Shown here: piece by piece, positions 1-47,083 of the stretch
Numbering within the stretch: the stretch's first letter is position 1
Layout: the number at the start of each line of letters is the position of its first letter
Virus record (IMG/VR): IMGVR_UViG_3300029954_000021
Location: 1 to 47,083 of that record
From: a virus
Reading direction: 5' to 3' (one strand)
DNA length: 47,083 bases
Notes under the pieces: generated by a model
The model's database searches: none
Told to the model about the DNA's origin: nothing
Seen by the model: only the letters and a program-made list of their open reading frames with translations
Translations under genes and position numbers: made by a program

Positions 1-1
1 G

Positions 2-808
2 ACGAAGCTGCGCGCGGGCTTGCGCCCGCCGACGCCCTTTCGTCCGCTGATGGCGAGCGATGTCCCTTCCTACCGCTTTTTACAGAGGCATCGGGTCCAC
101 CATCTCTTCTTCCGAAATACCTACACGTTCGAAGCGCTGGAGATGTTGACCACGCCCCGCTCGAAGGAGCTGATCGAGTCCCTCATCTTGGCGGAAGAAC
201 CCTTAATGAGCATCTGCCTTCGCTTGCGACGGTTTGGCGTTCATGTGAATCCTAAGTCGGTGGAGTACTACGAGCACTTCTTCTTCAACACGAGCCTCGT
301 AGACCACACGGAGCTTCGCGCGCTCATATCGATTCGCGTGGAAGACATGGCGGCCGGAAGCAACCCGGATGCGGAGACCCTGGTGCGCTACAAAGCGATG
401 CAGCGGGCTTTGTACAACGACCCGCGCTACGTAGCGGTGAACGCTGTATCCCCTCAGATCGCAGCGATGCGTCTTCAGATGCGCCACGGCTTGATGCCAA
501 ATCGCATTGAACGAATGAAGCTAGCGCAGAGCGTTCAGCAAATGGCGATGACCGCGTTGTCCGACACGTTGCAGCGAGGGGGTCCGGAGTACACCACGCA
601 GGCGCGGGATCTTGCGTCGGTGGCAAAAGACTTGAGCACCATCATTCGTGAAGCGGGCGGGGAGAACACGCAGCTCAACGAAAGCTTGCAGCGAATTGCG
701 CTCAGTAACGATACGACCGAAGTGCAGAACATCCGACAGTTGCCCGGGGGGCAATATGAAGATAGTGTCACGATCACTTCCGTTGAGGTGATGAATGACA
801 AGCGCTGA
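2..808 (+). CDS. Partial gene upstream of terminase; HTH-like protein, possible small terminase subunit
   Basis: The frame is open to the left edge, so the gene probably begins outside the window. Possible internal starts are TTG at 20 and ATG at 50, neither with a clear ribosome site. The visible part has about 250 residues and is mostly helical. Residues just after the start (FEALEMLTTPRSKELIESL, then a second helical stretch ending in NPKSVEYY) look like a helix-turn-helix that could bind DNA. The C-terminal half (SVQQMAMTALSDTLQRG, later KDLSTIIREAGG) looks like coiled or bundled helices. Position just before the large terminase makes a DNA-recognition or small-terminase role possible, but no family was recognised. 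It overlaps the next gene by 14 bases, as in a shared transcript. Confidence 0.6.
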   Translation, partial: TKLRAGLRPPTPFRPLMASDVPSYRFLQRHRVHHLFFRNTYTFEALEMLTTPRSKELIESLILAEEPLMSICLRLRRFGVHVNPKSVEYYEHFFFNTSLVDHTELRALISIRVEDMAAGSNPDAETLVRYKAMQRALYNDPRYVAVNAVSPQIAAMRLQMRHGLMPNRIERMKLAQSVQQMAMTALSDTLQRGGPEYTTQARDLASVAKDLSTIIREAGGENTQLNESLQRIALSNDTTEVQNIRQLPGGQYEDSVTITSVEVMNDKR

Positions 809-1262
809 GCGTACGGTGCAGGTGTCGCAGGTAGATAAGGGCAATGCTGCTACCGCGTTTTCGGGTACGGGGGACATGCTTTTGCCCGCAGTGCTGTCCT
901 TTGTATCCACGGGCTACCGCTACTTCTTAGAGGAGCACGCCCTCGTGGAGCGTGACCTCGTGGTGCATTTCTTTACGACGGAGCAGCAACAAAAAACGTG
1001 GGATGTTAATGCGCTGGAGCAATGGTGGTTGAACACATTTGCGTGCACATTGAGCGCGGTCGCCTGTGATTACTTTCAAGCGGGGCCCCCGCGCATTATG
1101 GCCAAGTACACAAAGGAAGTAGCGAGCTGGTGGTTTAAGGCGCAGGGGTTTGACCACCTTCTGGATTTGTCCGCGTTCCTTCACGTTTTCTTCGAGCGGC
1201 TTGACGAAACACTTCACGCTGAGCTTCTTGCACCTGGCGCACTTCCACCCGGTAGGGTTTAA
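795..1262 (+). CDS. Hypothetical protein, 155 aa
   Basis: The ATG lies inside the end of the previous gene (14-base overlap), next to GTGATG, which suggests translational coupling. The protein is rich in Trp, Phe and His (for example EQWWLNTFACTLSAVACDYF) and looks globular and helical. No motif was recognised. The last 128 bases run antisense to a minus-strand gene ending at 1135, so one of the two C-termini may be non-essential or mis-called. It sits between the partial HTH-like gene and TerL, in the packaging region. Confidence 0.55.
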   Translation: MTSAERTVQVSQVDKGNAATAFSGTGDMLLPAVLSFVSTGYRYFLEEHALVERDLVVHFFTTEQQQKTWDVNALEQWWLNTFACTLSAVACDYFQAGPPRIMAKYTKEVASWWFKAQGFDHLLDLSAFLHVFFERLDETLHAELLAPGALPPGRV

Positions 1263-1527
1263 GAGCAAACTCCACGTGCTCTCTTGTGAAACGTACATGC
1301 ACGGCGCGCCAGCCAAGCCCCAAAGCAACCTGTCGGATAATGGCGCGGATGGACGTGTGTAGGTCCTTGGGCAATGAGGCAATCTGAAGCTTGGCGTGGT
1401 GCTCGCGTTTCTTGTCGTCGGTATCGAGGGACCAGCCACCAGGAAAGTGAGGGCCGCCGGAGCTCAACCAGCGCCAAACTTCCTGAAGGGCCTCTTGGGG
1501 GTCGGCTGTTTCTTCTTGAGGTTCCAT
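1135..1527 (-). CDS. Hypothetical minus-strand protein, 130 aa
   Basis: Read on the minus strand, this frame has coding-like codon use and a protein-like composition: an acidic N-terminus (MEPQEETADPQEALQEVW), a middle part with GWRAVHVRFTREHVEFAL that could be a beta hairpin, and a basic helical tail (REVFRQAARRKREG). It fills the 1263-1525 interval that has no plus-strand gene. Its ATG (bases 1527-1525) overlaps the terminase ATG (1526-1528) in one CATG, so the two genes are divergent from a shared site. No good ribosome site is visible upstream on the minus strand. It converges with the 795-1262 gene over 128 bases. Function unknown. Confidence 0.55.
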   Translation of the reverse strand: MEPQEETADPQEALQEVWRWLSSGGPHFPGGWSLDTDDKKREHHAKLQIASLPKDLHTSIRAIIRQVALGLGWRAVHVRFTREHVEFALKPYRVEVRQVQEAQREVFRQAARRKREGTRTNPEGGQTPAP

Positions 1528-3301
1528 GGGTAACGCAGCTTTAGCCTACGATGACGATGATCTGGACGACACGTGGGATGGGGAAGAACCCTGGACACCC
1601 GAAGTCTTACCCGAGGAAGAGCCCCTTGAAGTAACCGCGCTTCAAAAGGTTGCGCCCGTCTTACCCATGATGCGCCCGTCACAATTCACGGCGCGGGCGT
1701 TCGTCCTACCAAAGGATGATGGAATGGGGTCAGGTCCTTTCTCTTTCAAAGGGAGACGGCATCTTCCTCGCCTTTACGATACGCCCGCACGCCGCGTTCT
1801 TCTATGCTGCGCACGACAAGTTGAAAAGTCGACAGCGTTAGGTAACCGCGCGCTGTGTTACTCAGCGCTCGTTCCTTCCATCCGCATTCTATACGTGAGC
1901 CCCTCGGGGTCGCAGACCAAAAACTTCTCACGGGATCGTATTAAGGAGCCTATCGAGACCAGCGAGCTTTTGCGCCAATTCACGACGCGCATGCTGTCGC
2001 AAAACGTCTTCGATAAGCAGTTCATCAACCGGTCGATGATCACGATGCGCTACGCGTATCTGAATGCAGACCGCGCCCGCGGTATCCCCGCCTGGCAGCT
2101 TTACTTGGATGAGATCCAGGATATTTTGCGCAGTTGCATCCCTGTTCTTGAGCAGTGCACGTCCCACGCACCCGATCGATGGAAGAGCTTTGTGTACGCC
2201 GGTACACCGAAGAGCCTCGACAACGTAATCGAGGAATACCGGGCCAATAAAAGCACGCAGGGGGAGTGGGTTGTTCCTTGCGAAGGGTGTAACACGTGGA
2301 ACGTCCTCGGCGAGAAGAACATTGGTAAGAAGGGGCCCATTTGTAGCAAGTGCGGTAAGGCGATTGACCCGCAAGGAGAGCGCGCCCAGTGGGCCTGGAT
2401 GGTTACGCCGGATGAAGAGCGTATCCATGTTCCCTTTGAGAGCTACCGCATTTCGCAGTTGATGGTGCCTTGGAAGATTCGAAACTGGCACGAAGTTCTG
2501 CACGACTACGTTAACCATCCCCGCGCGCAGTTCATGAACGAATGCCTCGGCATTTCGTTTGAGTCGGGGACCCGGCCGCTAAATCAAGCGCAGCTTCGCG
2601 TGCAGTGCGGTACGCACTCCATGAGCGAGCTTGAATCCTTGCGGCATCGCTCCTTGGCGGAGCCTTTTTTCTTTGGCGTGGATTGGGGGTCTGGGGATAG
2701 CGCTTACACAGTTCTGACCATCGCGACGTACGTGAACGATCGCTTTCGGGTGATCTTCATGCACCGCTTCGTCGGCGAGGATGCGGACCCCGACGTTCAG
2801 GTTAAGAAGATTATCGAGATGGGGCATCACTTCAACGTGGCCACCATCGGTGCCGACCGTGGGTATGGCTTTGGTATGAACAGCCGCCTTGTACGCGCTT
2901 TTGGTAACAAACGCGTTCATCAATTTCAGCACTTGGGCAAGCTTACGAAGAAGGTGATCTTCGATCCCAAGTTGATGTACTGGAAGATGCACCGCACCGC
3001 GGTGATGAGCGATATCTTCGAGGCTATTAAAAAAGGCAAGGCGGAGTTTCCCCGATGGGATGAGTTCAAGAAGCCTTATGCCGAAGACTTCACGAGCATC
3101 TACAGTGAGTACAACGAACGCCTACGAATGATCCAATACGACCATAAGCGTGGGAGCCCTGACGATTCATTTCATTCGTTTATGTACGCGTGGCTTTCCT
3201 CTATGATCATGATCCCACGCCCGGACATCATTGCGCCGTCGCAGGAAAGCGAAGACGGTAAAGTGCTATCGCCTTACACGGGCCCCGTTTATCAGGGCTA
3301 A
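1526..3301 (+). CDS. terL: Terminase large subunit (packaging ATPase and nuclease)
   Basis: The motor protein that cuts concatemeric phage DNA and pumps it into the prohead through the portal. The 591-residue length is normal for the family. ATPase part: a variant Walker A, CCARQVEKST, at about 94-103, with Glu where classical P-loops have Gly, a variation I recall in other terminases; Walker B LYLDE at about 192-196 with the catalytic Glu; and a coupling motif YAGT at about 224-227. A Cys4 zinc ribbon (CEGC, then CSKC, about 252-276) is inserted between ATPase and nuclease. The RNase-H-like nuclease is marked by acidic residues in FGVDWGSG (D386), IGADRGYG (D444) and SPDDSFH (D546/D547). The ATG has a good site (TTGAGG) upstream. 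The stop overlaps the end of the next, minus-strand gene by four bases. Confidence 0.96.
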   Translation: MGNAALAYDDDDLDDTWDGEEPWTPEVLPEEEPLEVTALQKVAPVLPMMRPSQFTARAFVLPKDDGMGSGPFSFKGRRHLPRLYDTPARRVLLCCARQVEKSTALGNRALCYSALVPSIRILYVSPSGSQTKNFSRDRIKEPIETSELLRQFTTRMLSQNVFDKQFINRSMITMRYAYLNADRARGIPAWQLYLDEIQDILRSCIPVLEQCTSHAPDRWKSFVYAGTPKSLDNVIEEYRANKSTQGEWVVPCEGCNTWNVLGEKNIGKKGPICSKCGKAIDPQGERAQWAWMVTPDEERIHVPFESYRISQLMVPWKIRNWHEVLHDYVNHPRAQFMNECLGISFESGTRPLNQAQLRVQCGTHSMSELESLRHRSLAEPFFFGVDWGSGDSAYTVLTIATYVNDRFRVIFMHRFVGEDADPDVQVKKIIEMGHHFNVATIGADRGYGFGMNSRLVRAFGNKRVHQFQHLGKLTKKVIFDPKLMYWKMHRTAVMSDIFEAIKKGKAEFPRWDEFKKPYAEDFTSIYSEYNERLRMIQYDHKRGSPDDSFHSFMYAWLSSMIMIPRPDIIAPSQESEDGKVLSPYTGPVYQG

Positions 3302-4002
3302 TGCACATAGTGATTGAGTCGGCGTAAGACGTTGGTGTCGGTTTCAGGAAAGATTGTGGTAGCTGCGGTGCGCCCGCGCCGGCGGAGCACGTAGATGTAG
3401 GCTGCTTCGCGCAAAGAGCGTCGAGCGGCGGCAAGCTCCGCTTGTGCTTCTTTTAGCTCGAGATCCATGAACGGGACGCTGAAGCGCTGGTAGAGGCGCT
3501 CGGCCAATTCCAGGAGCTCTCGCCAGGGTTCGGGGTTGCCTGTGTACAGCTCCAGCAAATCGAAGAGCTCTTCATGAATGCCGAACAAGAGGGTGCACCA
3601 ATCCGCCACTTCCAGGACTTCTGTGGGTACGTCGGCGAGCGCATCATGAACGCGGCCCGCGAGGTCGAGGATGCTTTCTCGGTCGTACGGAAGCGTGGGC
3701 GCGTTCAATCCGTGAAGGCGTTCGAGTCGGATAAGCCGGCGCTCCAAGCGGTCTTCGCGAGCATGCTCTAATAAGCGCCGCGTCTCACTGGGCGCATTGA
3801 CCACCCCGGTTTGGCGCAGAGCCGCCAGCATCTGCACTTCATCTCTCTCCAGGTAGACCGTAACTTCGATCGGGTTGTTGCAGCGACGCAGCTCTCCTGT
3901 ACGCACGAATCGCCGCGCTTGCCGGTAACTTATATGAAGAATCTCTGCGGCTTGCGCGAGCGTTACCCAGTTTGGATTTCTTCCCATGCGTTCTTGGGAC
4001 AT
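3298..4002 (-). CDS. Excisionase/MerR-type HTH DNA-binding protein
   Basis: A 234-residue protein on the minus strand inside the structural cluster. Residues about 12-40 (VTLAQAAEILHISYRQARRF, then VRTGELRR) are a clear helix-turn-helix of the excisionase/MerR/HTH_17 type, which reads a DNA site and often a following wing. The rest is long and helical: Leu/Glu/Arg-rich stretches (RLERRLIRLERLHGL, ELFDLLELYTG, LKEAQAELAAARRSLREA) that look like dimer or coiled-coil segments. The start has a good site, AGAGGGTAC, just before the ATG. It converges tail-to-tail with TerL (four-base overlap) and diverges from the next plus gene. A transcription regulator is likely; its target is unknown. Confidence 0.8.
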   Translation of the reverse strand: MSQERMGRNPNWVTLAQAAEILHISYRQARRFVRTGELRRCNNPIEVTVYLERDEVQMLAALRQTGVVNAPSETRRLLEHAREDRLERRLIRLERLHGLNAPTLPYDRESILDLAGRVHDALADVPTEVLEVADWCTLLFGIHEELFDLLELYTGNPEPWRELLELAERLYQRFSVPFMDLELKEAQAELAAARRSLREAAYIYVLRRRGRTAATTIFPETDTNVLRRLNHYVH

Positions 4003-4021
4003 GTACCCTCTAGTAGCACCT

Positions 4022-4993
4022 ATGAGCCAGTACGATCTACCGCCGCAAACCCTGTTGCAACAATCCTCGGCGCGGCCTGTCAGCGGGGAAGAACTGGAGA
4101 CATACGGAAAGCATGCGGCCGATGCTTACGGGCGGGGAGATTACGAAACCCTCAGCGAGGCCATTGTGGACACGGTGAAGACCGCGGGTCTTTCTCCTGC
4201 GCAGGTTCAACGCGTGGTGGAGTTTACGAACACCGCGGCTTTTTTGACGGAGTTCAATAAGGAGGGCGCCGCAAGTAAGTACGTTGTATTCAACGGAGGG
4301 CCGGCGCGCTTCAACGAGGTTATTCAAGACTTGAACGATGGGGGTGGGGGCACGGTGTTCGATCGGGGAATACTCGATTACTCACACACCCCCGACGTGA
4401 AGACGGCGTCGCGGAAGCAACAGGCGTTGGAGAAGACGGCGGCGGCAGAAGCCGACGATGTCTTGGCGCGCGCTTTCCGTGTTGAATGCGCTGCGTCCCC
4501 TTTGCCTTACGCAAACCCCCTCGCGGATGTTCATGATCTTTGCGAGAAGCTGGCCGCGGCACGGGACGGGCACACCGCGCAAATAAATGAGCTCGAGCTT
4601 GATCTGAGCGCAGTGTCCGAAGAGATGTACCAGCACGTAAAACAGGCAGCCCTCGAGGGTGTTTCCCTTGGCTCGGTAGTGCAGGCGTGGGACTTGGCAT
4701 TGCAACCTGACCCAGTCCTGGTCAAGGCGGCCTTTGCGCTGATGGGACCTCGACTTCAAGCCGACGTGTTCGGTTCGTGGAATGCACTGGGTGCCTCCTT
4801 TGAGAAAACCGCAGCGGTGGGGGCAATGGTTAACGCGGAACACCCTATTGTGGTGGCCTTCGATGCCTACTGCGACCTCGTTACCAAGCTCGCGCACCTG
4901 CGCGCGGCGCAGGGCGACATGCTGGCGGGCATCGATCAGCTTCAGGCGTTCGAACGTTCCGTAGCGCGTAACTACAGTGAGGTGGTGGCGTGA
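4022..4993 (+). CDS. Virion/head structural protein candidate with KTAS/KTAA motifs
   Basis: About 323 residues from the ATG at 4022. In-frame ATGs at 4001 and 3986 are alternatives; none has a strong ribosome site, and 4001 would share a CATG with the divergent minus-strand gene. The protein is Ala-rich and helical. It carries VKTASRKQQ at bases 4400-4411, EKTAA at 4433-4444 and EKTAA at 4805-4816, plus a VKTAG near 4177. The same motif recurs in the protease and other head proteins downstream, which is why a virion or head role is inferred. It is coupled to the next gene by a GTGA overlap. No known domain was recognised; it does not look like a portal protein. Confidence 0.7.
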   Translation: MSQYDLPPQTLLQQSSARPVSGEELETYGKHAADAYGRGDYETLSEAIVDTVKTAGLSPAQVQRVVEFTNTAAFLTEFNKEGAASKYVVFNGGPARFNEVIQDLNDGGGGTVFDRGILDYSHTPDVKTASRKQQALEKTAAAEADDVLARAFRVECAASPLPYANPLADVHDLCEKLAAARDGHTAQINELELDLSAVSEEMYQHVKQAALEGVSLGSVVQAWDLALQPDPVLVKAAFALMGPRLQADVFGSWNALGASFEKTAAVGAMVNAEHPIVVAFDAYCDLVTKLAHLRAAQGDMLAGIDQLQAFERSVARNYSEVVA

Positions 4994-5496
4994 ACCCGTT
5001 GGATCTGTACTTGCTGAGCAAACACGCTGATGCGCCACAAGCAGGGGGTTGGGGGCCAACGCTGCGCAATGCTGCCATTCAAACCGGCGTGGGGTTGGCG
5101 GTAGCGGGTGCTCCCCTGGCCGCCAGTCATGTGTACAACGCGGTAACCAAGCGCCATCACTTCAACAAAATGATGGAGCACAACGAAGACTTGCAGGCGT
5201 ACCACGCGCAAGACCCGGCGCGCTTCAATCAGCTCTTCACGTCATTGCACGGCATGAACCCCGAGTTCGCCGCCGACCCTATTGTGGCGGGTTCTTACAT
5301 GCGCCAGATGGCCGCCCACCCCGCAGGCGCGGGCAAAGCCTTGGTTGAAGCACGCGGTGCAGCCAAAGCGTTGCCCACGCATCCTTTGTCTGACGTGATG
5401 AAGGGGATGGCGCCCACGATGGGTAAGGCCATTGCAGAGGGTACGGCGCCCAAGGCGCGGGCGGCACAAGTTCCTCCTGATGTAGCCACGGGCTGA
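4990..5496 (+). CDS. Putative virion structural protein, 168 aa
   Basis: GTG start overlapping the previous stop (GTGA), so translation is probably coupled. The N-terminus MNPLDLYLLSKHAD is followed by a small Gly/Ala hydrophobic segment (AIQTGVGLAVAGAPLAASHV, about residues 30-49). A charged, helical part follows, with the pattern ARFNQLFTSLHGMNPEFAADP and then VAGSYMRQMAAHPAGAG. I recall this block from other phage head-gene clusters, but it has no function attached. Its place between the KTAS protein and the maturation protease supports a head role. Confidence 0.65.
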   Translation: MNPLDLYLLSKHADAPQAGGWGPTLRNAAIQTGVGLAVAGAPLAASHVYNAVTKRHHFNKMMEHNEDLQAYHAQDPARFNQLFTSLHGMNPEFAADPIVAGSYMRQMAAHPAGAGKALVEARGAAKALPTHPLSDVMKGMAPTMGKAIAEGTAPKARAAQVPPDVATG

Positions 5497-5505
5497 GCAC
5501 GGCGC

Positions 5506-7098
5506 GTGATTAAAGTCAGTACCTTCCTTCATCAGAACGCGTTCGGCTACACCGCCATACCGCTTTTCGGTGCGGCGGATCGGGAGTTCGAAAAGAACGC
5601 CAGCGCGCACTTGTTGACGCCTGTGGCGCAGTACATTGCGTCTTTGCGCCCGATGAACAGCGCTCAATATGTTTTGGTGAACGCCCTAGGCGCGGGGGAG
5701 TACTTCGGTTCGAATATAAATGGCGATAACTTTCCCGAAGCAGGATTGATCCATTGTCCCGCGGGATGGACGGGTACGCCTGGCGTCGATCGCGCCTTAG
5801 CCGCGGATTGGCCTTACGGCTTTCCGACGTTCTACAACGCGTACCCCTTCGCGCATCACAAGAATAAGGACGCCAGCCGCGCGTATGGGGTTGTGGAGCT
5901 CGCCGCGTGGAACGACCACATGAAGCGGGTCGAATTGGTGGTGCGCGTCGATTACGACAAGTGCCTTCAGTACGGCGGTGTTCCTGTTTGGGACAAGCTG
6001 AAAGCAGGTCAGTACGCCGACGTCTCCATGGGAAGCCGCGTCCCTTTTGATACCAGTTCCATCACGTTGGATTGGAACGCGTACAACGACGCTAAGGCAA
6101 CGTACGACCCGAAGAAGCACCGTTCCCCCGGCCAAGCTGTCCTCGAGGTGCATAAGAAGACGCCCATTAAAGGGCTAAGCATCACGCGTGACGATTACGA
6201 CGAGTACTGCCTCAAGTACATGAACCGTATTCTGCCCGATGGGCGGAAGGTGTTCGTCTGGAATGACTACCCGCGGTTCTTCGACATCAGCTTCGTCTTT
6301 ATTGGTGCCGACCGTACCGCGAAGGTCATGGTGTACATCGCCCGGGAGGGGTCCTTTCCCGAAGCGATGCAAACCAAGACCGCCTCTGTCGCCGAAGGGT
6401 TCTCTGGGTTTCTTGAGAAGACGGCCAGCGTTAAGGGAGCGGGGCTTAAGCGGGCGGAAATCGATAAAGAGGTTACCCCCATTCCCGATGCGGCCAAGGC
6501 CATCCCTCTTCTGACGAAGAACGAACCGCCCCTTCCCCACGACTTGTTGAACGCCTTGTCTGCGGTACCCACAGCGAGCGCACTGAGTACAACCAGCGGC
6601 CTTGGGATGGTTCTGCGCCCTCAAGAATTTCAGCGCATGGTTCTTGTGCGTGCCGGCCAGGGTTCTCTGGCGGACAGCTTGGATAGGCAGAACAAGGTAT
6701 TTCCTTCTGGAGAACCTCCTTCATCGTGTGGTTTATCTCCGGAGTTGTTTCTTCCGGCGCTGGCGCGCTTACTTCTTCCCTTGTTCGATCAGCGCACCGC
6801 ACTCGCTCCCGCTGTTGAGCGCCGCGTTGTTATTCTTAGCTCAGGTTCTGCGGATCCCGTGAGCGCACCTACTTCCGATACCTCGGAGCTTCTTCGTAAG
6901 ATTGGTGCGGCCTACAATGGGTATCGTGAACAACTTCTGGAGATAGCCCCCTACAGCCAAAGCTTGATCCAGAAAGTAGCGACAGCTAGAAACCACGACC
7001 TAACAAAGCTTGCTGAGTGTTCCCCAGAAGATGTGTTTACCCCCCTATCATTCTGTTACTTACGCGACGCGTATTTGCATACTTGCCGCGCAGGATGA
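5506..7098 (+). CDS. Head maturation protease (assemblin-like) with long C-terminal tail
   Basis: A 530-residue protein with a GTG start. The N-terminal ~275 residues look like a serine protease of the herpesvirus assemblin/HK97 prohead fold: a conserved core around GAGEYFGSNINGDNFPE, a candidate catalytic His in YPFAHHKNKD (H117 or H118), a strand with MKRVELVVRVD, and a candidate nucleophile in DVSMGSR (S174). These proteases cut scaffold and capsid proteins during head maturation. Beyond the domain lie two copies of the KTAS motif (bases 6376-6387 and 6418-6429, the second in SGFLEKTASVKG), then about 220 residues ending in a Leu-rich helical region (LLPLFDQRTALAPAVERRVV). The tail may be a scaffold-like or self-cleaved part. 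Position two genes after TerL and upstream of the capsid gene fits this role. Confidence 0.75.
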   Translation: MIKVSTFLHQNAFGYTAIPLFGAADREFEKNASAHLLTPVAQYIASLRPMNSAQYVLVNALGAGEYFGSNINGDNFPEAGLIHCPAGWTGTPGVDRALAADWPYGFPTFYNAYPFAHHKNKDASRAYGVVELAAWNDHMKRVELVVRVDYDKCLQYGGVPVWDKLKAGQYADVSMGSRVPFDTSSITLDWNAYNDAKATYDPKKHRSPGQAVLEVHKKTPIKGLSITRDDYDEYCLKYMNRILPDGRKVFVWNDYPRFFDISFVFIGADRTAKVMVYIAREGSFPEAMQTKTASVAEGFSGFLEKTASVKGAGLKRAEIDKEVTPIPDAAKAIPLLTKNEPPLPHDLLNALSAVPTASALSTTSGLGMVLRPQEFQRMVLVRAGQGSLADSLDRQNKVFPSGEPPSSCGLSPELFLPALARLLLPLFDQRTALAPAVERRVVILSSGSADPVSAPTSDTSELLRKIGAAYNGYREQLLEIAPYSQSLIQKVATARNHDLTKLAECSPEDVFTPLSFCYLRDAYLHTCRAG

Positions 7099-7193
7099 TA
7101 CAACTTTCCTATTAGGCACACGCCAGCGTGGAGAGGGGTAGCGCCCTTCGAGGAACACGTGAACACGTCCCACTACTTCGGAGAAACGCATCC

Positions 7194-7958
7194 ATGATGA
7201 ACGCCACGCTCGCGGCCATGTACAATACGGCAGGGTACGGAGCGCAAACCCGTGAACAGGAGAAGGTTGCACACCTTGAGCTGTTCGCCAAAACGGCCGC
7301 GGCCAATGGGATTGACCTGACGGCGCTTTCTCAAGGTGATCGGGTCGCGCTCTACAACGAGTTCACCCAGAAGCTGGCTGAAGAGGGGGGCGAGTTCCCC
7401 CCGAAGGGTGAAGAGCACGAGGAAGAGTCCGAAGAGGAAGAGTCCGAAGAGGAAAAGAAGAAGCGCGAAGAGAAGGACAAGGAAGAGGGCTCCGAGGAAG
7501 AGAAGAAGGAAGCCCAGGCGCAGTTCGCAGCCATGCGTCAGTGGCAAGAGAAGAACGCCGAGGTCGATTTCCTTGGCCGCCGTATGGCGCACGCATTCGA
7601 AGACGAGCGCCGGCAGATTCAAGCTGCGAAGACGGCGTCGGCCAAGCCGGGAGCGGCGCAACCGGCAGTGCCGGCCGTTGCTCCCATGCCGAAGACGGCG
7701 TCGGTTAAGCAGCCCGCGACGCCGTTTGATACCCAGGCCGCGCGTCTTGCGGTGAAGCTGGCTTCCGACGCCAAGCTCAATACGAACTCGGTCATCGACA
7801 AGCTGAACGCGTTGCTGACCCTCGGGGTACCCCCGTTGGACAAGACGGCATCGGTCGCTTCAGCGAGTGATTACACCCACACCCTTAACGTGCGGGCCCT
7901 CGAGCTGTTGGAAGCGTCGGGGTACCCGGTCAACTGGAACGCGGTCTTCGGGCAGTAA
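7194..7958 (+). CDS. Acidic scaffold-like head protein with three KTAS motifs
   Basis: About 254 residues from ATG 7194 (ATG 7197 is equivalent), with GGAGA ten bases upstream. An upstream in-frame GTG at 7128 lacks such a site. Residues about 72-115 are an extreme Glu/Lys run written in a purine-only tract. A helical part follows (MRQWQEKNAEVDFLGRRMAH). Three KTAS motifs lie at bases 7629-7640, 7692-7703 and 7842-7853, with a KTAA at 7290. High charge, coiled-coil character and position between protease and capsid gene suggest a scaffolding or inner-core protein that could be a substrate of the protease. This is inference; no family was recognised. Confidence 0.7.
   Translation: MMNATLAAMYNTAGYGAQTREQEKVAHLELFAKTAAANGIDLTALSQGDRVALYNEFTQKLAEEGGEFPPKGEEHEEESEEEESEEEKKKREEKDKEEGSEEEKKEAQAQFAAMRQWQEKNAEVDFLGRRMAHAFEDERRQIQAAKTASAKPGAAQPAVPAVAPMPKTASVKQPATPFDTQAARLAVKLASDAKLNTNSVIDKLNALLTLGVPPLDKTASVASASDYTHTLNVRALELLEASGYPVNWNAVFGQ
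7419..7454 (+). repeat. Tandem 15-bp purine-rich repeat inside the acidic gene
   Basis: Two exact copies of a 15-base unit (GAGGAAGAGTCCGAA, 7419-7433 and 7434-7448) followed by a partial third copy. It encodes the EEES repeat and lies in a roughly 110-base stretch that is almost purely purine. A G6/C6 inverted repeat (about 7385-7402) lies just upstream. The repeat probably expanded by slippage. Confidence 0.8.
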
Positions 7959-7965
7959 ACACGCC

Positions 7966-10212
7966 ATGACACGGAGCAGAAACAAGTACGCGGACGCTTT
8001 GGGATCGGGAACACCGGATCCCAGTACCGCCCCGGCACGTTCTGCGTCTGTGCCTCAAATCGCTATCGCGAACACCCCGGCCCCTGGTCAACGGGGGCCT
8101 GTGGGTCTTGGCGGTCGCACATCGTATTCGCGTGTCAATACGGGAACCCCACCCATCCCCGACATGGGAACCAGTGCTCAGAAGAGCCAAGCTCCTCGGG
8201 GGATGGAGTTCCTACCCAAGACGGCAGCCCAGGAGAATTATCACATGACGACTACGGTCGCGGGACGACCCGCGCTGCAAGAGATTATCAAACAGGCCAT
8301 GGAAGGGGCGGCTGCTCGGGTTGACATCAGCCTGGAGTCGGCGCGCCAAATCGCTAATGCTGGGGGAACACCCCCCGCGGTTGAGAAAACCGCTTCGGCA
8401 CTTCCTTCCGTACGTTCCTTGCCAACGGATTTGACCACGAAGTTGGCCAGCGCCCTTGATTACGTCGCGGTTCAGATGGATCCCAAGCTGGCAGCCATCG
8501 ACATCGACGCCAAAACCACCGACGGCGTCGGCCCGGGGGAAGGACCCAATGCGCTTGATGTGACGCACGCGATTAGCAGCGACGCTCCCCTTCAGCCCAA
8601 TGCGTCGGGAAAGGCGATTGAACAACCGCCCAAAAACCCGGCACAGCAAAAGGATCCAACCCGTCCGGCCGACCCGGGTACGGGGCTCGAGACCAACGAC
8701 AGTACCGAGCACAGGGAGCAGCCGATCGAGCCCATCCCAAATCAAAAGACCACGCTCTCCAATGAGCAGGCCAAAGAGTCGTCGGCGTACGCCAACAACC
8801 TGCTTGCTCTTGGGCTGGCGCGTGTTGAGTACGACACCAAAGGCCAGCCGCAAATTGTTAAAGCAGCTGGAATCGGGGGCGCTATTACGGGTGCTCTTGG
8901 CGGCGGTGCTCTTGGCGCAGGGTTGGGTGCCTTGGCCGGGCATGCGCTGGGTATCGGCGCGGGGACCGGCGCGAAGTGGGGCGCTACCCTCGGTGCCGCC
9001 GGCGGTGCCCTTCATGGATCAGACGTGCTTCAAGGCGTGGGCGCTCCCCCTGCCGCCGAAGCGCAACCCAAGGTTGCCGCGGAGGAAACCACGCTTGAGC
9101 GCAAGGGGCGCAAAGGCGGTGCATTGGCCGGCACGATTGCAGGCAGTGTCGGTGGGGAACGCGCGGGGAGAGCTCTGGCCGAAGTGCTGGGCGCGGGTGC
9201 TCTTCGAAGTGGTCTTGCCCGTGCAGGCGGTTCTGTTCTCGGAGCGGGTATCGGTCATCACATCGGTGGGCGCCTTGGGCGCGCGGCCGGCGGCGCGGCG
9301 GAACATCGTCTCGACATGATCGACCCCAAGGGGAAGAAGGAAGCGTCGGCCGCGCTCAAGAACCTGGCGCTTCGCATGGCGAAGACCGCCTTGGATCCGG
9401 AAATGATGACTCCCGAACAGATCGATGCAGCGCAAGCCTACGGAGCGGCGCGCGCGCCACAAGTTCATGGCGCGTTGGTGGGCGGTGCTCTTGGGGCTCT
9501 CGGTGGGGGTGCCGCGGGATATTACTTTACACCTCTCAACTTTGCCGGGAAGATGATGGGTGGCACCTTGGGCGCGATTCACGGTGGTTTGGCAGGAGCG
9601 GATATCGGCTCAGCCGTTGACGCGGCGCGGATGACTCCTGAACAGCACGCGCAGATGACCTTGAACGCGGAAGATGCCGCGCAGGCTAACAAGCAAGCGT
9701 CAGTGTACGCCCGCAATCTTCTGGCCCTCGGGCTGAAGAAGCAGGCGGAAGATGCCATCAACCCGGCGCAGATCAGCGCGGGTAAGATCGACGACATCGG
9801 CGTCAATTCTCCTGACGGTGCCACCCCGGCGGGCGTTGGTGTTCCTTCGGAACCGAGCGACGTCAATTCACAGAAGCGGCTCATCGAGTCGAACCTGGCC
9901 GCCATCGGGTACACCCGGCGGGAAGCCAAGAGCGATCCGAAGAAAGACCTAGGCGCGGTGCTCAATGAGCCGGCCCTGTCCGCGGAACATGATCGTACGC
10001 TGAACGAAGCGTTCGATCACACGGAGGAAGCGGGCGCCAAGATTGGTAGCGCTCAGACGTTGAAGATTGCTGCCGCGCGCGCGGTTTTGAACAAGCTCGC
10101 GCAGCAACAGGTGGTCGGCAAGAAGACCAAGAAGAGCATGATGGGAGGCGCTGGTGGCGCACCCAATACCCCTCAAGCCGCCAGCGGATTTACCGCCGGC
10201 GCGCAGATGTAA
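7966..10212 (+). CDS. Large glycine-zipper virion protein with KTAS motifs
   Basis: About 748 residues from ATG 7966, eight bases after the previous stop. The frame is open further upstream, but that part only shadows the previous gene. The N-terminal 260 residues are Pro/Ala-rich and carry PKTAA (bases 8218-8229) and EKTAS (8386-8397). Three Gly/Ala zipper blocks follow, at about residues 302-350, 384-445 and 500-548 (for example GALGGGALGAGLGALAG). A short element, YA-x-NLLALGL, appears twice (about 275-284 and 581-590), each time near a zipper block. Glycine zippers can pack helices closely or enter membranes, so this could be an inner-core protein, perhaps ejected with the DNA. No enzyme motif was seen. 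Confidence 0.7.
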   Translation: MTRSRNKYADALGSGTPDPSTAPARSASVPQIAIANTPAPGQRGPVGLGGRTSYSRVNTGTPPIPDMGTSAQKSQAPRGMEFLPKTAAQENYHMTTTVAGRPALQEIIKQAMEGAAARVDISLESARQIANAGGTPPAVEKTASALPSVRSLPTDLTTKLASALDYVAVQMDPKLAAIDIDAKTTDGVGPGEGPNALDVTHAISSDAPLQPNASGKAIEQPPKNPAQQKDPTRPADPGTGLETNDSTEHREQPIEPIPNQKTTLSNEQAKESSAYANNLLALGLARVEYDTKGQPQIVKAAGIGGAITGALGGGALGAGLGALAGHALGIGAGTGAKWGATLGAAGGALHGSDVLQGVGAPPAAEAQPKVAAEETTLERKGRKGGALAGTIAGSVGGERAGRALAEVLGAGALRSGLARAGGSVLGAGIGHHIGGRLGRAAGGAAEHRLDMIDPKGKKEASAALKNLALRMAKTALDPEMMTPEQIDAAQAYGAARAPQVHGALVGGALGALGGGAAGYYFTPLNFAGKMMGGTLGAIHGGLAGADIGSAVDAARMTPEQHAQMTLNAEDAAQANKQASVYARNLLALGLKKQAEDAINPAQISAGKIDDIGVNSPDGATPAGVGVPSEPSDVNSQKRLIESNLAAIGYTRREAKSDPKKDLGAVLNEPALSAEHDRTLNEAFDHTEEAGAKIGSAQTLKIAAARAVLNKLAQQQVVGKKTKKSMMGGAGGAPNTPQAASGFTAGAQM

Positions 10213-10223
10213 AAGGAGCGGCC

Positions 10224-10616
10224 ATGGCAACCCAAAAGATGGATCAAGTCAAAGTCGCTCGCGTCATTAAGGATGCGGCGGTCGCCTTGCGTACCGTGTC
10301 GCAAGAACGGGACGCATTGCAAACCGAGAACGCCAAGTTGGCTCAGGCCAACCGGGTGTTGACGACGCGCATGCAGGCCGAGAAGGTAGCGATGGACATG
10401 CACGACAAGGGTGTGCACACCGCTATGCCTTTCGCGGACCTGGTCGACACGCTCGAGAAGCGTGCGCATCAAGACCCGAAGGGCTTTGAGGTTCTCAAAG
10501 AAGCCGTCAACCTTACGGGTCCGGACATGATGAAGACCGCGTCGGTGGGCACTACAGCCGCTGCCCATCTCGGTGCTTCGGATTTCGAACAGTACATCCT
10601 CGGAGACATCGGCTGA
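10224..10616 (+). CDS. Coiled-coil head protein with C-terminal KTAS motif
   Basis: 130 residues, ATG preceded by AAAAGGAGCGGCC, a strong ribosome site. Residues about 20-55 form a likely coiled coil (RDALQTENAKLAQANRVL). MMKTASVGTTAA lies near the C-terminus (motif at bases 10533-10544), leaving a short tail DFEQYILGDIG. If the motif is a cleavage site, the coiled coil would be separated from this 20-odd residue tail. A small scaffold-like or core protein is plausible from its position just before the capsid genes. Confidence 0.7.
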   Translation: MATQKMDQVKVARVIKDAAVALRTVSQERDALQTENAKLAQANRVLTTRMQAEKVAMDMHDKGVHTAMPFADLVDTLEKRAHQDPKGFEVLKEAVNLTGPDMMKTASVGTTAAAHLGASDFEQYILGDIG

Positions 10617-10656
10617 CCGCGGCGCTTCTTCAACAGACTGCACTAGGAGAATTTCA

Positions 10657-11199
10657 GTGACCACACTTCGCGAAAACTTCAAGCCGGTTTCCGACGTTAT
10701 GCCCATTGTTCGAAGGGACTGGATCCTTGCGGACAAGACCCTGGCCAACCCGTCCAACCCGCTGTCGCTCATCGATGGCGAGTGGATGACGCTGAATGGC
10801 GTCGGCCAAATGATCCGCGCGGTTGACATCACGCAGACGTTGGGGACGTCGGCGCTCAATGTGCTGTCGTGGCCCTTGTGGGCGGAGAACGGCCGTTATG
10901 ATGTGCAGGCTATAGCCGACTGCAAGATGCCCCTTCTATGGCTCAACGCCTGGGAGTTCGAGACGCGCATCTACGATCCGGCCGAGGTCTCGGGGGCAAA
11001 CGGCGCGCCCATCGCCGCCATGCTGCAACCCCTCAAGGTGGCCAGCATTTCGGTGGGTGGCGTGTACGGGGTACGGACCCTGAGCGGCCTCGTGGGCCAT
11101 GGCGGTTCGAACGACACCGACCGCATCGTTGGGTACGTCACCAAGTTGCCCGCTGCCAACAACGGTTGGCTGCGTCTTCGCGGAGGCAACCTCTTCTAA
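10657..11199 (+). CDS. Putative head decoration or capsid-associated protein
   Basis: 180 residues from GTG 10657, with AGGAGAATTTCA immediately upstream; an earlier in-frame ATG at 10573 would overlap the previous gene and has no good site. The sequence is beta-rich (LSLIDGEWMTLNGVGQ, VASISVGGVYGVRTLSGL) without a KTAS motif. Position directly before the major capsid gene is typical of decoration or head-stabilising proteins. This assignment rests on position and composition only. Confidence 0.6.
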   Translation: MTTLRENFKPVSDVMPIVRRDWILADKTLANPSNPLSLIDGEWMTLNGVGQMIRAVDITQTLGTSALNVLSWPLWAENGRYDVQAIADCKMPLLWLNAWEFETRIYDPAEVSGANGAPIAAMLQPLKVASISVGGVYGVRTLSGLVGHGGSNDTDRIVGYVTKLPAANNGWLRLRGGNLF

Positions 11200-11242
11200 G
11201 CCGTGTGGTGAACAACGGCCTACTTAACTAAAGGAGAATCAG

Positions 11243-12364
11243 ATGGCATCGGCACGGCAAGTCAACGATCTGTTCAACACACGCCTCGGCGAACCCGGGG
11301 GCAAAGAAAAGCTCGCCCAGTTTGGCGGCTCTTACATTCGCGATCGTCTTCGCGAGGTTTCGTTCGTTCGCAAGATCGTGCCCCCGGAGCAGGTTACGCG
11401 TACGGACTGCCAGCGTTCAACGCGGCATGACACGCTGGTCAAGATCGTCGACATCGAGCCCAAGAGCCGGGCCATGGCGATCAGCTTCCGGGGACAGCCC
11501 ACGGCCCGGTTTATCCGGGGTGAGCGCGCCGAGGTAGCTTTCTTCACGATCAGCTCGGAGGTCTTTCAGAAGACCGAACAAGAGCTACTAGCGTATGAGA
11601 TGCCCATCACCAAGATCATCGAGGAGAATTCGGTGAAGGACATCCAGGAGATCGAGGATCGCGAGTTCGTCATCCATATCGAAGCCGCGGTTCAGGCGCT
11701 TCAGCAGGAAGCCAACGGTGGAACGATCGTGTCGTTGAACGCTTCAGCTCTTCAAGGCAGTGCGCCTCCGGTCGAGTTCTCGGTTCGTAAGGGGGAGCTT
11801 GCGCGCGCCGCCAATACGAACGACGCGGTAATCCGCCCGGTTCAGCGCAAGGACATCGTGGAGGGCTTCAAGATCATCGACGGAAGACGCCTGCGGTGCG
11901 CACGCTTCCTTCTGACCGAAACTGACTTCGACGATGTCCTGTCCTGGACCGTGGAAGACACCGGCGATCGGATTCAGTCGGAGACCACCGTCGACGGGTA
12001 CAAGTACAATTTGCTCGTGGGCCGCCCGTACATCCGGACTGTGAAGACCGACATCCTGCGCCGTGGGAACATCTACTTCTTCGCGGAACCCGAGTTCTTC
12101 GGGAAGTTCTACGTGCTTAACCAGACCAAGTTCTACATCGACAAGGTCGCCAACACGATCACCTTCCAGGCATGGGAGGACATCGCGATGGCGGTCATCA
12201 ACATCGCCAGCGTTGGCAAGATCGAGCTCTACTCGGCGGACGCTACGGCCAACGATGAGGACACGCTGCTCGACAACTTCATTCCGGTGGCTGAGGATAG
12301 CCTTGGCGCCATCAACAACCGCGTGAACGAAGGGCTCAAATTCCCCCAGATCGTCGCCAATTAA
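11243..12364 (+). CDS. Major capsid protein
   Basis: 373 residues, ATG with a strong AAAGGAGAATCAG site, followed by the strongest terminator in the window, consistent with high expression. The order terminase, protease, scaffold-like, decoration candidate, then this gene matches head clusters. The C-terminal part has the alternating strand-helix pattern I associate with HK97-fold capsid proteins (FFGKFYVLNQTKFYIDKVAN, ITFQAWEDIAMAVINIASVG), and the long helix near residues 105-160 fits the spine helix. There is no obvious KTAS motif and no clear N-terminal delta domain. Confidence 0.85.
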   Translation: MASARQVNDLFNTRLGEPGGKEKLAQFGGSYIRDRLREVSFVRKIVPPEQVTRTDCQRSTRHDTLVKIVDIEPKSRAMAISFRGQPTARFIRGERAEVAFFTISSEVFQKTEQELLAYEMPITKIIEENSVKDIQEIEDREFVIHIEAAVQALQQEANGGTIVSLNASALQGSAPPVEFSVRKGELARAANTNDAVIRPVQRKDIVEGFKIIDGRRLRCARFLLTETDFDDVLSWTVEDTGDRIQSETTVDGYKYNLLVGRPYIRTVKTDILRRGNIYFFAEPEFFGKFYVLNQTKFYIDKVANTITFQAWEDIAMAVINIASVGKIELYSADATANDEDTLLDNFIPVAEDSLGAINNRVNEGLKFPQIVAN

Positions 12365-12399
12365 CCTGAGGGAACTCGCGTAGTTCTGTCGGCCCGGAT

Positions 12400-12437
12400 T
12401 AAGAGGGCACCGGCGCCGGTCGTCGGTGTCCTCTTTT
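12400..12437 (+). terminator. Rho-independent terminator after the capsid gene
   Basis: AAGAGGGCACCG (12401-12412) pairs with CGGTGTCCTCTT (12424-12435) over 12 bp with one G-T pair. The 11-base loop is followed by a short T run. It sits 36 bases after the capsid stop and probably separates head from neck gene expression. Confidence 0.85.
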
Positions 12438-12460
12438 GCGTTTCAAGGTAGGCTACGATC

Positions 12461-12955
12461 ATGCCGCAAGATGTGTTTTTCATTTTCAATACCACCCGGT
12501 CGATTCACACCGGCTCTGTGCGCCGGGCACTGCTGGGTCCTGAGAGCAGCACCAAAAACCTTTTCTTGGCGGGGGGTCTGGTCCGTGTTGTTCGGGGCCG
12601 CCCCTCTCCGGTAACCGGCGACTTTCTTCGAAAGCACATTCATGAAGTGCAAGACAAGGAGCGCAAGGGACTGGTGCGCGTGTACAACGCCCGAAGCCAA
12701 CGGGTGGATCTGACAACCCTCGCGGCGGTTACCGAAGACGCTCTGCGAGAAGACGCAACCCTCGAGGACGTTGTGCCTCCTGAGGTACCTGAAGTACCCA
12801 CGGAAGAAGGGCTTACTTCTACCCAGGAAGTCGCCGTGGATACGGCGGAGCTTTCGGTCGAGGAAATTTTTGAAGAAGGCACGACGGAAACTACACCCGT
12901 TGCGTCAGAAGAAGTGCACACGAGCGCGGGCAGTCGACGGCGTCGACGAGGGTAA
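12461..12955 (+). CDS. Hypothetical neck/head protein with acidic C-terminus
   Basis: 164 residues, the first gene after the capsid terminator. The N-terminal ~75 residues (QDVFFIFNTTRSIHTG, VRRALLGPESSTKNLFLAGG) look folded. The C-terminal half is acidic and low in complexity (VVPPEVPEVPTEEG and Glu-rich stretches) and ends in a basic RRRRRG tail. It resembles small head-completion proteins in size and position, but no family was recognised. An upstream AAGGTAGG could be the ribosome site. Confidence 0.6.
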   Translation: MPQDVFFIFNTTRSIHTGSVRRALLGPESSTKNLFLAGGLVRVVRGRPSPVTGDFLRKHIHEVQDKERKGLVRVYNARSQRVDLTTLAAVTEDALREDATLEDVVPPEVPEVPTEEGLTSTQEVAVDTAELSVEEIFEEGTTETTPVASEEVHTSAGSRRRRRG

Positions 12956-12960
12956 GCGCT

Positions 12961-13476
12961 ATGGCCAACGGTGAAAAGCTGCAGGGCGTTCAGGCGATGA
13001 GCCAAACGATGCAGGCGTTTGTTCAGACTGTGCGGCTTTTTACGCGGGATCACCCTCAGCTCAATCGTTTACTGACCGGGGAAGAGTCCACGGATCGCAT
13101 CATTGCGTGGGCAGTGATGGACGCCCTTTCGGATTTCAATGGGACGCCCCCTTTTTTGGGAGCGTTCAGCCTTGAAGATTTGCTTCAATGGCATCAACAG
13201 GCGCTGCTCACACGCATGACCACGTGTTCGCTGCTTGAGTCCGTAGGGCTCCTTCAAACGCGAAACCACATCAATTATTCAAACGGCGGCATCAACGTAG
13301 GCGTGAACGATAAAACGCCGCTCATCATGAACTGGCTCCAGTACTTCAAAGGGACGACGGAGCAGATGAAGCAGCGGGTTAAGGTCTCGCTGAACATCGG
13401 GCAGATTATCGGCCCCATGAACACCGGTTTGCATTCAGAACTCTGGAGTGTGAACGCTTCGTACCTCAGTTACTAG
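12961..13476 (+). CDS. Putative neck/connector protein, 171 aa
   Basis: ATG four bases after the previous stop (TAAGCGCT between), so clearly in the same transcript. The protein is helical, with a conserved-looking end: INVGVNDKTPLIMNWLQYF, then VKVSLNIGQIIGPM. No enzymatic motif. Position between the capsid gene and the sheath suggests a head-tail connector or completion role; which one cannot be told from the sequence. Confidence 0.6.
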   Translation: MANGEKLQGVQAMSQTMQAFVQTVRLFTRDHPQLNRLLTGEESTDRIIAWAVMDALSDFNGTPPFLGAFSLEDLLQWHQQALLTRMTTCSLLESVGLLQTRNHINYSNGGINVGVNDKTPLIMNWLQYFKGTTEQMKQRVKVSLNIGQIIGPMNTGLHSELWSVNASYLSY

Positions 13477-13507
13477 TGGTAGAGTTTGCATTACCTAAGG
13501 AGCACCC

Positions 13508-13963
13508 GTGTCTCTTCATACCTATGAGTTCGACAACCTAAAGGACATGGAGTTCTTCCTTCAGGGAGGGGTTTCGGGCGGTAAAGAGGTTGTTACCCAA
13601 AACGGGCGCATCTACGGGTTGAACGGTTCGACCCTGATCTTTACGTTGCCCGCAGGCACGGTACAGTTCTCTGATGTTTTGGAGCAGGGGCTGACGTTCC
13701 AGCAGATTTCTCAGCAGATCGCTGCTGTACTCCCGGCGCTCGCCACCTTTTGGCGCGACAAGTACATTCACATCCTGCAGAAAGCATTGGGGGGTGGGAT
13801 TTCCCTGAGTAAGAGTGGAACCGCGAATCCTTTCTTCGGGTTCAGCTCCGCAACGGACGCGATCGGTACCTTGTTCAACGGTCCTTCGGGGGCTACGCCG
13901 CGCTACATCGACAGTAGTGGTAAAGCACGGCTCGAGGGCTACTACGTGGTAGTGGAGTTCTAA
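13508..13963 (+). CDS. Putative neck/tail-connector protein, 151 aa
   Basis: GTG start with AAGGAGCACCC upstream, a strong site. Beta-rich in the first 55 residues (GGKEVVTQNGRIYGLNGST), then a helix (QQISQQIAAVLPALATFW) and a Gly/Ser-rich part with a final strand LEGYYVVVEF. No family recognised. The stop is directly followed by the ATG of the next gene. Confidence 0.6.
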   Translation: MSLHTYEFDNLKDMEFFLQGGVSGGKEVVTQNGRIYGLNGSTLIFTLPAGTVQFSDVLEQGLTFQQISQQIAAVLPALATFWRDKYIHILQKALGGGISLSKSGTANPFFGFSSATDAIGTLFNGPSGATPRYIDSSGKARLEGYYVVVEF

Positions 13964-16243
13964 ATGACGAACAGTTTTGAGCGAGCGCTTTTCGGCGAAG
14001 ACGCGCAGATCCCCCTCCACATGGCAAGTGCTTACTTCGTGTCCATGAAGCAGCCCCTTCAGGTCAAGGTGGCGCGCGTTTCGACGAAGACCGCAGGGTG
14101 GCAAGACGCGCCGGATGAGACCGGGCTTCTCGAAGGGCAATTTGAAGTACCCCTCGAGTTCGCGGTGCAGCTTATGGGTACGTGCGCCATGCACTTGCTA
14201 CGGCTGATGACCGCAGGGCTCATCTACTCGAAAAGCATTCGAGGCCCCTACGCCGGTGAAGTTCTACGCGTCATTTGTGACACGGAGTGGGATCACAAGA
14301 ACGCCTTTCAGTATTTGGTGGAGCGCATGGCGGTCTTGGCCGGTGCACCGCACATCCCAGAATCGGAGATGCCCCCGTCGAGTACCGATCCTCTCGCGGT
14401 AGCGCAACGTATGATCCGCGCTGAACAAGAAATGATTCAGAGCTATCACGAGTTGTGCGCAGTCCTCGGGCACAACCCGATGAAGTTCAAGATCAAGTCG
14501 TACATGGGCGAATGCCAGGCCCACTTGGATAAGTATTGGCGGGCACTGCCACCCGAGTATGGGAACAAGCCTATGATTCCTACGCCGCCCGTGATGCTCG
14601 AGCGGCACGAGGAAAATGAGACCCCCGAACAAGAGGCCATCGAAAGCCCCGAGTTTCAACAGGCGGAAGAAGCCGCGGGCGTCGAACAACCTGGTGAAGA
14701 CGAAGGGGCCGAGGATCAAGAGCTCCCTGAAGGTGGGGAGGACACGCCGCAAGAAGCGTCGGAGGCGCCTTCGGAAGAAGCTGTAGAGGAACCCGCACCG
14801 CCAGACCAAAAGACAGCCAGTGGTTTTTCCAAGGTCGCTGCCTTGATGGCGAAGTGGGCCAAGGAGAACGCAACCGATGCAGAGCTCAAAGAGACCGGGC
14901 GGCAGCGGGCGGTGACCACCATTTCTGCGGAGCACCACCGGGAGTCCGCGCGCCGCGGGGAGCGGGCAGGGCGAACCCTCGGTATGTTAGGGGGTGCAGC
15001 GGCCGGGGGCGTGCTTGGGCATGCGCTCGGTAAAGGCCATCCGATGGCGACGCTAGGGGGCGCCGCTCTGGGTGGCGCCGCGGGCCATCGGGTGGGGGGT
15101 GAGCTCGGAACCGAGGCGGACATTGCGCGGCACAAGAAGGCGAACATCGCCAAGTTGGCTATGCGCATGGTGCGTTCTTTAACGAAGACCGCTGATGAGC
15201 TTCAGGGCATCCCCGATGCGGAAGCCCCCATGGCTTCCCCGACCGATGATCCGGAGCTGACCCCGGTCAATTACCTGCAAGCCGAGCAAGTGGGGCAACA
15301 GTTTCAGGATCGAAACGAGGCCAACTTCTACCGTTCGAAGCTGCACGCGACCGAGCAGCAGGTGGCGCAAGCGCAGCAAGAAGCGCAAATGCAGGTGCAG
15401 CAGATGCAGCAGGCGGCGGCTCAAGCTCAGGCTGATGCCGCCTCGGCAGCGCCGCGCATCAAGTCCGCGCTTGATGAAGCGGTCAACGCCAAGAACGACG
15501 CGCTCAAGCAAATGGAGACCGCGTCGCGCATGCGGATCGCGCAGCAGAACCTACGCATGCAATTGATGGAGTTGGCATCCCAAGATCCCGATGCCCAAGC
15601 CGCCATGGATTTGGCGCAAAGTACGGGGCAGGGAACGCCCATGGGCACACCGCTCGGAACGGTGCCCCCGGCCGCTCCCGATGCTGGCTTAAATGCGGGC
15701 CCACCGCAGCCTCCGGCTCAAGGGGATTCGGGTGGGGGCCCCCCGGGGGGGCCCGCCGGCGCGGCCCCTGATGCGCAAACCGCCCCTGGCGCGGCGCCGC
15801 CCGCGGGGTCGCCTGACATGAATGCCACTGCGGGCGGCCCGCCGGGGCCTGACCCGTCCATGGCCCAAAGCCTGACGCAGGTGGGAAAGACGGCGTCGGT
15901 GCTTCGTCGCGGGTTGCAGAAGCACGCAGCGCTCGGCGGCGCTTTGCTGGGCGGCTTGGTGGGCGGTGCGGACCAAGCCTACCGAACCCATCAGGGAATT
16001 CAGGGGGGCCTTGACCCGGTGCAAAGCCGCATTGACGCCCTGATGGGAAGCCAAGACGGCAGCTATGGCAGCGCCGCCGCCTTGGCCATGGCTAAGACCC
16101 AGTTGGCTCAGCGGGAGCTGGCCTTGGCGCATCCGACCCAGGCCATGCTGCGCAATACAGGGAAGGGCGCTGTGCAAGGGGCGCTGCTCGGCAGCGGTAT
16201 CGAGGACAAGGGCCGCCAACTTCAACGACTGCTGACGCAGTAG
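13964..16243 (+). CDS. Virion protein with ferritin-like N-terminal domain, glycine zipper and KTAS motifs
   Basis: 759 residues. Residues about 60-196 look like a four-helix ferritin/bacterioferritin-like bundle: EFAVQLM (E65), TEWDHKNAF (E108-x-x-H111), RAEQEMIQSYHEL (E154) and GECQAHLDKYW (E183, H187). In the last helix the Glu-His spacing is three residues rather than the usual two, so the metal site may be altered. An acidic linker follows (about 215-280), then QKTASGFSKVAAL (motif at bases 14810-14821), a glycine-zipper block (about 339-381), TKTAD near 15187, a Gln/Ala-rich coiled coil (about 460-540), a Pro/Gly-rich stretch, GKTASVLRRG (15887-15898), and a second small zipper. It is likely a virion component; the role of the ferritin fold is unknown. 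Confidence 0.7.
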   Translation: MTNSFERALFGEDAQIPLHMASAYFVSMKQPLQVKVARVSTKTAGWQDAPDETGLLEGQFEVPLEFAVQLMGTCAMHLLRLMTAGLIYSKSIRGPYAGEVLRVICDTEWDHKNAFQYLVERMAVLAGAPHIPESEMPPSSTDPLAVAQRMIRAEQEMIQSYHELCAVLGHNPMKFKIKSYMGECQAHLDKYWRALPPEYGNKPMIPTPPVMLERHEENETPEQEAIESPEFQQAEEAAGVEQPGEDEGAEDQELPEGGEDTPQEASEAPSEEAVEEPAPPDQKTASGFSKVAALMAKWAKENATDAELKETGRQRAVTTISAEHHRESARRGERAGRTLGMLGGAAAGGVLGHALGKGHPMATLGGAALGGAAGHRVGGELGTEADIARHKKANIAKLAMRMVRSLTKTADELQGIPDAEAPMASPTDDPELTPVNYLQAEQVGQQFQDRNEANFYRSKLHATEQQVAQAQQEAQMQVQQMQQAAAQAQADAASAAPRIKSALDEAVNAKNDALKQMETASRMRIAQQNLRMQLMELASQDPDAQAAMDLAQSTGQGTPMGTPLGTVPPAAPDAGLNAGPPQPPAQGDSGGGPPGGPAGAAPDAQTAPGAAPPAGSPDMNATAGGPPGPDPSMAQSLTQVGKTASVLRRGLQKHAALGGALLGGLVGGADQAYRTHQGIQGGLDPVQSRIDALMGSQDGSYGSAAALAMAKTQLAQRELALAHPTQAMLRNTGKGAVQGALLGSGIEDKGRQLQRLLTQ

Positions 16244-16252
16244 GAGACCATC

Positions 16253-17134
16253 ATGCTGGATGCATTTCTGAACGTGTTGGTGAAGAAAGCTTCGGACAAG
16301 AAAACCGAAGATGAGTTGACGGCGCATCTGACGCGCTTGCCTCTGAACGAGATTCAAAAGATTGCGCGGCTGGGCTCGGTTAAGAAGGCATTCTGCGGCG
16401 ACGGTGACGATGGGAAGTGGCTCGCGCGCTACGAAGACACGGCGCTGTATGAGAAAGCGTTGGCGCTTGAGGAAGAGCTGCTCAAGATCGAAGCGCAGCG
16501 CATTGAGCGTCGGTTGAAGCCGGAACCCGAGATCGACAACCTCTATGCCCAAGAGGACATGGTTCGGTTGAAGAAGCGGCAACTGGACCTCGAGTTGTCC
16601 AAGCTGCGCGCGGGGGGCGAGGCGGAGCCGGCGGCAAACGATCTGGAAGAAGAAAACGATCTGGAAGAAGAGGAAGAGCCGGCAGCGGAAGACGGAAGCA
16701 TGAAGTCCGCGCATTTGGCCTTCGTGCGTAAGCTGGCGGCGTGCTCGGATCCCACCCAGGGGCTGAAGGCGCCCGCGGTAAAGCGACCCCCGGTTCCTTC
16801 GATGGCCGTGAAGACAGCGAGTGTCCTGCGCCCCTTTCTTCCGGCCTTCCCAGGACTGCCCAAGGAAGCGTGCTTCGATCTGGCGGGGCGAGCGTTGGCG
16901 CACGCAGAGGCACAGCAAGCATCTTTGCGCGCCAAGCATGCGGGCATCGGCGGCGCTATCAAGGGCGCGCTGCGCGAAGGGGCCATTCAAGGGGGTACGG
17001 GTGCAGCCGGGGGCGCCCTTGGAGGCGCATTGTTTGGTGGTGTTGGGGCTTTACCCGGGGCTGCCATCGGAGGCGCCGGCGGCGCTATCAACGGTATTAT
17101 TTCAGGCGCAGCCAAAGGTTTTAACGACAAGTAG
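16253..17134 (+). CDS. Virion protein with helical N-terminus, KTAS motif and C-terminal glycine zipper
   Basis: 293 residues, ATG with TAGGAGACCATC upstream. The N-terminal half is helical and charged, including WLARYEDTALYEKALALEEE, and an acidic Glu run at about 125-147. VKTASVLRPF lies at bases 16811-16822. The C-terminal ~65 residues are a glycine-zipper (GIGGAIKGALREGAIQGG, then GAAGGALGGALFGGVGA), similar in style to the 7966 and 13964 proteins. This suggests the three share a location, such as the capsid interior or an injected complex. Confidence 0.7.
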   Translation: MLDAFLNVLVKKASDKKTEDELTAHLTRLPLNEIQKIARLGSVKKAFCGDGDDGKWLARYEDTALYEKALALEEELLKIEAQRIERRLKPEPEIDNLYAQEDMVRLKKRQLDLELSKLRAGGEAEPAANDLEEENDLEEEEEPAAEDGSMKSAHLAFVRKLAACSDPTQGLKAPAVKRPPVPSMAVKTASVLRPFLPAFPGLPKEACFDLAGRALAHAEAQQASLRAKHAGIGGAIKGALREGAIQGGTGAAGGALGGALFGGVGALPGAAIGGAGGAINGIISGAAKGFNDK

Positions 17135-17144
17135 GGCTCCCTAA

Positions 17145-18047
17145 ATGCCGGGTTTGGCGATTACTAAAGCGCGCGTTCTGTCGTTGTCCCTCGACTACAA
17201 CCAGTTAACTTGGGAAGTCGGAGATACAGCGGAAGACCTTCTTGATTACACCTTTCTTGTTCTGCGCGCTGAGTCCGCCTCGGGCCCCTTCGACCCCATT
17301 TCGCAGGAGCTCGAAGACGCGTTCTTGTTCATCGACAACCTGGTCAAGGTTGGGAATATCTACCGGCAGTACCACTACAAGATCCAGATCCGTAATAAGC
17401 AAACCGGGGAAGTTAAGCTTTACGGACCCTACGCTAAGACCCCCGAGCCGACGCTCATCGCTCAGGAATTGCGGCTGCATCTGAACCTGCTGATGCACGA
17501 GTTCATCGGGCGCCGCTGTTGGCTTTTACCCGTGCGTACGTTTGGGCAGCGTTGTGCAGATTGCTGGAACCCCCGCCTTCAAAAGCGGAAGTTCAGTGGT
17601 TGTCGTAGCTGCTTCGATACGTCGTTTGTACGGGGGTACCACAAGCCTATTGAAATTTGGGTCAGCATTGATCCAACACCGGCCAATCAACAGCCGACCA
17701 ACTCGGGTAAGCTTCAGCAGCAATCCACCACAGGGCGCATGTCGTTTTACCCACCGGTAAAACCCGATGACGTGCTGGTTGAACCCGAGAATATTCGGTG
17801 GACCGTGCGTACTATTTCCACCACGCAAGAACAGCGCGCGGTGGTGACGCAAGAGCTTCAGATGCGGCGTGCTGAGACGACGGACATGGAGTACCTCATC
17901 CCCTTGGATTTGGGGGCGCCCATGCAAGACTTGTTTTATACCCCTGCTCGCAATTACACGAACCCGACCACACTGACGGATTTGCCTAAAGACGACATCG
18001 ACTTCGAGGGGATCTATTCCCTGTACCCCCCGTGGTACGGTCGTTAG
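17145..18047 (+). CDS. Neck/tail-attachment candidate: FN3-like plus Cys4 zinc protein
   Basis: 300 residues. The N-terminal ~95 residues read like a fibronectin type III-like beta sandwich (LTWEVGDTAEDLLDYTFLVL, then YRQYHYKIQIRNKQTGEV). A zinc-binding knuckle follows (RCADCWNPRLQKRKFSGCRS, CxxC plus CxxC, about 135-155), then FVRGYHKPIEIWVSIDP. I recall this pairing in myophage genes between capsid and sheath, probably head-tail junction or neck proteins, though not with a proven function. The ATG follows the previous stop by ten bases. Confidence 0.65.
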   Translation: MPGLAITKARVLSLSLDYNQLTWEVGDTAEDLLDYTFLVLRAESASGPFDPISQELEDAFLFIDNLVKVGNIYRQYHYKIQIRNKQTGEVKLYGPYAKTPEPTLIAQELRLHLNLLMHEFIGRRCWLLPVRTFGQRCADCWNPRLQKRKFSGCRSCFDTSFVRGYHKPIEIWVSIDPTPANQQPTNSGKLQQQSTTGRMSFYPPVKPDDVLVEPENIRWTVRTISTTQEQRAVVTQELQMRRAETTDMEYLIPLDLGAPMQDLFYTPARNYTNPTTLTDLPKDDIDFEGIYSLYPPWYGR

Positions 18048-18050
18048 GTG

Positions 18051-18455
18051 ATGAACGAGCTTTTCTACGCTGCTTTCGCTGATGAGCTCGTGAAGATTGC
18101 CGAGGCGGATGCCGTAACAGACGCTGCGTCGGCGGTGAATGAAGGGCAAACGCCACCCCCTTATCGAGAACACCCGGCGTTGACGCTGGCGAAGGGGGTC
18201 GGTGGCTACGCCCTTGGCGCGGGGGCAGGGTACGTGGGTATGCACGGCCTGAACCGCGGTATCCAGGCGTTGGGGGGTGATGGGTTACCCCTCGCCGTAA
18301 TGAAATACGGCCCCCCGGTAGCGGCGGGCGCCGCGGGTCTTGGGTTTGGGTTGTTGCAGCACCGTATGATGGATCGTCTAAAGAAGTCGGGGGCACCCCC
18401 GCAGAACCCCCTGACGGAGCCACACGGTGGACTCGATCAAGACCCCGAAATTTGA
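18051..18455 (+). CDS. Small membrane/virion protein with glycine-rich hydrophobic segments
   Basis: 134 residues from ATG 18051, directly after the previous stop (a GTG at 18048 is an alternative). The N-terminus FYAAFADELVKIAEAD resembles the hydrophobic-then-Lys-x-Ala pattern around KTAS in other head proteins. Two Gly/Ala hydrophobic segments follow (VGGYALGAGAGYVGMHGL and VAAGAAGLGFGLL), either transmembrane or zipper helices. The end overlaps the next gene by 29 bases. Function unknown. Confidence 0.6.
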   Translation: MNELFYAAFADELVKIAEADAVTDAASAVNEGQTPPPYREHPALTLAKGVGGYALGAGAGYVGMHGLNRGIQALGGDGLPLAVMKYGPPVAAGAAGLGFGLLQHRMMDRLKKSGAPPQNPLTEPHGGLDQDPEI

Positions 18456-19308
18456 GGACACGAGCGCCTTTCCCGGAAGCTTCAAGTACACCCCGCTCGA
18501 AGCCCTAAGAAACCTATTCGTCGGGTTCATGCAGGGCTTGTTCAATGCAGCGCCCCCAGGGGCGTATCACTGGGATCCCGACCCGGCGACCACGGACATC
18601 ATCATTCAGGATGAAGCGCCGGTAAAGACTGAGGTGATGCAGCGCCGACCGCTCATCACGCTGACCCGGGGACCCATCCAGTTCTATTCCTTTGGAATGG
18701 ACGATTTGCTTCAGTACGACGCGGCCATCAATCGTAAGACCAAGAGCATCTTGGCGACGGGTACGATGACGATCAATTGTTGTTCGCGCGTACCGCTTGA
18801 GGTCGAGAATATTGGCTGGGTTGTAGCGGAGCACATCTGGCTTTTGCGCGACCTTCTTCTACAGCACGGCTTGTTCGATACGGGGCGCCAGATTCAGCTG
18901 GGGTCGCCCTCTCCCGCAGGGTCTATTATTGCGGATGACAATGGGGATACGTGGACGGCAGTAGCCATCAGTGTACCGTTTCAATTTGTGCGTACGAGTG
19001 CGTTTACACCCCTCGGAAAGCAGATCGTTCAAAGCATCGAGCACCGCATGCGCACGCAATTTCCGGCGCCTACTACCGTGGGGGGTCCCCCGCCGTACAA
19101 CGGGTTTGACCGTCCGTTTGCCGTGCATCCGGTACCCGTGCCGCCTCTTATCAATGCCCCCGATGCCCACGGGGGTACGGCTACGTTTTCGAACAGGCCC
19201 ACCTTTCTGCCAAAGCAGCGGCACCCCCTCGACCCGACGCGGGAAGTGTACGTACGAACGGTGCGCCCCTTCCGTGCGGGTAGCCTGCAGCTACCCTCTT
19301 CTCTGTAG
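18427..19308 (+). CDS. Putative tail completion/terminator protein, 293 aa
   Basis: GTG start inside the end of the previous gene, with GGAGCCACACG upstream. The central region is conserved-looking (ITLTRGPIQFYSFGMDDLL, MTINCCSRVPLEVENIGWVV, AEHIWLLRDLL) and ends with FVRTSAFTPLGKQIVQSIEHRM. I recall similar proteins immediately before sheath genes in contractile-tail phages. A tail terminator or neck role is plausible from that position. The C-terminus is Pro-rich. Confidence 0.6.
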   Translation: MDSIKTPKFEDTSAFPGSFKYTPLEALRNLFVGFMQGLFNAAPPGAYHWDPDPATTDIIIQDEAPVKTEVMQRRPLITLTRGPIQFYSFGMDDLLQYDAAINRKTKSILATGTMTINCCSRVPLEVENIGWVVAEHIWLLRDLLLQHGLFDTGRQIQLGSPSPAGSIIADDNGDTWTAVAISVPFQFVRTSAFTPLGKQIVQSIEHRMRTQFPAPTTVGGPPPYNGFDRPFAVHPVPVPPLINAPDAHGGTATFSNRPTFLPKQRHPLDPTREVYVRTVRPFRAGSLQLPSSL

Positions 19309-19387
19309 TGCAATTCCCATACACGCGCGCCGCGTGGAAGAATCGCTGAAGTAGCAGAGCACTTACGCATCCAAAGGAGCGCGCTAC

Positions 19388-22300
19388 ATGGCGAATAGTA
19401 CACCGGCGTCTATCCCGCGCCCCGGCACCCAGGTCATCCAACAATTTAGGGCGGTAACGCCCACGGTCATCACGCCCACGCTCGTGCCCAACGTGGTCGG
19501 CGTGTGCAAGCAGATTGTGGATTTGCTCGTGACCGACAGTACCGGCGGGCAGACCCTCAATGCTGATGCGCTGATTGACCTTCCGGCCTTTTTCTTTTCG
19601 GCGGCTGCTACCGGAAGCCCTCCCGTATACACGGGTCTCGATGGGCTTCAATTGGCGGTGAGCATCAACGAGTCGGTTGAGGTTGATTTGCCGTTCTCGG
19701 ACCCTTCGGCGGAGGGGTTGACCCCTGCGACCATGGTGTCGCAGATCATGGCCGCTTTGAGTCAGCAGGGCGTAACGTCGGCCCAGGCTATCCTGGTCAG
19801 CGACACCTACTTCGAATTTGCGACCCTCGGTAAAGGGCAGTTTGAATCCATCACCATCCTTGACACGACGTCGCCTGTGGTTGCATCGGCACTCGGAATT
19901 GGTATCGGGCAGACCTACCTGGGCGTTTCCAACTACAATCAGTACACGCTGACCATTCCGGAAGAAGCCTTTCCCGATCCGCGCAATAACCTGGCGGAGT
20001 TGGTGATTGAGCAAAACACCGTGCGCGTGTTCCTGGCAACGGGGCACAGCACGGACATCACGGAAGCCACGCGAACGGCGTCGTTCCTGATGAAAGGAAC
20101 CGTGGCCATTTCGGGGTCCGTGCAATCCCCCACGGATTTGTCGGGCCTGGTGTACCCCACGGCCATTGGCACGAATAACCTCATTATCAACGTGGACAAT
20201 GGTACTGACCAGACGATCGCGTTCACGAGCCCCGCAAGTGACACGGCGTTTTTGAGTCAGCTCCAAGCGGGCTTGTCCGGCGCAACGCCGTCGCTGGTCT
20301 CGGGTAAGTTTTTGGAGATCACCAGCAACAGCGAGGGTGCGAATAGCTCCGTTACGATCCGCCCGGCAAGCACGCTTTTGACCACGAACGGCGGGCCCCT
20401 GTCCTTTCCCGTTTTGGCAGGTACTGGGACAAGTATCGCGGCTGTAAGCGATGGCAGCGGCGGCGCCTACACCTCGCTTCTGGATTTCGCTAGCATGAAC
20501 TTTACGGCGGCAGCGACGCACGCGGTGTTGACCGCCTCGGCCCCCCCGACGTTCTCTGCGCTGACCACTGGCAGCACGTTGATTCTGAGCGATGGGCATG
20601 CGCCGCAGACCATCACGTTTGCGGGTAACGAGACTACGGTGGTGGGGGCGACCAACAGCCTACAAGCCACCATTCAGGCGCTGGTGGGTACCGAAACGGG
20701 CGGCAACGTTGTGGTGTCTTCGACAGGGGGCGCGCTGACGTTGACCAATGAAACCGTTGGCGATGAGTCGATGCTCCAAATTGTTGGGGGCACGGCCTTG
20801 GCGGCGCTCGACCCGGGTACAACGCCCACGTTGATCGCCGGTGCGCAGACCAACGGTAACCCCTTCCCTCCCCAGGCCGGCGACCAGATTTGGATCGACG
20901 GGACGTTGTTCGCGTTGGTGAACAAGGTGGCACCGGGGGGCATCACCACGCGTCTCAAGATCAACCAGCAGGTACCGATCAGTACGAATGTCGGTACGAG
21001 CTTCTACATTGAAGCGCAGAACCTGGTGTCCCCCGCGCCCCCGAATCGACCCACGCCTGACTTGGTGGTGGATCTTACGGACAACATCACCATCAAGCAC
21101 AGTCTCCTGCGCGACTTCGTGGGAAACCCTCTGGCGGTTCAGGCCCCTATTTACGTGGCGTACACAGCGCTTCGGCTCGACACTACGGCCTTGGCAACGA
21201 ACCCGGGTCTTTTGCGCTTCGGCAATACCACGGACCTCGAGGCGGCGATCGGGCCAACGACCGCGGACAATCCGCTGGCGCTCGGGATGTACTTCGCACT
21301 CATCAATGGGCCCGGCATTCAAGTAACGGGATTGGGCGTCGACGCAATTGCATCCGAAGAGCCCTTCGGTACCGTCGAAGCGTTCACGAGGGCCGCGGAA
21401 TACCTCGAGGGCTTCGAGGTGTACGCCATTGCGCTTCTAACCCATGACGAGTCCGTGGCGCAGGTGTTCAACACCCACGTACAGTTTATGAGTCAGCCCG
21501 AGCAACACGGCGAGCGCATCTTGCTGTGGAACCCGGTCATCCCCACCAACGCGCTCGACACATTGATTACGAGTGGCACCAACGGTGACGGGCTGAGTAC
21601 CATCACGTTCGATACCAAGATCACGAGCCTGAGCACGCTCTTGCAAGCGGCGGGTGTTAGCCCGGTGGGAACCATCCCGGTGGCGTCCGGGTTGTTCCTA
21701 GCTCTGGCCGCGGATGGGAACAATTACTCGATCGCCAGCATCGTGGGCTCCCGCGTTACGGTGCGCGTGAGCGCGGGTAGCTTCCCCAACGGTTCGAACG
21801 ACGATGGCTTCTATGCAGAGAACGTTCTGCCTTCGCCGCTCATTGGGGAATTGTTCTCGATTCGTGTGCGGGGACTGCCCCTCGTGACGCTGGCGGGAAC
21901 CCCCGATAAGAATGCGATTGCAGCCAATGTCAACGCCATGGGGCAGTCGTTTCAGAACCGTCGGTTTTGGATGACGCTTCCCGATCGGTGTGTGGCCACC
22001 ATCTCGGGCGTCAGCCAGGTCCTCGACGGCTTCTACATGAACGCGGCTACCGCCGGCGCGATCGGGCAGCAGCCGCCACAGCAGTCCTTTACCCAGTTCC
22101 CCATCACGGGGTTCACCGGGGTGAAGGGTAGCAACGATACGTACAGCGAGAGCCAGCTGAACGTGATGGCAGGCGGTGGCGCCTACATCTTTGTGCAGGA
22201 TGTTGCGAACGCGCCCATCTATGCACGCATGGCGCTGACAACGGATTTGACCAGTGTCGAAACCCGCACGGACTCCGTGACCAAGATCGTCGACTTCACT

Positions 22301-22546
22301 GCGAAGTTCGTTCGGGGGAGCCTGAAGAACTTCATCGGGCGCTTCAATATCACGCAGGGCTTTTTGGATACCCTGGGCACCGTGGGTCAGGGGCTCTTCG
22401 GCTTCCTTACGGAGAACGGCGTGTTGATTGGGGGAAGCCTCGACAATATCATCCAGGATGAGAACAACCGAGACACGGTCATCATGGATTCGACGTTGGA
22501 TGTTCCTATTCCGTGCAACTACCTAAAATTGACCTTACTCATTTGA
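19388..22546 (+). CDS. Tail sheath protein
   Basis: 1052 residues, longer than common sheaths, ATG with AAAGGAGCGCGCTAC upstream. The C-terminal ~130 residues show the typical sheath core (VETRTDSVTKIVDFTAKFVR, SLKNFIGRFNITQGFLDTL), which forms the interlocking contractile tube. The N-terminal half contains three related beta-rich modules (about residues 85-172, 262-345 and 395-475), each with a hydrophobic strand, a threonine-rich helix region and a closing strand ending near a Val/Ala-rich turn. These are probably surface insertions. It is followed by a double terminator, consistent with high expression. Confidence 0.9.
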   Translation: MANSTPASIPRPGTQVIQQFRAVTPTVITPTLVPNVVGVCKQIVDLLVTDSTGGQTLNADALIDLPAFFFSAAATGSPPVYTGLDGLQLAVSINESVEVDLPFSDPSAEGLTPATMVSQIMAALSQQGVTSAQAILVSDTYFEFATLGKGQFESITILDTTSPVVASALGIGIGQTYLGVSNYNQYTLTIPEEAFPDPRNNLAELVIEQNTVRVFLATGHSTDITEATRTASFLMKGTVAISGSVQSPTDLSGLVYPTAIGTNNLIINVDNGTDQTIAFTSPASDTAFLSQLQAGLSGATPSLVSGKFLEITSNSEGANSSVTIRPASTLLTTNGGPLSFPVLAGTGTSIAAVSDGSGGAYTSLLDFASMNFTAAATHAVLTASAPPTFSALTTGSTLILSDGHAPQTITFAGNETTVVGATNSLQATIQALVGTETGGNVVVSSTGGALTLTNETVGDESMLQIVGGTALAALDPGTTPTLIAGAQTNGNPFPPQAGDQIWIDGTLFALVNKVAPGGITTRLKINQQVPISTNVGTSFYIEAQNLVSPAPPNRPTPDLVVDLTDNITIKHSLLRDFVGNPLAVQAPIYVAYTALRLDTTALATNPGLLRFGNTTDLEAAIGPTTADNPLALGMYFALINGPGIQVTGLGVDAIASEEPFGTVEAFTRAAEYLEGFEVYAIALLTHDESVAQVFNTHVQFMSQPEQHGERILLWNPVIPTNALDTLITSGTNGDGLSTITFDTKITSLSTLLQAAGVSPVGTIPVASGLFLALAADGNNYSIASIVGSRVTVRVSAGSFPNGSNDDGFYAENVLPSPLIGELFSIRVRGLPLVTLAGTPDKNAIAANVNAMGQSFQNRRFWMTLPDRCVATISGVSQVLDGFYMNAATAGAIGQQPPQQSFTQFPITGFTGVKGSNDTYSESQLNVMAGGGAYIFVQDVANAPIYARMALTTDLTSVETRTDSVTKIVDFTAKFVRGSLKNFIGRFNITQGFLDTLGTVGQGLFGFLTENGVLIGGSLDNIIQDENNRDTVIMDSTLDVPIPCNYLKLTLLI

Positions 22547-22550
22547 TCTA

Positions 22551-22577
22551 ATGCGGCGCGTGCTCGATGCGCCGCAT
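22551..22577 (+). terminator. Hairpin 1 after the sheath gene
   Basis: ATGCGGCGC (22551-22559) pairs perfectly with GCGCCGCAT (22569-22577) around a nine-base loop, four bases after the sheath stop. There is no T run directly behind it; it leads into hairpin 2. It may protect the mRNA 3' end or act together with the next hairpin. Confidence 0.65.
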
Positions 22578-22609
22578 AAGAGGAGCCCCACCCCGGGCTC
22601 CTCTTCTTT
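22578..22609 (+). terminator. Rho-independent terminator, hairpin 2
   Basis: AAGAGGAGCCC (22578-22588) pairs perfectly with GGGCTCCTCTT (22595-22605) around a six-base loop and is followed by CTTT. The two adjoining hairpins mark the end of the sheath transcript. Confidence 0.85.
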
Positions 22610-22654
22610 AGCCTACCTTTGCTAGACTCGAAGAGCTTTCGGTAGGAGCTCTAC

Positions 22655-22765
22655 GTGCTGGCAACGATTTACAATTCACCAAGCATAGCAACTACGCATG
22701 AGGAATTAGCGGTGCGCAATAATGCAACAACCCGCACGGTGAGTCGCGTGCTGAATGGCAAGTGA
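22655..22765 (+). CDS. 36-residue HTH-like mini-protein
   Basis: GTG start preceded by GGTAGGAGCTCTAC, a good ribosome site, in the 270-base interval between sheath and tube. The product has 36 residues. Its second half (THEELAVRNNATTRTVSRVL, then NGK) closely resembles the recognition-helix part of LacI-type and similar helix-turn-helix proteins, where TVSRVLNG is a typical recognition-helix pattern. It is far shorter than any full repressor. It could be a mini-regulator, a remnant, or chance. The rest of the interval holds the two hairpins, this ORF and the tube gene's ribosome site. Confidence 0.45.
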   Translation: MLATIYNSPSIATTHEELAVRNNATTRTVSRVLNGK

Positions 22766-22816
22766 CGAGGTAGAGGCCCAGCGGTCTCTTTTTAGCCATA
22801 GATTAGGAGGCGGACA

Positions 22817-23614
22817 TTGAGCGGGAATTACTCTGATTGGGCCCCGTACAATAACTACGTACAGGCCGGGATGGTTGACGGCCAGTACGTCAACGCGGGC
22901 TTCATGCTATTGGCTGCAGGGCCGCCGCGTATCGCGAACATCGGCGGCGCGGCTTCCTTTGCGCAAGCCTTGAGTGGCAATGGTCAATCGGCCAATCAGA
23001 TCGTGCTGCCCATTGGTGTACTGCAGAGCTTCAACGTCAGCCACAACCGGCAGTTCAGCCGTATCTTCGAAATCGGTTCCGAGCGAAGTTACTTCATCTC
23101 GGGGCGTACGGTAGGTCAGCTGAGTTTGGGGCGCGTGTACTACCACGGTGCGTCCCTCTTGCGCATTCTTTATGCGTACTACCAAGACGATATTGGACCG
23201 ACCATCGTCCCGTCGATGTGGCCGAACGCGGGTTCTGCCTCAATGGCGAACCCCCACGACGTCATCATCCCGCCGGGGTACGAGAACCTTTACTTCAACC
23301 TCGCTTCAGACTTGTTCGCACAGCCCATCGGCATCTTGATGTACATCCGCGACATCAACCAAGATGCGCTCGGCGCCCTCTACTTCGAATCGAGTTACTT
23401 GCCGAATCACTCATTGGCTACGGATAGCCAAGGGGTTCTTCTGCAGGAGAACGTCGCGGTACAGTTTGAGCGCGCAGTCCCTGTAGCTATCAGCGCGCTG
23501 ACCCTTATTTCGACGGCATCCAACGCGGGGGGCTCGAATATGTCGAGTACCTTCCTTGGAATTCCTGACGCGTCGACCCAGGCCAACGCGTCCACATCGG
23601 CCGCGGCGGCGTAA
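22817..23614 (+). CDS. Tail tube protein candidate
   Basis: 265 residues from TTG 22817, chosen because TTAGGAGGCGG lies just upstream, among the strongest ribosome sites in the window. The gene follows the sheath, the usual tube position. The sequence is beta-rich with ISHNRQFSRI-like strands (NVSHNRQFSRIFEIGSERSY, then GQLSLGRVYYHGASLLRILY), fitting a tube or virion-surface protein. The C-terminus is Ala/Ser-rich. The tube role rests mainly on position and fold style. Confidence 0.6.
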   Translation: MSGNYSDWAPYNNYVQAGMVDGQYVNAGFMLLAAGPPRIANIGGAASFAQALSGNGQSANQIVLPIGVLQSFNVSHNRQFSRIFEIGSERSYFISGRTVGQLSLGRVYYHGASLLRILYAYYQDDIGPTIVPSMWPNAGSASMANPHDVIIPPGYENLYFNLASDLFAQPIGILMYIRDINQDALGALYFESSYLPNHSLATDSQGVLLQENVAVQFERAVPVAISALTLISTASNAGGSNMSSTFLGIPDASTQANASTSAAAA

Positions 23615-23623
23615 GGAACTCCC

Positions 23624-24010
23624 GTGTCCACGCCGTTCACGACAACGCTTACCGTTCAAACGCCCATGGCGGCGGGGCAGCCGCCGCTCCCCATCGTGGC
23701 CGCTCTCTCCGCTGCTTATGACAGCCGCACCGAGTATCGACTGTCCTTTACAGTGTCGGGAACCAAGACGCTCGACATGGGAACGTTGGGCCCCAACGGC
23801 GCTAAGCTTTTGCTGGTGACGATGGATGCCAGCGTTGACCCCACGGTTCAACCCGTGCTTCTTTCCCTTAATGGAGCCACACCCGGTATCGAAGTATCGC
23901 CCGGGGGGTTTTTTGCTTTAGGGAGTCCTCAGCCAACCACCGCCGGTGTCCTTTCCATCACGATCACACACGCTTCCACCGCCGCTATGAGCGTGTGGGT
24001 TTTTGGATAA
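23624..24010 (+). CDS. Small beta-rich structural protein, 128 aa
   Basis: GTG with AAGGAACTCCC upstream. The sequence is a chain of short beta strands with Pro and Thr (TEYRLSFTVSGTKTLDMG, LLLVTMDASVDPTVQPVLL), ending in MSVWVFG. It looks like a small virion or baseplate surface protein. No family recognised. Confidence 0.55.
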   Translation: MSTPFTTTLTVQTPMAAGQPPLPIVAALSAAYDSRTEYRLSFTVSGTKTLDMGTLGPNGAKLLLVTMDASVDPTVQPVLLSLNGATPGIEVSPGGFFALGSPQPTTAGVLSITITHASTAAMSVWVFG

Positions 24011-24013
24011 CTT

Positions 24014-24502
24014 ATGCACCGTCAAGTCATCGAGCGCGTTACTGAAGTGGCTGCGGGGTCTGCTTCTAATGTAATCAAGGACAGTGTATTCGGCGCGCTG
24101 CTGACCGTAGCGGTCGTTTGCATCATTTGGTTGCTGAAGCGCTTGATGAGCGTGCAGGATCAGAGGGTCGAAGATCAAGTACGCGCCAACGAGATGATGG
24201 AGCACAGCCGCGAGAAGACATCTAGCCTGATTGCGCAAGTGAACCAAGCGTCCGTGGGGGTCAACGCGACGCTGGACAAATTGGTAGATGCGCAATGCGA
24301 CAGCACGCGTTCGTTGGGCGATTTGCGCTCGTCTATTCAGTCATTACAGGTGACCACGGACAGCGTCATCCGCGACGCTGTCCGTGGTCGGTCTCAACCG
24401 GAAGTCGCACCCATGTCGTCTGTTCGACAGGAGGTACCCCGCGGAGGGAGTTACTCGCATCTTGATCCTGGGTTGTACGACCGAGGAGAGAGAGGACGGT
24501 GA
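24014..24502 (+). CDS. Membrane-anchored coiled-coil protein, 162 aa
   Basis: Residues about 26-41 form one transmembrane helix (FGALLTVAVVCIIWLL), followed by a long coiled coil (QDQRVEDQVRANEMMEHS onward). This layout occurs in lysis accessory proteins such as holin- or spanin-like ones and in some virion membrane proteins; the sequence cannot decide. A perfect 16-bp hairpin lies inside the gene at 24352-24389. The stop overlaps the next GTG (GTGA). Confidence 0.55.
   Translation: MHRQVIERVTEVAAGSASNVIKDSVFGALLTVAVVCIIWLLKRLMSVQDQRVEDQVRANEMMEHSREKTSSLIAQVNQASVGVNATLDKLVDAQCDSTRSLGDLRSSIQSLQVTTDSVIRDAVRGRSQPEVAPMSSVRQEVPRGGSYSHLDPGLYDRGERGR
24352..24389 (+). promoter_or_regulatory. Perfect 16-bp hairpin inside a coding region
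   Basis: GACCACGGACAGCGTC (24352-24367) pairs perfectly with GACGCTGTCCGTGGTC (24374-24389) around a six-base loop ATCCGC. It encodes part of a helix (TTDSVIRDAVRG) in the 24014 gene. No T run follows, so it is not a typical terminator. It could pause or attenuate transcription, affect translation of the coupled next gene, or bind a protein. Confidence 0.75.
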
Positions 24503-24846
24503 CTGTGATCGCCTTCTTGCAAAGGTTGACAGGGACGTCACGCCGTGGCGTACAAGAAAGTCAACGTTTTGAGCACAACATTCGTTGCGTTATTCAACAG
24601 GTCAAACAGTTGGAACGCTTGTGCGAGGACATGGATGGCGTCTGCCATCAAGTGGAAGAAACGCAGAGGCGCATCCGTACGTCGCCCCGCTCCTCGGGCT
24701 ACTCGGGGGAGCACGCTAAAACCATTCCGGCGTCCCGTCCGCCAGGAGAAGCAGAGTATGGAAACGCCGAACGAGAAGCGCCTATTACAGCGCGAGGGAT
24801 GTCCCTTTGCGCGGCTGGACGAGAGCTCCCAGATCATCCGGCGTAA
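24499..24846 (+). CDS. Small coiled-coil protein, 115 aa
   Basis: GTG overlapping the previous stop (GTGA), with GAGGAGAGAGGA upstream. The first ~60 residues are helical (RFEHNIRCVIQQVKQLERL). Beyond that the composition is poor and the frame overlaps the next gene by 89 bases, so the true functional part may be the N-terminal half. Function unknown. Confidence 0.5.
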   Translation: MTVIAFLQRLTGTSRRGVQESQRFEHNIRCVIQQVKQLERLCEDMDGVCHQVEETQRRIRTSPRSSGYSGEHAKTIPASRPPGEAEYGNAEREAPITARGMSLCAAGRELPDHPA

Positions 24847-25078
24847 GGACTTGGTTTCGCTCGGCGATTCGTTTCGAGCGTCCACGATCCCCTTCGACAC
24901 TCTGGCGCGCCACGTGCAGCGCCAGGTTATTCTTGTCAACCGTTTGCAATACGGCCTTTTCGCGCTATTCGTAGTGAGTATTGCACTTTTGGTAAGTACG
25001 CTTTGGTTGATTCATCGCGTCGAGACCCGTGCGGTGCCCCCTTCCTCAACAACTTCGCGGCCCCTGGAAACAGCGTGA
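24758..25078 (+). CDS. Small protein with C-terminal transmembrane helix, 106 aa
   Basis: ATG 24758 has CCAGGAGAAGCAGAGT upstream; the same frame is open further left but only as a shadow. A polar, helical N-terminal part (IIRRKDLVSLGDSFRASTI) leads to one transmembrane helix (LFALFVVSIALLVSTLWLI, about 67-85) and a short polar tail. With the 24014 and 24499 genes it forms a small membrane/coiled-coil group. Lysis or virion-membrane roles are both possible. Confidence 0.6.
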   Translation: METPNEKRLLQREGCPFARLDESSQIIRRKDLVSLGDSFRASTIPFDTLARHVQRQVILVNRLQYGLFALFVVSIALLVSTLWLIHRVETRAVPPSSTTSRPLETA

Positions 25079-25836
25079 CGTTGGGCTGGCAAAAAGTAGC
25101 GGATGAATACCGCTTGGCGCCATTCGGCCAAGGGCGCACGCTGCCCCGGGATCGACTGCAAGCGCAGGCGGAAGAGTTCAACGATCAGTTTCGACAACGC
25201 GAGGCGTTGACCATGTCCCAAACGGTAGAGAACCTAGGGGGTCCCGGCAGCGGCCGTGCCCGCTACTTGCGCGCGATCATGACAACGCCGTACGCGGTGC
25301 ATCCTCTTCTGCCTTTTGCGGGGCCCCCGATGATGCACCCCATGGGTTACGGGGCGGGCGCCGCGTACAGCGCGCCCAACGATCAGGATCTGCGCGCGGG
25401 GGAACCCGACCCAGAAATGACGGCGCTTGAAACGGGCATCACGCACACCGCGTCCGTACGGTTTGCGGAGGCTATGGGGCGCGTGCTCGCGGAGAAGCGC
25501 GCGCAAGAGGAGCCCGCGTACATGTACGGCCCCGAAGCCTATGCACCGTACGAGGAAGCGCCCTCACCGCAGTACGTGCGTGCACTGGCATCCCCGCCGG
25601 TTGCGCCCCATGCACAAGCGGCCCGGCAGAACGCGGTACGCGCCTTAACGCACGTGGGGCAAGGTCTCGGGGAATCCGCGATGGCAGCGGGGCATGGTCT
25701 TCAAGCCGCTGCGGGTGCGGTAGGGCGGGGACTTCAGGGTTTCATGGGACAGGAAGCCACCAGCGATCAGCGGTGGGGAACAGGGTTTAGCCCCGCGCCT
25801 GTGACTAACGAATACGGTCAACCGCTTCGAATGTAA
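25075..25836 (+). CDS. Putative virion protein, 253 aa
   Basis: GTG overlapping the previous stop (GTGA). The longer frame to 25003 is a shadow. The N-terminus is charged (TLGWQKVADEYRLAPFGQG). The middle contains THTASVRFAEAMGRVLAEK, a relaxed KTAS-like motif in a helical context, and the C-terminal third is Ala/Gly-rich (QGLGESAMAAGHGLQAAAGA). It could belong to the same virion group as the head KTAS proteins, but this is weaker. The stop abuts the end of a minus-strand gene with no gap. Confidence 0.55.
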   Translation: MTLGWQKVADEYRLAPFGQGRTLPRDRLQAQAEEFNDQFRQREALTMSQTVENLGGPGSGRARYLRAIMTTPYAVHPLLPFAGPPMMHPMGYGAGAAYSAPNDQDLRAGEPDPEMTALETGITHTASVRFAEAMGRVLAEKRAQEEPAYMYGPEAYAPYEEAPSPQYVRALASPPVAPHAQAARQNAVRALTHVGQGLGESAMAAGHGLQAAAGAVGRGLQGFMGQEATSDQRWGTGFSPAPVTNEYGQPLRM

Positions 25837-26493
25837 CTACGGCAGGTGGTTCCACCAGCCGGTGGCTACGGGGGGCGCGACGTCGTCGTCTTCGTGGGGA
25901 GCGGGGTCTTCATTAAAAGAGAGCAGTGGATCCTCCTGAGAATCACGCCAAGGTTCTTCATCAGTCTCTTCCTCGTCTTCGTCCTCGTCGTCGCGGGGTG
26001 GGCGTGTTTGAAACGGTAAGGCGTCCGGGGGTTTGGTCGATGAGGTGGTAGAGGAGTTGGGCTGTTCGGCGTACGTCGTCGTGCTCTGGTTGAGTAGGTC
26101 CCGTTCCTCGTTCGTCAGGCTGGCCAGAGTTTTGTTTCCGGAGAGAAGTGAGGTCAGCGTTGTGAGGAGCTCCGGTTCGTAGTGGGTGGGGTGTTCCAGG
26201 TAATCGCGCAGAAGAATCCGGGGGTCTCCCAGGAGCGCCTCGAATAAACCAGGCGTCGACGGCACGCTGCTGGGCGACGTTAGCGTCGGGTCGAAGGTTG
26301 GAGAGCTCAGGGCCGGCAGAGTCGGTAAGACCGGCAGCGGCGGCAAGGTACTCGGGAAGTACTTTTTGGGCGTACGCCCGGATAACAGCTGTTTGAGCGA
26401 TTGCGTAGCGTTCCAGGAGTTCTTCGTGGTGCGCGTCACAGTACGCGGCGAAGACAGCCCCGAGGGCTTGGGCCATGTCAATGGGCGGCTCAT
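25837..26493 (-). CDS. Minus-strand protein, downstream frame (C-terminal part)
   Basis: The second half of this frame looks like real protein (LFEALLGDPRILLRDYLEHP, LTNEERDLLNQ), followed by a strongly acidic tail (DDEDEDEEETDEEPW) and the end TGWWNHLP. The first ~60 residues of the frame look like a shadow of the other frame. No internal start with a good ribosome site was found (a GTG near 26265 lacks one). A frameshift product of the 26632 start, or a separate overlapping gene with a weak start, would both explain it. The stop abuts the end of the plus-strand 25075 gene. Confidence 0.5.
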   Translation of the reverse strand: MSRPLTWPKPSGLSSPRTVTRTTKNSWNATQSLKQLLSGRTPKKYFPSTLPPLPVLPTLPALSSPTFDPTLTSPSSVPSTPGLFEALLGDPRILLRDYLEHPTHYEPELLTTLTSLLSGNKTLASLTNEERDLLNQSTTTYAEQPNSSTTSSTKPPDALPFQTRPPRDDEDEDEEETDEEPWRDSQEDPLLSFNEDPAPHEDDDVAPPVATGWWNHLP

Positions 26494-26632
26494 TGTTCTG
26501 GGACCTGTCGTAGTTGAGGGCGGTTACCAGGTGTTCCGCTTGTAACCATGTCGCGTCGGGAAGCGCCACAGGCAAGAGGCGTACGTGTAATCGGGGGTCT
26601 CGCGTAGTGTCCGGCGCAAACTTCTTAGTCAT
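25961..26632 (-). CDS. Minus-strand protein, upstream frame (N-terminal part)
   Basis: From ATG 26632, the first ~100 residues look like a folded helical protein (LPDATWLQAEHLVTALNYD, MAQALGAVFAAYCDAHHEEL, QTAVIRAYAQKVLPEYLA). After about residue 110 the composition becomes non-protein-like (Arg/Pro runs, ending RRRGRRRGRD). Coding character then appears in the overlapping frame 25837-26493. The two parts may be joined by a +1 (or -2) frameshift around 26280-26360, or there may be a sequence error. The function is unknown. The shared-N-terminus layout recalls tail-assembly chaperones, but strand and position are atypical. Confidence 0.55.
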   Translation of the reverse strand: MTKKFAPDTTRDPRLHVRLLPVALPDATWLQAEHLVTALNYDRSQNNEPPIDMAQALGAVFAAYCDAHHEELLERYAIAQTAVIRAYAQKVLPEYLAAAAGLTDSAGPELSNLRPDANVAQQRAVDAWFIRGAPGRPPDSSARLPGTPHPLRTGAPHNADLTSLRKQNSGQPDERGTGPTQPEHDDVRRTAQLLYHLIDQTPGRLTVSNTPTPRRRGRRRGRD

Positions 26633-26675
26633 TGCGGCACAAGAGGCTCAGAGGTGTACACCATGGTTTTTCTAC

Positions 26676-26704
26676 TTGAACCACAAGATATACGACTGTA
26701 TACA
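26676..26704 (+). promoter_or_regulatory. Near-consensus sigma70-type promoter
   Basis: TTGAAC at 26676-26681, a 17-base spacer, and TATACA at 26699-26704. It lies between a divergent minus-strand gene and the start of the long small-gene block, giving an expected start about 26711. This is the best promoter match noticed in the window and suggests host-polymerase transcription of the block that follows. Confidence 0.7.
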
Positions 26705-26727
26705 ACACACGGCACTGATCATTGAAC

Positions 26728-26982
26728 ATGCGCAGCATCGTGGTGGTTACAGCAACTGTCCCTTTCTGCGTAGACGACCCTCGGTTCTATGGCTCAGTAC
26801 GCGTGGTCGAGGTGGTCCCTCTCCACGGGCATAAAACCATTGGGTTGCGGCTCTACCTGAAAGAAGATCGCTACGTCATCTTGCCACGACATCGCTTGGA
26901 CGAGGTGATCGCAGCCCAACGGGCCGCAGGTGTGATCGCAGCCGACCAGTACAGAAACGTGATTAGGGAGATGAATCCATGA
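26728..26982 (+). CDS. Small protein, 84 aa, first gene of the small-gene block
   Basis: ATG 26728 (TTG 26722 is an alternative), only about 17 bases after the expected transcription start, with no clear ribosome site. The N-terminal half is beta-rich (SIVVVTATVPFCVDDPRFY, GSVRVVEVVPLHGHKTIGLR), followed by a helix (RLDEVIAAQRAAGVIAADQY). Function unknown. Its stop overlaps the next ATG (ATGA). Confidence 0.6.
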   Translation: MRSIVVVTATVPFCVDDPRFYGSVRVVEVVPLHGHKTIGLRLYLKEDRYVILPRHRLDEVIAAQRAAGVIAADQYRNVIREMNP

Positions 26983-27572
26983 CTGACGTGAACAATGTGA
27001 TCGCGACGTTCAAGAGCCGGCTGGCGGCAGGGCACTACAAGGAGCTGTCGGGTGCCCGCCGAGGCATCGGCAAGTTCCAGGGTATCGAAGACGCGGACCG
27101 CAAGAAAATGCTCGTTATCGCGGAGCGTCACTTTGCGGCGGGCGCGCCCGCGGTCAGTGCGCCAGTGGCTGAGGTGGCTTCGGCGGCTCCCAAGGCGAAG
27201 CGAGGGCGCAAGCCCAAGGCGGTGGTCGAAGGTGCTGCCCCGGAAGCCCCCAAGGCGCGTCGGGGGCGTAAGCCCGCCACGGCTGCTAGCACGATGTCGC
27301 TTGCCGAGGACGCCAATCAGCAGCTGGGCATTTGCGAGAAGGCCGTGGATCAGCTGTCGCGCATCGGGGATCGCAACGTCGACGTGGCTGTGGAGATGAC
27401 GGCGGCGAAGGAGTGCATCGGCCGCGTCATTCGCAACTTGCGCAGCACGCTCGGAGAGGACATCACGTCGCCCGCGCCTCAGGCGCTCGTTGGGCACGTT
27501 GTTCCTCAGAGTCTTCCGGCCATGCCCCCCAACGGGGCGGGTGCCGTGCTAGGCGCTCCCGCGCATCGGTGA
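26979..27572 (+). CDS. AT-hook DNA-binding protein
   Basis: 197 residues, ATG with GGGAGATGAATCC upstream. Two AT-hook-type motifs, KRGRKP (about 74-79) and RRGRKP (about 94-99), lie in a duplicated Ala/Pro/Lys linker and would bind the minor groove of AT-rich DNA. An N-terminal domain (DVNNVIATFKSRLAAGHYKE) and a C-terminal helical part (GICEKAVDQLSRI, TAAKECIGRVIRNLR) flank them. Likely a DNA-binding or DNA-organising protein; its target is unknown. It is followed by a terminator. Confidence 0.75.
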   Translation: MTDVNNVIATFKSRLAAGHYKELSGARRGIGKFQGIEDADRKKMLVIAERHFAAGAPAVSAPVAEVASAAPKAKRGRKPKAVVEGAAPEAPKARRGRKPATAASTMSLAEDANQQLGICEKAVDQLSRIGDRNVDVAVEMTAAKECIGRVIRNLRSTLGEDITSPAPQALVGHVVPQSLPAMPPNGAGAVLGAPAHR

Positions 27573-27989
27573 CCATAGAAGACCGATGTAATCCACGTCG
27601 GTCTTTTCTTCAGCGTCGTCAAGCACACGCACATTCCCCTGATTTCGGATCGGCACGTGCCACGACACGGTGCCGTGAGGGGACTCCAAAATAACCACCA
27701 CTTCTTGAACATGTTGCTCGACGAGCAGCAAAGCGTACGCGCCGTATACTTTTACGATGCGTTTTAGCTCGTTTGGCCATGCGGCTTTCTCGGGGGGCAG
27801 ATCCACAGGGATGATGCCCTCAGTTCGCCGTCCGTGAAAAACTACAGGGGACGCCGGCCACACCAGTACAAACGGCGTGATAGACGCTCGTGCAGTCCAC
27901 GAAGTGTACAGTGACGCCAATCCTTGGCGTGCTTCGCGCACCAGGTCTTGATGAATAAAACGTTCTTTGGCAAAGTAGGAAACCGCCAT
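27549..27989 (-). CDS. Hypothetical minus-strand protein, 146 aa
   Basis: From ATG 27989, whose bases overlap the dCMP deaminase ATG in a shared CATG; a TTG at 28010 is an alternative. The sequence is protein-like, mixed alpha/beta (VSYFAKERFIHQDLVREAR, ITPFVLVWPASPVVFHG, YALLLVEQHVQEVVVILES). No ribosome site is obvious. It converges on the AT-hook gene with a 24-base overlap. No family recognised. Confidence 0.6.
   Translation of the reverse strand: MAVSYFAKERFIHQDLVREARQGLASLYTSWTARASITPFVLVWPASPVVFHGRRTEGIIPVDLPPEKAAWPNELKRIVKVYGAYALLLVEQHVQEVVVILESPHGTVSWHVPIRNQGNVRVLDDAEEKTDVDYIGLLWSPMRGSA
27579..27607 (+). terminator. Rho-independent terminator after the AT-hook gene
   Basis: AAGACCGA (27579-27586) pairs with TCGGTCTT (27598-27605) around an 11-base loop, ending in TTTT. 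It lies inside the last codons of the convergent minus-strand gene, so it could serve the plus transcript while being translated on the other strand. Confidence 0.7.
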
Positions 27990-28479
27990 GACTGATGACT
28001 GTAACAGCAACGCCCGCGACCGACCTGGCTTTCAAGAAATTATGCTACGCATGGCGCAATTGGTTGCGCAGCGCTCAACGTGTCTGCGTCTTCAAGTGGG
28101 TACGGTGATTTCGAGTAAGGACTTTCGTCAGGTGTACTCGATGGGCTACAACGGTAATGCCAGCGGCTTACCGAACGCGTGCGACAAGACGGGCCCCGAA
28201 GCGGTGGGAAACTGCGGTTGTTGTCACGCTGAGCTCAACGCGATTGTGAATTGCAGCGCCTCGCGCGAGGTAGAAAAGCTTGTGTTTTCTACGGATTCGC
28301 CCTGCATCATGTGCGCTAAATACCTCATCAATCTGGGGGGTGTTACCGCCATTTACTTCCTGCGCCCCTACCGAACGCAGGAAGCTGCATCGCTGCTCGA
28401 GCGAAGCAACATTACCCTTCATCACGTTTACGCTTTTTCCAAGCAAGCCCCTGTCGGGGAAGAGATTCATGGGCGGTAA
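27988..28479 (+). CDS. dCMP deaminase
   Basis: Deaminates dCMP to dUMP, feeding dTTP synthesis. 163 residues, a normal phage length. Zinc and catalytic motifs are clear: H80-A-E82 in CHAELNAIV, and the PCxxC in DSPCIMCAKYL (C106, C109). Extra Cys residues around NCGCCHAE fit the second zinc site seen in phage enzymes. The ATG has AAGTAGGAAACCGCC upstream. It is followed by coupled small genes and a dNMP-kinase-like gene, consistent with nucleotide metabolism. Confidence 0.92.
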   Translation: MTDDCNSNARDRPGFQEIMLRMAQLVAQRSTCLRLQVGTVISSKDFRQVYSMGYNGNASGLPNACDKTGPEAVGNCGCCHAELNAIVNCSASREVEKLVFSTDSPCIMCAKYLINLGGVTAIYFLRPYRTQEAASLLERSNITLHHVYAFSKQAPVGEEIHGR

Positions 28480-28555
28480 GAAGGCAGGCGTCTTCTGCAA
28501 CTTTGGGCATCGGTCGAGTGATGACAAACCCGTAACGCGAAAGAGAAGTTTATGA
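28469..28555 (+). CDS. 28-residue small ORF
   Basis: ATG 28469 with GGAAGAGATTC upstream, starting inside the end of the deaminase gene. The product has 28 residues, basic at both ends (MGGKKAGVFCNFGHRSSDD and a KRSL tail). Its stop overlaps the next ATG (ATGA). It fills the only gap in this operon, which supports real translation, but it is too short to assign. Confidence 0.4.
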   Translation: MGGKKAGVFCNFGHRSSDDKPVTRKRSL

Positions 28556-28761
28556 CGCAAGAACGCATGGTGGCCTGGAGCCGCCTCTTTTTGAAGCGTG
28601 AGTCGTTGTCTGCGGATGACCCGGAACGCGAAGTATGTGACAAGGCCCTCGACGACTTTTTGCACGAGGCCACCCCCGAGCAACGCACGCACATGATCAA
28701 GCTCATGGAATGCATTGATCGTGCGCTGGAGATCGCAACGTCGACGTGGCTGTGGGGATGA
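28552..28761 (+). CDS. Small helical protein, 69 aa
   Basis: ATG 28552, coupled to the previous ORF by ATGA. Helical and charged (RMVAWSRLFLKRESLSADD, EVCDKALDDFLHEATPEQ). The last codons (ATSTWLWG) fall inside a 25-base direct repeat shared with the AT-hook gene, where it is read in another frame. That suggests the end of this gene was changed by recombination. The stop overlaps the next ATG. Confidence 0.6.
   Translation: MTQERMVAWSRLFLKRESLSADDPEREVCDKALDDFLHEATPEQRTHMIKLMECIDRALEIATSTWLWG
28731..28761 (+). repeat. Direct repeat, copy 2 (copy 1 at 27369-27399)
   Basis: 25 identical bases (28731-28755 and 27369-27393), then one mismatch and five more matches, 30 of 31 in all, about 1.36 kb apart. 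Copy 1 encodes DRNVDVAVE in the AT-hook gene. Copy 2 is read in a different frame at the end of the 69-residue gene. It contains the palindrome GTCGAC. Likely a remnant of recombination or an invading segment. Confidence 0.8.
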
Positions 28762-28886
28762 GCATCAGGGGCATGGAACACTCGAAGGATGCTGTTTACG
28801 TGGCACGCTGTGAGACGTGTGGCTACCTTCTGGGCGCGCAGGATCCAGGGCGGCCTTGTTGGTATTGCAAATGGGTGAGTCGATGA
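28758..28886 (+). CDS. 42-residue zinc-ribbon protein
   Basis: ATG overlapping the previous stop (ATGA) and stop overlapping the next ATG (ATGA), with TGTGGGG just upstream. The 42-residue product has two CxxC knuckles: RCETCGY (C18, C21) and RPCWYCKW (C34, C37), a small zinc ribbon that could bind nucleic acid or a partner. Double coupling and the intact knuckles support a real gene. Confidence 0.7.
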   Translation: MSIRGMEHSKDAVYVARCETCGYLLGAQDPGRPCWYCKWVSR

Positions 28887-29953
28887 TCATCGGAATCAGC
28901 GGACTCGTCTTCGACGAGCAGGGTAACAAGGGGAGCGCGGGGGCTGGCAAGAGTACGGTTGCGGACCGTCTGGTCGCGCGCCACAAGTTCGTGGCGGTGG
29001 GCCTCGCCGACGTCATGAAGCGCTTCGTTCAGGAAGTTCTAGGCTTCAGTGATGAGCAACTGTGGGGACCAAGCGAGAAGCGCAACGAGCCCGATAAGCG
29101 CTTTTCCCGGCGCTTACGGCCATTTCCCCCGGGCACAGAACGCGCGGTGGCTGCCATTCAAAAGTTCGTAGAAGCTATGCCTTATTTAGATAGTACGGAG
29201 CACGCGGTTAAGGAAATTAGCGAGCGACTTACAGAGTTTCTTACCCCTCGCTACGCTCTTCAGGCACTCGGTACGGAATGGGGCAGGCACTGCTACGAAG
29301 ACATGTGGGTTGCGTACGCGATGAAGGTGGCGCAGAAGCTTATTCTGCAAGACGTGACGTACAGCGCGCGTTATGGCGTTTGCTATACCTCAGGTGAGGT
29401 TAAAGGCGTAGTTTTCAGCGATCTGCGCTTCAAGAACGAGATCGATTACATCAAGAAGAACGGTGGGAAGATTGTTCGCGTGCGCCGCCCTGTTGAGAAG
29501 TTTATTGCGTCGGAACATCAGTCCGAGATGGATCTGAACGACGTACCCGATGATGCCTTCGACTACGTCATCCACGGGCTACCCGCGGACGTGCACGATC
29601 TTCAGCTCAAGACCGACCAGATGCTGGATTGGTTCAAGGGCCGCATCATTCCCTACGACGAAAAGAGCGTCGACGTCCCACCTTTCCTGCGAAAGGGTGC
29701 GGTGCTTCCTCTCGGTACGGGAATCCTTGTCGAAGAGAACGTAACTGTAGCGGACAGCGTTGAGCTCAAGCTGACATCTTCCCTGGGATCGTCTCCGCCG
29801 TTTGAAGGAACAATCAGCGATGGCGGACAGGTAGACCTGGATGCACAGCACTATCTACCCATTATCAGTGTTTCTGGGAAAGATATTCGCTGTTGCCCCC
29901 TCGATACTGACAACGATGGCAGCTGCCCCATCCATCCGAAGGGTTGCGATTGA
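28883..29953 (+). CDS. Deoxynucleoside monophosphate kinase-like protein with C-terminal extension
   Basis: 356 residues from ATG 28883 (ATGA coupling). The N-terminal part looks like a P-loop dNMP kinase of the phage type, which phosphorylates dNMPs. Walker A is GSAGAGKST (about 17-25); the LADVMKRFVQEVLGFSDEQLW region and the TPRYALQALGTEWG region fit substrate-binding parts; and VVFSDLRFKNEIDYI fits the later strand-helix. After about residue 265 an extra ~90 residues follow (ILVEENVTVADSVELKL, a beta-rich part, then a Cys-rich end CCPLDTDNDGSCPIHPKGCD). The extension is unusual and may be a fusion. Confidence 0.75.
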   Translation: MIIGISGLVFDEQGNKGSAGAGKSTVADRLVARHKFVAVGLADVMKRFVQEVLGFSDEQLWGPSEKRNEPDKRFSRRLRPFPPGTERAVAAIQKFVEAMPYLDSTEHAVKEISERLTEFLTPRYALQALGTEWGRHCYEDMWVAYAMKVAQKLILQDVTYSARYGVCYTSGEVKGVVFSDLRFKNEIDYIKKNGGKIVRVRRPVEKFIASEHQSEMDLNDVPDDAFDYVIHGLPADVHDLQLKTDQMLDWFKGRIIPYDEKSVDVPPFLRKGAVLPLGTGILVEENVTVADSVELKLTSSLGSSPPFEGTISDGGQVDLDAQHYLPIISVSGKDIRCCPLDTDNDGSCPIHPKGCD

Positions 29954-29976
29954 AGTAGATGATGTAAGCTAGCGGA

Positions 29977-30453
29977 ATGCCGCAGCCGCAGCTTACCCTC
30001 AACCTACAGCAGTACGAAGCCCTGGTGTACCTCGCGCGCATCGGGGCGCGGCTCAAGGGCTTTTTGGATGCCATCGCGAAGGATGCGCGCTTCCGACAGC
30101 TTCTGGAAGCCGCCGTTCATTACGCCGGGCAGGATGCGAATAGGGCGCGCGATCTTGAAGCCTTTCTGAAAAGCATCGAAGAGCCGAACGGCATCCACCG
30201 CTACTTTCTTGCGGTGCGCTGGCAAGAATTGGCCGCTCCGTTGCCCCCACGGGTCGCGGGAGCGGCCACGCGCTTTCCAGAAAACTGGCCCCCGAATCTT
30301 CAGGGCATCATCGAGCTGATGACCCGTCCCATTGCACGGGCGGACGTTGATGCGTTTCTACTAGCCAACGCGAAGAGTCCGGTAACCGTCGTGGTGACGG
30401 CCGATCCCGGGCTTACGGTGGGATGGACCGCCGTGGAGGACTATTTCGTATGA
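29977..30453 (+). CDS. Hypothetical protein, 158 aa
   Basis: Helical N-terminal part (QQYEALVYLARIGARLKGF, ARDLEAFLKSIEE) and a C-terminal beta part (PVTVVVTADPGLTVGWTAV). No family recognised. The stop overlaps the next ATG (ATGA). Confidence 0.55.
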   Translation: MPQPQLTLNLQQYEALVYLARIGARLKGFLDAIAKDARFRQLLEAAVHYAGQDANRARDLEAFLKSIEEPNGIHRYFLAVRWQELAAPLPPRVAGAATRFPENWPPNLQGIIELMTRPIARADVDAFLLANAKSPVTVVVTADPGLTVGWTAVEDYFV

Positions 30454-30716
30454 TACAAGAAGCACAAGCTGTGTTCAGTCTACCGGAGCAACAACTCGGG
30501 GCGATTACAGTCCAAGACTTCGCCGGGTCGACGTATGCTTTTCCCGACGTCAACGTGACCGCGCTCAAGAACATGCTTCCCCCTTCGGGGCGTCGGCCGG
30601 AAAACTTGCCGTGCTTGATGATCGTCAACGTATCCGTGGCGGTACTCAGCATTCCTTTCAAGAACATTCAAAGTATCTGCGTAGGTACGGAAGTGCTGTG
30701 GAATGCAACCGCCTGA
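30450..30716 (+). CDS. Hypothetical protein, 88 aa
   Basis: ATG coupled to the previous stop (ATGA). The C-terminal half is beta-rich and hydrophobic (CLMIVNVSVAVLSIPFKNI). No motif recognised. It overlaps the next gene by 14 bases. Confidence 0.55.
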   Translation: MIQEAQAVFSLPEQQLGAITVQDFAGSTYAFPDVNVTALKNMLPPSGRRPENLPCLMIVNVSVAVLSIPFKNIQSICVGTEVLWNATA

Positions 30717-31053
30717 CAAGCCAGCGGATTTTCGACACACCGATCCGGCGTTTGTCGATCCAATGAAGGAACGCATCGAACTTCAGTGCCTCAAGTGCGC
30801 TATGCACGTGCACCTGTTCGTGCAGAAGTCGATGCGCCTTAAACCGGGCGATAAATTGTATGTAGACCCTGAGCAGCCTGAATGGGGGCGATGCCCGCGA
30901 TGCCGACGAAAAACACTTCAAGTGCTCCACGTGCCAGCTATTACGCCTACACCGAGTGCTATCGGCTTTTGGAAGCTACCGGCGGGACCGGCCACTGGAA
31001 ACTCGTCGGCTACCAAGACCGACCCCTCGGTTACGCCGAAAGAGTCCAAGTAA
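30703..31053 (+). CDS. Zinc-ribbon protein, 116 aa
   Basis: Two CxxC pairs, LQCLKCAMHVH and GRCPRCRRK, about 30 residues apart with a hydrophobic stretch between, form a zinc ribbon that could bind nucleic acid or help assembly. The C-terminal third is low in complexity and overlaps the next gene's frame for 163 bases, so its end may be shadow-like or genuinely dual-coded. Confidence 0.6.
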   Translation: MQPPDKPADFRHTDPAFVDPMKERIELQCLKCAMHVHLFVQKSMRLKPGDKLYVDPEQPEWGRCPRCRRKTLQVLHVPAITPTPSAIGFWKLPAGPATGNSSATKTDPSVTPKESK

Positions 31054-31328
31054 CGCCCTTCGCGCAGACGACAGGGAAAGGGGTTGTAGCTGGCGTGCTG
31101 TACACCCTCGAGCGCCTTTACCTTGAAATGGGGCACGCCCTGCTCCTTCTTCAGGGAGAACTGTTGCAAAAGCTCGTGGGTCCAAACTATGTCTTTTGCG
31201 GGGGTCAACCCGCACCGGCGTACGAGCCGCGACCGCATCTACGAAACGTACGGCTCGCGAGCATCACCCAAGTTCCCGCGGAGATGACGCTGCCTGAAGT
31301 GGCCTTGCTTCTTCGTGCGAAGGAATGA
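30891..31328 (+). CDS. Hypothetical protein, 145 aa
   Basis: ATG 30891, chosen because GGGGGCG lies just upstream (ATGs at 30882 and 30900 are alternatives). The region ASYYAYTECYRLLEATGGTG and the later VLYTLERLYLEMGHALLLL look coding. It starts well inside the previous gene. The end (VPAEMTLPEVALLLRAKE) is helical. Function unknown. Confidence 0.5.
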   Translation: MPAMPTKNTSSAPRASYYAYTECYRLLEATGGTGHWKLVGYQDRPLGYAERVQVTPFAQTTGKGVVAGVLYTLERLYLEMGHALLLLQGELLQKLVGPNYVFCGGQPAPAYEPRPHLRNVRLASITQVPAEMTLPEVALLLRAKE

Positions 31329-31363
31329 ACCGTCTCTCTTTTTTCTAGCTAACGCTTAGTGCG

Positions 31364-31382
31364 TGGTGCACACTGTGCACCA
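31364..31382. promoter_or_regulatory. Perfect 19-bp palindrome before the tail-assembly gene
   Basis: TGGTGCACA and TGTGCACCA flank a single C, a perfect 9-bp inverted repeat ending 13 bases before the ATG at 31396. Its short centre suits a dimeric DNA-binding protein better than an RNA hairpin. The 67-base gap also contains a C/T-rich run. Candidate operator; no protein is linked to it. Confidence 0.6.
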
Positions 31383-31395
31383 ACTACGGAGGATC

Positions 31396-32709
31396 ATGGC
31401 GATTCCTGGTGCTCGTGTTCTTTCTCTGGATAACCCCCGCCCGCCGCAAGCGGCTCCCTACGTACAACCGGGAGCCGGTGCGCACGCTACGGGGTACGCC
31501 GCGGGGGTCGCTGCGCGACGCTCCGGTACGTTACCCAAGTACAACGGTCCTGTTGGAGGGCTTCCCTCGCCCCCCATGCCGGCGCTTGAACAACCGCATC
31601 GCGATGGCATGACCATGGCGGCGCAAGCGCAGATGACGCGCGGCCCTGATGCCAGCCGTAATGTTCAGCGGGCAATGGCGGGGCACGCGCAAACCGGCAG
31701 CATCGTAATCCCGGAAGATGCCATGCCTCCTCCCCCGCAAATGCCTATGGCAGGGCCGCGGCTTCATCCGCTGGACACGCTGCCTGAGGAAGCCATCCAA
31801 GATCCCCAGTTTCATCGGGGTACGGGAAGCTTGATGGCCCAATCCCAACCTCACCTGGCCATGAAGTACGGGGTGATTCGTGACGGGCAGCGGTTGACGC
31901 CCAACGACGTGATGGGAGGTCCCACCGCTTCCCCCGGAGGGATGCGCGGGAACAAAGCGCGGCGGTCTCCCGACGTCATTGCGCGGGAGCTGAAACAAGC
32001 CTTGATGGCGCCCCCGGGAGCGCCAGGGGAAACCGATGCGGGTCCTGAGCCGCCCCCGGGTATTCCCCGTTCTGTCGCCGAGGCTGAAGCGCAAGCGGCT
32101 CAAGGGCCTGGGGGTGCGGCCAGCCGCGCGGGAGCTTCCCCGGTGGTCCCGGGCTTGGATGCCAGCACGCCAGAATCTGAGGCCAAGGCCAAACGGCTTT
32201 TGAACGAAATGGATGACTTCGACTTCGAGCGCCTACGGCGCGAGATGTTGTCCGACATCCTGAAGAACCCAAAGCAGCGCGAGGACGTTGAAAAGCGCCT
32301 CGAAGCGCTCGACATCGGGGAGCTCATTACGCGCAATGTCATTCAGCAACGCGTCCCGATTCTTCCCGGTAAGTTCATGCCGACGTTCGAGTCAATGCAG
32401 GGAGGTATTGAGCTGCGCCTGAAACAACTCTTGGTACGTGAGTCTAGCAGCGTTGCCGTAACGGAAGCGTACCTGCTCGACAAGTACGCTGTCATGACCA
32501 CCACGGCGGGAACGGTCGCGATCAATGGTGTGCCTTTGCCCCCCATGTACGACGAGCGCGGCGACTTCAGTGAAGACCTTTTTTGGGCCAAGTTTGAGTG
32601 GATGCTCAAGCGCAACATTCACATGTTGGCGTCGCTCGGTGTGCATTACTCCTGGTTCGAGCAACGCGTGCGTAAGTTGTTCGTAGCCTCTGAGGGAAAA
32701 GATGGTTGA
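31396..32709 (+). CDS. Tail-assembly-like protein, 437 aa
   Basis: ATG 31396 with ACGGAGGATC upstream. The first ~260 residues are Pro/Gly/Ala-rich and low in complexity (with PPPPQMPMAGPRLHP). The C-terminal ~160 residues look conserved: DDFDFERLRREMLSDIL, QQRVPILPGKFMPTFESMQG, EAYLLDKYAVMTTTAG and FWAKFEWMLKRNIHMLASLG. I recall the last patterns in myophage proteins upstream of the tape measure that act in tail or baseplate assembly, possibly chaperones. The stop overlaps the next TTG (TTGA). Confidence 0.6.
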   Translation: MAIPGARVLSLDNPRPPQAAPYVQPGAGAHATGYAAGVAARRSGTLPKYNGPVGGLPSPPMPALEQPHRDGMTMAAQAQMTRGPDASRNVQRAMAGHAQTGSIVIPEDAMPPPPQMPMAGPRLHPLDTLPEEAIQDPQFHRGTGSLMAQSQPHLAMKYGVIRDGQRLTPNDVMGGPTASPGGMRGNKARRSPDVIARELKQALMAPPGAPGETDAGPEPPPGIPRSVAEAEAQAAQGPGGAASRAGASPVVPGLDASTPESEAKAKRLLNEMDDFDFERLRREMLSDILKNPKQREDVEKRLEALDIGELITRNVIQQRVPILPGKFMPTFESMQGGIELRLKQLLVRESSSVAVTEAYLLDKYAVMTTTAGTVAINGVPLPPMYDERGDFSEDLFWAKFEWMLKRNIHMLASLGVHYSWFEQRVRKLFVASEGKDG

Positions 32710-33140
32710 ACACCACGGAAGGGTGGTTCAAGGCGCAGCTTCTGTTTCATACGCTGCAGAAGATGCCGCCTGCTGGTTCCCTTCAAGAGTGGGTTCTCAT
32801 CTTATACCTCGACAAAACGGAGGATATTGAGCATTCGAAGTTCAGAGCACTCGTACAGGTAGTGCTGACCGTTGGAGCCGAAAACCAGGACGCCGGTCTT
32901 GAAGCCTTCGAAGAGTACATGAATAAGGCATTCCCAAGTTTGAAGACCAAGAAGAAGAAGAAACGCGACGAGCTCATGGACGTACTGAAGCAGTGGGTAG
33001 GGCAAGGGCCCTTGCGTGTGTCGCCAATGGGCGACGGCCAGGTACGTGGACGCAGCAAAATGGTTAAGCGCATCGCAAGCGTTGAAACAGGCGCGGTAGC
33101 CCGCGCGACAGCCCGTATTGGGAATATTCGACCCCGATGA
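32706..33140 (+). CDS. Hypothetical tail-region protein, 144 aa
   Basis: TTG start overlapping the previous stop, with GAGGGAAAAGATGG upstream. Helical N-terminal part (WFKAQLLFHTLQKMPPAG, EWVLILYLDKTEDIEHSKF), a Lys-rich segment (KTKKKKKRDELMDVLKQWVG) and a basic tail. Pairing with the 31396 gene suggests joint action in tail assembly. The stop overlaps the next ATG. Confidence 0.55.
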   Translation: MNTTEGWFKAQLLFHTLQKMPPAGSLQEWVLILYLDKTEDIEHSKFRALVQVVLTVGAENQDAGLEAFEEYMNKAFPSLKTKKKKKRDELMDVLKQWVGQGPLRVSPMGDGQVRGRSKMVKRIASVETGAVARATARIGNIRPR

Positions 33141-33547
33141 ACAAGGATGAAGCCAAGTATTGCCCTCAGTGTGGCGCGGCCTCCCTCGACATCAGTGCCC
33201 TCGCGAACACGCCCGTTCATTGCCGGGCGTGTGCCTGGACGGGCGCTGCCGAAGCGCTGTACACCGTACCCTTCTTCTATGCCCAGGGTAGCCGGGAGGG
33301 TATTGCCAACGAACTGCTCAACGACCTGAGGCGCTTTCTGAGCAGTGAGCGTTTCATGGTGGGCTTCGTCGGTTTTCTTGGACGTTGGGGCTTCGTGAAT
33401 CTGCAGCAGGAAAAGAAGCTTCTGGCGATCAACGTCGCACGGTACGCCGCCGCTACGGCGCGCGCCGTTTTGACATCCGTCATTGAAGAGCGCGAAAAGG
33501 TTGAGAAGGAGGCATGCGGCAATGGCCGACCCGAGTCCCGCGGATAA
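33137..33547 (+). CDS. Zinc-ribbon protein, 136 aa
   Basis: ATGA-coupled start. An N-terminal zinc ribbon, YCPQCGAAS and HCRACAW, is followed by a hydrophobic helical part (RFMVGFVGFLGRWGFVNLQ, ARYAAATARAVLTSVIEE). Could be membrane-linked or a virion-assembly helper. Function unknown. Confidence 0.55.
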   Translation: MNKDEAKYCPQCGAASLDISALANTPVHCRACAWTGAAEALYTVPFFYAQGSREGIANELLNDLRRFLSSERFMVGFVGFLGRWGFVNLQQEKKLLAINVARYAAATARAVLTSVIEEREKVEKEACGNGRPESRG

Positions 33548-33803
33548 GCTCACGTGTTTCTTGGATCAGGGACGCTTCTGCGACGCGGATTGCATGGCCT
33601 ACAAGGTTGTACCGGATGGAAATCAGCAACTGGACGGAGGGCAACAGCATTGCGTGCTCCTTTCTGCGCTCGAGCGTACGGGGCGCGCTCTGCAGGGAAT
33701 CGGGGGTCTGATGAATGCATTGAATACGCGCTGGCGTAAGCAAAGCGAAGATGCACAAAGGGGCGGGCCTCTTGCACCCCCGGACCCCTTGGGTAAACGC
33801 TGA
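33522..33803 (+). CDS. Small Cys-containing protein, 93 aa
   Basis: ATG 33522 with AAGGAGGCATGCGGCA upstream, starting inside the previous gene. A Cys cluster, LTCFLDQGRFCDADCMAY, could bind metal, and a helix follows (LSALERTGRALQGIGGLM). Function unknown. Confidence 0.5.
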   Translation: MADPSPADKLTCFLDQGRFCDADCMAYKVVPDGNQQLDGGQQHCVLLSALERTGRALQGIGGLMNALNTRWRKQSEDAQRGGPLAPPDPLGKR

Positions 33804-34393
33804 TGTTGCACGCACAAATCGTTGGGTACTGGCGCGGGGGTTCTTTCGATGGAAAGAGTTTTCCGACGGCCAAAATAAGCTTGATGCTTCCCGGGGATTA
33901 CCCGGTCGACGTTACGGTTACCGAGAGCTATTTGCAGCAGCTTTTGGAGAACCAAAGCGCTCTCGTTGAGGAACCGCGTGCTCCCGGCGGGGACATGCTG
34001 AGCGTTCCTAACGAGTCAACGCTCATTGCTTGGGCTTCCTTACCGGACGCTACCTGCCCTGCGCGCGTCAAGCTGGCAATGCGGGATCATCAGCTTCCTG
34101 CGCAGCTTCCTTCCGATAAGTTGGCGCAGATCGTCGCGACTATTTTGAAGGAGTATACAGAAGCTGATTGGGCCGCGCTTGAGACGAAGTACGCCTCACC
34201 TCGTCCGGCGGCACCGCAGCCGCCCAATGTAGGTACGGTGGAATGGGGGGAGGGCAGCATCATGCGCCCGAGCGTACCTTCGCGAACCGTACCCAAGAAC
34301 GATGCGGGGTGGCCGCTGGTGTCGGACCCCCAAAGGGAGGATCCCGGGGAGGTATCCACCCCCAGTGATGAGGACGGGGTTCCCGAGTTCTGA
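33803..34393 (+). CDS. Hypothetical protein, 196 aa
   Basis: ATG overlaps the previous stop. Beta-rich N-terminus (AQIVGYWRGGSFDGKSFPTA), a helix (KLAQIVATILKEYTEADW) and a Pro-rich acidic tail. No family recognised. Confidence 0.5.
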   Translation: MLHAQIVGYWRGGSFDGKSFPTAKISLMLPGDYPVDVTVTESYLQQLLENQSALVEEPRAPGGDMLSVPNESTLIAWASLPDATCPARVKLAMRDHQLPAQLPSDKLAQIVATILKEYTEADWAALETKYASPRPAAPQPPNVGTVEWGEGSIMRPSVPSRTVPKNDAGWPLVSDPQREDPGEVSTPSDEDGVPEF

Positions 34394-34851
34394 TGTACTT
34401 CATTTGCCCCGAGCTTCACTTTGCTTTACGCGCGGTGGGCGGCGATGCCAACGAGGTCGCCGCCCTTTTGGGGCCGACGTCACCTCAAGCGAACGCAGCG
34501 TGCCCTGAGTGCCATAAGCTCCTCAAGCAAGGCGTCTTCATCGACGCTTCACTGCTAGCACGTGTTACGCCCGTGCTGCGGGAGGTAACGCCCTTGGAAG
34601 CCCACCTTGCTCTTGAGGGGCTGGGCTTTCCCGATGAGAGGGATTGTGCCGAAGAGATTGTGCGGGGTGTTCTCCTTGGTAAGTCCATCCGATCTGTGCA
34701 AGCCCACGGCATTCGAGGAACACACCGCACCGTCATCGATAGCATCACGTTCGAGGATGGTACCACCATGTTCTTCAGCGGTAGCCAATGGGGTGCCCTC
34801 GTTTACCGCTTGCGAAAACCCAACCCCTTCTTGAGTAAGGAGAGCCCGTGA
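34393..34851 (+). CDS. Hypothetical protein, 152 aa
   Basis: The ATG overlaps the previous stop by one base. An N-terminal CPECHK (with a second Cys at residue 5) could be part of a metal site. The C-terminal part is beta-rich (TVIDSITFEDGTTMFFSGS). No family recognised. The stop overlaps the next GTG. Confidence 0.5.
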   Translation: MYFICPELHFALRAVGGDANEVAALLGPTSPQANAACPECHKLLKQGVFIDASLLARVTPVLREVTPLEAHLALEGLGFPDERDCAEEIVRGVLLGKSIRSVQAHGIRGTHRTVIDSITFEDGTTMFFSGSQWGALVYRLRKPNPFLSKESP

Positions 34852-35552
34852 CAGTTCTCGAGGTACGTTACCGGCGGTTACAAACCAAGGACAACGGGGA
34901 GTACCCCTACGCCGGCTGCTTTGTTTTTGAGGGTGTAACCGAAGAGTTCCCGGCGCTCTTCTACCGGCAGCTCATCGGGCGTTTGCACGATCTGCTGAAG
35001 GAGCACCCTACCCTTGACCGCCTTCTGTTTCAGCGAACAGAGCGCAGGGGCATCCTTCCCTTTGAGCTCGGCCCCGGTACGTTTCAGCTCCTGCGCGAGG
35101 ACCCCGTTGCGGCGTACCGTGCGATGACCGTGGAGATTGACCGAGGGGCTTCGGTTAGCGCGGCCACGCTGGGTACGGAGGGAGCTACGTTTGGGCGTTA
35201 CCTTTACCTGCGCATTCAGCGCGGCGAAGTTTCGGACCCGTTAACGGGGCAACGGCTCAACCTGGCCTATGGGGAGAAGCAGGGCTGGAAGATCCGCGCG
35301 CAGAACAGCGCCTCGGACACGTGGCTTCCTTTGTTCTCCGTGATTGATGATGCGCCCTTGGGCGCTACGGCGATCGAGCGCATCGCGTACATGCACTGGG
35401 CGCTGCTTGACGTCGAGTATCTTCTTAAGCTGGATCATCCAGCGTTTTACTTGCCTTGCCCGTGGAACACGACGGGCCCTTGGGTTACACGGGAAGAGCT
35501 TCAGCAACGTTACGCGCAATGTTACGCGCAAAGTAAGGAAGGTATGTCATGA
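34848..35552 (+). CDS. Hypothetical protein, 234 aa
   Basis: GTG start overlapping the previous stop. Mixed alpha/beta (LEVRYRRLQTKDNGEYPY, FYRQLIGRLHDLLKEHP, TFGRYLYLRIQRGEVSDP, ERIAYMHWALLDVEYLLKL). The sequence is clearly protein-like but was not recognised. The stop overlaps the next ATG (ATGA). Confidence 0.5.
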   Translation: MTVLEVRYRRLQTKDNGEYPYAGCFVFEGVTEEFPALFYRQLIGRLHDLLKEHPTLDRLLFQRTERRGILPFELGPGTFQLLREDPVAAYRAMTVEIDRGASVSAATLGTEGATFGRYLYLRIQRGEVSDPLTGQRLNLAYGEKQGWKIRAQNSASDTWLPLFSVIDDAPLGATAIERIAYMHWALLDVEYLLKLDHPAFYLPCPWNTTGPWVTREELQQRYAQCYAQSKEGMS

Positions 35553-35935
35553 CGACTGGTGTTCGTATTCCGCGTGATCAGATGAACGACCCGGAGGATC
35601 GGGGAACTCCTTTTGCTGCGGGCGCGGGTGTTCCCGCTTTGATGGTTCCTGCCAAGTGGTACGACGAGCAGGGGCGCCCTCATCAAGAGTACGTTTTCGT
35701 GGTGGGAAACGTTGCCTACAGGGATCCTAACGGGGAAGCGTGGGCAGACAGCTTGCAGGTATTTAAGGATCCGGTGGCCACGAAGGTTGTGCAGCAGGCC
35801 AACGCGCAATTTGAAGCCATGGTGCTGGCCGTTATCCGAAAGTCCAAGCTGCAGATGCCCCTGCCCGCGGGCAGCGACGGGGTCGAGGTTCTTGCTGATG
35901 AAACGGATCGAAGTGTCGTTGCACCCGCTTCATGA
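35549..35935 (+). CDS. Hypothetical protein, 128 aa
   Basis: ATGA-coupled. Beta-rich middle (PHQEYVFVVGNVAYRDPNG) and a C-terminal helix (QQANAQFEAMVLAVIRKSK). The last 38 bases overlap the GroES-like gene. No family recognised. Confidence 0.5.
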   Translation: MTTGVRIPRDQMNDPEDRGTPFAAGAGVPALMVPAKWYDEQGRPHQEYVFVVGNVAYRDPNGEAWADSLQVFKDPVATKVVQQANAQFEAMVLAVIRKSKLQMPLPAGSDGVEVLADETDRSVVAPAS

Positions 35936-36242
35936 TTGGACGCTCGTGCAGATGGACCCGGCGCTGCACGAGGGGGTATCCCCCGGGGGTTTGCTTCTAG
36001 TGCGACCGCCCCTTGTGCGCACGGGGACGGTTGTTGCCGTAGGCGTTGGCCGCCTTTTCGTGGACGAGGTTTTTCGCGCGACGGAGGTAAAGGTCGGGGA
36101 ACGCGTGGCTTTCCTCGCCGCCACGATGGACACCAAGCAAGGACATCAGATGCAGGGTACCCTTGGGGAAGAACGCGCGCTGATCCGCGAGAGCGACATC
36201 CTGTTCGTCATTGAAGAGGGGAACCCCCACCTCGACAAGTAG
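35898..36242 (+). CDS. GroES-like co-chaperonin
   Basis: 114 residues from ATG 35898, starting inside the previous gene. The pattern is that of Cpn10/GroES: LHDWTLVQMDPA, then GTVVAVGVGR, EVKVGERVAFLA and IRESDILFVIEEG at the end. Co-chaperonins cap GroEL; some phages (for example T4 gp31) encode their own to fold capsid proteins. No GroEL is visible, so the host chaperonin is the likely partner. The mobile-loop region (PALHEGVSPGGLLLVRP) differs from the host type. Confidence 0.75.
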   Translation: MKRIEVSLHPLHDWTLVQMDPALHEGVSPGGLLLVRPPLVRTGTVVAVGVGRLFVDEVFRATEVKVGERVAFLAATMDTKQGHQMQGTLGEERALIRESDILFVIEEGNPHLDK

Positions 36243-36247
36243 GAAGC

Positions 36248-36532
36248 ATGCTGCTGGTAAACCAAACGAGCCCGGGCCACTTCGAGCTTAATTACATGTG
36301 GTTGCCGACTTGGCTCGGTATGAATGCAGAGCGTAAGCGCCAGGTAGAAGAGCACATCTGCGCCGTCTTCGTTGGGAAGGAAGCGACCCCCGAAGACCTT
36401 CATCGCGAAATCATCGACCACCTCTGTCAACAGTTTCCGCTCATCGATGGGCTTTCTGCCTATCTGCATGCGGTGGAAGGCATCGTGTTGTGCGCCGAGA
36501 AAGAATCGAGGGCGTGTGGACCGCAAGGATGA
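36248..36532 (+). CDS. Hypothetical protein, 94 aa
   Basis: ATG with GTAGGAAGC upstream. Mostly helical (MNAERKRQVEEHICAVFVG, EDLHREIIDHLCQQF). No family recognised. It overlaps the RHH gene by 17 bases. Confidence 0.5.
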   Translation: MLLVNQTSPGHFELNYMWLPTWLGMNAERKRQVEEHICAVFVGKEATPEDLHREIIDHLCQQFPLIDGLSAYLHAVEGIVLCAEKESRACGPQG

Positions 36533-36695
36533 CCGCCTTCACCTGCGCATCAGCGTACAGTTGAAGCGGAGCATTCAAGCGTACTGCACGAAGTACAACA
36601 TTGATGTTTCTACCCTAACCACACGCTTTTTTGAACGGGTGGTCGCTAATGAACGAGCGCGTGAACAACGCGAACAAGCCGCGTCCCGTGAATAA
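36516..36695 (+). CDS. Ribbon-helix-helix-type small protein, 59 aa
   Basis: GTG 36516 with GAGGGC upstream; the longer frame is a shadow. RLHLRISVQLKRSIQAYC followed by NIDVSTLTTRFFERVV fits a beta strand plus two helices, as in Arc/MetJ/CopG-type DNA-binding dimers. A small regulator is plausible. It overlaps the next gene by 47 bases. Confidence 0.6.
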   Translation: MDRKDDRLHLRISVQLKRSIQAYCTKYNIDVSTLTTRFFERVVANERAREQREQAASRE

Positions 36696-37266
36696 GAGCG
36701 ACGCAGGTGCTTCGCGCACCATCAACATCCCTGAAAATCTGGGGGTGGAGGGATTTATTCACGGGCTGCGGGAAGTGCTTCGTCTACCTCGCGTTCAACG
36801 CGTCGTTATTGAGGTCGGGCACCTAACGTTCTTTCAAACAGTACCAAAAGATGCGGCGGAGATTACGCCGAACGTCAACGTGTCGTTTGATCACCTGCGC
36901 CCTTACAACATCATCCGAAACGCGCCAACGCGGGAGCTTCAGTACCCCTTGACCCTGGGGGCGTCGGCGGTGCTGACCGCGATGTTGGATGTGACGTGCT
37001 TGAGCGGCTACACCCCGATTGCCTTCGTTGTTTCAGTTAACACGACACTGTGGAATTGGTTGTATTTCCGCGATGACCTCGAGGTAAAGAGCCGCGATAC
37101 CTTGCTTGGTTACCCCGTGTTAACCGATACGCAGATACCGGAGACCGCACTTGTTCTTTGCGTCGGCGTTGACGGTACGACGGCGCTCTTGGACACGCGC
37201 TTGTCCCTGAAAGCAGAGATGCTGAACGCACCCAGCGTCGGCAGAGAAGAGGTGGATGTTCTATGA
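36649..37266 (+). CDS. Hypothetical protein, 205 aa
   Basis: ATG 36649, inside the previous gene. Mixed alpha/beta (RVVIEVGHLTFFQTVPKD, YTPIAFVVSVNTTLWNWL, TALVLCVGVDGTTALLD). No family recognised. The stop overlaps the next ATG (ATGA). Confidence 0.5.
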   Translation: MNERVNNANKPRPVNKSDAGASRTINIPENLGVEGFIHGLREVLRLPRVQRVVIEVGHLTFFQTVPKDAAEITPNVNVSFDHLRPYNIIRNAPTRELQYPLTLGASAVLTAMLDVTCLSGYTPIAFVVSVNTTLWNWLYFRDDLEVKSRDTLLGYPVLTDTQIPETALVLCVGVDGTTALLDTRLSLKAEMLNAPSVGREEVDVL

Positions 37267-37754
37267 GACCCTTGGCGCTGGCCGCAATTCAAGCGGGCTT
37301 GATCGATGACGATACCCTGGCGCAGTTCCAGCGATGGGGCTTCGTCCCCCGCACGTTAGACAAGCGCGTTCAGGAAGACCCTGACCTCATCGTGGAGCGC
37401 ATTCAGTTTGCGCTCGAGGCTGAAGAACAAGTTCGCATGCAGAGCACGGATCTCGATCTGCTCAAGTTTTACCTGGACCCGAAGAACCAGATACAGGGGC
37501 AGATGGTCATCGCTACGGAAGATGCCAAGGCGACCAAGGCCGTGACCTTTGCAAAGCGCGAGCGCAGCGCGGTCGTTCAGTACATCATCCCCTGGATCTC
37601 CGAGAGCGTTGTGGATATCGTGACCAATGGCAAGACGTACCTACGCTATGTCCTGGAGAACCGGCACGTGAAAGTGTATTTCGACCATGTTGAGGAGCTT
37701 TACTTCGGCGATGTCAAAGCGTTCATGGTCGGTACGGGTATGGAATCATGGTAG
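37263..37754 (+). CDS. Hypothetical protein, 163 aa
   Basis: ATGA-coupled. Helical N-terminus (LAAIQAGLIDDDTLAQFQ) and a beta-rich end (VKVYFDHVEELYFGDV). No family recognised. Confidence 0.5.
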   Translation: MRPLALAAIQAGLIDDDTLAQFQRWGFVPRTLDKRVQEDPDLIVERIQFALEAEEQVRMQSTDLDLLKFYLDPKNQIQGQMVIATEDAKATKAVTFAKRERSAVVQYIIPWISESVVDIVTNGKTYLRYVLENRHVKVYFDHVEELYFGDVKAFMVGTGMESW

Positions 37755-38215
37755 CCGTTGACACCATGCTTCAAGTGCTCCACGCAAAGTACGGCTTTGA
37801 ACCGGCGGAGAAAGGGGTCACAACGCTTGCTGAGGGAAAGCAGCAGCTGCGCCTCTTCGCTCGAGTTCAGCGCGTTGCTAATTGGCTTCTCTTCATCGAT
37901 AAGCTTCTCGGCGAAGAGCTCAGCCATTCTTGGCGTTTGCTCCTCGCGCAGAAGTACATCAAACGCGTCCCGCGCAAGGACGCCCAGATGGTCAAGGGCT
38001 GGCTCTTTATTCTCTCAGCGCAGGACTTAGAGGCAGCGTGTGTGGAGATTGCGGCCATTGCGAAGGCGGCGCCCACTCCGCGGGCAAGCGTGGATGAAAT
38101 GCCCTTGCCTGGGGGTGGGTTGCACCGCAATCTCAGTTCAACGCGTGGTAAGGGCGCTCGTCCAACGGTCAGTAGTGGGGGCCAACCCTCCTTTGAGTTT
38201 TTCGGGCGTAGGTAA
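37748..38215 (+). CDS. Hypothetical protein, 155 aa
   Basis: ATG 37748, a seven-base overlap with the previous gene. A helical, basic middle (RVANWLLFIDKLLGEELSHS, WRLLLAQKYIKRVPRKD) is followed by a Gly/Ser-rich tail ending FEFFGRR. No family recognised. Confidence 0.5.
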   Translation: MVAVDTMLQVLHAKYGFEPAEKGVTTLAEGKQQLRLFARVQRVANWLLFIDKLLGEELSHSWRLLLAQKYIKRVPRKDAQMVKGWLFILSAQDLEAACVEIAAIAKAAPTPRASVDEMPLPGGGLHRNLSSTRGKGARPTVSSGGQPSFEFFGRR

Positions 38216-38220
38216 AGCGC

Positions 38221-38904
38221 ATGTCCATCAATGAAACCGCATTCGACGCACGGGCTTTTCGTCAAGTCGCTGGCGACTTGTACGCATCAGCCGCTGTAAC
38301 CGAGGCCGAGGTCGAAGCGGCGCGCCAGAACATGCTGACGCTTAAGAAGGCCGCCGCGGAAAAGAGGGTGGCCCTCTATAAGATTGAGGTGCAGTTCGGC
38401 CGTAATCATCACGTCAACGGTGAGTCCACCTACGGCATGCTGACCTTGTGGGAAAGCGGTACGAAGCTTCACGGCGGGGGCGACGCCATGCTTTATGTGT
38501 GTCCGGGGAAGTACATGAAGCGCAACGACTGCGAACATGTCATCCCCGACGCCGTCAATGGCCGTTCCGTTGTTGTTTGCCCGAGCTGTTTGACTGCCTG
38601 GAGTAATCAACAGCTTATTGGGCAGCACGCCTACCGCTTTTCAATTCAAACGTGGGCCGAGGTCATTCAAACGTGGTTTCTGCGCTTGGATATGAACGCC
38701 GACCTTCGCATAAAGTACTTTTACGATGATATTCGTGCCGCCTCAGCGGCAGAGCAAGAAAAGGAACTGCGGGGCGAGCTACTTGAAAAGGCGCGTGCAG
38801 CGCCTCGCCGTATCTCGCGCGTGTACTTGCTCAATGATCTCATCAAAGATGTCAATGCGGGCGCAAGCATGTACACTAGGATCCTCGCCTTTTTGAGGAC
38901 GTAG
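38221..38904 (+). CDS. Protein with Cys/His metal-site candidates, 227 aa
   Basis: Residues about 98-130 contain CPGKYMKRNDCEH and CPSCLTAW, a likely zinc-binding pair, between helical parts (AEVEAARQNMLTLKKAAAEK, WAEVIQTWFLRLDMNADL). No enzyme family recognised. It follows the previous gene by six bases. Confidence 0.55.
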   Translation: MSINETAFDARAFRQVAGDLYASAAVTEAEVEAARQNMLTLKKAAAEKRVALYKIEVQFGRNHHVNGESTYGMLTLWESGTKLHGGGDAMLYVCPGKYMKRNDCEHVIPDAVNGRSVVVCPSCLTAWSNQQLIGQHAYRFSIQTWAEVIQTWFLRLDMNADLRIKYFYDDIRAASAAEQEKELRGELLEKARAAPRRISRVYLLNDLIKDVNAGASMYTRILAFLRT

Positions 38905-38908
38905 CCCT

Positions 38909-39271
38909 ATGTTTACGCTGGAGCCCGAGAAAGAACCCGACGAGTACGTACGCAAGATGCACTTGCTGGCTGTCAGCGAGCACATGATCACGTATTTGAG
39001 CGAGAACTACGATTCGGGTACCGACGCTCCGCCGGCCAAAGTTATCGAAACACATGCGCTTCCTGTCGCGCAAAGTGTTGTACCCGGTGGAATCATTGCG
39101 GAGTTCATCGCGAATCTTTCCCGTTACAGCGACGAGCTTCGGGGGGATATTCGGCTGTACCACCGCACTAAGGAAAATGCTCATGTCCTGGGAACCCCCG
39201 CCCCAATCCCCGCTGCTGCTCAATCGAAAGCAGCGAAGAGCCCGCGCCGCGCAAGAACGGCGAAAAAATAA
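38909..39271 (+). CDS. Hypothetical protein, 120 aa
   Basis: A helical N-terminus (YVRKMHLLAVSEHMITYLSE) and a basic, Ala/Lys-rich tail. No family recognised. The last 89 bases overlap the next gene. Confidence 0.5.
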   Translation: MFTLEPEKEPDEYVRKMHLLAVSEHMITYLSENYDSGTDAPPAKVIETHALPVAQSVVPGGIIAEFIANLSRYSDELRGDIRLYHRTKENAHVLGTPAPIPAAAQSKAAKSPRRARTAKK

Positions 39272-39698
39272 ACCACCCATCGGAGAACGAATGCCTGACA
39301 GCGCTGATCTACCGCAACGTGTGCGCCAACTGGACTTGGTTGTTGATTCCATGCGCACCGCTTTCAACCGTAACCATCGCGCCTACAGTGAGGCGCTGAG
39401 CGCCGTGGACGGTCACCTCGCTGTACTGCGCGCTGTCATCAATGACTTGGTGCGCAACGAAGTCACCGTCATCAAGGAGGGTGAGAGCACGGGGAGCGTT
39501 GACTGGGACACCTACTACGGGTGGTACAACGATTTCATCAAGAGGCAGGCTGCAGCGGATGCCGCCGCGAAAGAGGGCGCGGCACCCGTCGTAGAATCCC
39601 TGCCCACGAGTGAAGAGCTTTTTGGAGGAGACCATGGCAGTCGGGATCGATCGGTATCTGAAGGCATCGCGGACGCGGGCGTCGAAGCCCGCCCGTAA
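39183..39698 (+). CDS. Hypothetical protein, 171 aa
   Basis: ATG 39183 with AAGGAAAATGCTC upstream. A basic N-terminus (LNRKQRRARAAQERRKN) is followed by a helical region (RQLDLVVDSMRTAFNRNH, LAVLRAVINDLVRN). A later ATG at 39291 with GGAGAACGA upstream is a second possible start. No family recognised. Confidence 0.5.
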   Translation: MSWEPPPQSPLLLNRKQRRARAAQERRKNKPPIGERMPDSADLPQRVRQLDLVVDSMRTAFNRNHRAYSEALSAVDGHLAVLRAVINDLVRNEVTVIKEGESTGSVDWDTYYGWYNDFIKRQAAADAAAKEGAAPVVESLPTSEELFGGDHGSRDRSVSEGIADAGVEARP

Positions 39699-39864
39699 CT
39701 TGCAAGACGGCTCGGTGGTGTTGGCGACCACGACGGTGCATGGCCCGCGGCAGATGCGCTGCATGCACTGCCATGGGATGGCGGGGCCCGCGCGTAACGG
39801 CGCCGGTCAAGAGGTTCTGCGTTGCTCGGGCTGTGGCACCGAATCAGTGCTGAGGCCCCTGTGA
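39634..39864 (+). CDS. Zinc-ribbon protein, 76 aa
   Basis: ATG 39634 with TGGAGGAGACC upstream. A C-terminal zinc ribbon, RCMHCHG and RCSGCGT, follows a basic N-terminus (DRYLKASRTRASKPARN). Likely nucleic-acid or protein binding. The stop overlaps the next GTG (GTGA). Confidence 0.6.
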   Translation: MAVGIDRYLKASRTRASKPARNLQDGSVVLATTTVHGPRQMRCMHCHGMAGPARNGAGQEVLRCSGCGTESVLRPL

Positions 39865-40115
39865 CGCTTTTGTTGGAGTCCGACGCGTCTTCCCCCGCCG
39901 AAGCGGAGCGGCAAGTGGACGCGGCCCTTGATGAATTCGATGGCTACTTCCGCACCATCCAGACCGACGCCTACGAGGGGGCTGCCCTTGGCCTTAGTCC
40001 ACCCGAGCGCGCCATCATCAAGACCTTCTGCGCGTACTTTCTTGGGTTGGGCCCCCGTAATCCCCGTGCTGCGTCCAAGGAAGGAGCCGCCCATGCCGCG
40101 CCGCATCGCCGCTGA
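39861..40115 (+). CDS. Hypothetical protein, 84 aa
   Basis: GTG overlapping the previous stop. Helical and acidic (AEAERQVDAALDEFDGYF), then a helix AIIKTFCAYFLG. No family recognised. Confidence 0.5.
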   Translation: MTLLLESDASSPAEAERQVDAALDEFDGYFRTIQTDAYEGAALGLSPPERAIIKTFCAYFLGLGPRNPRAASKEGAAHAAPHRR

Positions 40116-40527
40116 GATGACCTGCGACCGCTGTGGGCGTATTTGGTACGCCGACTTCAGCGTGGAAAAGCAGGACGTGACTTGCGCGTCCCTCGAGCTC
40201 TCCATTCGGGAAGCGAACGGGGAGGAGCGCAAGGTGTGCTTCGAGGCCCTTTGCGATGTGTGCGCCGCGTCGGTCGCGGGGTACTTGACGGCCATCACGC
40301 GCAAGATGAAGAAGGCCAGCCCGCAGCGCAAACCGAAGGCTAAAAAGGAGGGAGCGGTCGCGACCCCCTCCCCTTTTGGTACCCTTCCAGCGTCTACGCC
40401 GTCGCCCCTGGGGTCACCTGGGGGGCATACCGTCGCGGCGCCGGCAGTACCTGCCGCTCCAATTCCCACCCGTTCCACCGGAACACCGCCTCGAGCCACG
40501 GCGCGCCCAGGGCACGCCGCACCTTAA
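40093..40527 (+). CDS. Zinc-ribbon protein, 144 aa, last gene of the block
   Basis: ATG with AAGGAAGGAGCCGCCC upstream. The N-terminal ~75 residues look folded, with TCDRCGR and ALCDVCAAS as a CxxC pair, then a basic helix (YLTAITRKMKKASPQRKP). The last ~50 residues are a Pro/Ser/Thr-rich tail, antisense for 134 bases to the convergent minus-strand gene, so the tail may not be under protein selection. Confidence 0.6.
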   Translation: MPRRIAAEMTCDRCGRIWYADFSVEKQDVTCASLELSIREANGEERKVCFEALCDVCAASVAGYLTAITRKMKKASPQRKPKAKKEGAVATPSPFGTLPASTPSPLGSPGGHTVAAPAVPAAPIPTRSTGTPPRATARPGHAAP

Positions 40528-41062
40528 ACGACGCTCCACGCATCAAGCGCACCAAGTGCTCCACGCCCCCTTCGCGCGCCGCGGAGTACAGCACGCTCAC
40601 ACCCGTGGCTTGTTCGAAAGGCCCGTAGGTCACGCGAACGCGCCCTCCCTCGAGGGTTTTGACGGGGTCGCCGAGCAGCGTGTGCTCGTCTGGGATAGCG
40701 AGGTGAACCAACGCTTGTCCCCCGGAAGGGTGGGGCTTGCCCGCGTGACAGAGGGAGGAATGATCCCCCTCTTCATACAGAGAGAGGTGGTCGACGCGCC
40801 AGCCAAAGAAGGTTTGGCCCAGCGCGACCAGGGCCACTTCCTTAGAGACGCCGGTAAAAGACTTTTGCGGCAGCCCTTTGGCGGCTGCGCGCAGGTCTTC
40901 ATCCAGGCGTCCAATGTACGTAGCGAGGGCGCGATGCACTGGAATGAAGATTTCTTCGGACCCTTCGGACCCCATGTGCAGGTGCCAAACGGCTTGTTCT
41001 TTTTCGGGGGGCGCAATGAGCAGCCCCGTCGTGACCGTATTGTTGATCGTATAGTTGCGCAT
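40394..41062 (-). CDS. Hypothetical minus-strand protein, 222 aa
   Basis: ATG 41062 with GAGAGGAGAGCTTG upstream on the minus strand, a strong site. Mixed alpha/beta (TGLLIAPPEKEQAVWHLHMG, EIFIPVHRALATYIGRLDE, VALVALGQTFFGWRVDHLSL, RVRVTYGPFEQATGVSVLY). No family recognised. It converges with the zinc-ribbon gene over 134 bases. Confidence 0.65.
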   Translation of the reverse strand: MRNYTINNTVTTGLLIAPPEKEQAVWHLHMGSEGSEEIFIPVHRALATYIGRLDEDLRAAAKGLPQKSFTGVSKEVALVALGQTFFGWRVDHLSLYEEGDHSSLCHAGKPHPSGGQALVHLAIPDEHTLLGDPVKTLEGGRVRVTYGPFEQATGVSVLYSAAREGGVEHLVRLMRGASFKVRRALGAPWLEAVFRWNGWELERQVLPAPRRYAPQVTPGATA

Positions 41063-41078
41063 CAAGCTCTCCTCTCGA

Positions 41079-41127
41079 GAAGTTCAGTACCCCCAGTACT
41101 GTTATTCCCGATTAAGAGGAGAACTTC
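41079..41127 (-). promoter_or_regulatory. Nested hairpin in the leader of the 40394-41062 gene
   Basis: In minus-strand order, GAAGTTC (41127-41121) can pair with GAACTTC (41085-41079), and inside this CAGTAC (41101-41096) can pair with GTACTG (41090-41085). The two pairings share base 41085, so they may be alternative. They lie just before the ribosome site of the 222-residue gene, where they could affect its translation. Confidence 0.35.
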
Positions 41128-41130
41128 GTG

Positions 41131-41379
41131 TTAGGCGTCGCCGTAGGGTTCGGACGACTGAATAGCGGCTTCAAGCGCACTCAGCGTGAACGACTTGGCG
41201 AGCTCTGCCGCTTTGCCTGTCACCCGCGTGCCACGAAGAATACCCAGCGCTAGGCGTGCCGCTTCAACATTGTGCAGTTCCAGACCGCATAGATTTTCGG
41301 ATGCGCCGGCTTCACCGGTTTGTGCCAGGGTGGCCCGACACAGCTCGAGGCTGACCTCGGCGTTGTGCAAGTGATTCAT
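41131..41379 (-). CDS. Small helical minus-strand protein, 82 aa
   Basis: ATG 41379 with TGGAGGCCCTC upstream on the minus strand; the ATG at 41391 lacks such a site. Helical and Ala/Glu-rich (HNAEVSLELCRATLAQTG, VEAARLALGILRGTRVTGK). Upstream the plus strand contains TATAAT (41398-41403), but a matching -35 is weak. Function unknown. Confidence 0.6.
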   Translation of the reverse strand: MNHLHNAEVSLELCRATLAQTGEAGASENLCGLELHNVEAARLALGILRGTRVTGKAAELAKSFTLSALEAAIQSSEPYGDA

Positions 41380-41485
41380 GAGGGCCTCCATTGCGCGTAT
41401 AATGCGTCGCTTTAGCTTGATAGCAAGAATAAAGTGCACTTACACGTGCAGATGTAGTGCGTTTCCTTCATTGAACCGAGGGCTA

Positions 41486-41533
41486 CTTGTTGAAGAATAG
41501 CCCCGGGCGTACGCCCGGGCCTTTCCCAACAAG
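41486..41533. terminator. Nested palindromic hairpin downstream of the minus-strand membrane gene
   Basis: A perfect 18-base palindrome, CCCGGGCGT followed by ACGCCCGGG (41502-41519), sits inside an outer 7-bp inverted repeat, CTTGTTG (41486-41492) with CAACAAG (41527-41533). On the minus strand it follows the 41541 gene end, and a weak T-rich stretch (GCTATTCTT) follows the inner stem, so a terminator is the simplest reading. Confidence 0.5.
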
Positions 41534-41540
41534 CGAGCCA

Positions 41541-41996
41541 TCACGTGGCAGACGCGTCGTTCGCTGTGTCATCACCGCTGACCCAACCGCCGACCAGGCA
41601 GCCGATGGAGTACAGCCCGTAGAGAACGCCGCCGGCCACCGCGATGCTGGCAGCGCCTTTACCCACGTCAACCGCGTGATCCCGCAAGGACTTCGGGCCG
41701 GGGGCTTCCAAGGCCACCGTAACCTTGACCCGCTCTGCCAAGATTTGGCCGAGGGTGAACGTCTCTTCCGCCGCGTGTTGCTGTGTCGAAATCGGGATGT
41801 TCAGGCTGGGGGCCTCGACGCGGGTGGGTTGAGTCGAGCGCTGCGAAACCACGGTGTTGTTCGTGTCCATGTTGTTGTTTCCTTGATCAGAGGTTGTTGT
41901 AGATGCGTTCCTCTGCTCATTGTTGTTATGCCTGCTATCCGCGAGCTTTTGCAGCGCTTCGGGCAACAGAACACCGAAGCACAGATCACTGTTCAT
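41541..41996 (-). CDS. Small membrane protein, 151 aa (or 109 aa from 41870)
   Basis: The minus-strand ATG 41996 overlaps the stop of the upstream 27-residue peptide (ATGA), with AAGAAGGGAAAG upstream. A second ATG at 41870 also has a site (AAGGAAAC). The N-terminal part is Asn/Thr/Ser-rich and disordered. Residues about 114-138 (GAASIAVAGGVLYGLYSIG, then CLVGGW) form one transmembrane helix. Could be a holin-like or host-membrane protein; no family recognised. Confidence 0.6.
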   Translation of the reverse strand: MNSDLCFGVLLPEALQKLADSRHNNNEQRNASTTTSDQGNNNMDTNNTVVSQRSTQPTRVEAPSLNIPISTQQHAAEETFTLGQILAERVKVTVALEAPGPKSLRDHAVDVGKGAASIAVAGGVLYGLYSIGCLVGGWVSGDDTANDASAT

Positions 41997-42076
41997 TTCT
42001 TTCCCTTCTTGATGGCTTTAGCGATGATGAGCGCCAGGCCCAACGTTTTCGAGATGATCGACATGGCTGAAAGCAT
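41993..42076 (-). CDS. 27-residue cationic hydrophobic peptide
   Basis: Minus-strand ATG 42076 with CTGGAGAGACCT upstream, a good site. The 27-residue product has a hydrophobic core (MLSAMSIISKTLGLALII) and a basic end (AKAIKKGKK), like small membrane-active or holin-like peptides. The stop is coupled to the next membrane gene by ATGA. TATAAC lies about 11 bases upstream of the site, but no clear -35 was found. Too short for a firm call. Confidence 0.5.
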   Translation of the reverse strand: MLSAMSIISKTLGLALIIAKAIKKGKK

Positions 42077-42153
42077 AGGTCTCTCCAGTATTGTTATACC
42101 TTGTAGATCCGCAGGTTTTCTCGTGAGCTCCCGTGGTAAAGTGTTGACAACCC

Positions 42154-45100
42154 ATGCCTTTCTCCTCGACAGATATCGCTTCTCTGACCGGCGGCTTCTC
42201 TCAGCAGACAATGTTGCAGCAGCAGCAAGCGGCGATGCTGACGCAACAATTTGGTGGGTACTCCCCCAATTCAATGGCGCATCCCGTAGCGTCGACGGGG
42301 GAACAATTTTCCGGAATGTTGATGCAGAACATGAGCCAGATGGGCATGTCTGCAATGGGCAGCCAACGACTCAATGGAATGGGCTGGGGTATCGCAGCGC
42401 CGTTTACGCAAACAGGCCAATTCATGATGGGTCAAATGGCATACGGCGCTCAACAACAGCAGATGCTGGATTCCAACCTGCGCCAGTCCTACCGCTTCCC
42501 TAATTCCTTTGGCGGCCGAGGTTTTTCTGGAACGGATACCGCTTTAATCGGTTCGAGTTTGCGACAGGCATCGCATCAGCGGGGTCCGGGCGGGGAGAGC
42601 GCAAGCTTCGAAGAGCTTGGGCAGCTCGCATCCAACATGGGCCGTATGGGCATGGCCGAAGGGGTACGCTCGGTCAAAGATTTCAACGAGAAGTTCAAGA
42701 CGATGCTGAGCACGGTCAAGACCATCGCGACCGAGCTGGGCACGTCCCTAGAGGAAGCGCAGAAGGTCATGGCTTCCTTGAAAGGCACCGGCATCTTCAA
42801 AGGCCAAGGGCAGTTCACCTCCTTGATGCGCCAGGGAGCGCTTGCCGGGAACATGTCGATAGCGGAGATGAGCTCGGCGGCCATGATGGGCGCGCAAATC
42901 TCCCGGTCCGTTGGTGGCCTTGGTAAATCCGGAGCTTATGCGGGCGTGCACACGCTCTCCAACATCGGCGCCGCGACACAAGCCGGGGTCATGAGCGAAG
43001 AGGACATCTACAACGCTACCGGATTGACGGGCGCTGAAGGGCGGCAAGCCATGGCGCAGAACATGATGAGCACCGACGCGCACTTCTTTAGTGGGCAACT
43101 CGGGCGGCGCGCTCTGGCGGCCATGGCCGGCAAAAACGGTCAATTGGACCTTTCTGCCATGCGCACTTTCATGAGTGGGGGCGTGGGCACCGGGGGAACC
43201 ATGGCGATGGCCCGGCAGCACACCGGGGGTCTTGGGGGGCGCGCCAACTTCATTCGAAACGAAGGGCGTCTGCGCGGCGAAGCCATGAAGGCGTTTGGGG
43301 GATTGGGCACGGCCATGGTGGCCAAGAACTGGCTCGAGTCCCAGGGCAAGGACATGGACGCGATGGACGACCGGTCCATGCTCTTCTTCCAACGCAAGTT
43401 CGGCGTTGGGCGCGATGAAGCCGATCAGATGATCAAGATGGCCCGCAACATGGACACCATCTTGGCGCAACGGCAGAAGTCCCAAGAAAACGATCAGTAC
43501 CTACGCCGGGCAGATCAAGCCGATCGCGCCAGCAAACCCGAAGAGATCGTTAAGCGTTTGGAGATGGCGCGCAACGAGATCAATGACGGTTTACGGGAAG
43601 TGGGCGCCAGCTTTTATAAGAGCATGGCGACGAGCATTGGCGAGTTCATGGGCAAGATGTCCGGCGAATACGTTCAGCGTCGGCGCGCGGCCATGGCGGG
43701 CATTGTCAATCAAATGCTGAAGGGCGGCCCCGGTACTGACTCGATGATGGCGAAGGAGCTCGGTATTGTAAAGGGCGCCCATGGGTACGAAGCCCTCGGG
43801 GGACAGAGCGCTGGTAGTAAAGCCATAGGGGCTGACTTGTTTGGAGATAGCAAACTCTCCGGAGCGCAGTTCAATCGGTTTTTGGGCTCTAACGCGCAGC
43901 GCTTTCGTGACGCTGGGTATGACATTACGGGCGCCAAGAGCATGGGGGATGTCAACGCCATTCAGCAGCAAGCGTTTCAAGCGGCGCTGGGCTTCTCCGT
44001 GGGGGGTTCCAAGAGGGGCGGCGAAGGCTTTGATGAAAAGACCCAAGCGGCTTTCGGTGCTTTGGCGGGCAATGGCATCAAAGGCTACGGCGCGGAGTTC
44101 ACCAAGAGCTTTGAGACCATATTGGGTCAGCTGGATACTTCTGGGGGGAAGATGCTGGCGCGGAAGTTCAAGGATGCGAGCGCAAAAGAACGCGGACGCA
44201 TGATGAGCGACATCTTGGAGAAATCCGGTCTGAAAGATGTGTACGCGGACCGTTTGCAGGCGCCAAGTGCGTTTGGCAGCAGTGCGATGGGAAGCAAGTA
44301 CGCAACGCTTGATGCAGAGAACCGTGCCGTCGGCGGTCTCATTCTGGGGGATCGCTCGCGCTACGGCGCAGAGGGGCCGGAAGGTATCGGACACCGCATT
44401 CAATCCCTTGGCGGGGACATGTCGCTTTTGATGGGCGGCGATCAATCCCGTGGGGGGCGCGGGGTTGCAAAGGCGACCAACTGGTTGTCTAAGCAATTCA
44501 GCGGCGTCGACGCTTTCATGAAGGACTACATGTCCGATACTGCAAAGGGTGCGGAGAACCGCAACCAAGTGGGTGGCGCGGTAAGCGATTCCGTCGAAGC
44601 GATGACTCTTGGAATAACCGGGGGGCGTCTTGGGGGTTGGTTCGGGGATAAGGCCAAGAGCTTGTTGGGGGGCGCCACCGATACGGAGCGACAAGGCGTC
44701 ACGGAGTTTTTGAAGGGAGATTCCGCGCGCACGATGGCCGGTACGCTACTGACCGGGGACTCCAAAGCGGTAAACCAAACCCTGGGGGACATTAGTAAGC
44801 GCCGCGGTTCGTTGGCGGGTATGAAAAACCGAACGGCCATTGAGGGTGCAGAGATGAAAGGGCTTCAAGCGCTCGAAGCCATGGGGCGCATTCGGGCGGC
44901 GGGGGGACAACCCACCAAAGACCAGTTGGCTCAAATTGCGCAGCAAACTGGGTATGGGGACGTTGCTTCCATGTTGAATGCATCTGGGGGCGCAGACGCT
45001 ACAGCGCGTCATGAATGGTTGCGGGATCGCGCCCAAGCGTTTGAAGGTATGGGAATGCAAGCCCAGGGGGATGCGCTCGCAAGCGCAGCTTCTAACAAAG

Positions 45101-45849
45101 ACATCGATGCGTCCCTTGCTTCAGGCGACATCAAGGTTAGCCGAGAAGCCTTGGCGTACCGCAAAGCTGCGCAGGGAATTCGGCAGCAACAAACGGGGTA
45201 CACAGGGGATACGTCAGAAGAGGGCGTACGCGCGAACTTTGCCCGTCTGAACAGTGTCACGGGGGCTCAGGATGTTCTTGCGAAGAATAGGGCAGGGATG
45301 TCCGTCGCGCAAAAGCGCAAGATGGCGGGAGAACTTTCTCAAGTGGGTGAAGGGGATGAAGCCTCCCGTATGGCGGCTGAGGCGAACGCCGAGGGTAGGT
45401 TGACGAAGGGGCTTCAGCGTGGATCGGGTGGGGTTCTCGAAGTTGTTGCGGGAGCCCTCGGTGCTGAGCATCAAAAAGGTGAGTTCAAGAACGTGAAGGG
45501 GGGCGCCGGCGTTCAAGCATTGATGGAACGCCTGGGTCTTGGTAAGGGGTCCAATGTACAAGGGCGTGAAGACATCGAAAAAGACTTGATGGCGGTCGTA
45601 ACGGGAAAGGATGCGGGGGGTAATGCGCTGTCCCCCGGTGCCCGCGGACAACTATTGGCCAGTCTTCAGGGACGTTCCCAGCTTCAAGAAGGCCAGAAGG
45701 AAAATCAAGATAAGAAGTCTGAAGGCAATGATCCGTCCTATCGGCGTTTGGGGGACATCGAAAAAACGTTGGGGGAAGTAAAGAATGGCATCTCCATGGT
45801 CAACACATCGCTCCAGAGCAACCTGAAGGTTGAGGTGGTACAACACTGA
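42154..45849 (+). CDS. Tape measure protein
   Basis: 1231 residues, the largest product here, setting tail length and being carried inside the tube. Long stretches of Ala/Gly/Met/Gln-rich helices (MLQQQQAAMLTQQFGG, then ASFEELGQLASNMGRMG and repeated Gly/Ala-rich segments), with no long charged domains and a short polar C-terminus ending in a helix (DIEKTLGEVKNGISMVNTSL). The length predicts a tail of very roughly 180 nm on the usual 1.5 Å per residue rule. The ATG has only a weak ribosome site. It follows the minus-strand group and precedes tail-tip genes, as expected. Confidence 0.85.
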   Translation: MPFSSTDIASLTGGFSQQTMLQQQQAAMLTQQFGGYSPNSMAHPVASTGEQFSGMLMQNMSQMGMSAMGSQRLNGMGWGIAAPFTQTGQFMMGQMAYGAQQQQMLDSNLRQSYRFPNSFGGRGFSGTDTALIGSSLRQASHQRGPGGESASFEELGQLASNMGRMGMAEGVRSVKDFNEKFKTMLSTVKTIATELGTSLEEAQKVMASLKGTGIFKGQGQFTSLMRQGALAGNMSIAEMSSAAMMGAQISRSVGGLGKSGAYAGVHTLSNIGAATQAGVMSEEDIYNATGLTGAEGRQAMAQNMMSTDAHFFSGQLGRRALAAMAGKNGQLDLSAMRTFMSGGVGTGGTMAMARQHTGGLGGRANFIRNEGRLRGEAMKAFGGLGTAMVAKNWLESQGKDMDAMDDRSMLFFQRKFGVGRDEADQMIKMARNMDTILAQRQKSQENDQYLRRADQADRASKPEEIVKRLEMARNEINDGLREVGASFYKSMATSIGEFMGKMSGEYVQRRRAAMAGIVNQMLKGGPGTDSMMAKELGIVKGAHGYEALGGQSAGSKAIGADLFGDSKLSGAQFNRFLGSNAQRFRDAGYDITGAKSMGDVNAIQQQAFQAALGFSVGGSKRGGEGFDEKTQAAFGALAGNGIKGYGAEFTKSFETILGQLDTSGGKMLARKFKDASAKERGRMMSDILEKSGLKDVYADRLQAPSAFGSSAMGSKYATLDAENRAVGGLILGDRSRYGAEGPEGIGHRIQSLGGDMSLLMGGDQSRGGRGVAKATNWLSKQFSGVDAFMKDYMSDTAKGAENRNQVGGAVSDSVEAMTLGITGGRLGGWFGDKAKSLLGGATDTERQGVTEFLKGDSARTMAGTLLTGDSKAVNQTLGDISKRRGSLAGMKNRTAIEGAEMKGLQALEAMGRIRAAGGQPTKDQLAQIAQQTGYGDVASMLNASGGADATARHEWLRDRAQAFEGMGMQAQGDALASAASNKDIDASLASGDIKVSREALAYRKAAQGIRQQQTGYTGDTSEEGVRANFARLNSVTGAQDVLAKNRAGMSVAQKRKMAGELSQVGEGDEASRMAAEANAEGRLTKGLQRGSGGVLEVVAGALGAEHQKGEFKNVKGGAGVQALMERLGLGKGSNVQGREDIEKDLMAVVTGKDAGGNALSPGARGQLLASLQGRSQLQEGQKENQDKKSEGNDPSYRRLGDIEKTLGEVKNGISMVNTSLQSNLKVEVVQH

Positions 45850-46118
45850 TGCGCTCTTTGCTTGCCCAAGGGCTAACCCCATTTACAACACCGGCCGGGT
45901 GTACCTTCGTACCCTGCCGCACCGAAGTGACGTTTTCTTTTCGCGCCAACGGGCGTCTTTACAACTTCGTCGCGCGGGACAAAGTCATCCCTGAGGACCC
46001 CTACTTTGTTCTTGTAAAAGCCGTTGCTTTCGCCATCCGTCAAGGAGAGCCGTACAATGGGCGTACCCCTGACCGTGCCCTCAAAGACTTCCTCATCAAG
46101 AGTAACCTGGTGATCTAA
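45849..46118 (+). CDS. Small tail-tip/baseplate candidate, 89 aa
   Basis: ATG overlaps the tape measure stop by one base. Beta-rich (TFVPCRTEVTFSFRANGRLY), then a helix (YFVLVKAVAFAIRQGEP). Position right after the tape measure suggests a baseplate or tail-tip role. No family recognised. Confidence 0.55.
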   Translation: MRSLLAQGLTPFTTPAGCTFVPCRTEVTFSFRANGRLYNFVARDKVIPEDPYFVLVKAVAFAIRQGEPYNGRTPDRALKDFLIKSNLVI

Positions 46119-46420
46119 TGTCGCTTTCTATTGTGATCCAGGATGACGGCCAAGCTCTTATCAGCGTCAATGGCGTTGTTATCAGCTACGTCAAGTCAAT
46201 CAACATTGTCATCGACGAGCGGGAACACCCTGTTCCTCATATCGCGATTGCCCTCCACGACCCCGACGACATTAAAGACTCTACGCTGCGTGTTAGCCTG
46301 CGGCGTATGCTTCTGAATTACAAGATGGCGCTGGCGCTACATCCTCTGATTCGCATAGCAGGGTACCGCAATACTCTCAGGGAATTTCCCGCAGTACCCC
46401 CTTCAGAGCCGAAAGTGTAG
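46118..46420 (+). CDS. Small baseplate candidate, 100 aa
   Basis: ATG overlaps the previous stop by one base. Beta-rich N-terminal half (SLSIVIQDDGQALISVNGVV, SYVKSINIVIDEREHPVPH), helix in the second half (RVSLRRMLLNYKMALAL). It fits a small tail-tip or baseplate protein by position. No family recognised. Confidence 0.5.
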   Translation: MSLSIVIQDDGQALISVNGVVISYVKSINIVIDEREHPVPHIAIALHDPDDIKDSTLRVSLRRMLLNYKMALALHPLIRIAGYRNTLREFPAVPPSEPKV

Positions 46421-46448
46421 GTGCGTCATCGCTATCTATATTGAGCTG

Positions 46449-47083
46449 GTGACCTCGGCGTTCAACGCCAATTTCGCGCAGCAAGCGCGAGCGCTTCAAA
46501 ATGGGGGTGGGGGTAGCCGCGCCAGTCGCGCAGGGAAGACGGTTGCGCGCCGCCCGGTACGCGGCATCGAAATAAAAGACGACACCTACGCCAACCTAAA
46601 GGTCATCATGGCCGATGGGTCGGCCCTTCCCCTCCTTGACTCCAGTTCGAGCACGGGCACCAACACTGACGGCTACACCAATTTCATTCTTCAAACGGTG
46701 CAAGAGCAACGTATGGAGAAGCATCAAATTGTTGAGACCTTCGGGGACTCCTACGTCTTCTTCTTTGGTGAGAGCCCCCGCTTTCTTGATTGCCAAGCGC
46801 TCCTCATCAACACCAATGATTTCAACTGGCGCGCAGAGTGGTGGTACAATTACGAGAAATACTTGCGAGGAACCAAACTCGTAGAACTCGGCGCGCGCTG
46901 CTACATGGCGTGGGATGACATTGTTCTCGAAGGCTACATGCTCATGGCGGTGGCCAATGAGGCAGCGGATCAGCCTTATTCCGTTACTCTTCAGTTCAAG
47001 TTCTTTGTTACCAATTATCAGAACGTAAGCTTGAGCAACGTGGCGCAGTTTCCGGTGCGTTCGAGCGTGCAGCTCCCACCAGG
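46449..47083 (+). CDS. Partial tail/baseplate protein, truncated at the right edge
   Basis: From GTG 46449 the visible ~211 residues read MTSAFNANFAQQARALQNGG, then RPVRGIEIKDDTYANLKVI, VETFGDSYVFFFGESPRFLD, FNWRAEWWYNYEKYLRG and DIVLEGYMLMAVANE. I recall this pattern in myophage proteins after the tape measure. The upstream frame is open to 46416, and its translation VIAIYIEL looks like coding sequence, so the real start may be a rare ATC at 46428 or ATT at 46440. The C-terminus is outside the window. Confidence 0.6.
   Translation, partial: MTSAFNANFAQQARALQNGGGGSRASRAGKTVARRPVRGIEIKDDTYANLKVIMADGSALPLLDSSSSTGTNTDGYTNFILQTVQEQRMEKHQIVETFGDSYVFFFGESPRFLDCQALLINTNDFNWRAEWWYNYEKYLRGTKLVELGARCYMAWDDIVLEGYMLMAVANEAADQPYSVTLQFKFFVTNYQNVSLSNVAQFPVRSSVQLPP

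Follow-up and report, generated by a model that had tools for sequence, protein, structure and literature searches.

A lysine-alanine motif recurring in the head proteins of a group of large phages is a likely recognition site of the head maturation protease

Results

Head gene cluster and distribution of KTAS

The window analyzed here is a stretch of 47,083 nucleotides of viral DNA (IMG/VR record IMGVR_UViG_3300029954_000021), which contains a large terminase gene (1526-3301), a head gene cluster and tail genes. In the protease and capsid genes, which were tested, the window is identical to part of a 167-kb contig (G001), on which window position 4400 corresponds to position 122501. More than 240 related capsid loci are present in the collection. 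The named relatives of the capsid protein are only Salmonella phage Arash, three Vibrio phages and one unannotated record; the protease additionally has a link to Bacillus phage G (tblastn matches in Arash, D69 and phage G gp19). The gene listed by the open reading frame tool from 7867 has its true start near 8203 (MEFLPKTAA...). Gene starts in the fetched loci may be off because a simple codon-usage caller was used. The features of the window are as follows.

3986-4993, + strand: head-cluster protein, 335 amino acids, mostly helical, with nine K-x-A including KTAS at 4400, KTAA at 4433 and 4805, and KTAG at 4178
4400-4411, + strand: KTAS in a disordered segment of the 3986 protein (AlphaFold model)
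4433-4444, + strand: KTAA in a disordered segment of the 3986 protein (AlphaFold model)
4805-4816, + strand: KTAA directly after a helix of the 3986 protein (AlphaFold model)
5506-7098, + strand: head maturation protease, 530 amino acids, with N-tail, catalytic domain, linker and C-terminal domain
5587-5604, + strand: FEKNAS (K30), near-invariant N-terminal site before the catalytic domain (protease alignment)
6376-6387, + strand: KTAS in the disordered linker behind the catalytic domain (predicted structure)
6418-6429, + strand: LEKTASV, conserved linker site (K305), with K and A 94% conserved
7128-7958, + strand: Lys/Glu-rich scaffold-like protein with nine K-x-A, including KTAA at 7290 and KTAS at 7629, 7692 and 7842
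8203-10212, + strand: glycine-zipper-rich head protein with KTAA at 8218, KTAS at 8386, KTAL at 9382 and about 10 other K-x-A
10224-10616, + strand: small helical protein directly upstream of the capsid gene, with seven K-x-A including KTAS at 10533
11243-12364, + strand: major capsid protein (PHROG 2522), without KTA and with K-x-A near chance
13964-16243, + strand: multidomain head protein with a glycine zipper, KTAG at 14087, KTAS at 14810 and 15887, and KTAD at 15185
16253-17134, + strand: glycine-zipper head protein with KTAS at 16811 and weaker sites
18075-18101, + strand: FADELVKIA, N-terminal leader of the small 18051-18455 protein, matching F-x-D-E-L-x-K-I-A

A deoxynucleoside monophosphate kinase is encoded at 28817-29953, in the small-gene block (PHROG 139, E value of 2e-33).

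A sequence-only reading of the window had described KTAS and KTAA as recurring in seven genes of the head cluster. Recounting revealed KTAS at exactly the 11 positions given (4400, 6376, 6418, 7629, 7692, 7842, 8386, 10533, 14810, 15887 and 16811) and KTAA at the 4 positions given (4433, 4805, 7290 and 8218), and all 15 sites lie in frame on the + strand in the genes starting at 3986, 5506, 7128, 8203, 10224, 13964 and 16253. The motif had not been noticed in the sheath, tape measure or small-gene block, and every other called gene of the window indeed contains zero KTA. Among the weaker forms named, KTAG (4178 and 14087) and KTAD (15185) are present, whereas HTAS is absent from the seven genes, in which the nearest form is HTAQ at 4571; KTAL at 9382 is a further weak form.

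Six-frame translation of the window yielded no KTAS beyond these 11, and the minus strand has none. Shuffling within proteins gave a mean of 0.23 KTAS and a maximum of 3 (5,000 trials), compared to 11 observed, and the remaining 23 permutations of K, T, A and S together account for two occurrences. The 15 KTA[SA] sites are encoded by 12 different codon strings, and the signal is therefore one at the protein level and not a repeated DNA sequence; in the seven genes, 19 of 20 DNA matches lie in the coding frame. The true unit is wider than KTAS and consists of a hydrophobic residue, any residue, K, any residue, A and a small residue. In the AlphaFold model of the 3986 protein (pLDDT of 81), about half of the K-x-A sites lie inside predicted helices, whereas the four KTA sites are located in disordered segments or directly behind helices. 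Not every K-x-A match need be cut, because about half of the sites of this protein are within predicted helices, and some K-x-A may be structural.

Shape, enrichment and conservation of the motif

KTA, which was not selected beforehand, is the most over-represented tripeptide of the 167-kb genome (39 occurrences compared to 12.6 expected). The concentration in head genes holds for this full genome, in which nine head proteins contain 71 matches and the rest contains 27, compared to 24.6 in shuffles. Enrichment was determined in dereplicated families from about 70 to 75 related loci or genomes, with expectations from within-protein shuffles. K-x-A was enriched 3.7-fold in the 3986 family, 2.1-fold in the protease, 2.2-fold in the 7128 family, 2.0-fold in the 8203 family, 4.5-fold in the 10224 family (the highest value in the cluster), 1.35-fold in the 13964 family and 1.5-fold in the 16253 family; two more head-type families outside the window showed 4.6- and 2.1-fold enrichment. 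KTA exceeded expectation about 5- to 24-fold in nine head families. In the capsid, sheath and most neck and tail families, K-x-A was near 1 and KTA near or below chance, with deviations from 1 in a few small families of low expectation. R-x-A was enriched in no family, and KA and KxxA showed no enrichment comparable to that of K-x-A.

Alignment of the sites gave the consensus [ED][ED][LMF][EVT]K[TVLI]A[SA][AV], which spans -2 to +4 around Lys (0). With the flanks fixed, Lys was found 9.6-fold over background and Arg 0.39-fold; Ala at +2 was five-fold over background, and Ser and Gly at that position were about at background. Conservation thus falls on Lys (0) and Ala (+2), and Glu is no more than favored at -1. 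KTAS represents the strong variant of a broader motif, about [LMF]-[E]-K-[TVLI]-A-[SA]-[AV], which requires Lys and does not tolerate Arg. The number of copies per protein reaches 14 to 17.

At the K-x-A sites of the window, Lys and Ala usually exceed both other lysines and the average alignment column in conservation. In the 3986 family, conservation was 0.84 for Lys and 0.82 for Ala, compared to 0.56 and 0.45 for other lysines and the average column. The conservation is clearest in the 3986 and protease families and weak in the 13964 and 16253 families.

Motif sites flank the catalytic domain of the head protease

PHROG 18299, annotated as head maturation protease, was matched by 5 of 18 relatives of the 5506-7098 product (best E value of 2.7e-11). 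The window protease by itself matched nothing in PHROG, Pfam and PDB sequence searches. Its best fold match was T4 gp21, which was weak (Foldseek E value of 0.07, low-confidence model), and direct profile comparison with T4 gp21 detected no kinship. His117/118 and Ser174 are conserved. The assignment to the protease family rests on the PHROG matches of the five relatives, the weak gp21 fold match and the conserved His and Ser.

The window protease carries one motif site in its N-tail, none in the catalytic domain (about residues 45 to 268) and two to four in the linker. The same layout was found in 35 proteases: the N-tails contain 34 sites, about one each; the linkers contain 66 compared to 3.8 in shuffles; and the catalytic domains contain 0 in 7,767 residues. 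K30 is 98 to 100% conserved and A32 about 94% conserved (36 to 48 proteases). The N-tail and the linker are low-confidence stretches of the predicted structure and presumably flexible. In two relatives, the linker carries an additional domain: in L070, this domain is bounded by KVAS and KEAS, and in L077, an InPase domain lies between EKVA and a weaker EKIS, and LKVAF follows just downstream as a further site. Cleavage is favored over a pure tag because the sites flank the catalytic domain and never lie inside it, and the T4 control described below agrees.

In many relatives, the head protease is interrupted by inteins with LAGLIDADG homing endonuclease domains (L044:3064-5916, L047:3798-6611, L070:2946-6239, L094:4058-6922, L095:3888-6740, L104:3650-6544, L038:3359-6166, L021:4711-7701 and L022:10001-12709). 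Several are inserted directly behind a conserved V-S-M-G motif that contains the probable catalytic serine, and others near an N-I-N-G-D motif or further downstream. Splicing would have to precede head maturation.

Distant relatives and control phages

The families of the window served to train a position profile, and only the results for Arash, D69, phage G, T4 and P1 are therefore independent of the training. The whole genome of Arash, whose head proteins are less than 30% identical to their window counterparts, gave 74 profile matches compared to 30 in shuffles. The top-ranked proteins adjoin the capsid gene: gp220 with 10 sites, gp223 with 7 and the protease gp222 with 5; a further structural protein, gp242, is also among the top-ranked. 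The syntenic counterpart of the 3986 protein is gp220, which is indicated by synteny and motif profile despite a blank tblastn result: neither the 3986 protein nor the product of G001 94258 had a tblastn match in the named phages. Nor did the 3986 model yield a convincing relative in a fold search.

Vibrio phage D69 and the head region of phage G showed the same profile behavior as Arash, and the phage G protease carries ILEKVAS and LLKIAS behind its catalytic domain. The motif is thus retained in close and distant relatives. In the unrelated phage T4, the profile gave no excess (4 matches compared to 5.4 in shuffles), and in the unrelated phage P1, it gave a mild one (16 compared to 10.2). 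A D69 protein encoded beside the capsid gene has a long stretch of perfect E-A-E-V repeats (L135:18780-19442).

The proven T4 cleavage motif, [LI]xE, was analyzed as a control. It was enriched 2.8-fold in the scaffold gp22, 2.75-fold in the protease gp21, 2.5-fold in gp68 and 2.0-fold in gp23, whereas the average for baseplate, neck and sheath proteins was close to 1, with variation among single proteins (gp13, 2.1-fold). Since a proven motif has the same enrichment pattern, this result counts for cleavage at K-x-A. In T4, the scaffold is cleaved at multiple sites of the L/I-X-E motif (PMC9026906).

The major capsid protein shows no clean site

The N-terminal part of the window capsid protein has, around residue 23, a single conserved KEK[LI]A, in which the upstream hydrophobic residue at -2 is missing. 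The capsid proteins of Arash and D69 have GL[VT]KEAG at the same place. The phage G capsid chain in PDB entry 6wkk begins at Met1, with no sign of processing. In T4, HK97 and P1, the capsid protein is cleaved. The capsid protein as main substrate is unsupported here, as it is without a clean site.

An N-terminal leader on candidate cargo proteins

Unrelated proteins of these phages start with A-F-x-D-E-L-x-K-I-A, among them the 18051-18455 product, an InPase protein and several proteins of unknown function. The leader occurs 7 times in the first 40 residues and 3 times in 5.4 times more interior sequence, which makes it 13-fold denser at the N-terminus. It resembles a capsid-targeting sequence and, by analogy, may direct proteins to the head. 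A leader at the N-terminus that ends in the motif gives separate support to the tag idea. In T4, capsid-targeting sequences are leaders removed at the cleavage motif (PMC9026906), and InPase domains are components of polyvalent proteins, for which packaging is predicted (PMC5512222).

In two members of the 13964 family (L077:12946-15729 and L096:13853-16600), a ferritin-like domain lies near the N-terminus, between the first and the later K-x-A sites (Pfam E values of 5e-15 and 2e-9). Pfam did not recognize this domain in the window copy at 13964-16243.

Several other proteins carry motif sites or leader-like stretches. L146:2498-4333 (611 amino acids), from another phage, combines an InPase with a glycosyltransferase-like domain, recognized by eye, and carries RKLAS, RKLAA, HKIAE, VKFAE and VKTAA at its start, between its parts and near its end. 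L145:2153-3970 is an InPase protein with an F-A-E-L-R-K-V-A leader and an extra domain that is NlpC/P60- or YiiX-like by eye. G001 69210-70004 (L108:9210-10004) appears by eye to be acetyltransferase-like and InPase-like, and its leader-like A-F-Y-D-E-L-I-Q-I is at the C-terminus, not at the N-terminus. A sigma-70 region 3 protein with the motif-bearing N-terminus MNPIDAYLQEREKVAAD is encoded at G002 9446-10210 (L124, minus strand) and is possibly a packaged sigma factor.

Discussion

The motif is specific for Lys, restricted to head proteins, conserved, and positioned outside the catalytic domain of the protease. The sequence-only reading had proposed a cleavage site for the head protease or a tag for the capsid interior; the full genome and the relatives both favor this predicted role. 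The motif is likely to be the site that is recognized by the head maturation protease encoded at 5506-7098 and by its relatives. We infer that cleavage takes place there, within the prohead and through this protease. Taken as a whole, the evidence argues strongly, if not conclusively, for cleavage.

The recognition site would be about [LMF]-x-K-[TVLI]-A-[SA], with KTAS and KTAA as its strongest forms. As the prohead matures, the enzyme would shorten itself at the N-tail and the C-terminal linker, make many cuts in scaffold and core proteins, and split packaged cargo proteins into their domains. Part of the cargo would enter via the N-terminal F-x-D-E-L-x-K-I-A leader, which ends in a site.

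With regard to the scissile bond, a cut between Ala and Ser, with Lys at P3, Ala at P1 and a small P1' residue, is slightly preferred to a cut after Lys, with a hydrophobic residue at P3 and Lys at P1. The sites of T4, SPN3US and phiKZ have the common form P3-x-P1 followed by a small residue. The bond after Ala is favored because Ser or Ala at +3 resembles the Ser at P1' in SPN3US (PMC10052503) and in phage P1, whose capsid protein is cut after Glu, between MLE and SVAAEM (PMC9024508). Lys is the least replaceable residue, which argues for the cut after Lys.

The motif could instead be a docking or retention peptide, an amphipathic helix that binds the inner shell, portal or scaffold and stays uncut. 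Many sites are predicted to lie within helices, the flanks have a helix-like spacing of hydrophobic and acidic residues, and F-x-D-E-L-x-K-I-A heads unrelated proteins with 13-fold density in their first 40 residues, all of which would suit docking. Such a peptide would not readily account for sites that flank the catalytic domain of the protease and are absent from its interior, for KTA sites in disordered segments or at helix ends of the 3986 protein, or for selection of small residues as far as +3/+4, and up to 14 to 17 copies per protein exceed the need. We therefore consider docking without cleavage unlikely, though it is the strongest of the alternatives.

An origin in composition is less probable still. 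The head proteins are rich in Ala, Lys and Glu and helical, so that helical or disordered proteins of this kind might yield K-x-A by chance or by helix packing; but the within-protein shuffles already control for composition, KA, KxxA and R-x-A lack comparable enrichment, only 1 of the 24 orders of K, T, A and S is frequent, and the profile excess is absent in T4 and mild in P1. These shuffles and controls largely refute a pure composition effect. A DNA-level repeat (AAGACGGCGTCG-like) for recombination, packaging or regulation might be suspected from the one exact codon string shared by 4 of the 15 KTA[SA] sites. It is refuted for practical purposes by the codon diversity and the coding frame, next to the lack of minus-strand KTAS and the retention of the motif as protein across genomes with less than 30% protein identity.

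Processing by the head protease has parallels in known systems. As with T4 gp21, the motif is short with a two-residue spacing, has many sites in scaffold or core proteins and sites near both ends of the protease, and shows the same statistical signature, with N-terminal leaders on packaged proteins (predicted here). Unlike in T4, the key residues are Lys and Ala and not Leu/Ile and Glu, the protease has no detectable sequence kinship with gp21, and a capsid site is not evident; that T4-type head proteases cut after Glu, whereas the motif here is centered on Lys and Ala, is a point against cleavage, as are the weak kinship of the protease to gp21, the lack of a clean capsid site and the sites of the 3986 protein within predicted helices. 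The A-X-E motif of SPN3US gp245 and the S-X-E motif of phiKZ gp175 are likewise of the P3-x-P1 type (PMC5694885, PMC10052503). Both proteases lose their C-termini by self-cleavage (PMC5694885, PMC9026906), and many sites lie in propeptides and ejected proteins (PMC5694885, PMC10052503). Unlike in these phages, where Glu is at P1, no Glu-centered motif was found here.

The head proteases HK97 gp4 and T5 pb11 cut after lysine and thus provide a precedent for lysine-directed head proteolysis. Their lysine sites lie mainly in the scaffold domain of the capsid protein itself, whereas the motif described here is distributed over several distinct head proteins and almost lacking in the capsid protein. 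Searching the literature for KTAS in phage capsids gave one match, which was false.

The predicted leader is comparable to the N-terminal signal that directs the P1 cargo proteins Pro, DarA and DarB to the head (PMC9024508, PMC12810830, PMC5512222), and, as in P1-type cargo and polyvalent proteins, InPase-type domains are predicted to be packaged (PMC5512222). Unlike in P1, where no shared leader was found among the Dar proteins, the leader is recognizable here. It is possible, if somewhat short of probable, that the head of these phages is a cargo-processing compartment, which multidomain proteins (with ferritin-like, InPase and other domains, sometimes within the protease) enter by a common leader, and in which cuts at K-x-A by a protease of undescribed specificity free the modules, so that separate effectors and not one polyvalent chain are ejected.

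The motif is family-wide and is well explained, in what we regard as a strong though not conclusive case, by head-protease processing at an unfamiliar lysine-containing site. If this is true, it provides a sequence rule for the proteins that reach the head and undergo processing there in a large and nearly uncultured group of phages with genomes of 150 to 195 kb, which extends to Salmonella, Vibrio and Bacillus phages. The specificity of head proteases would then be wider than Glu-centered sites, and motif and leader together would predict from genomes the packaged and ejected proteins whose recognition usually needs proteomics.
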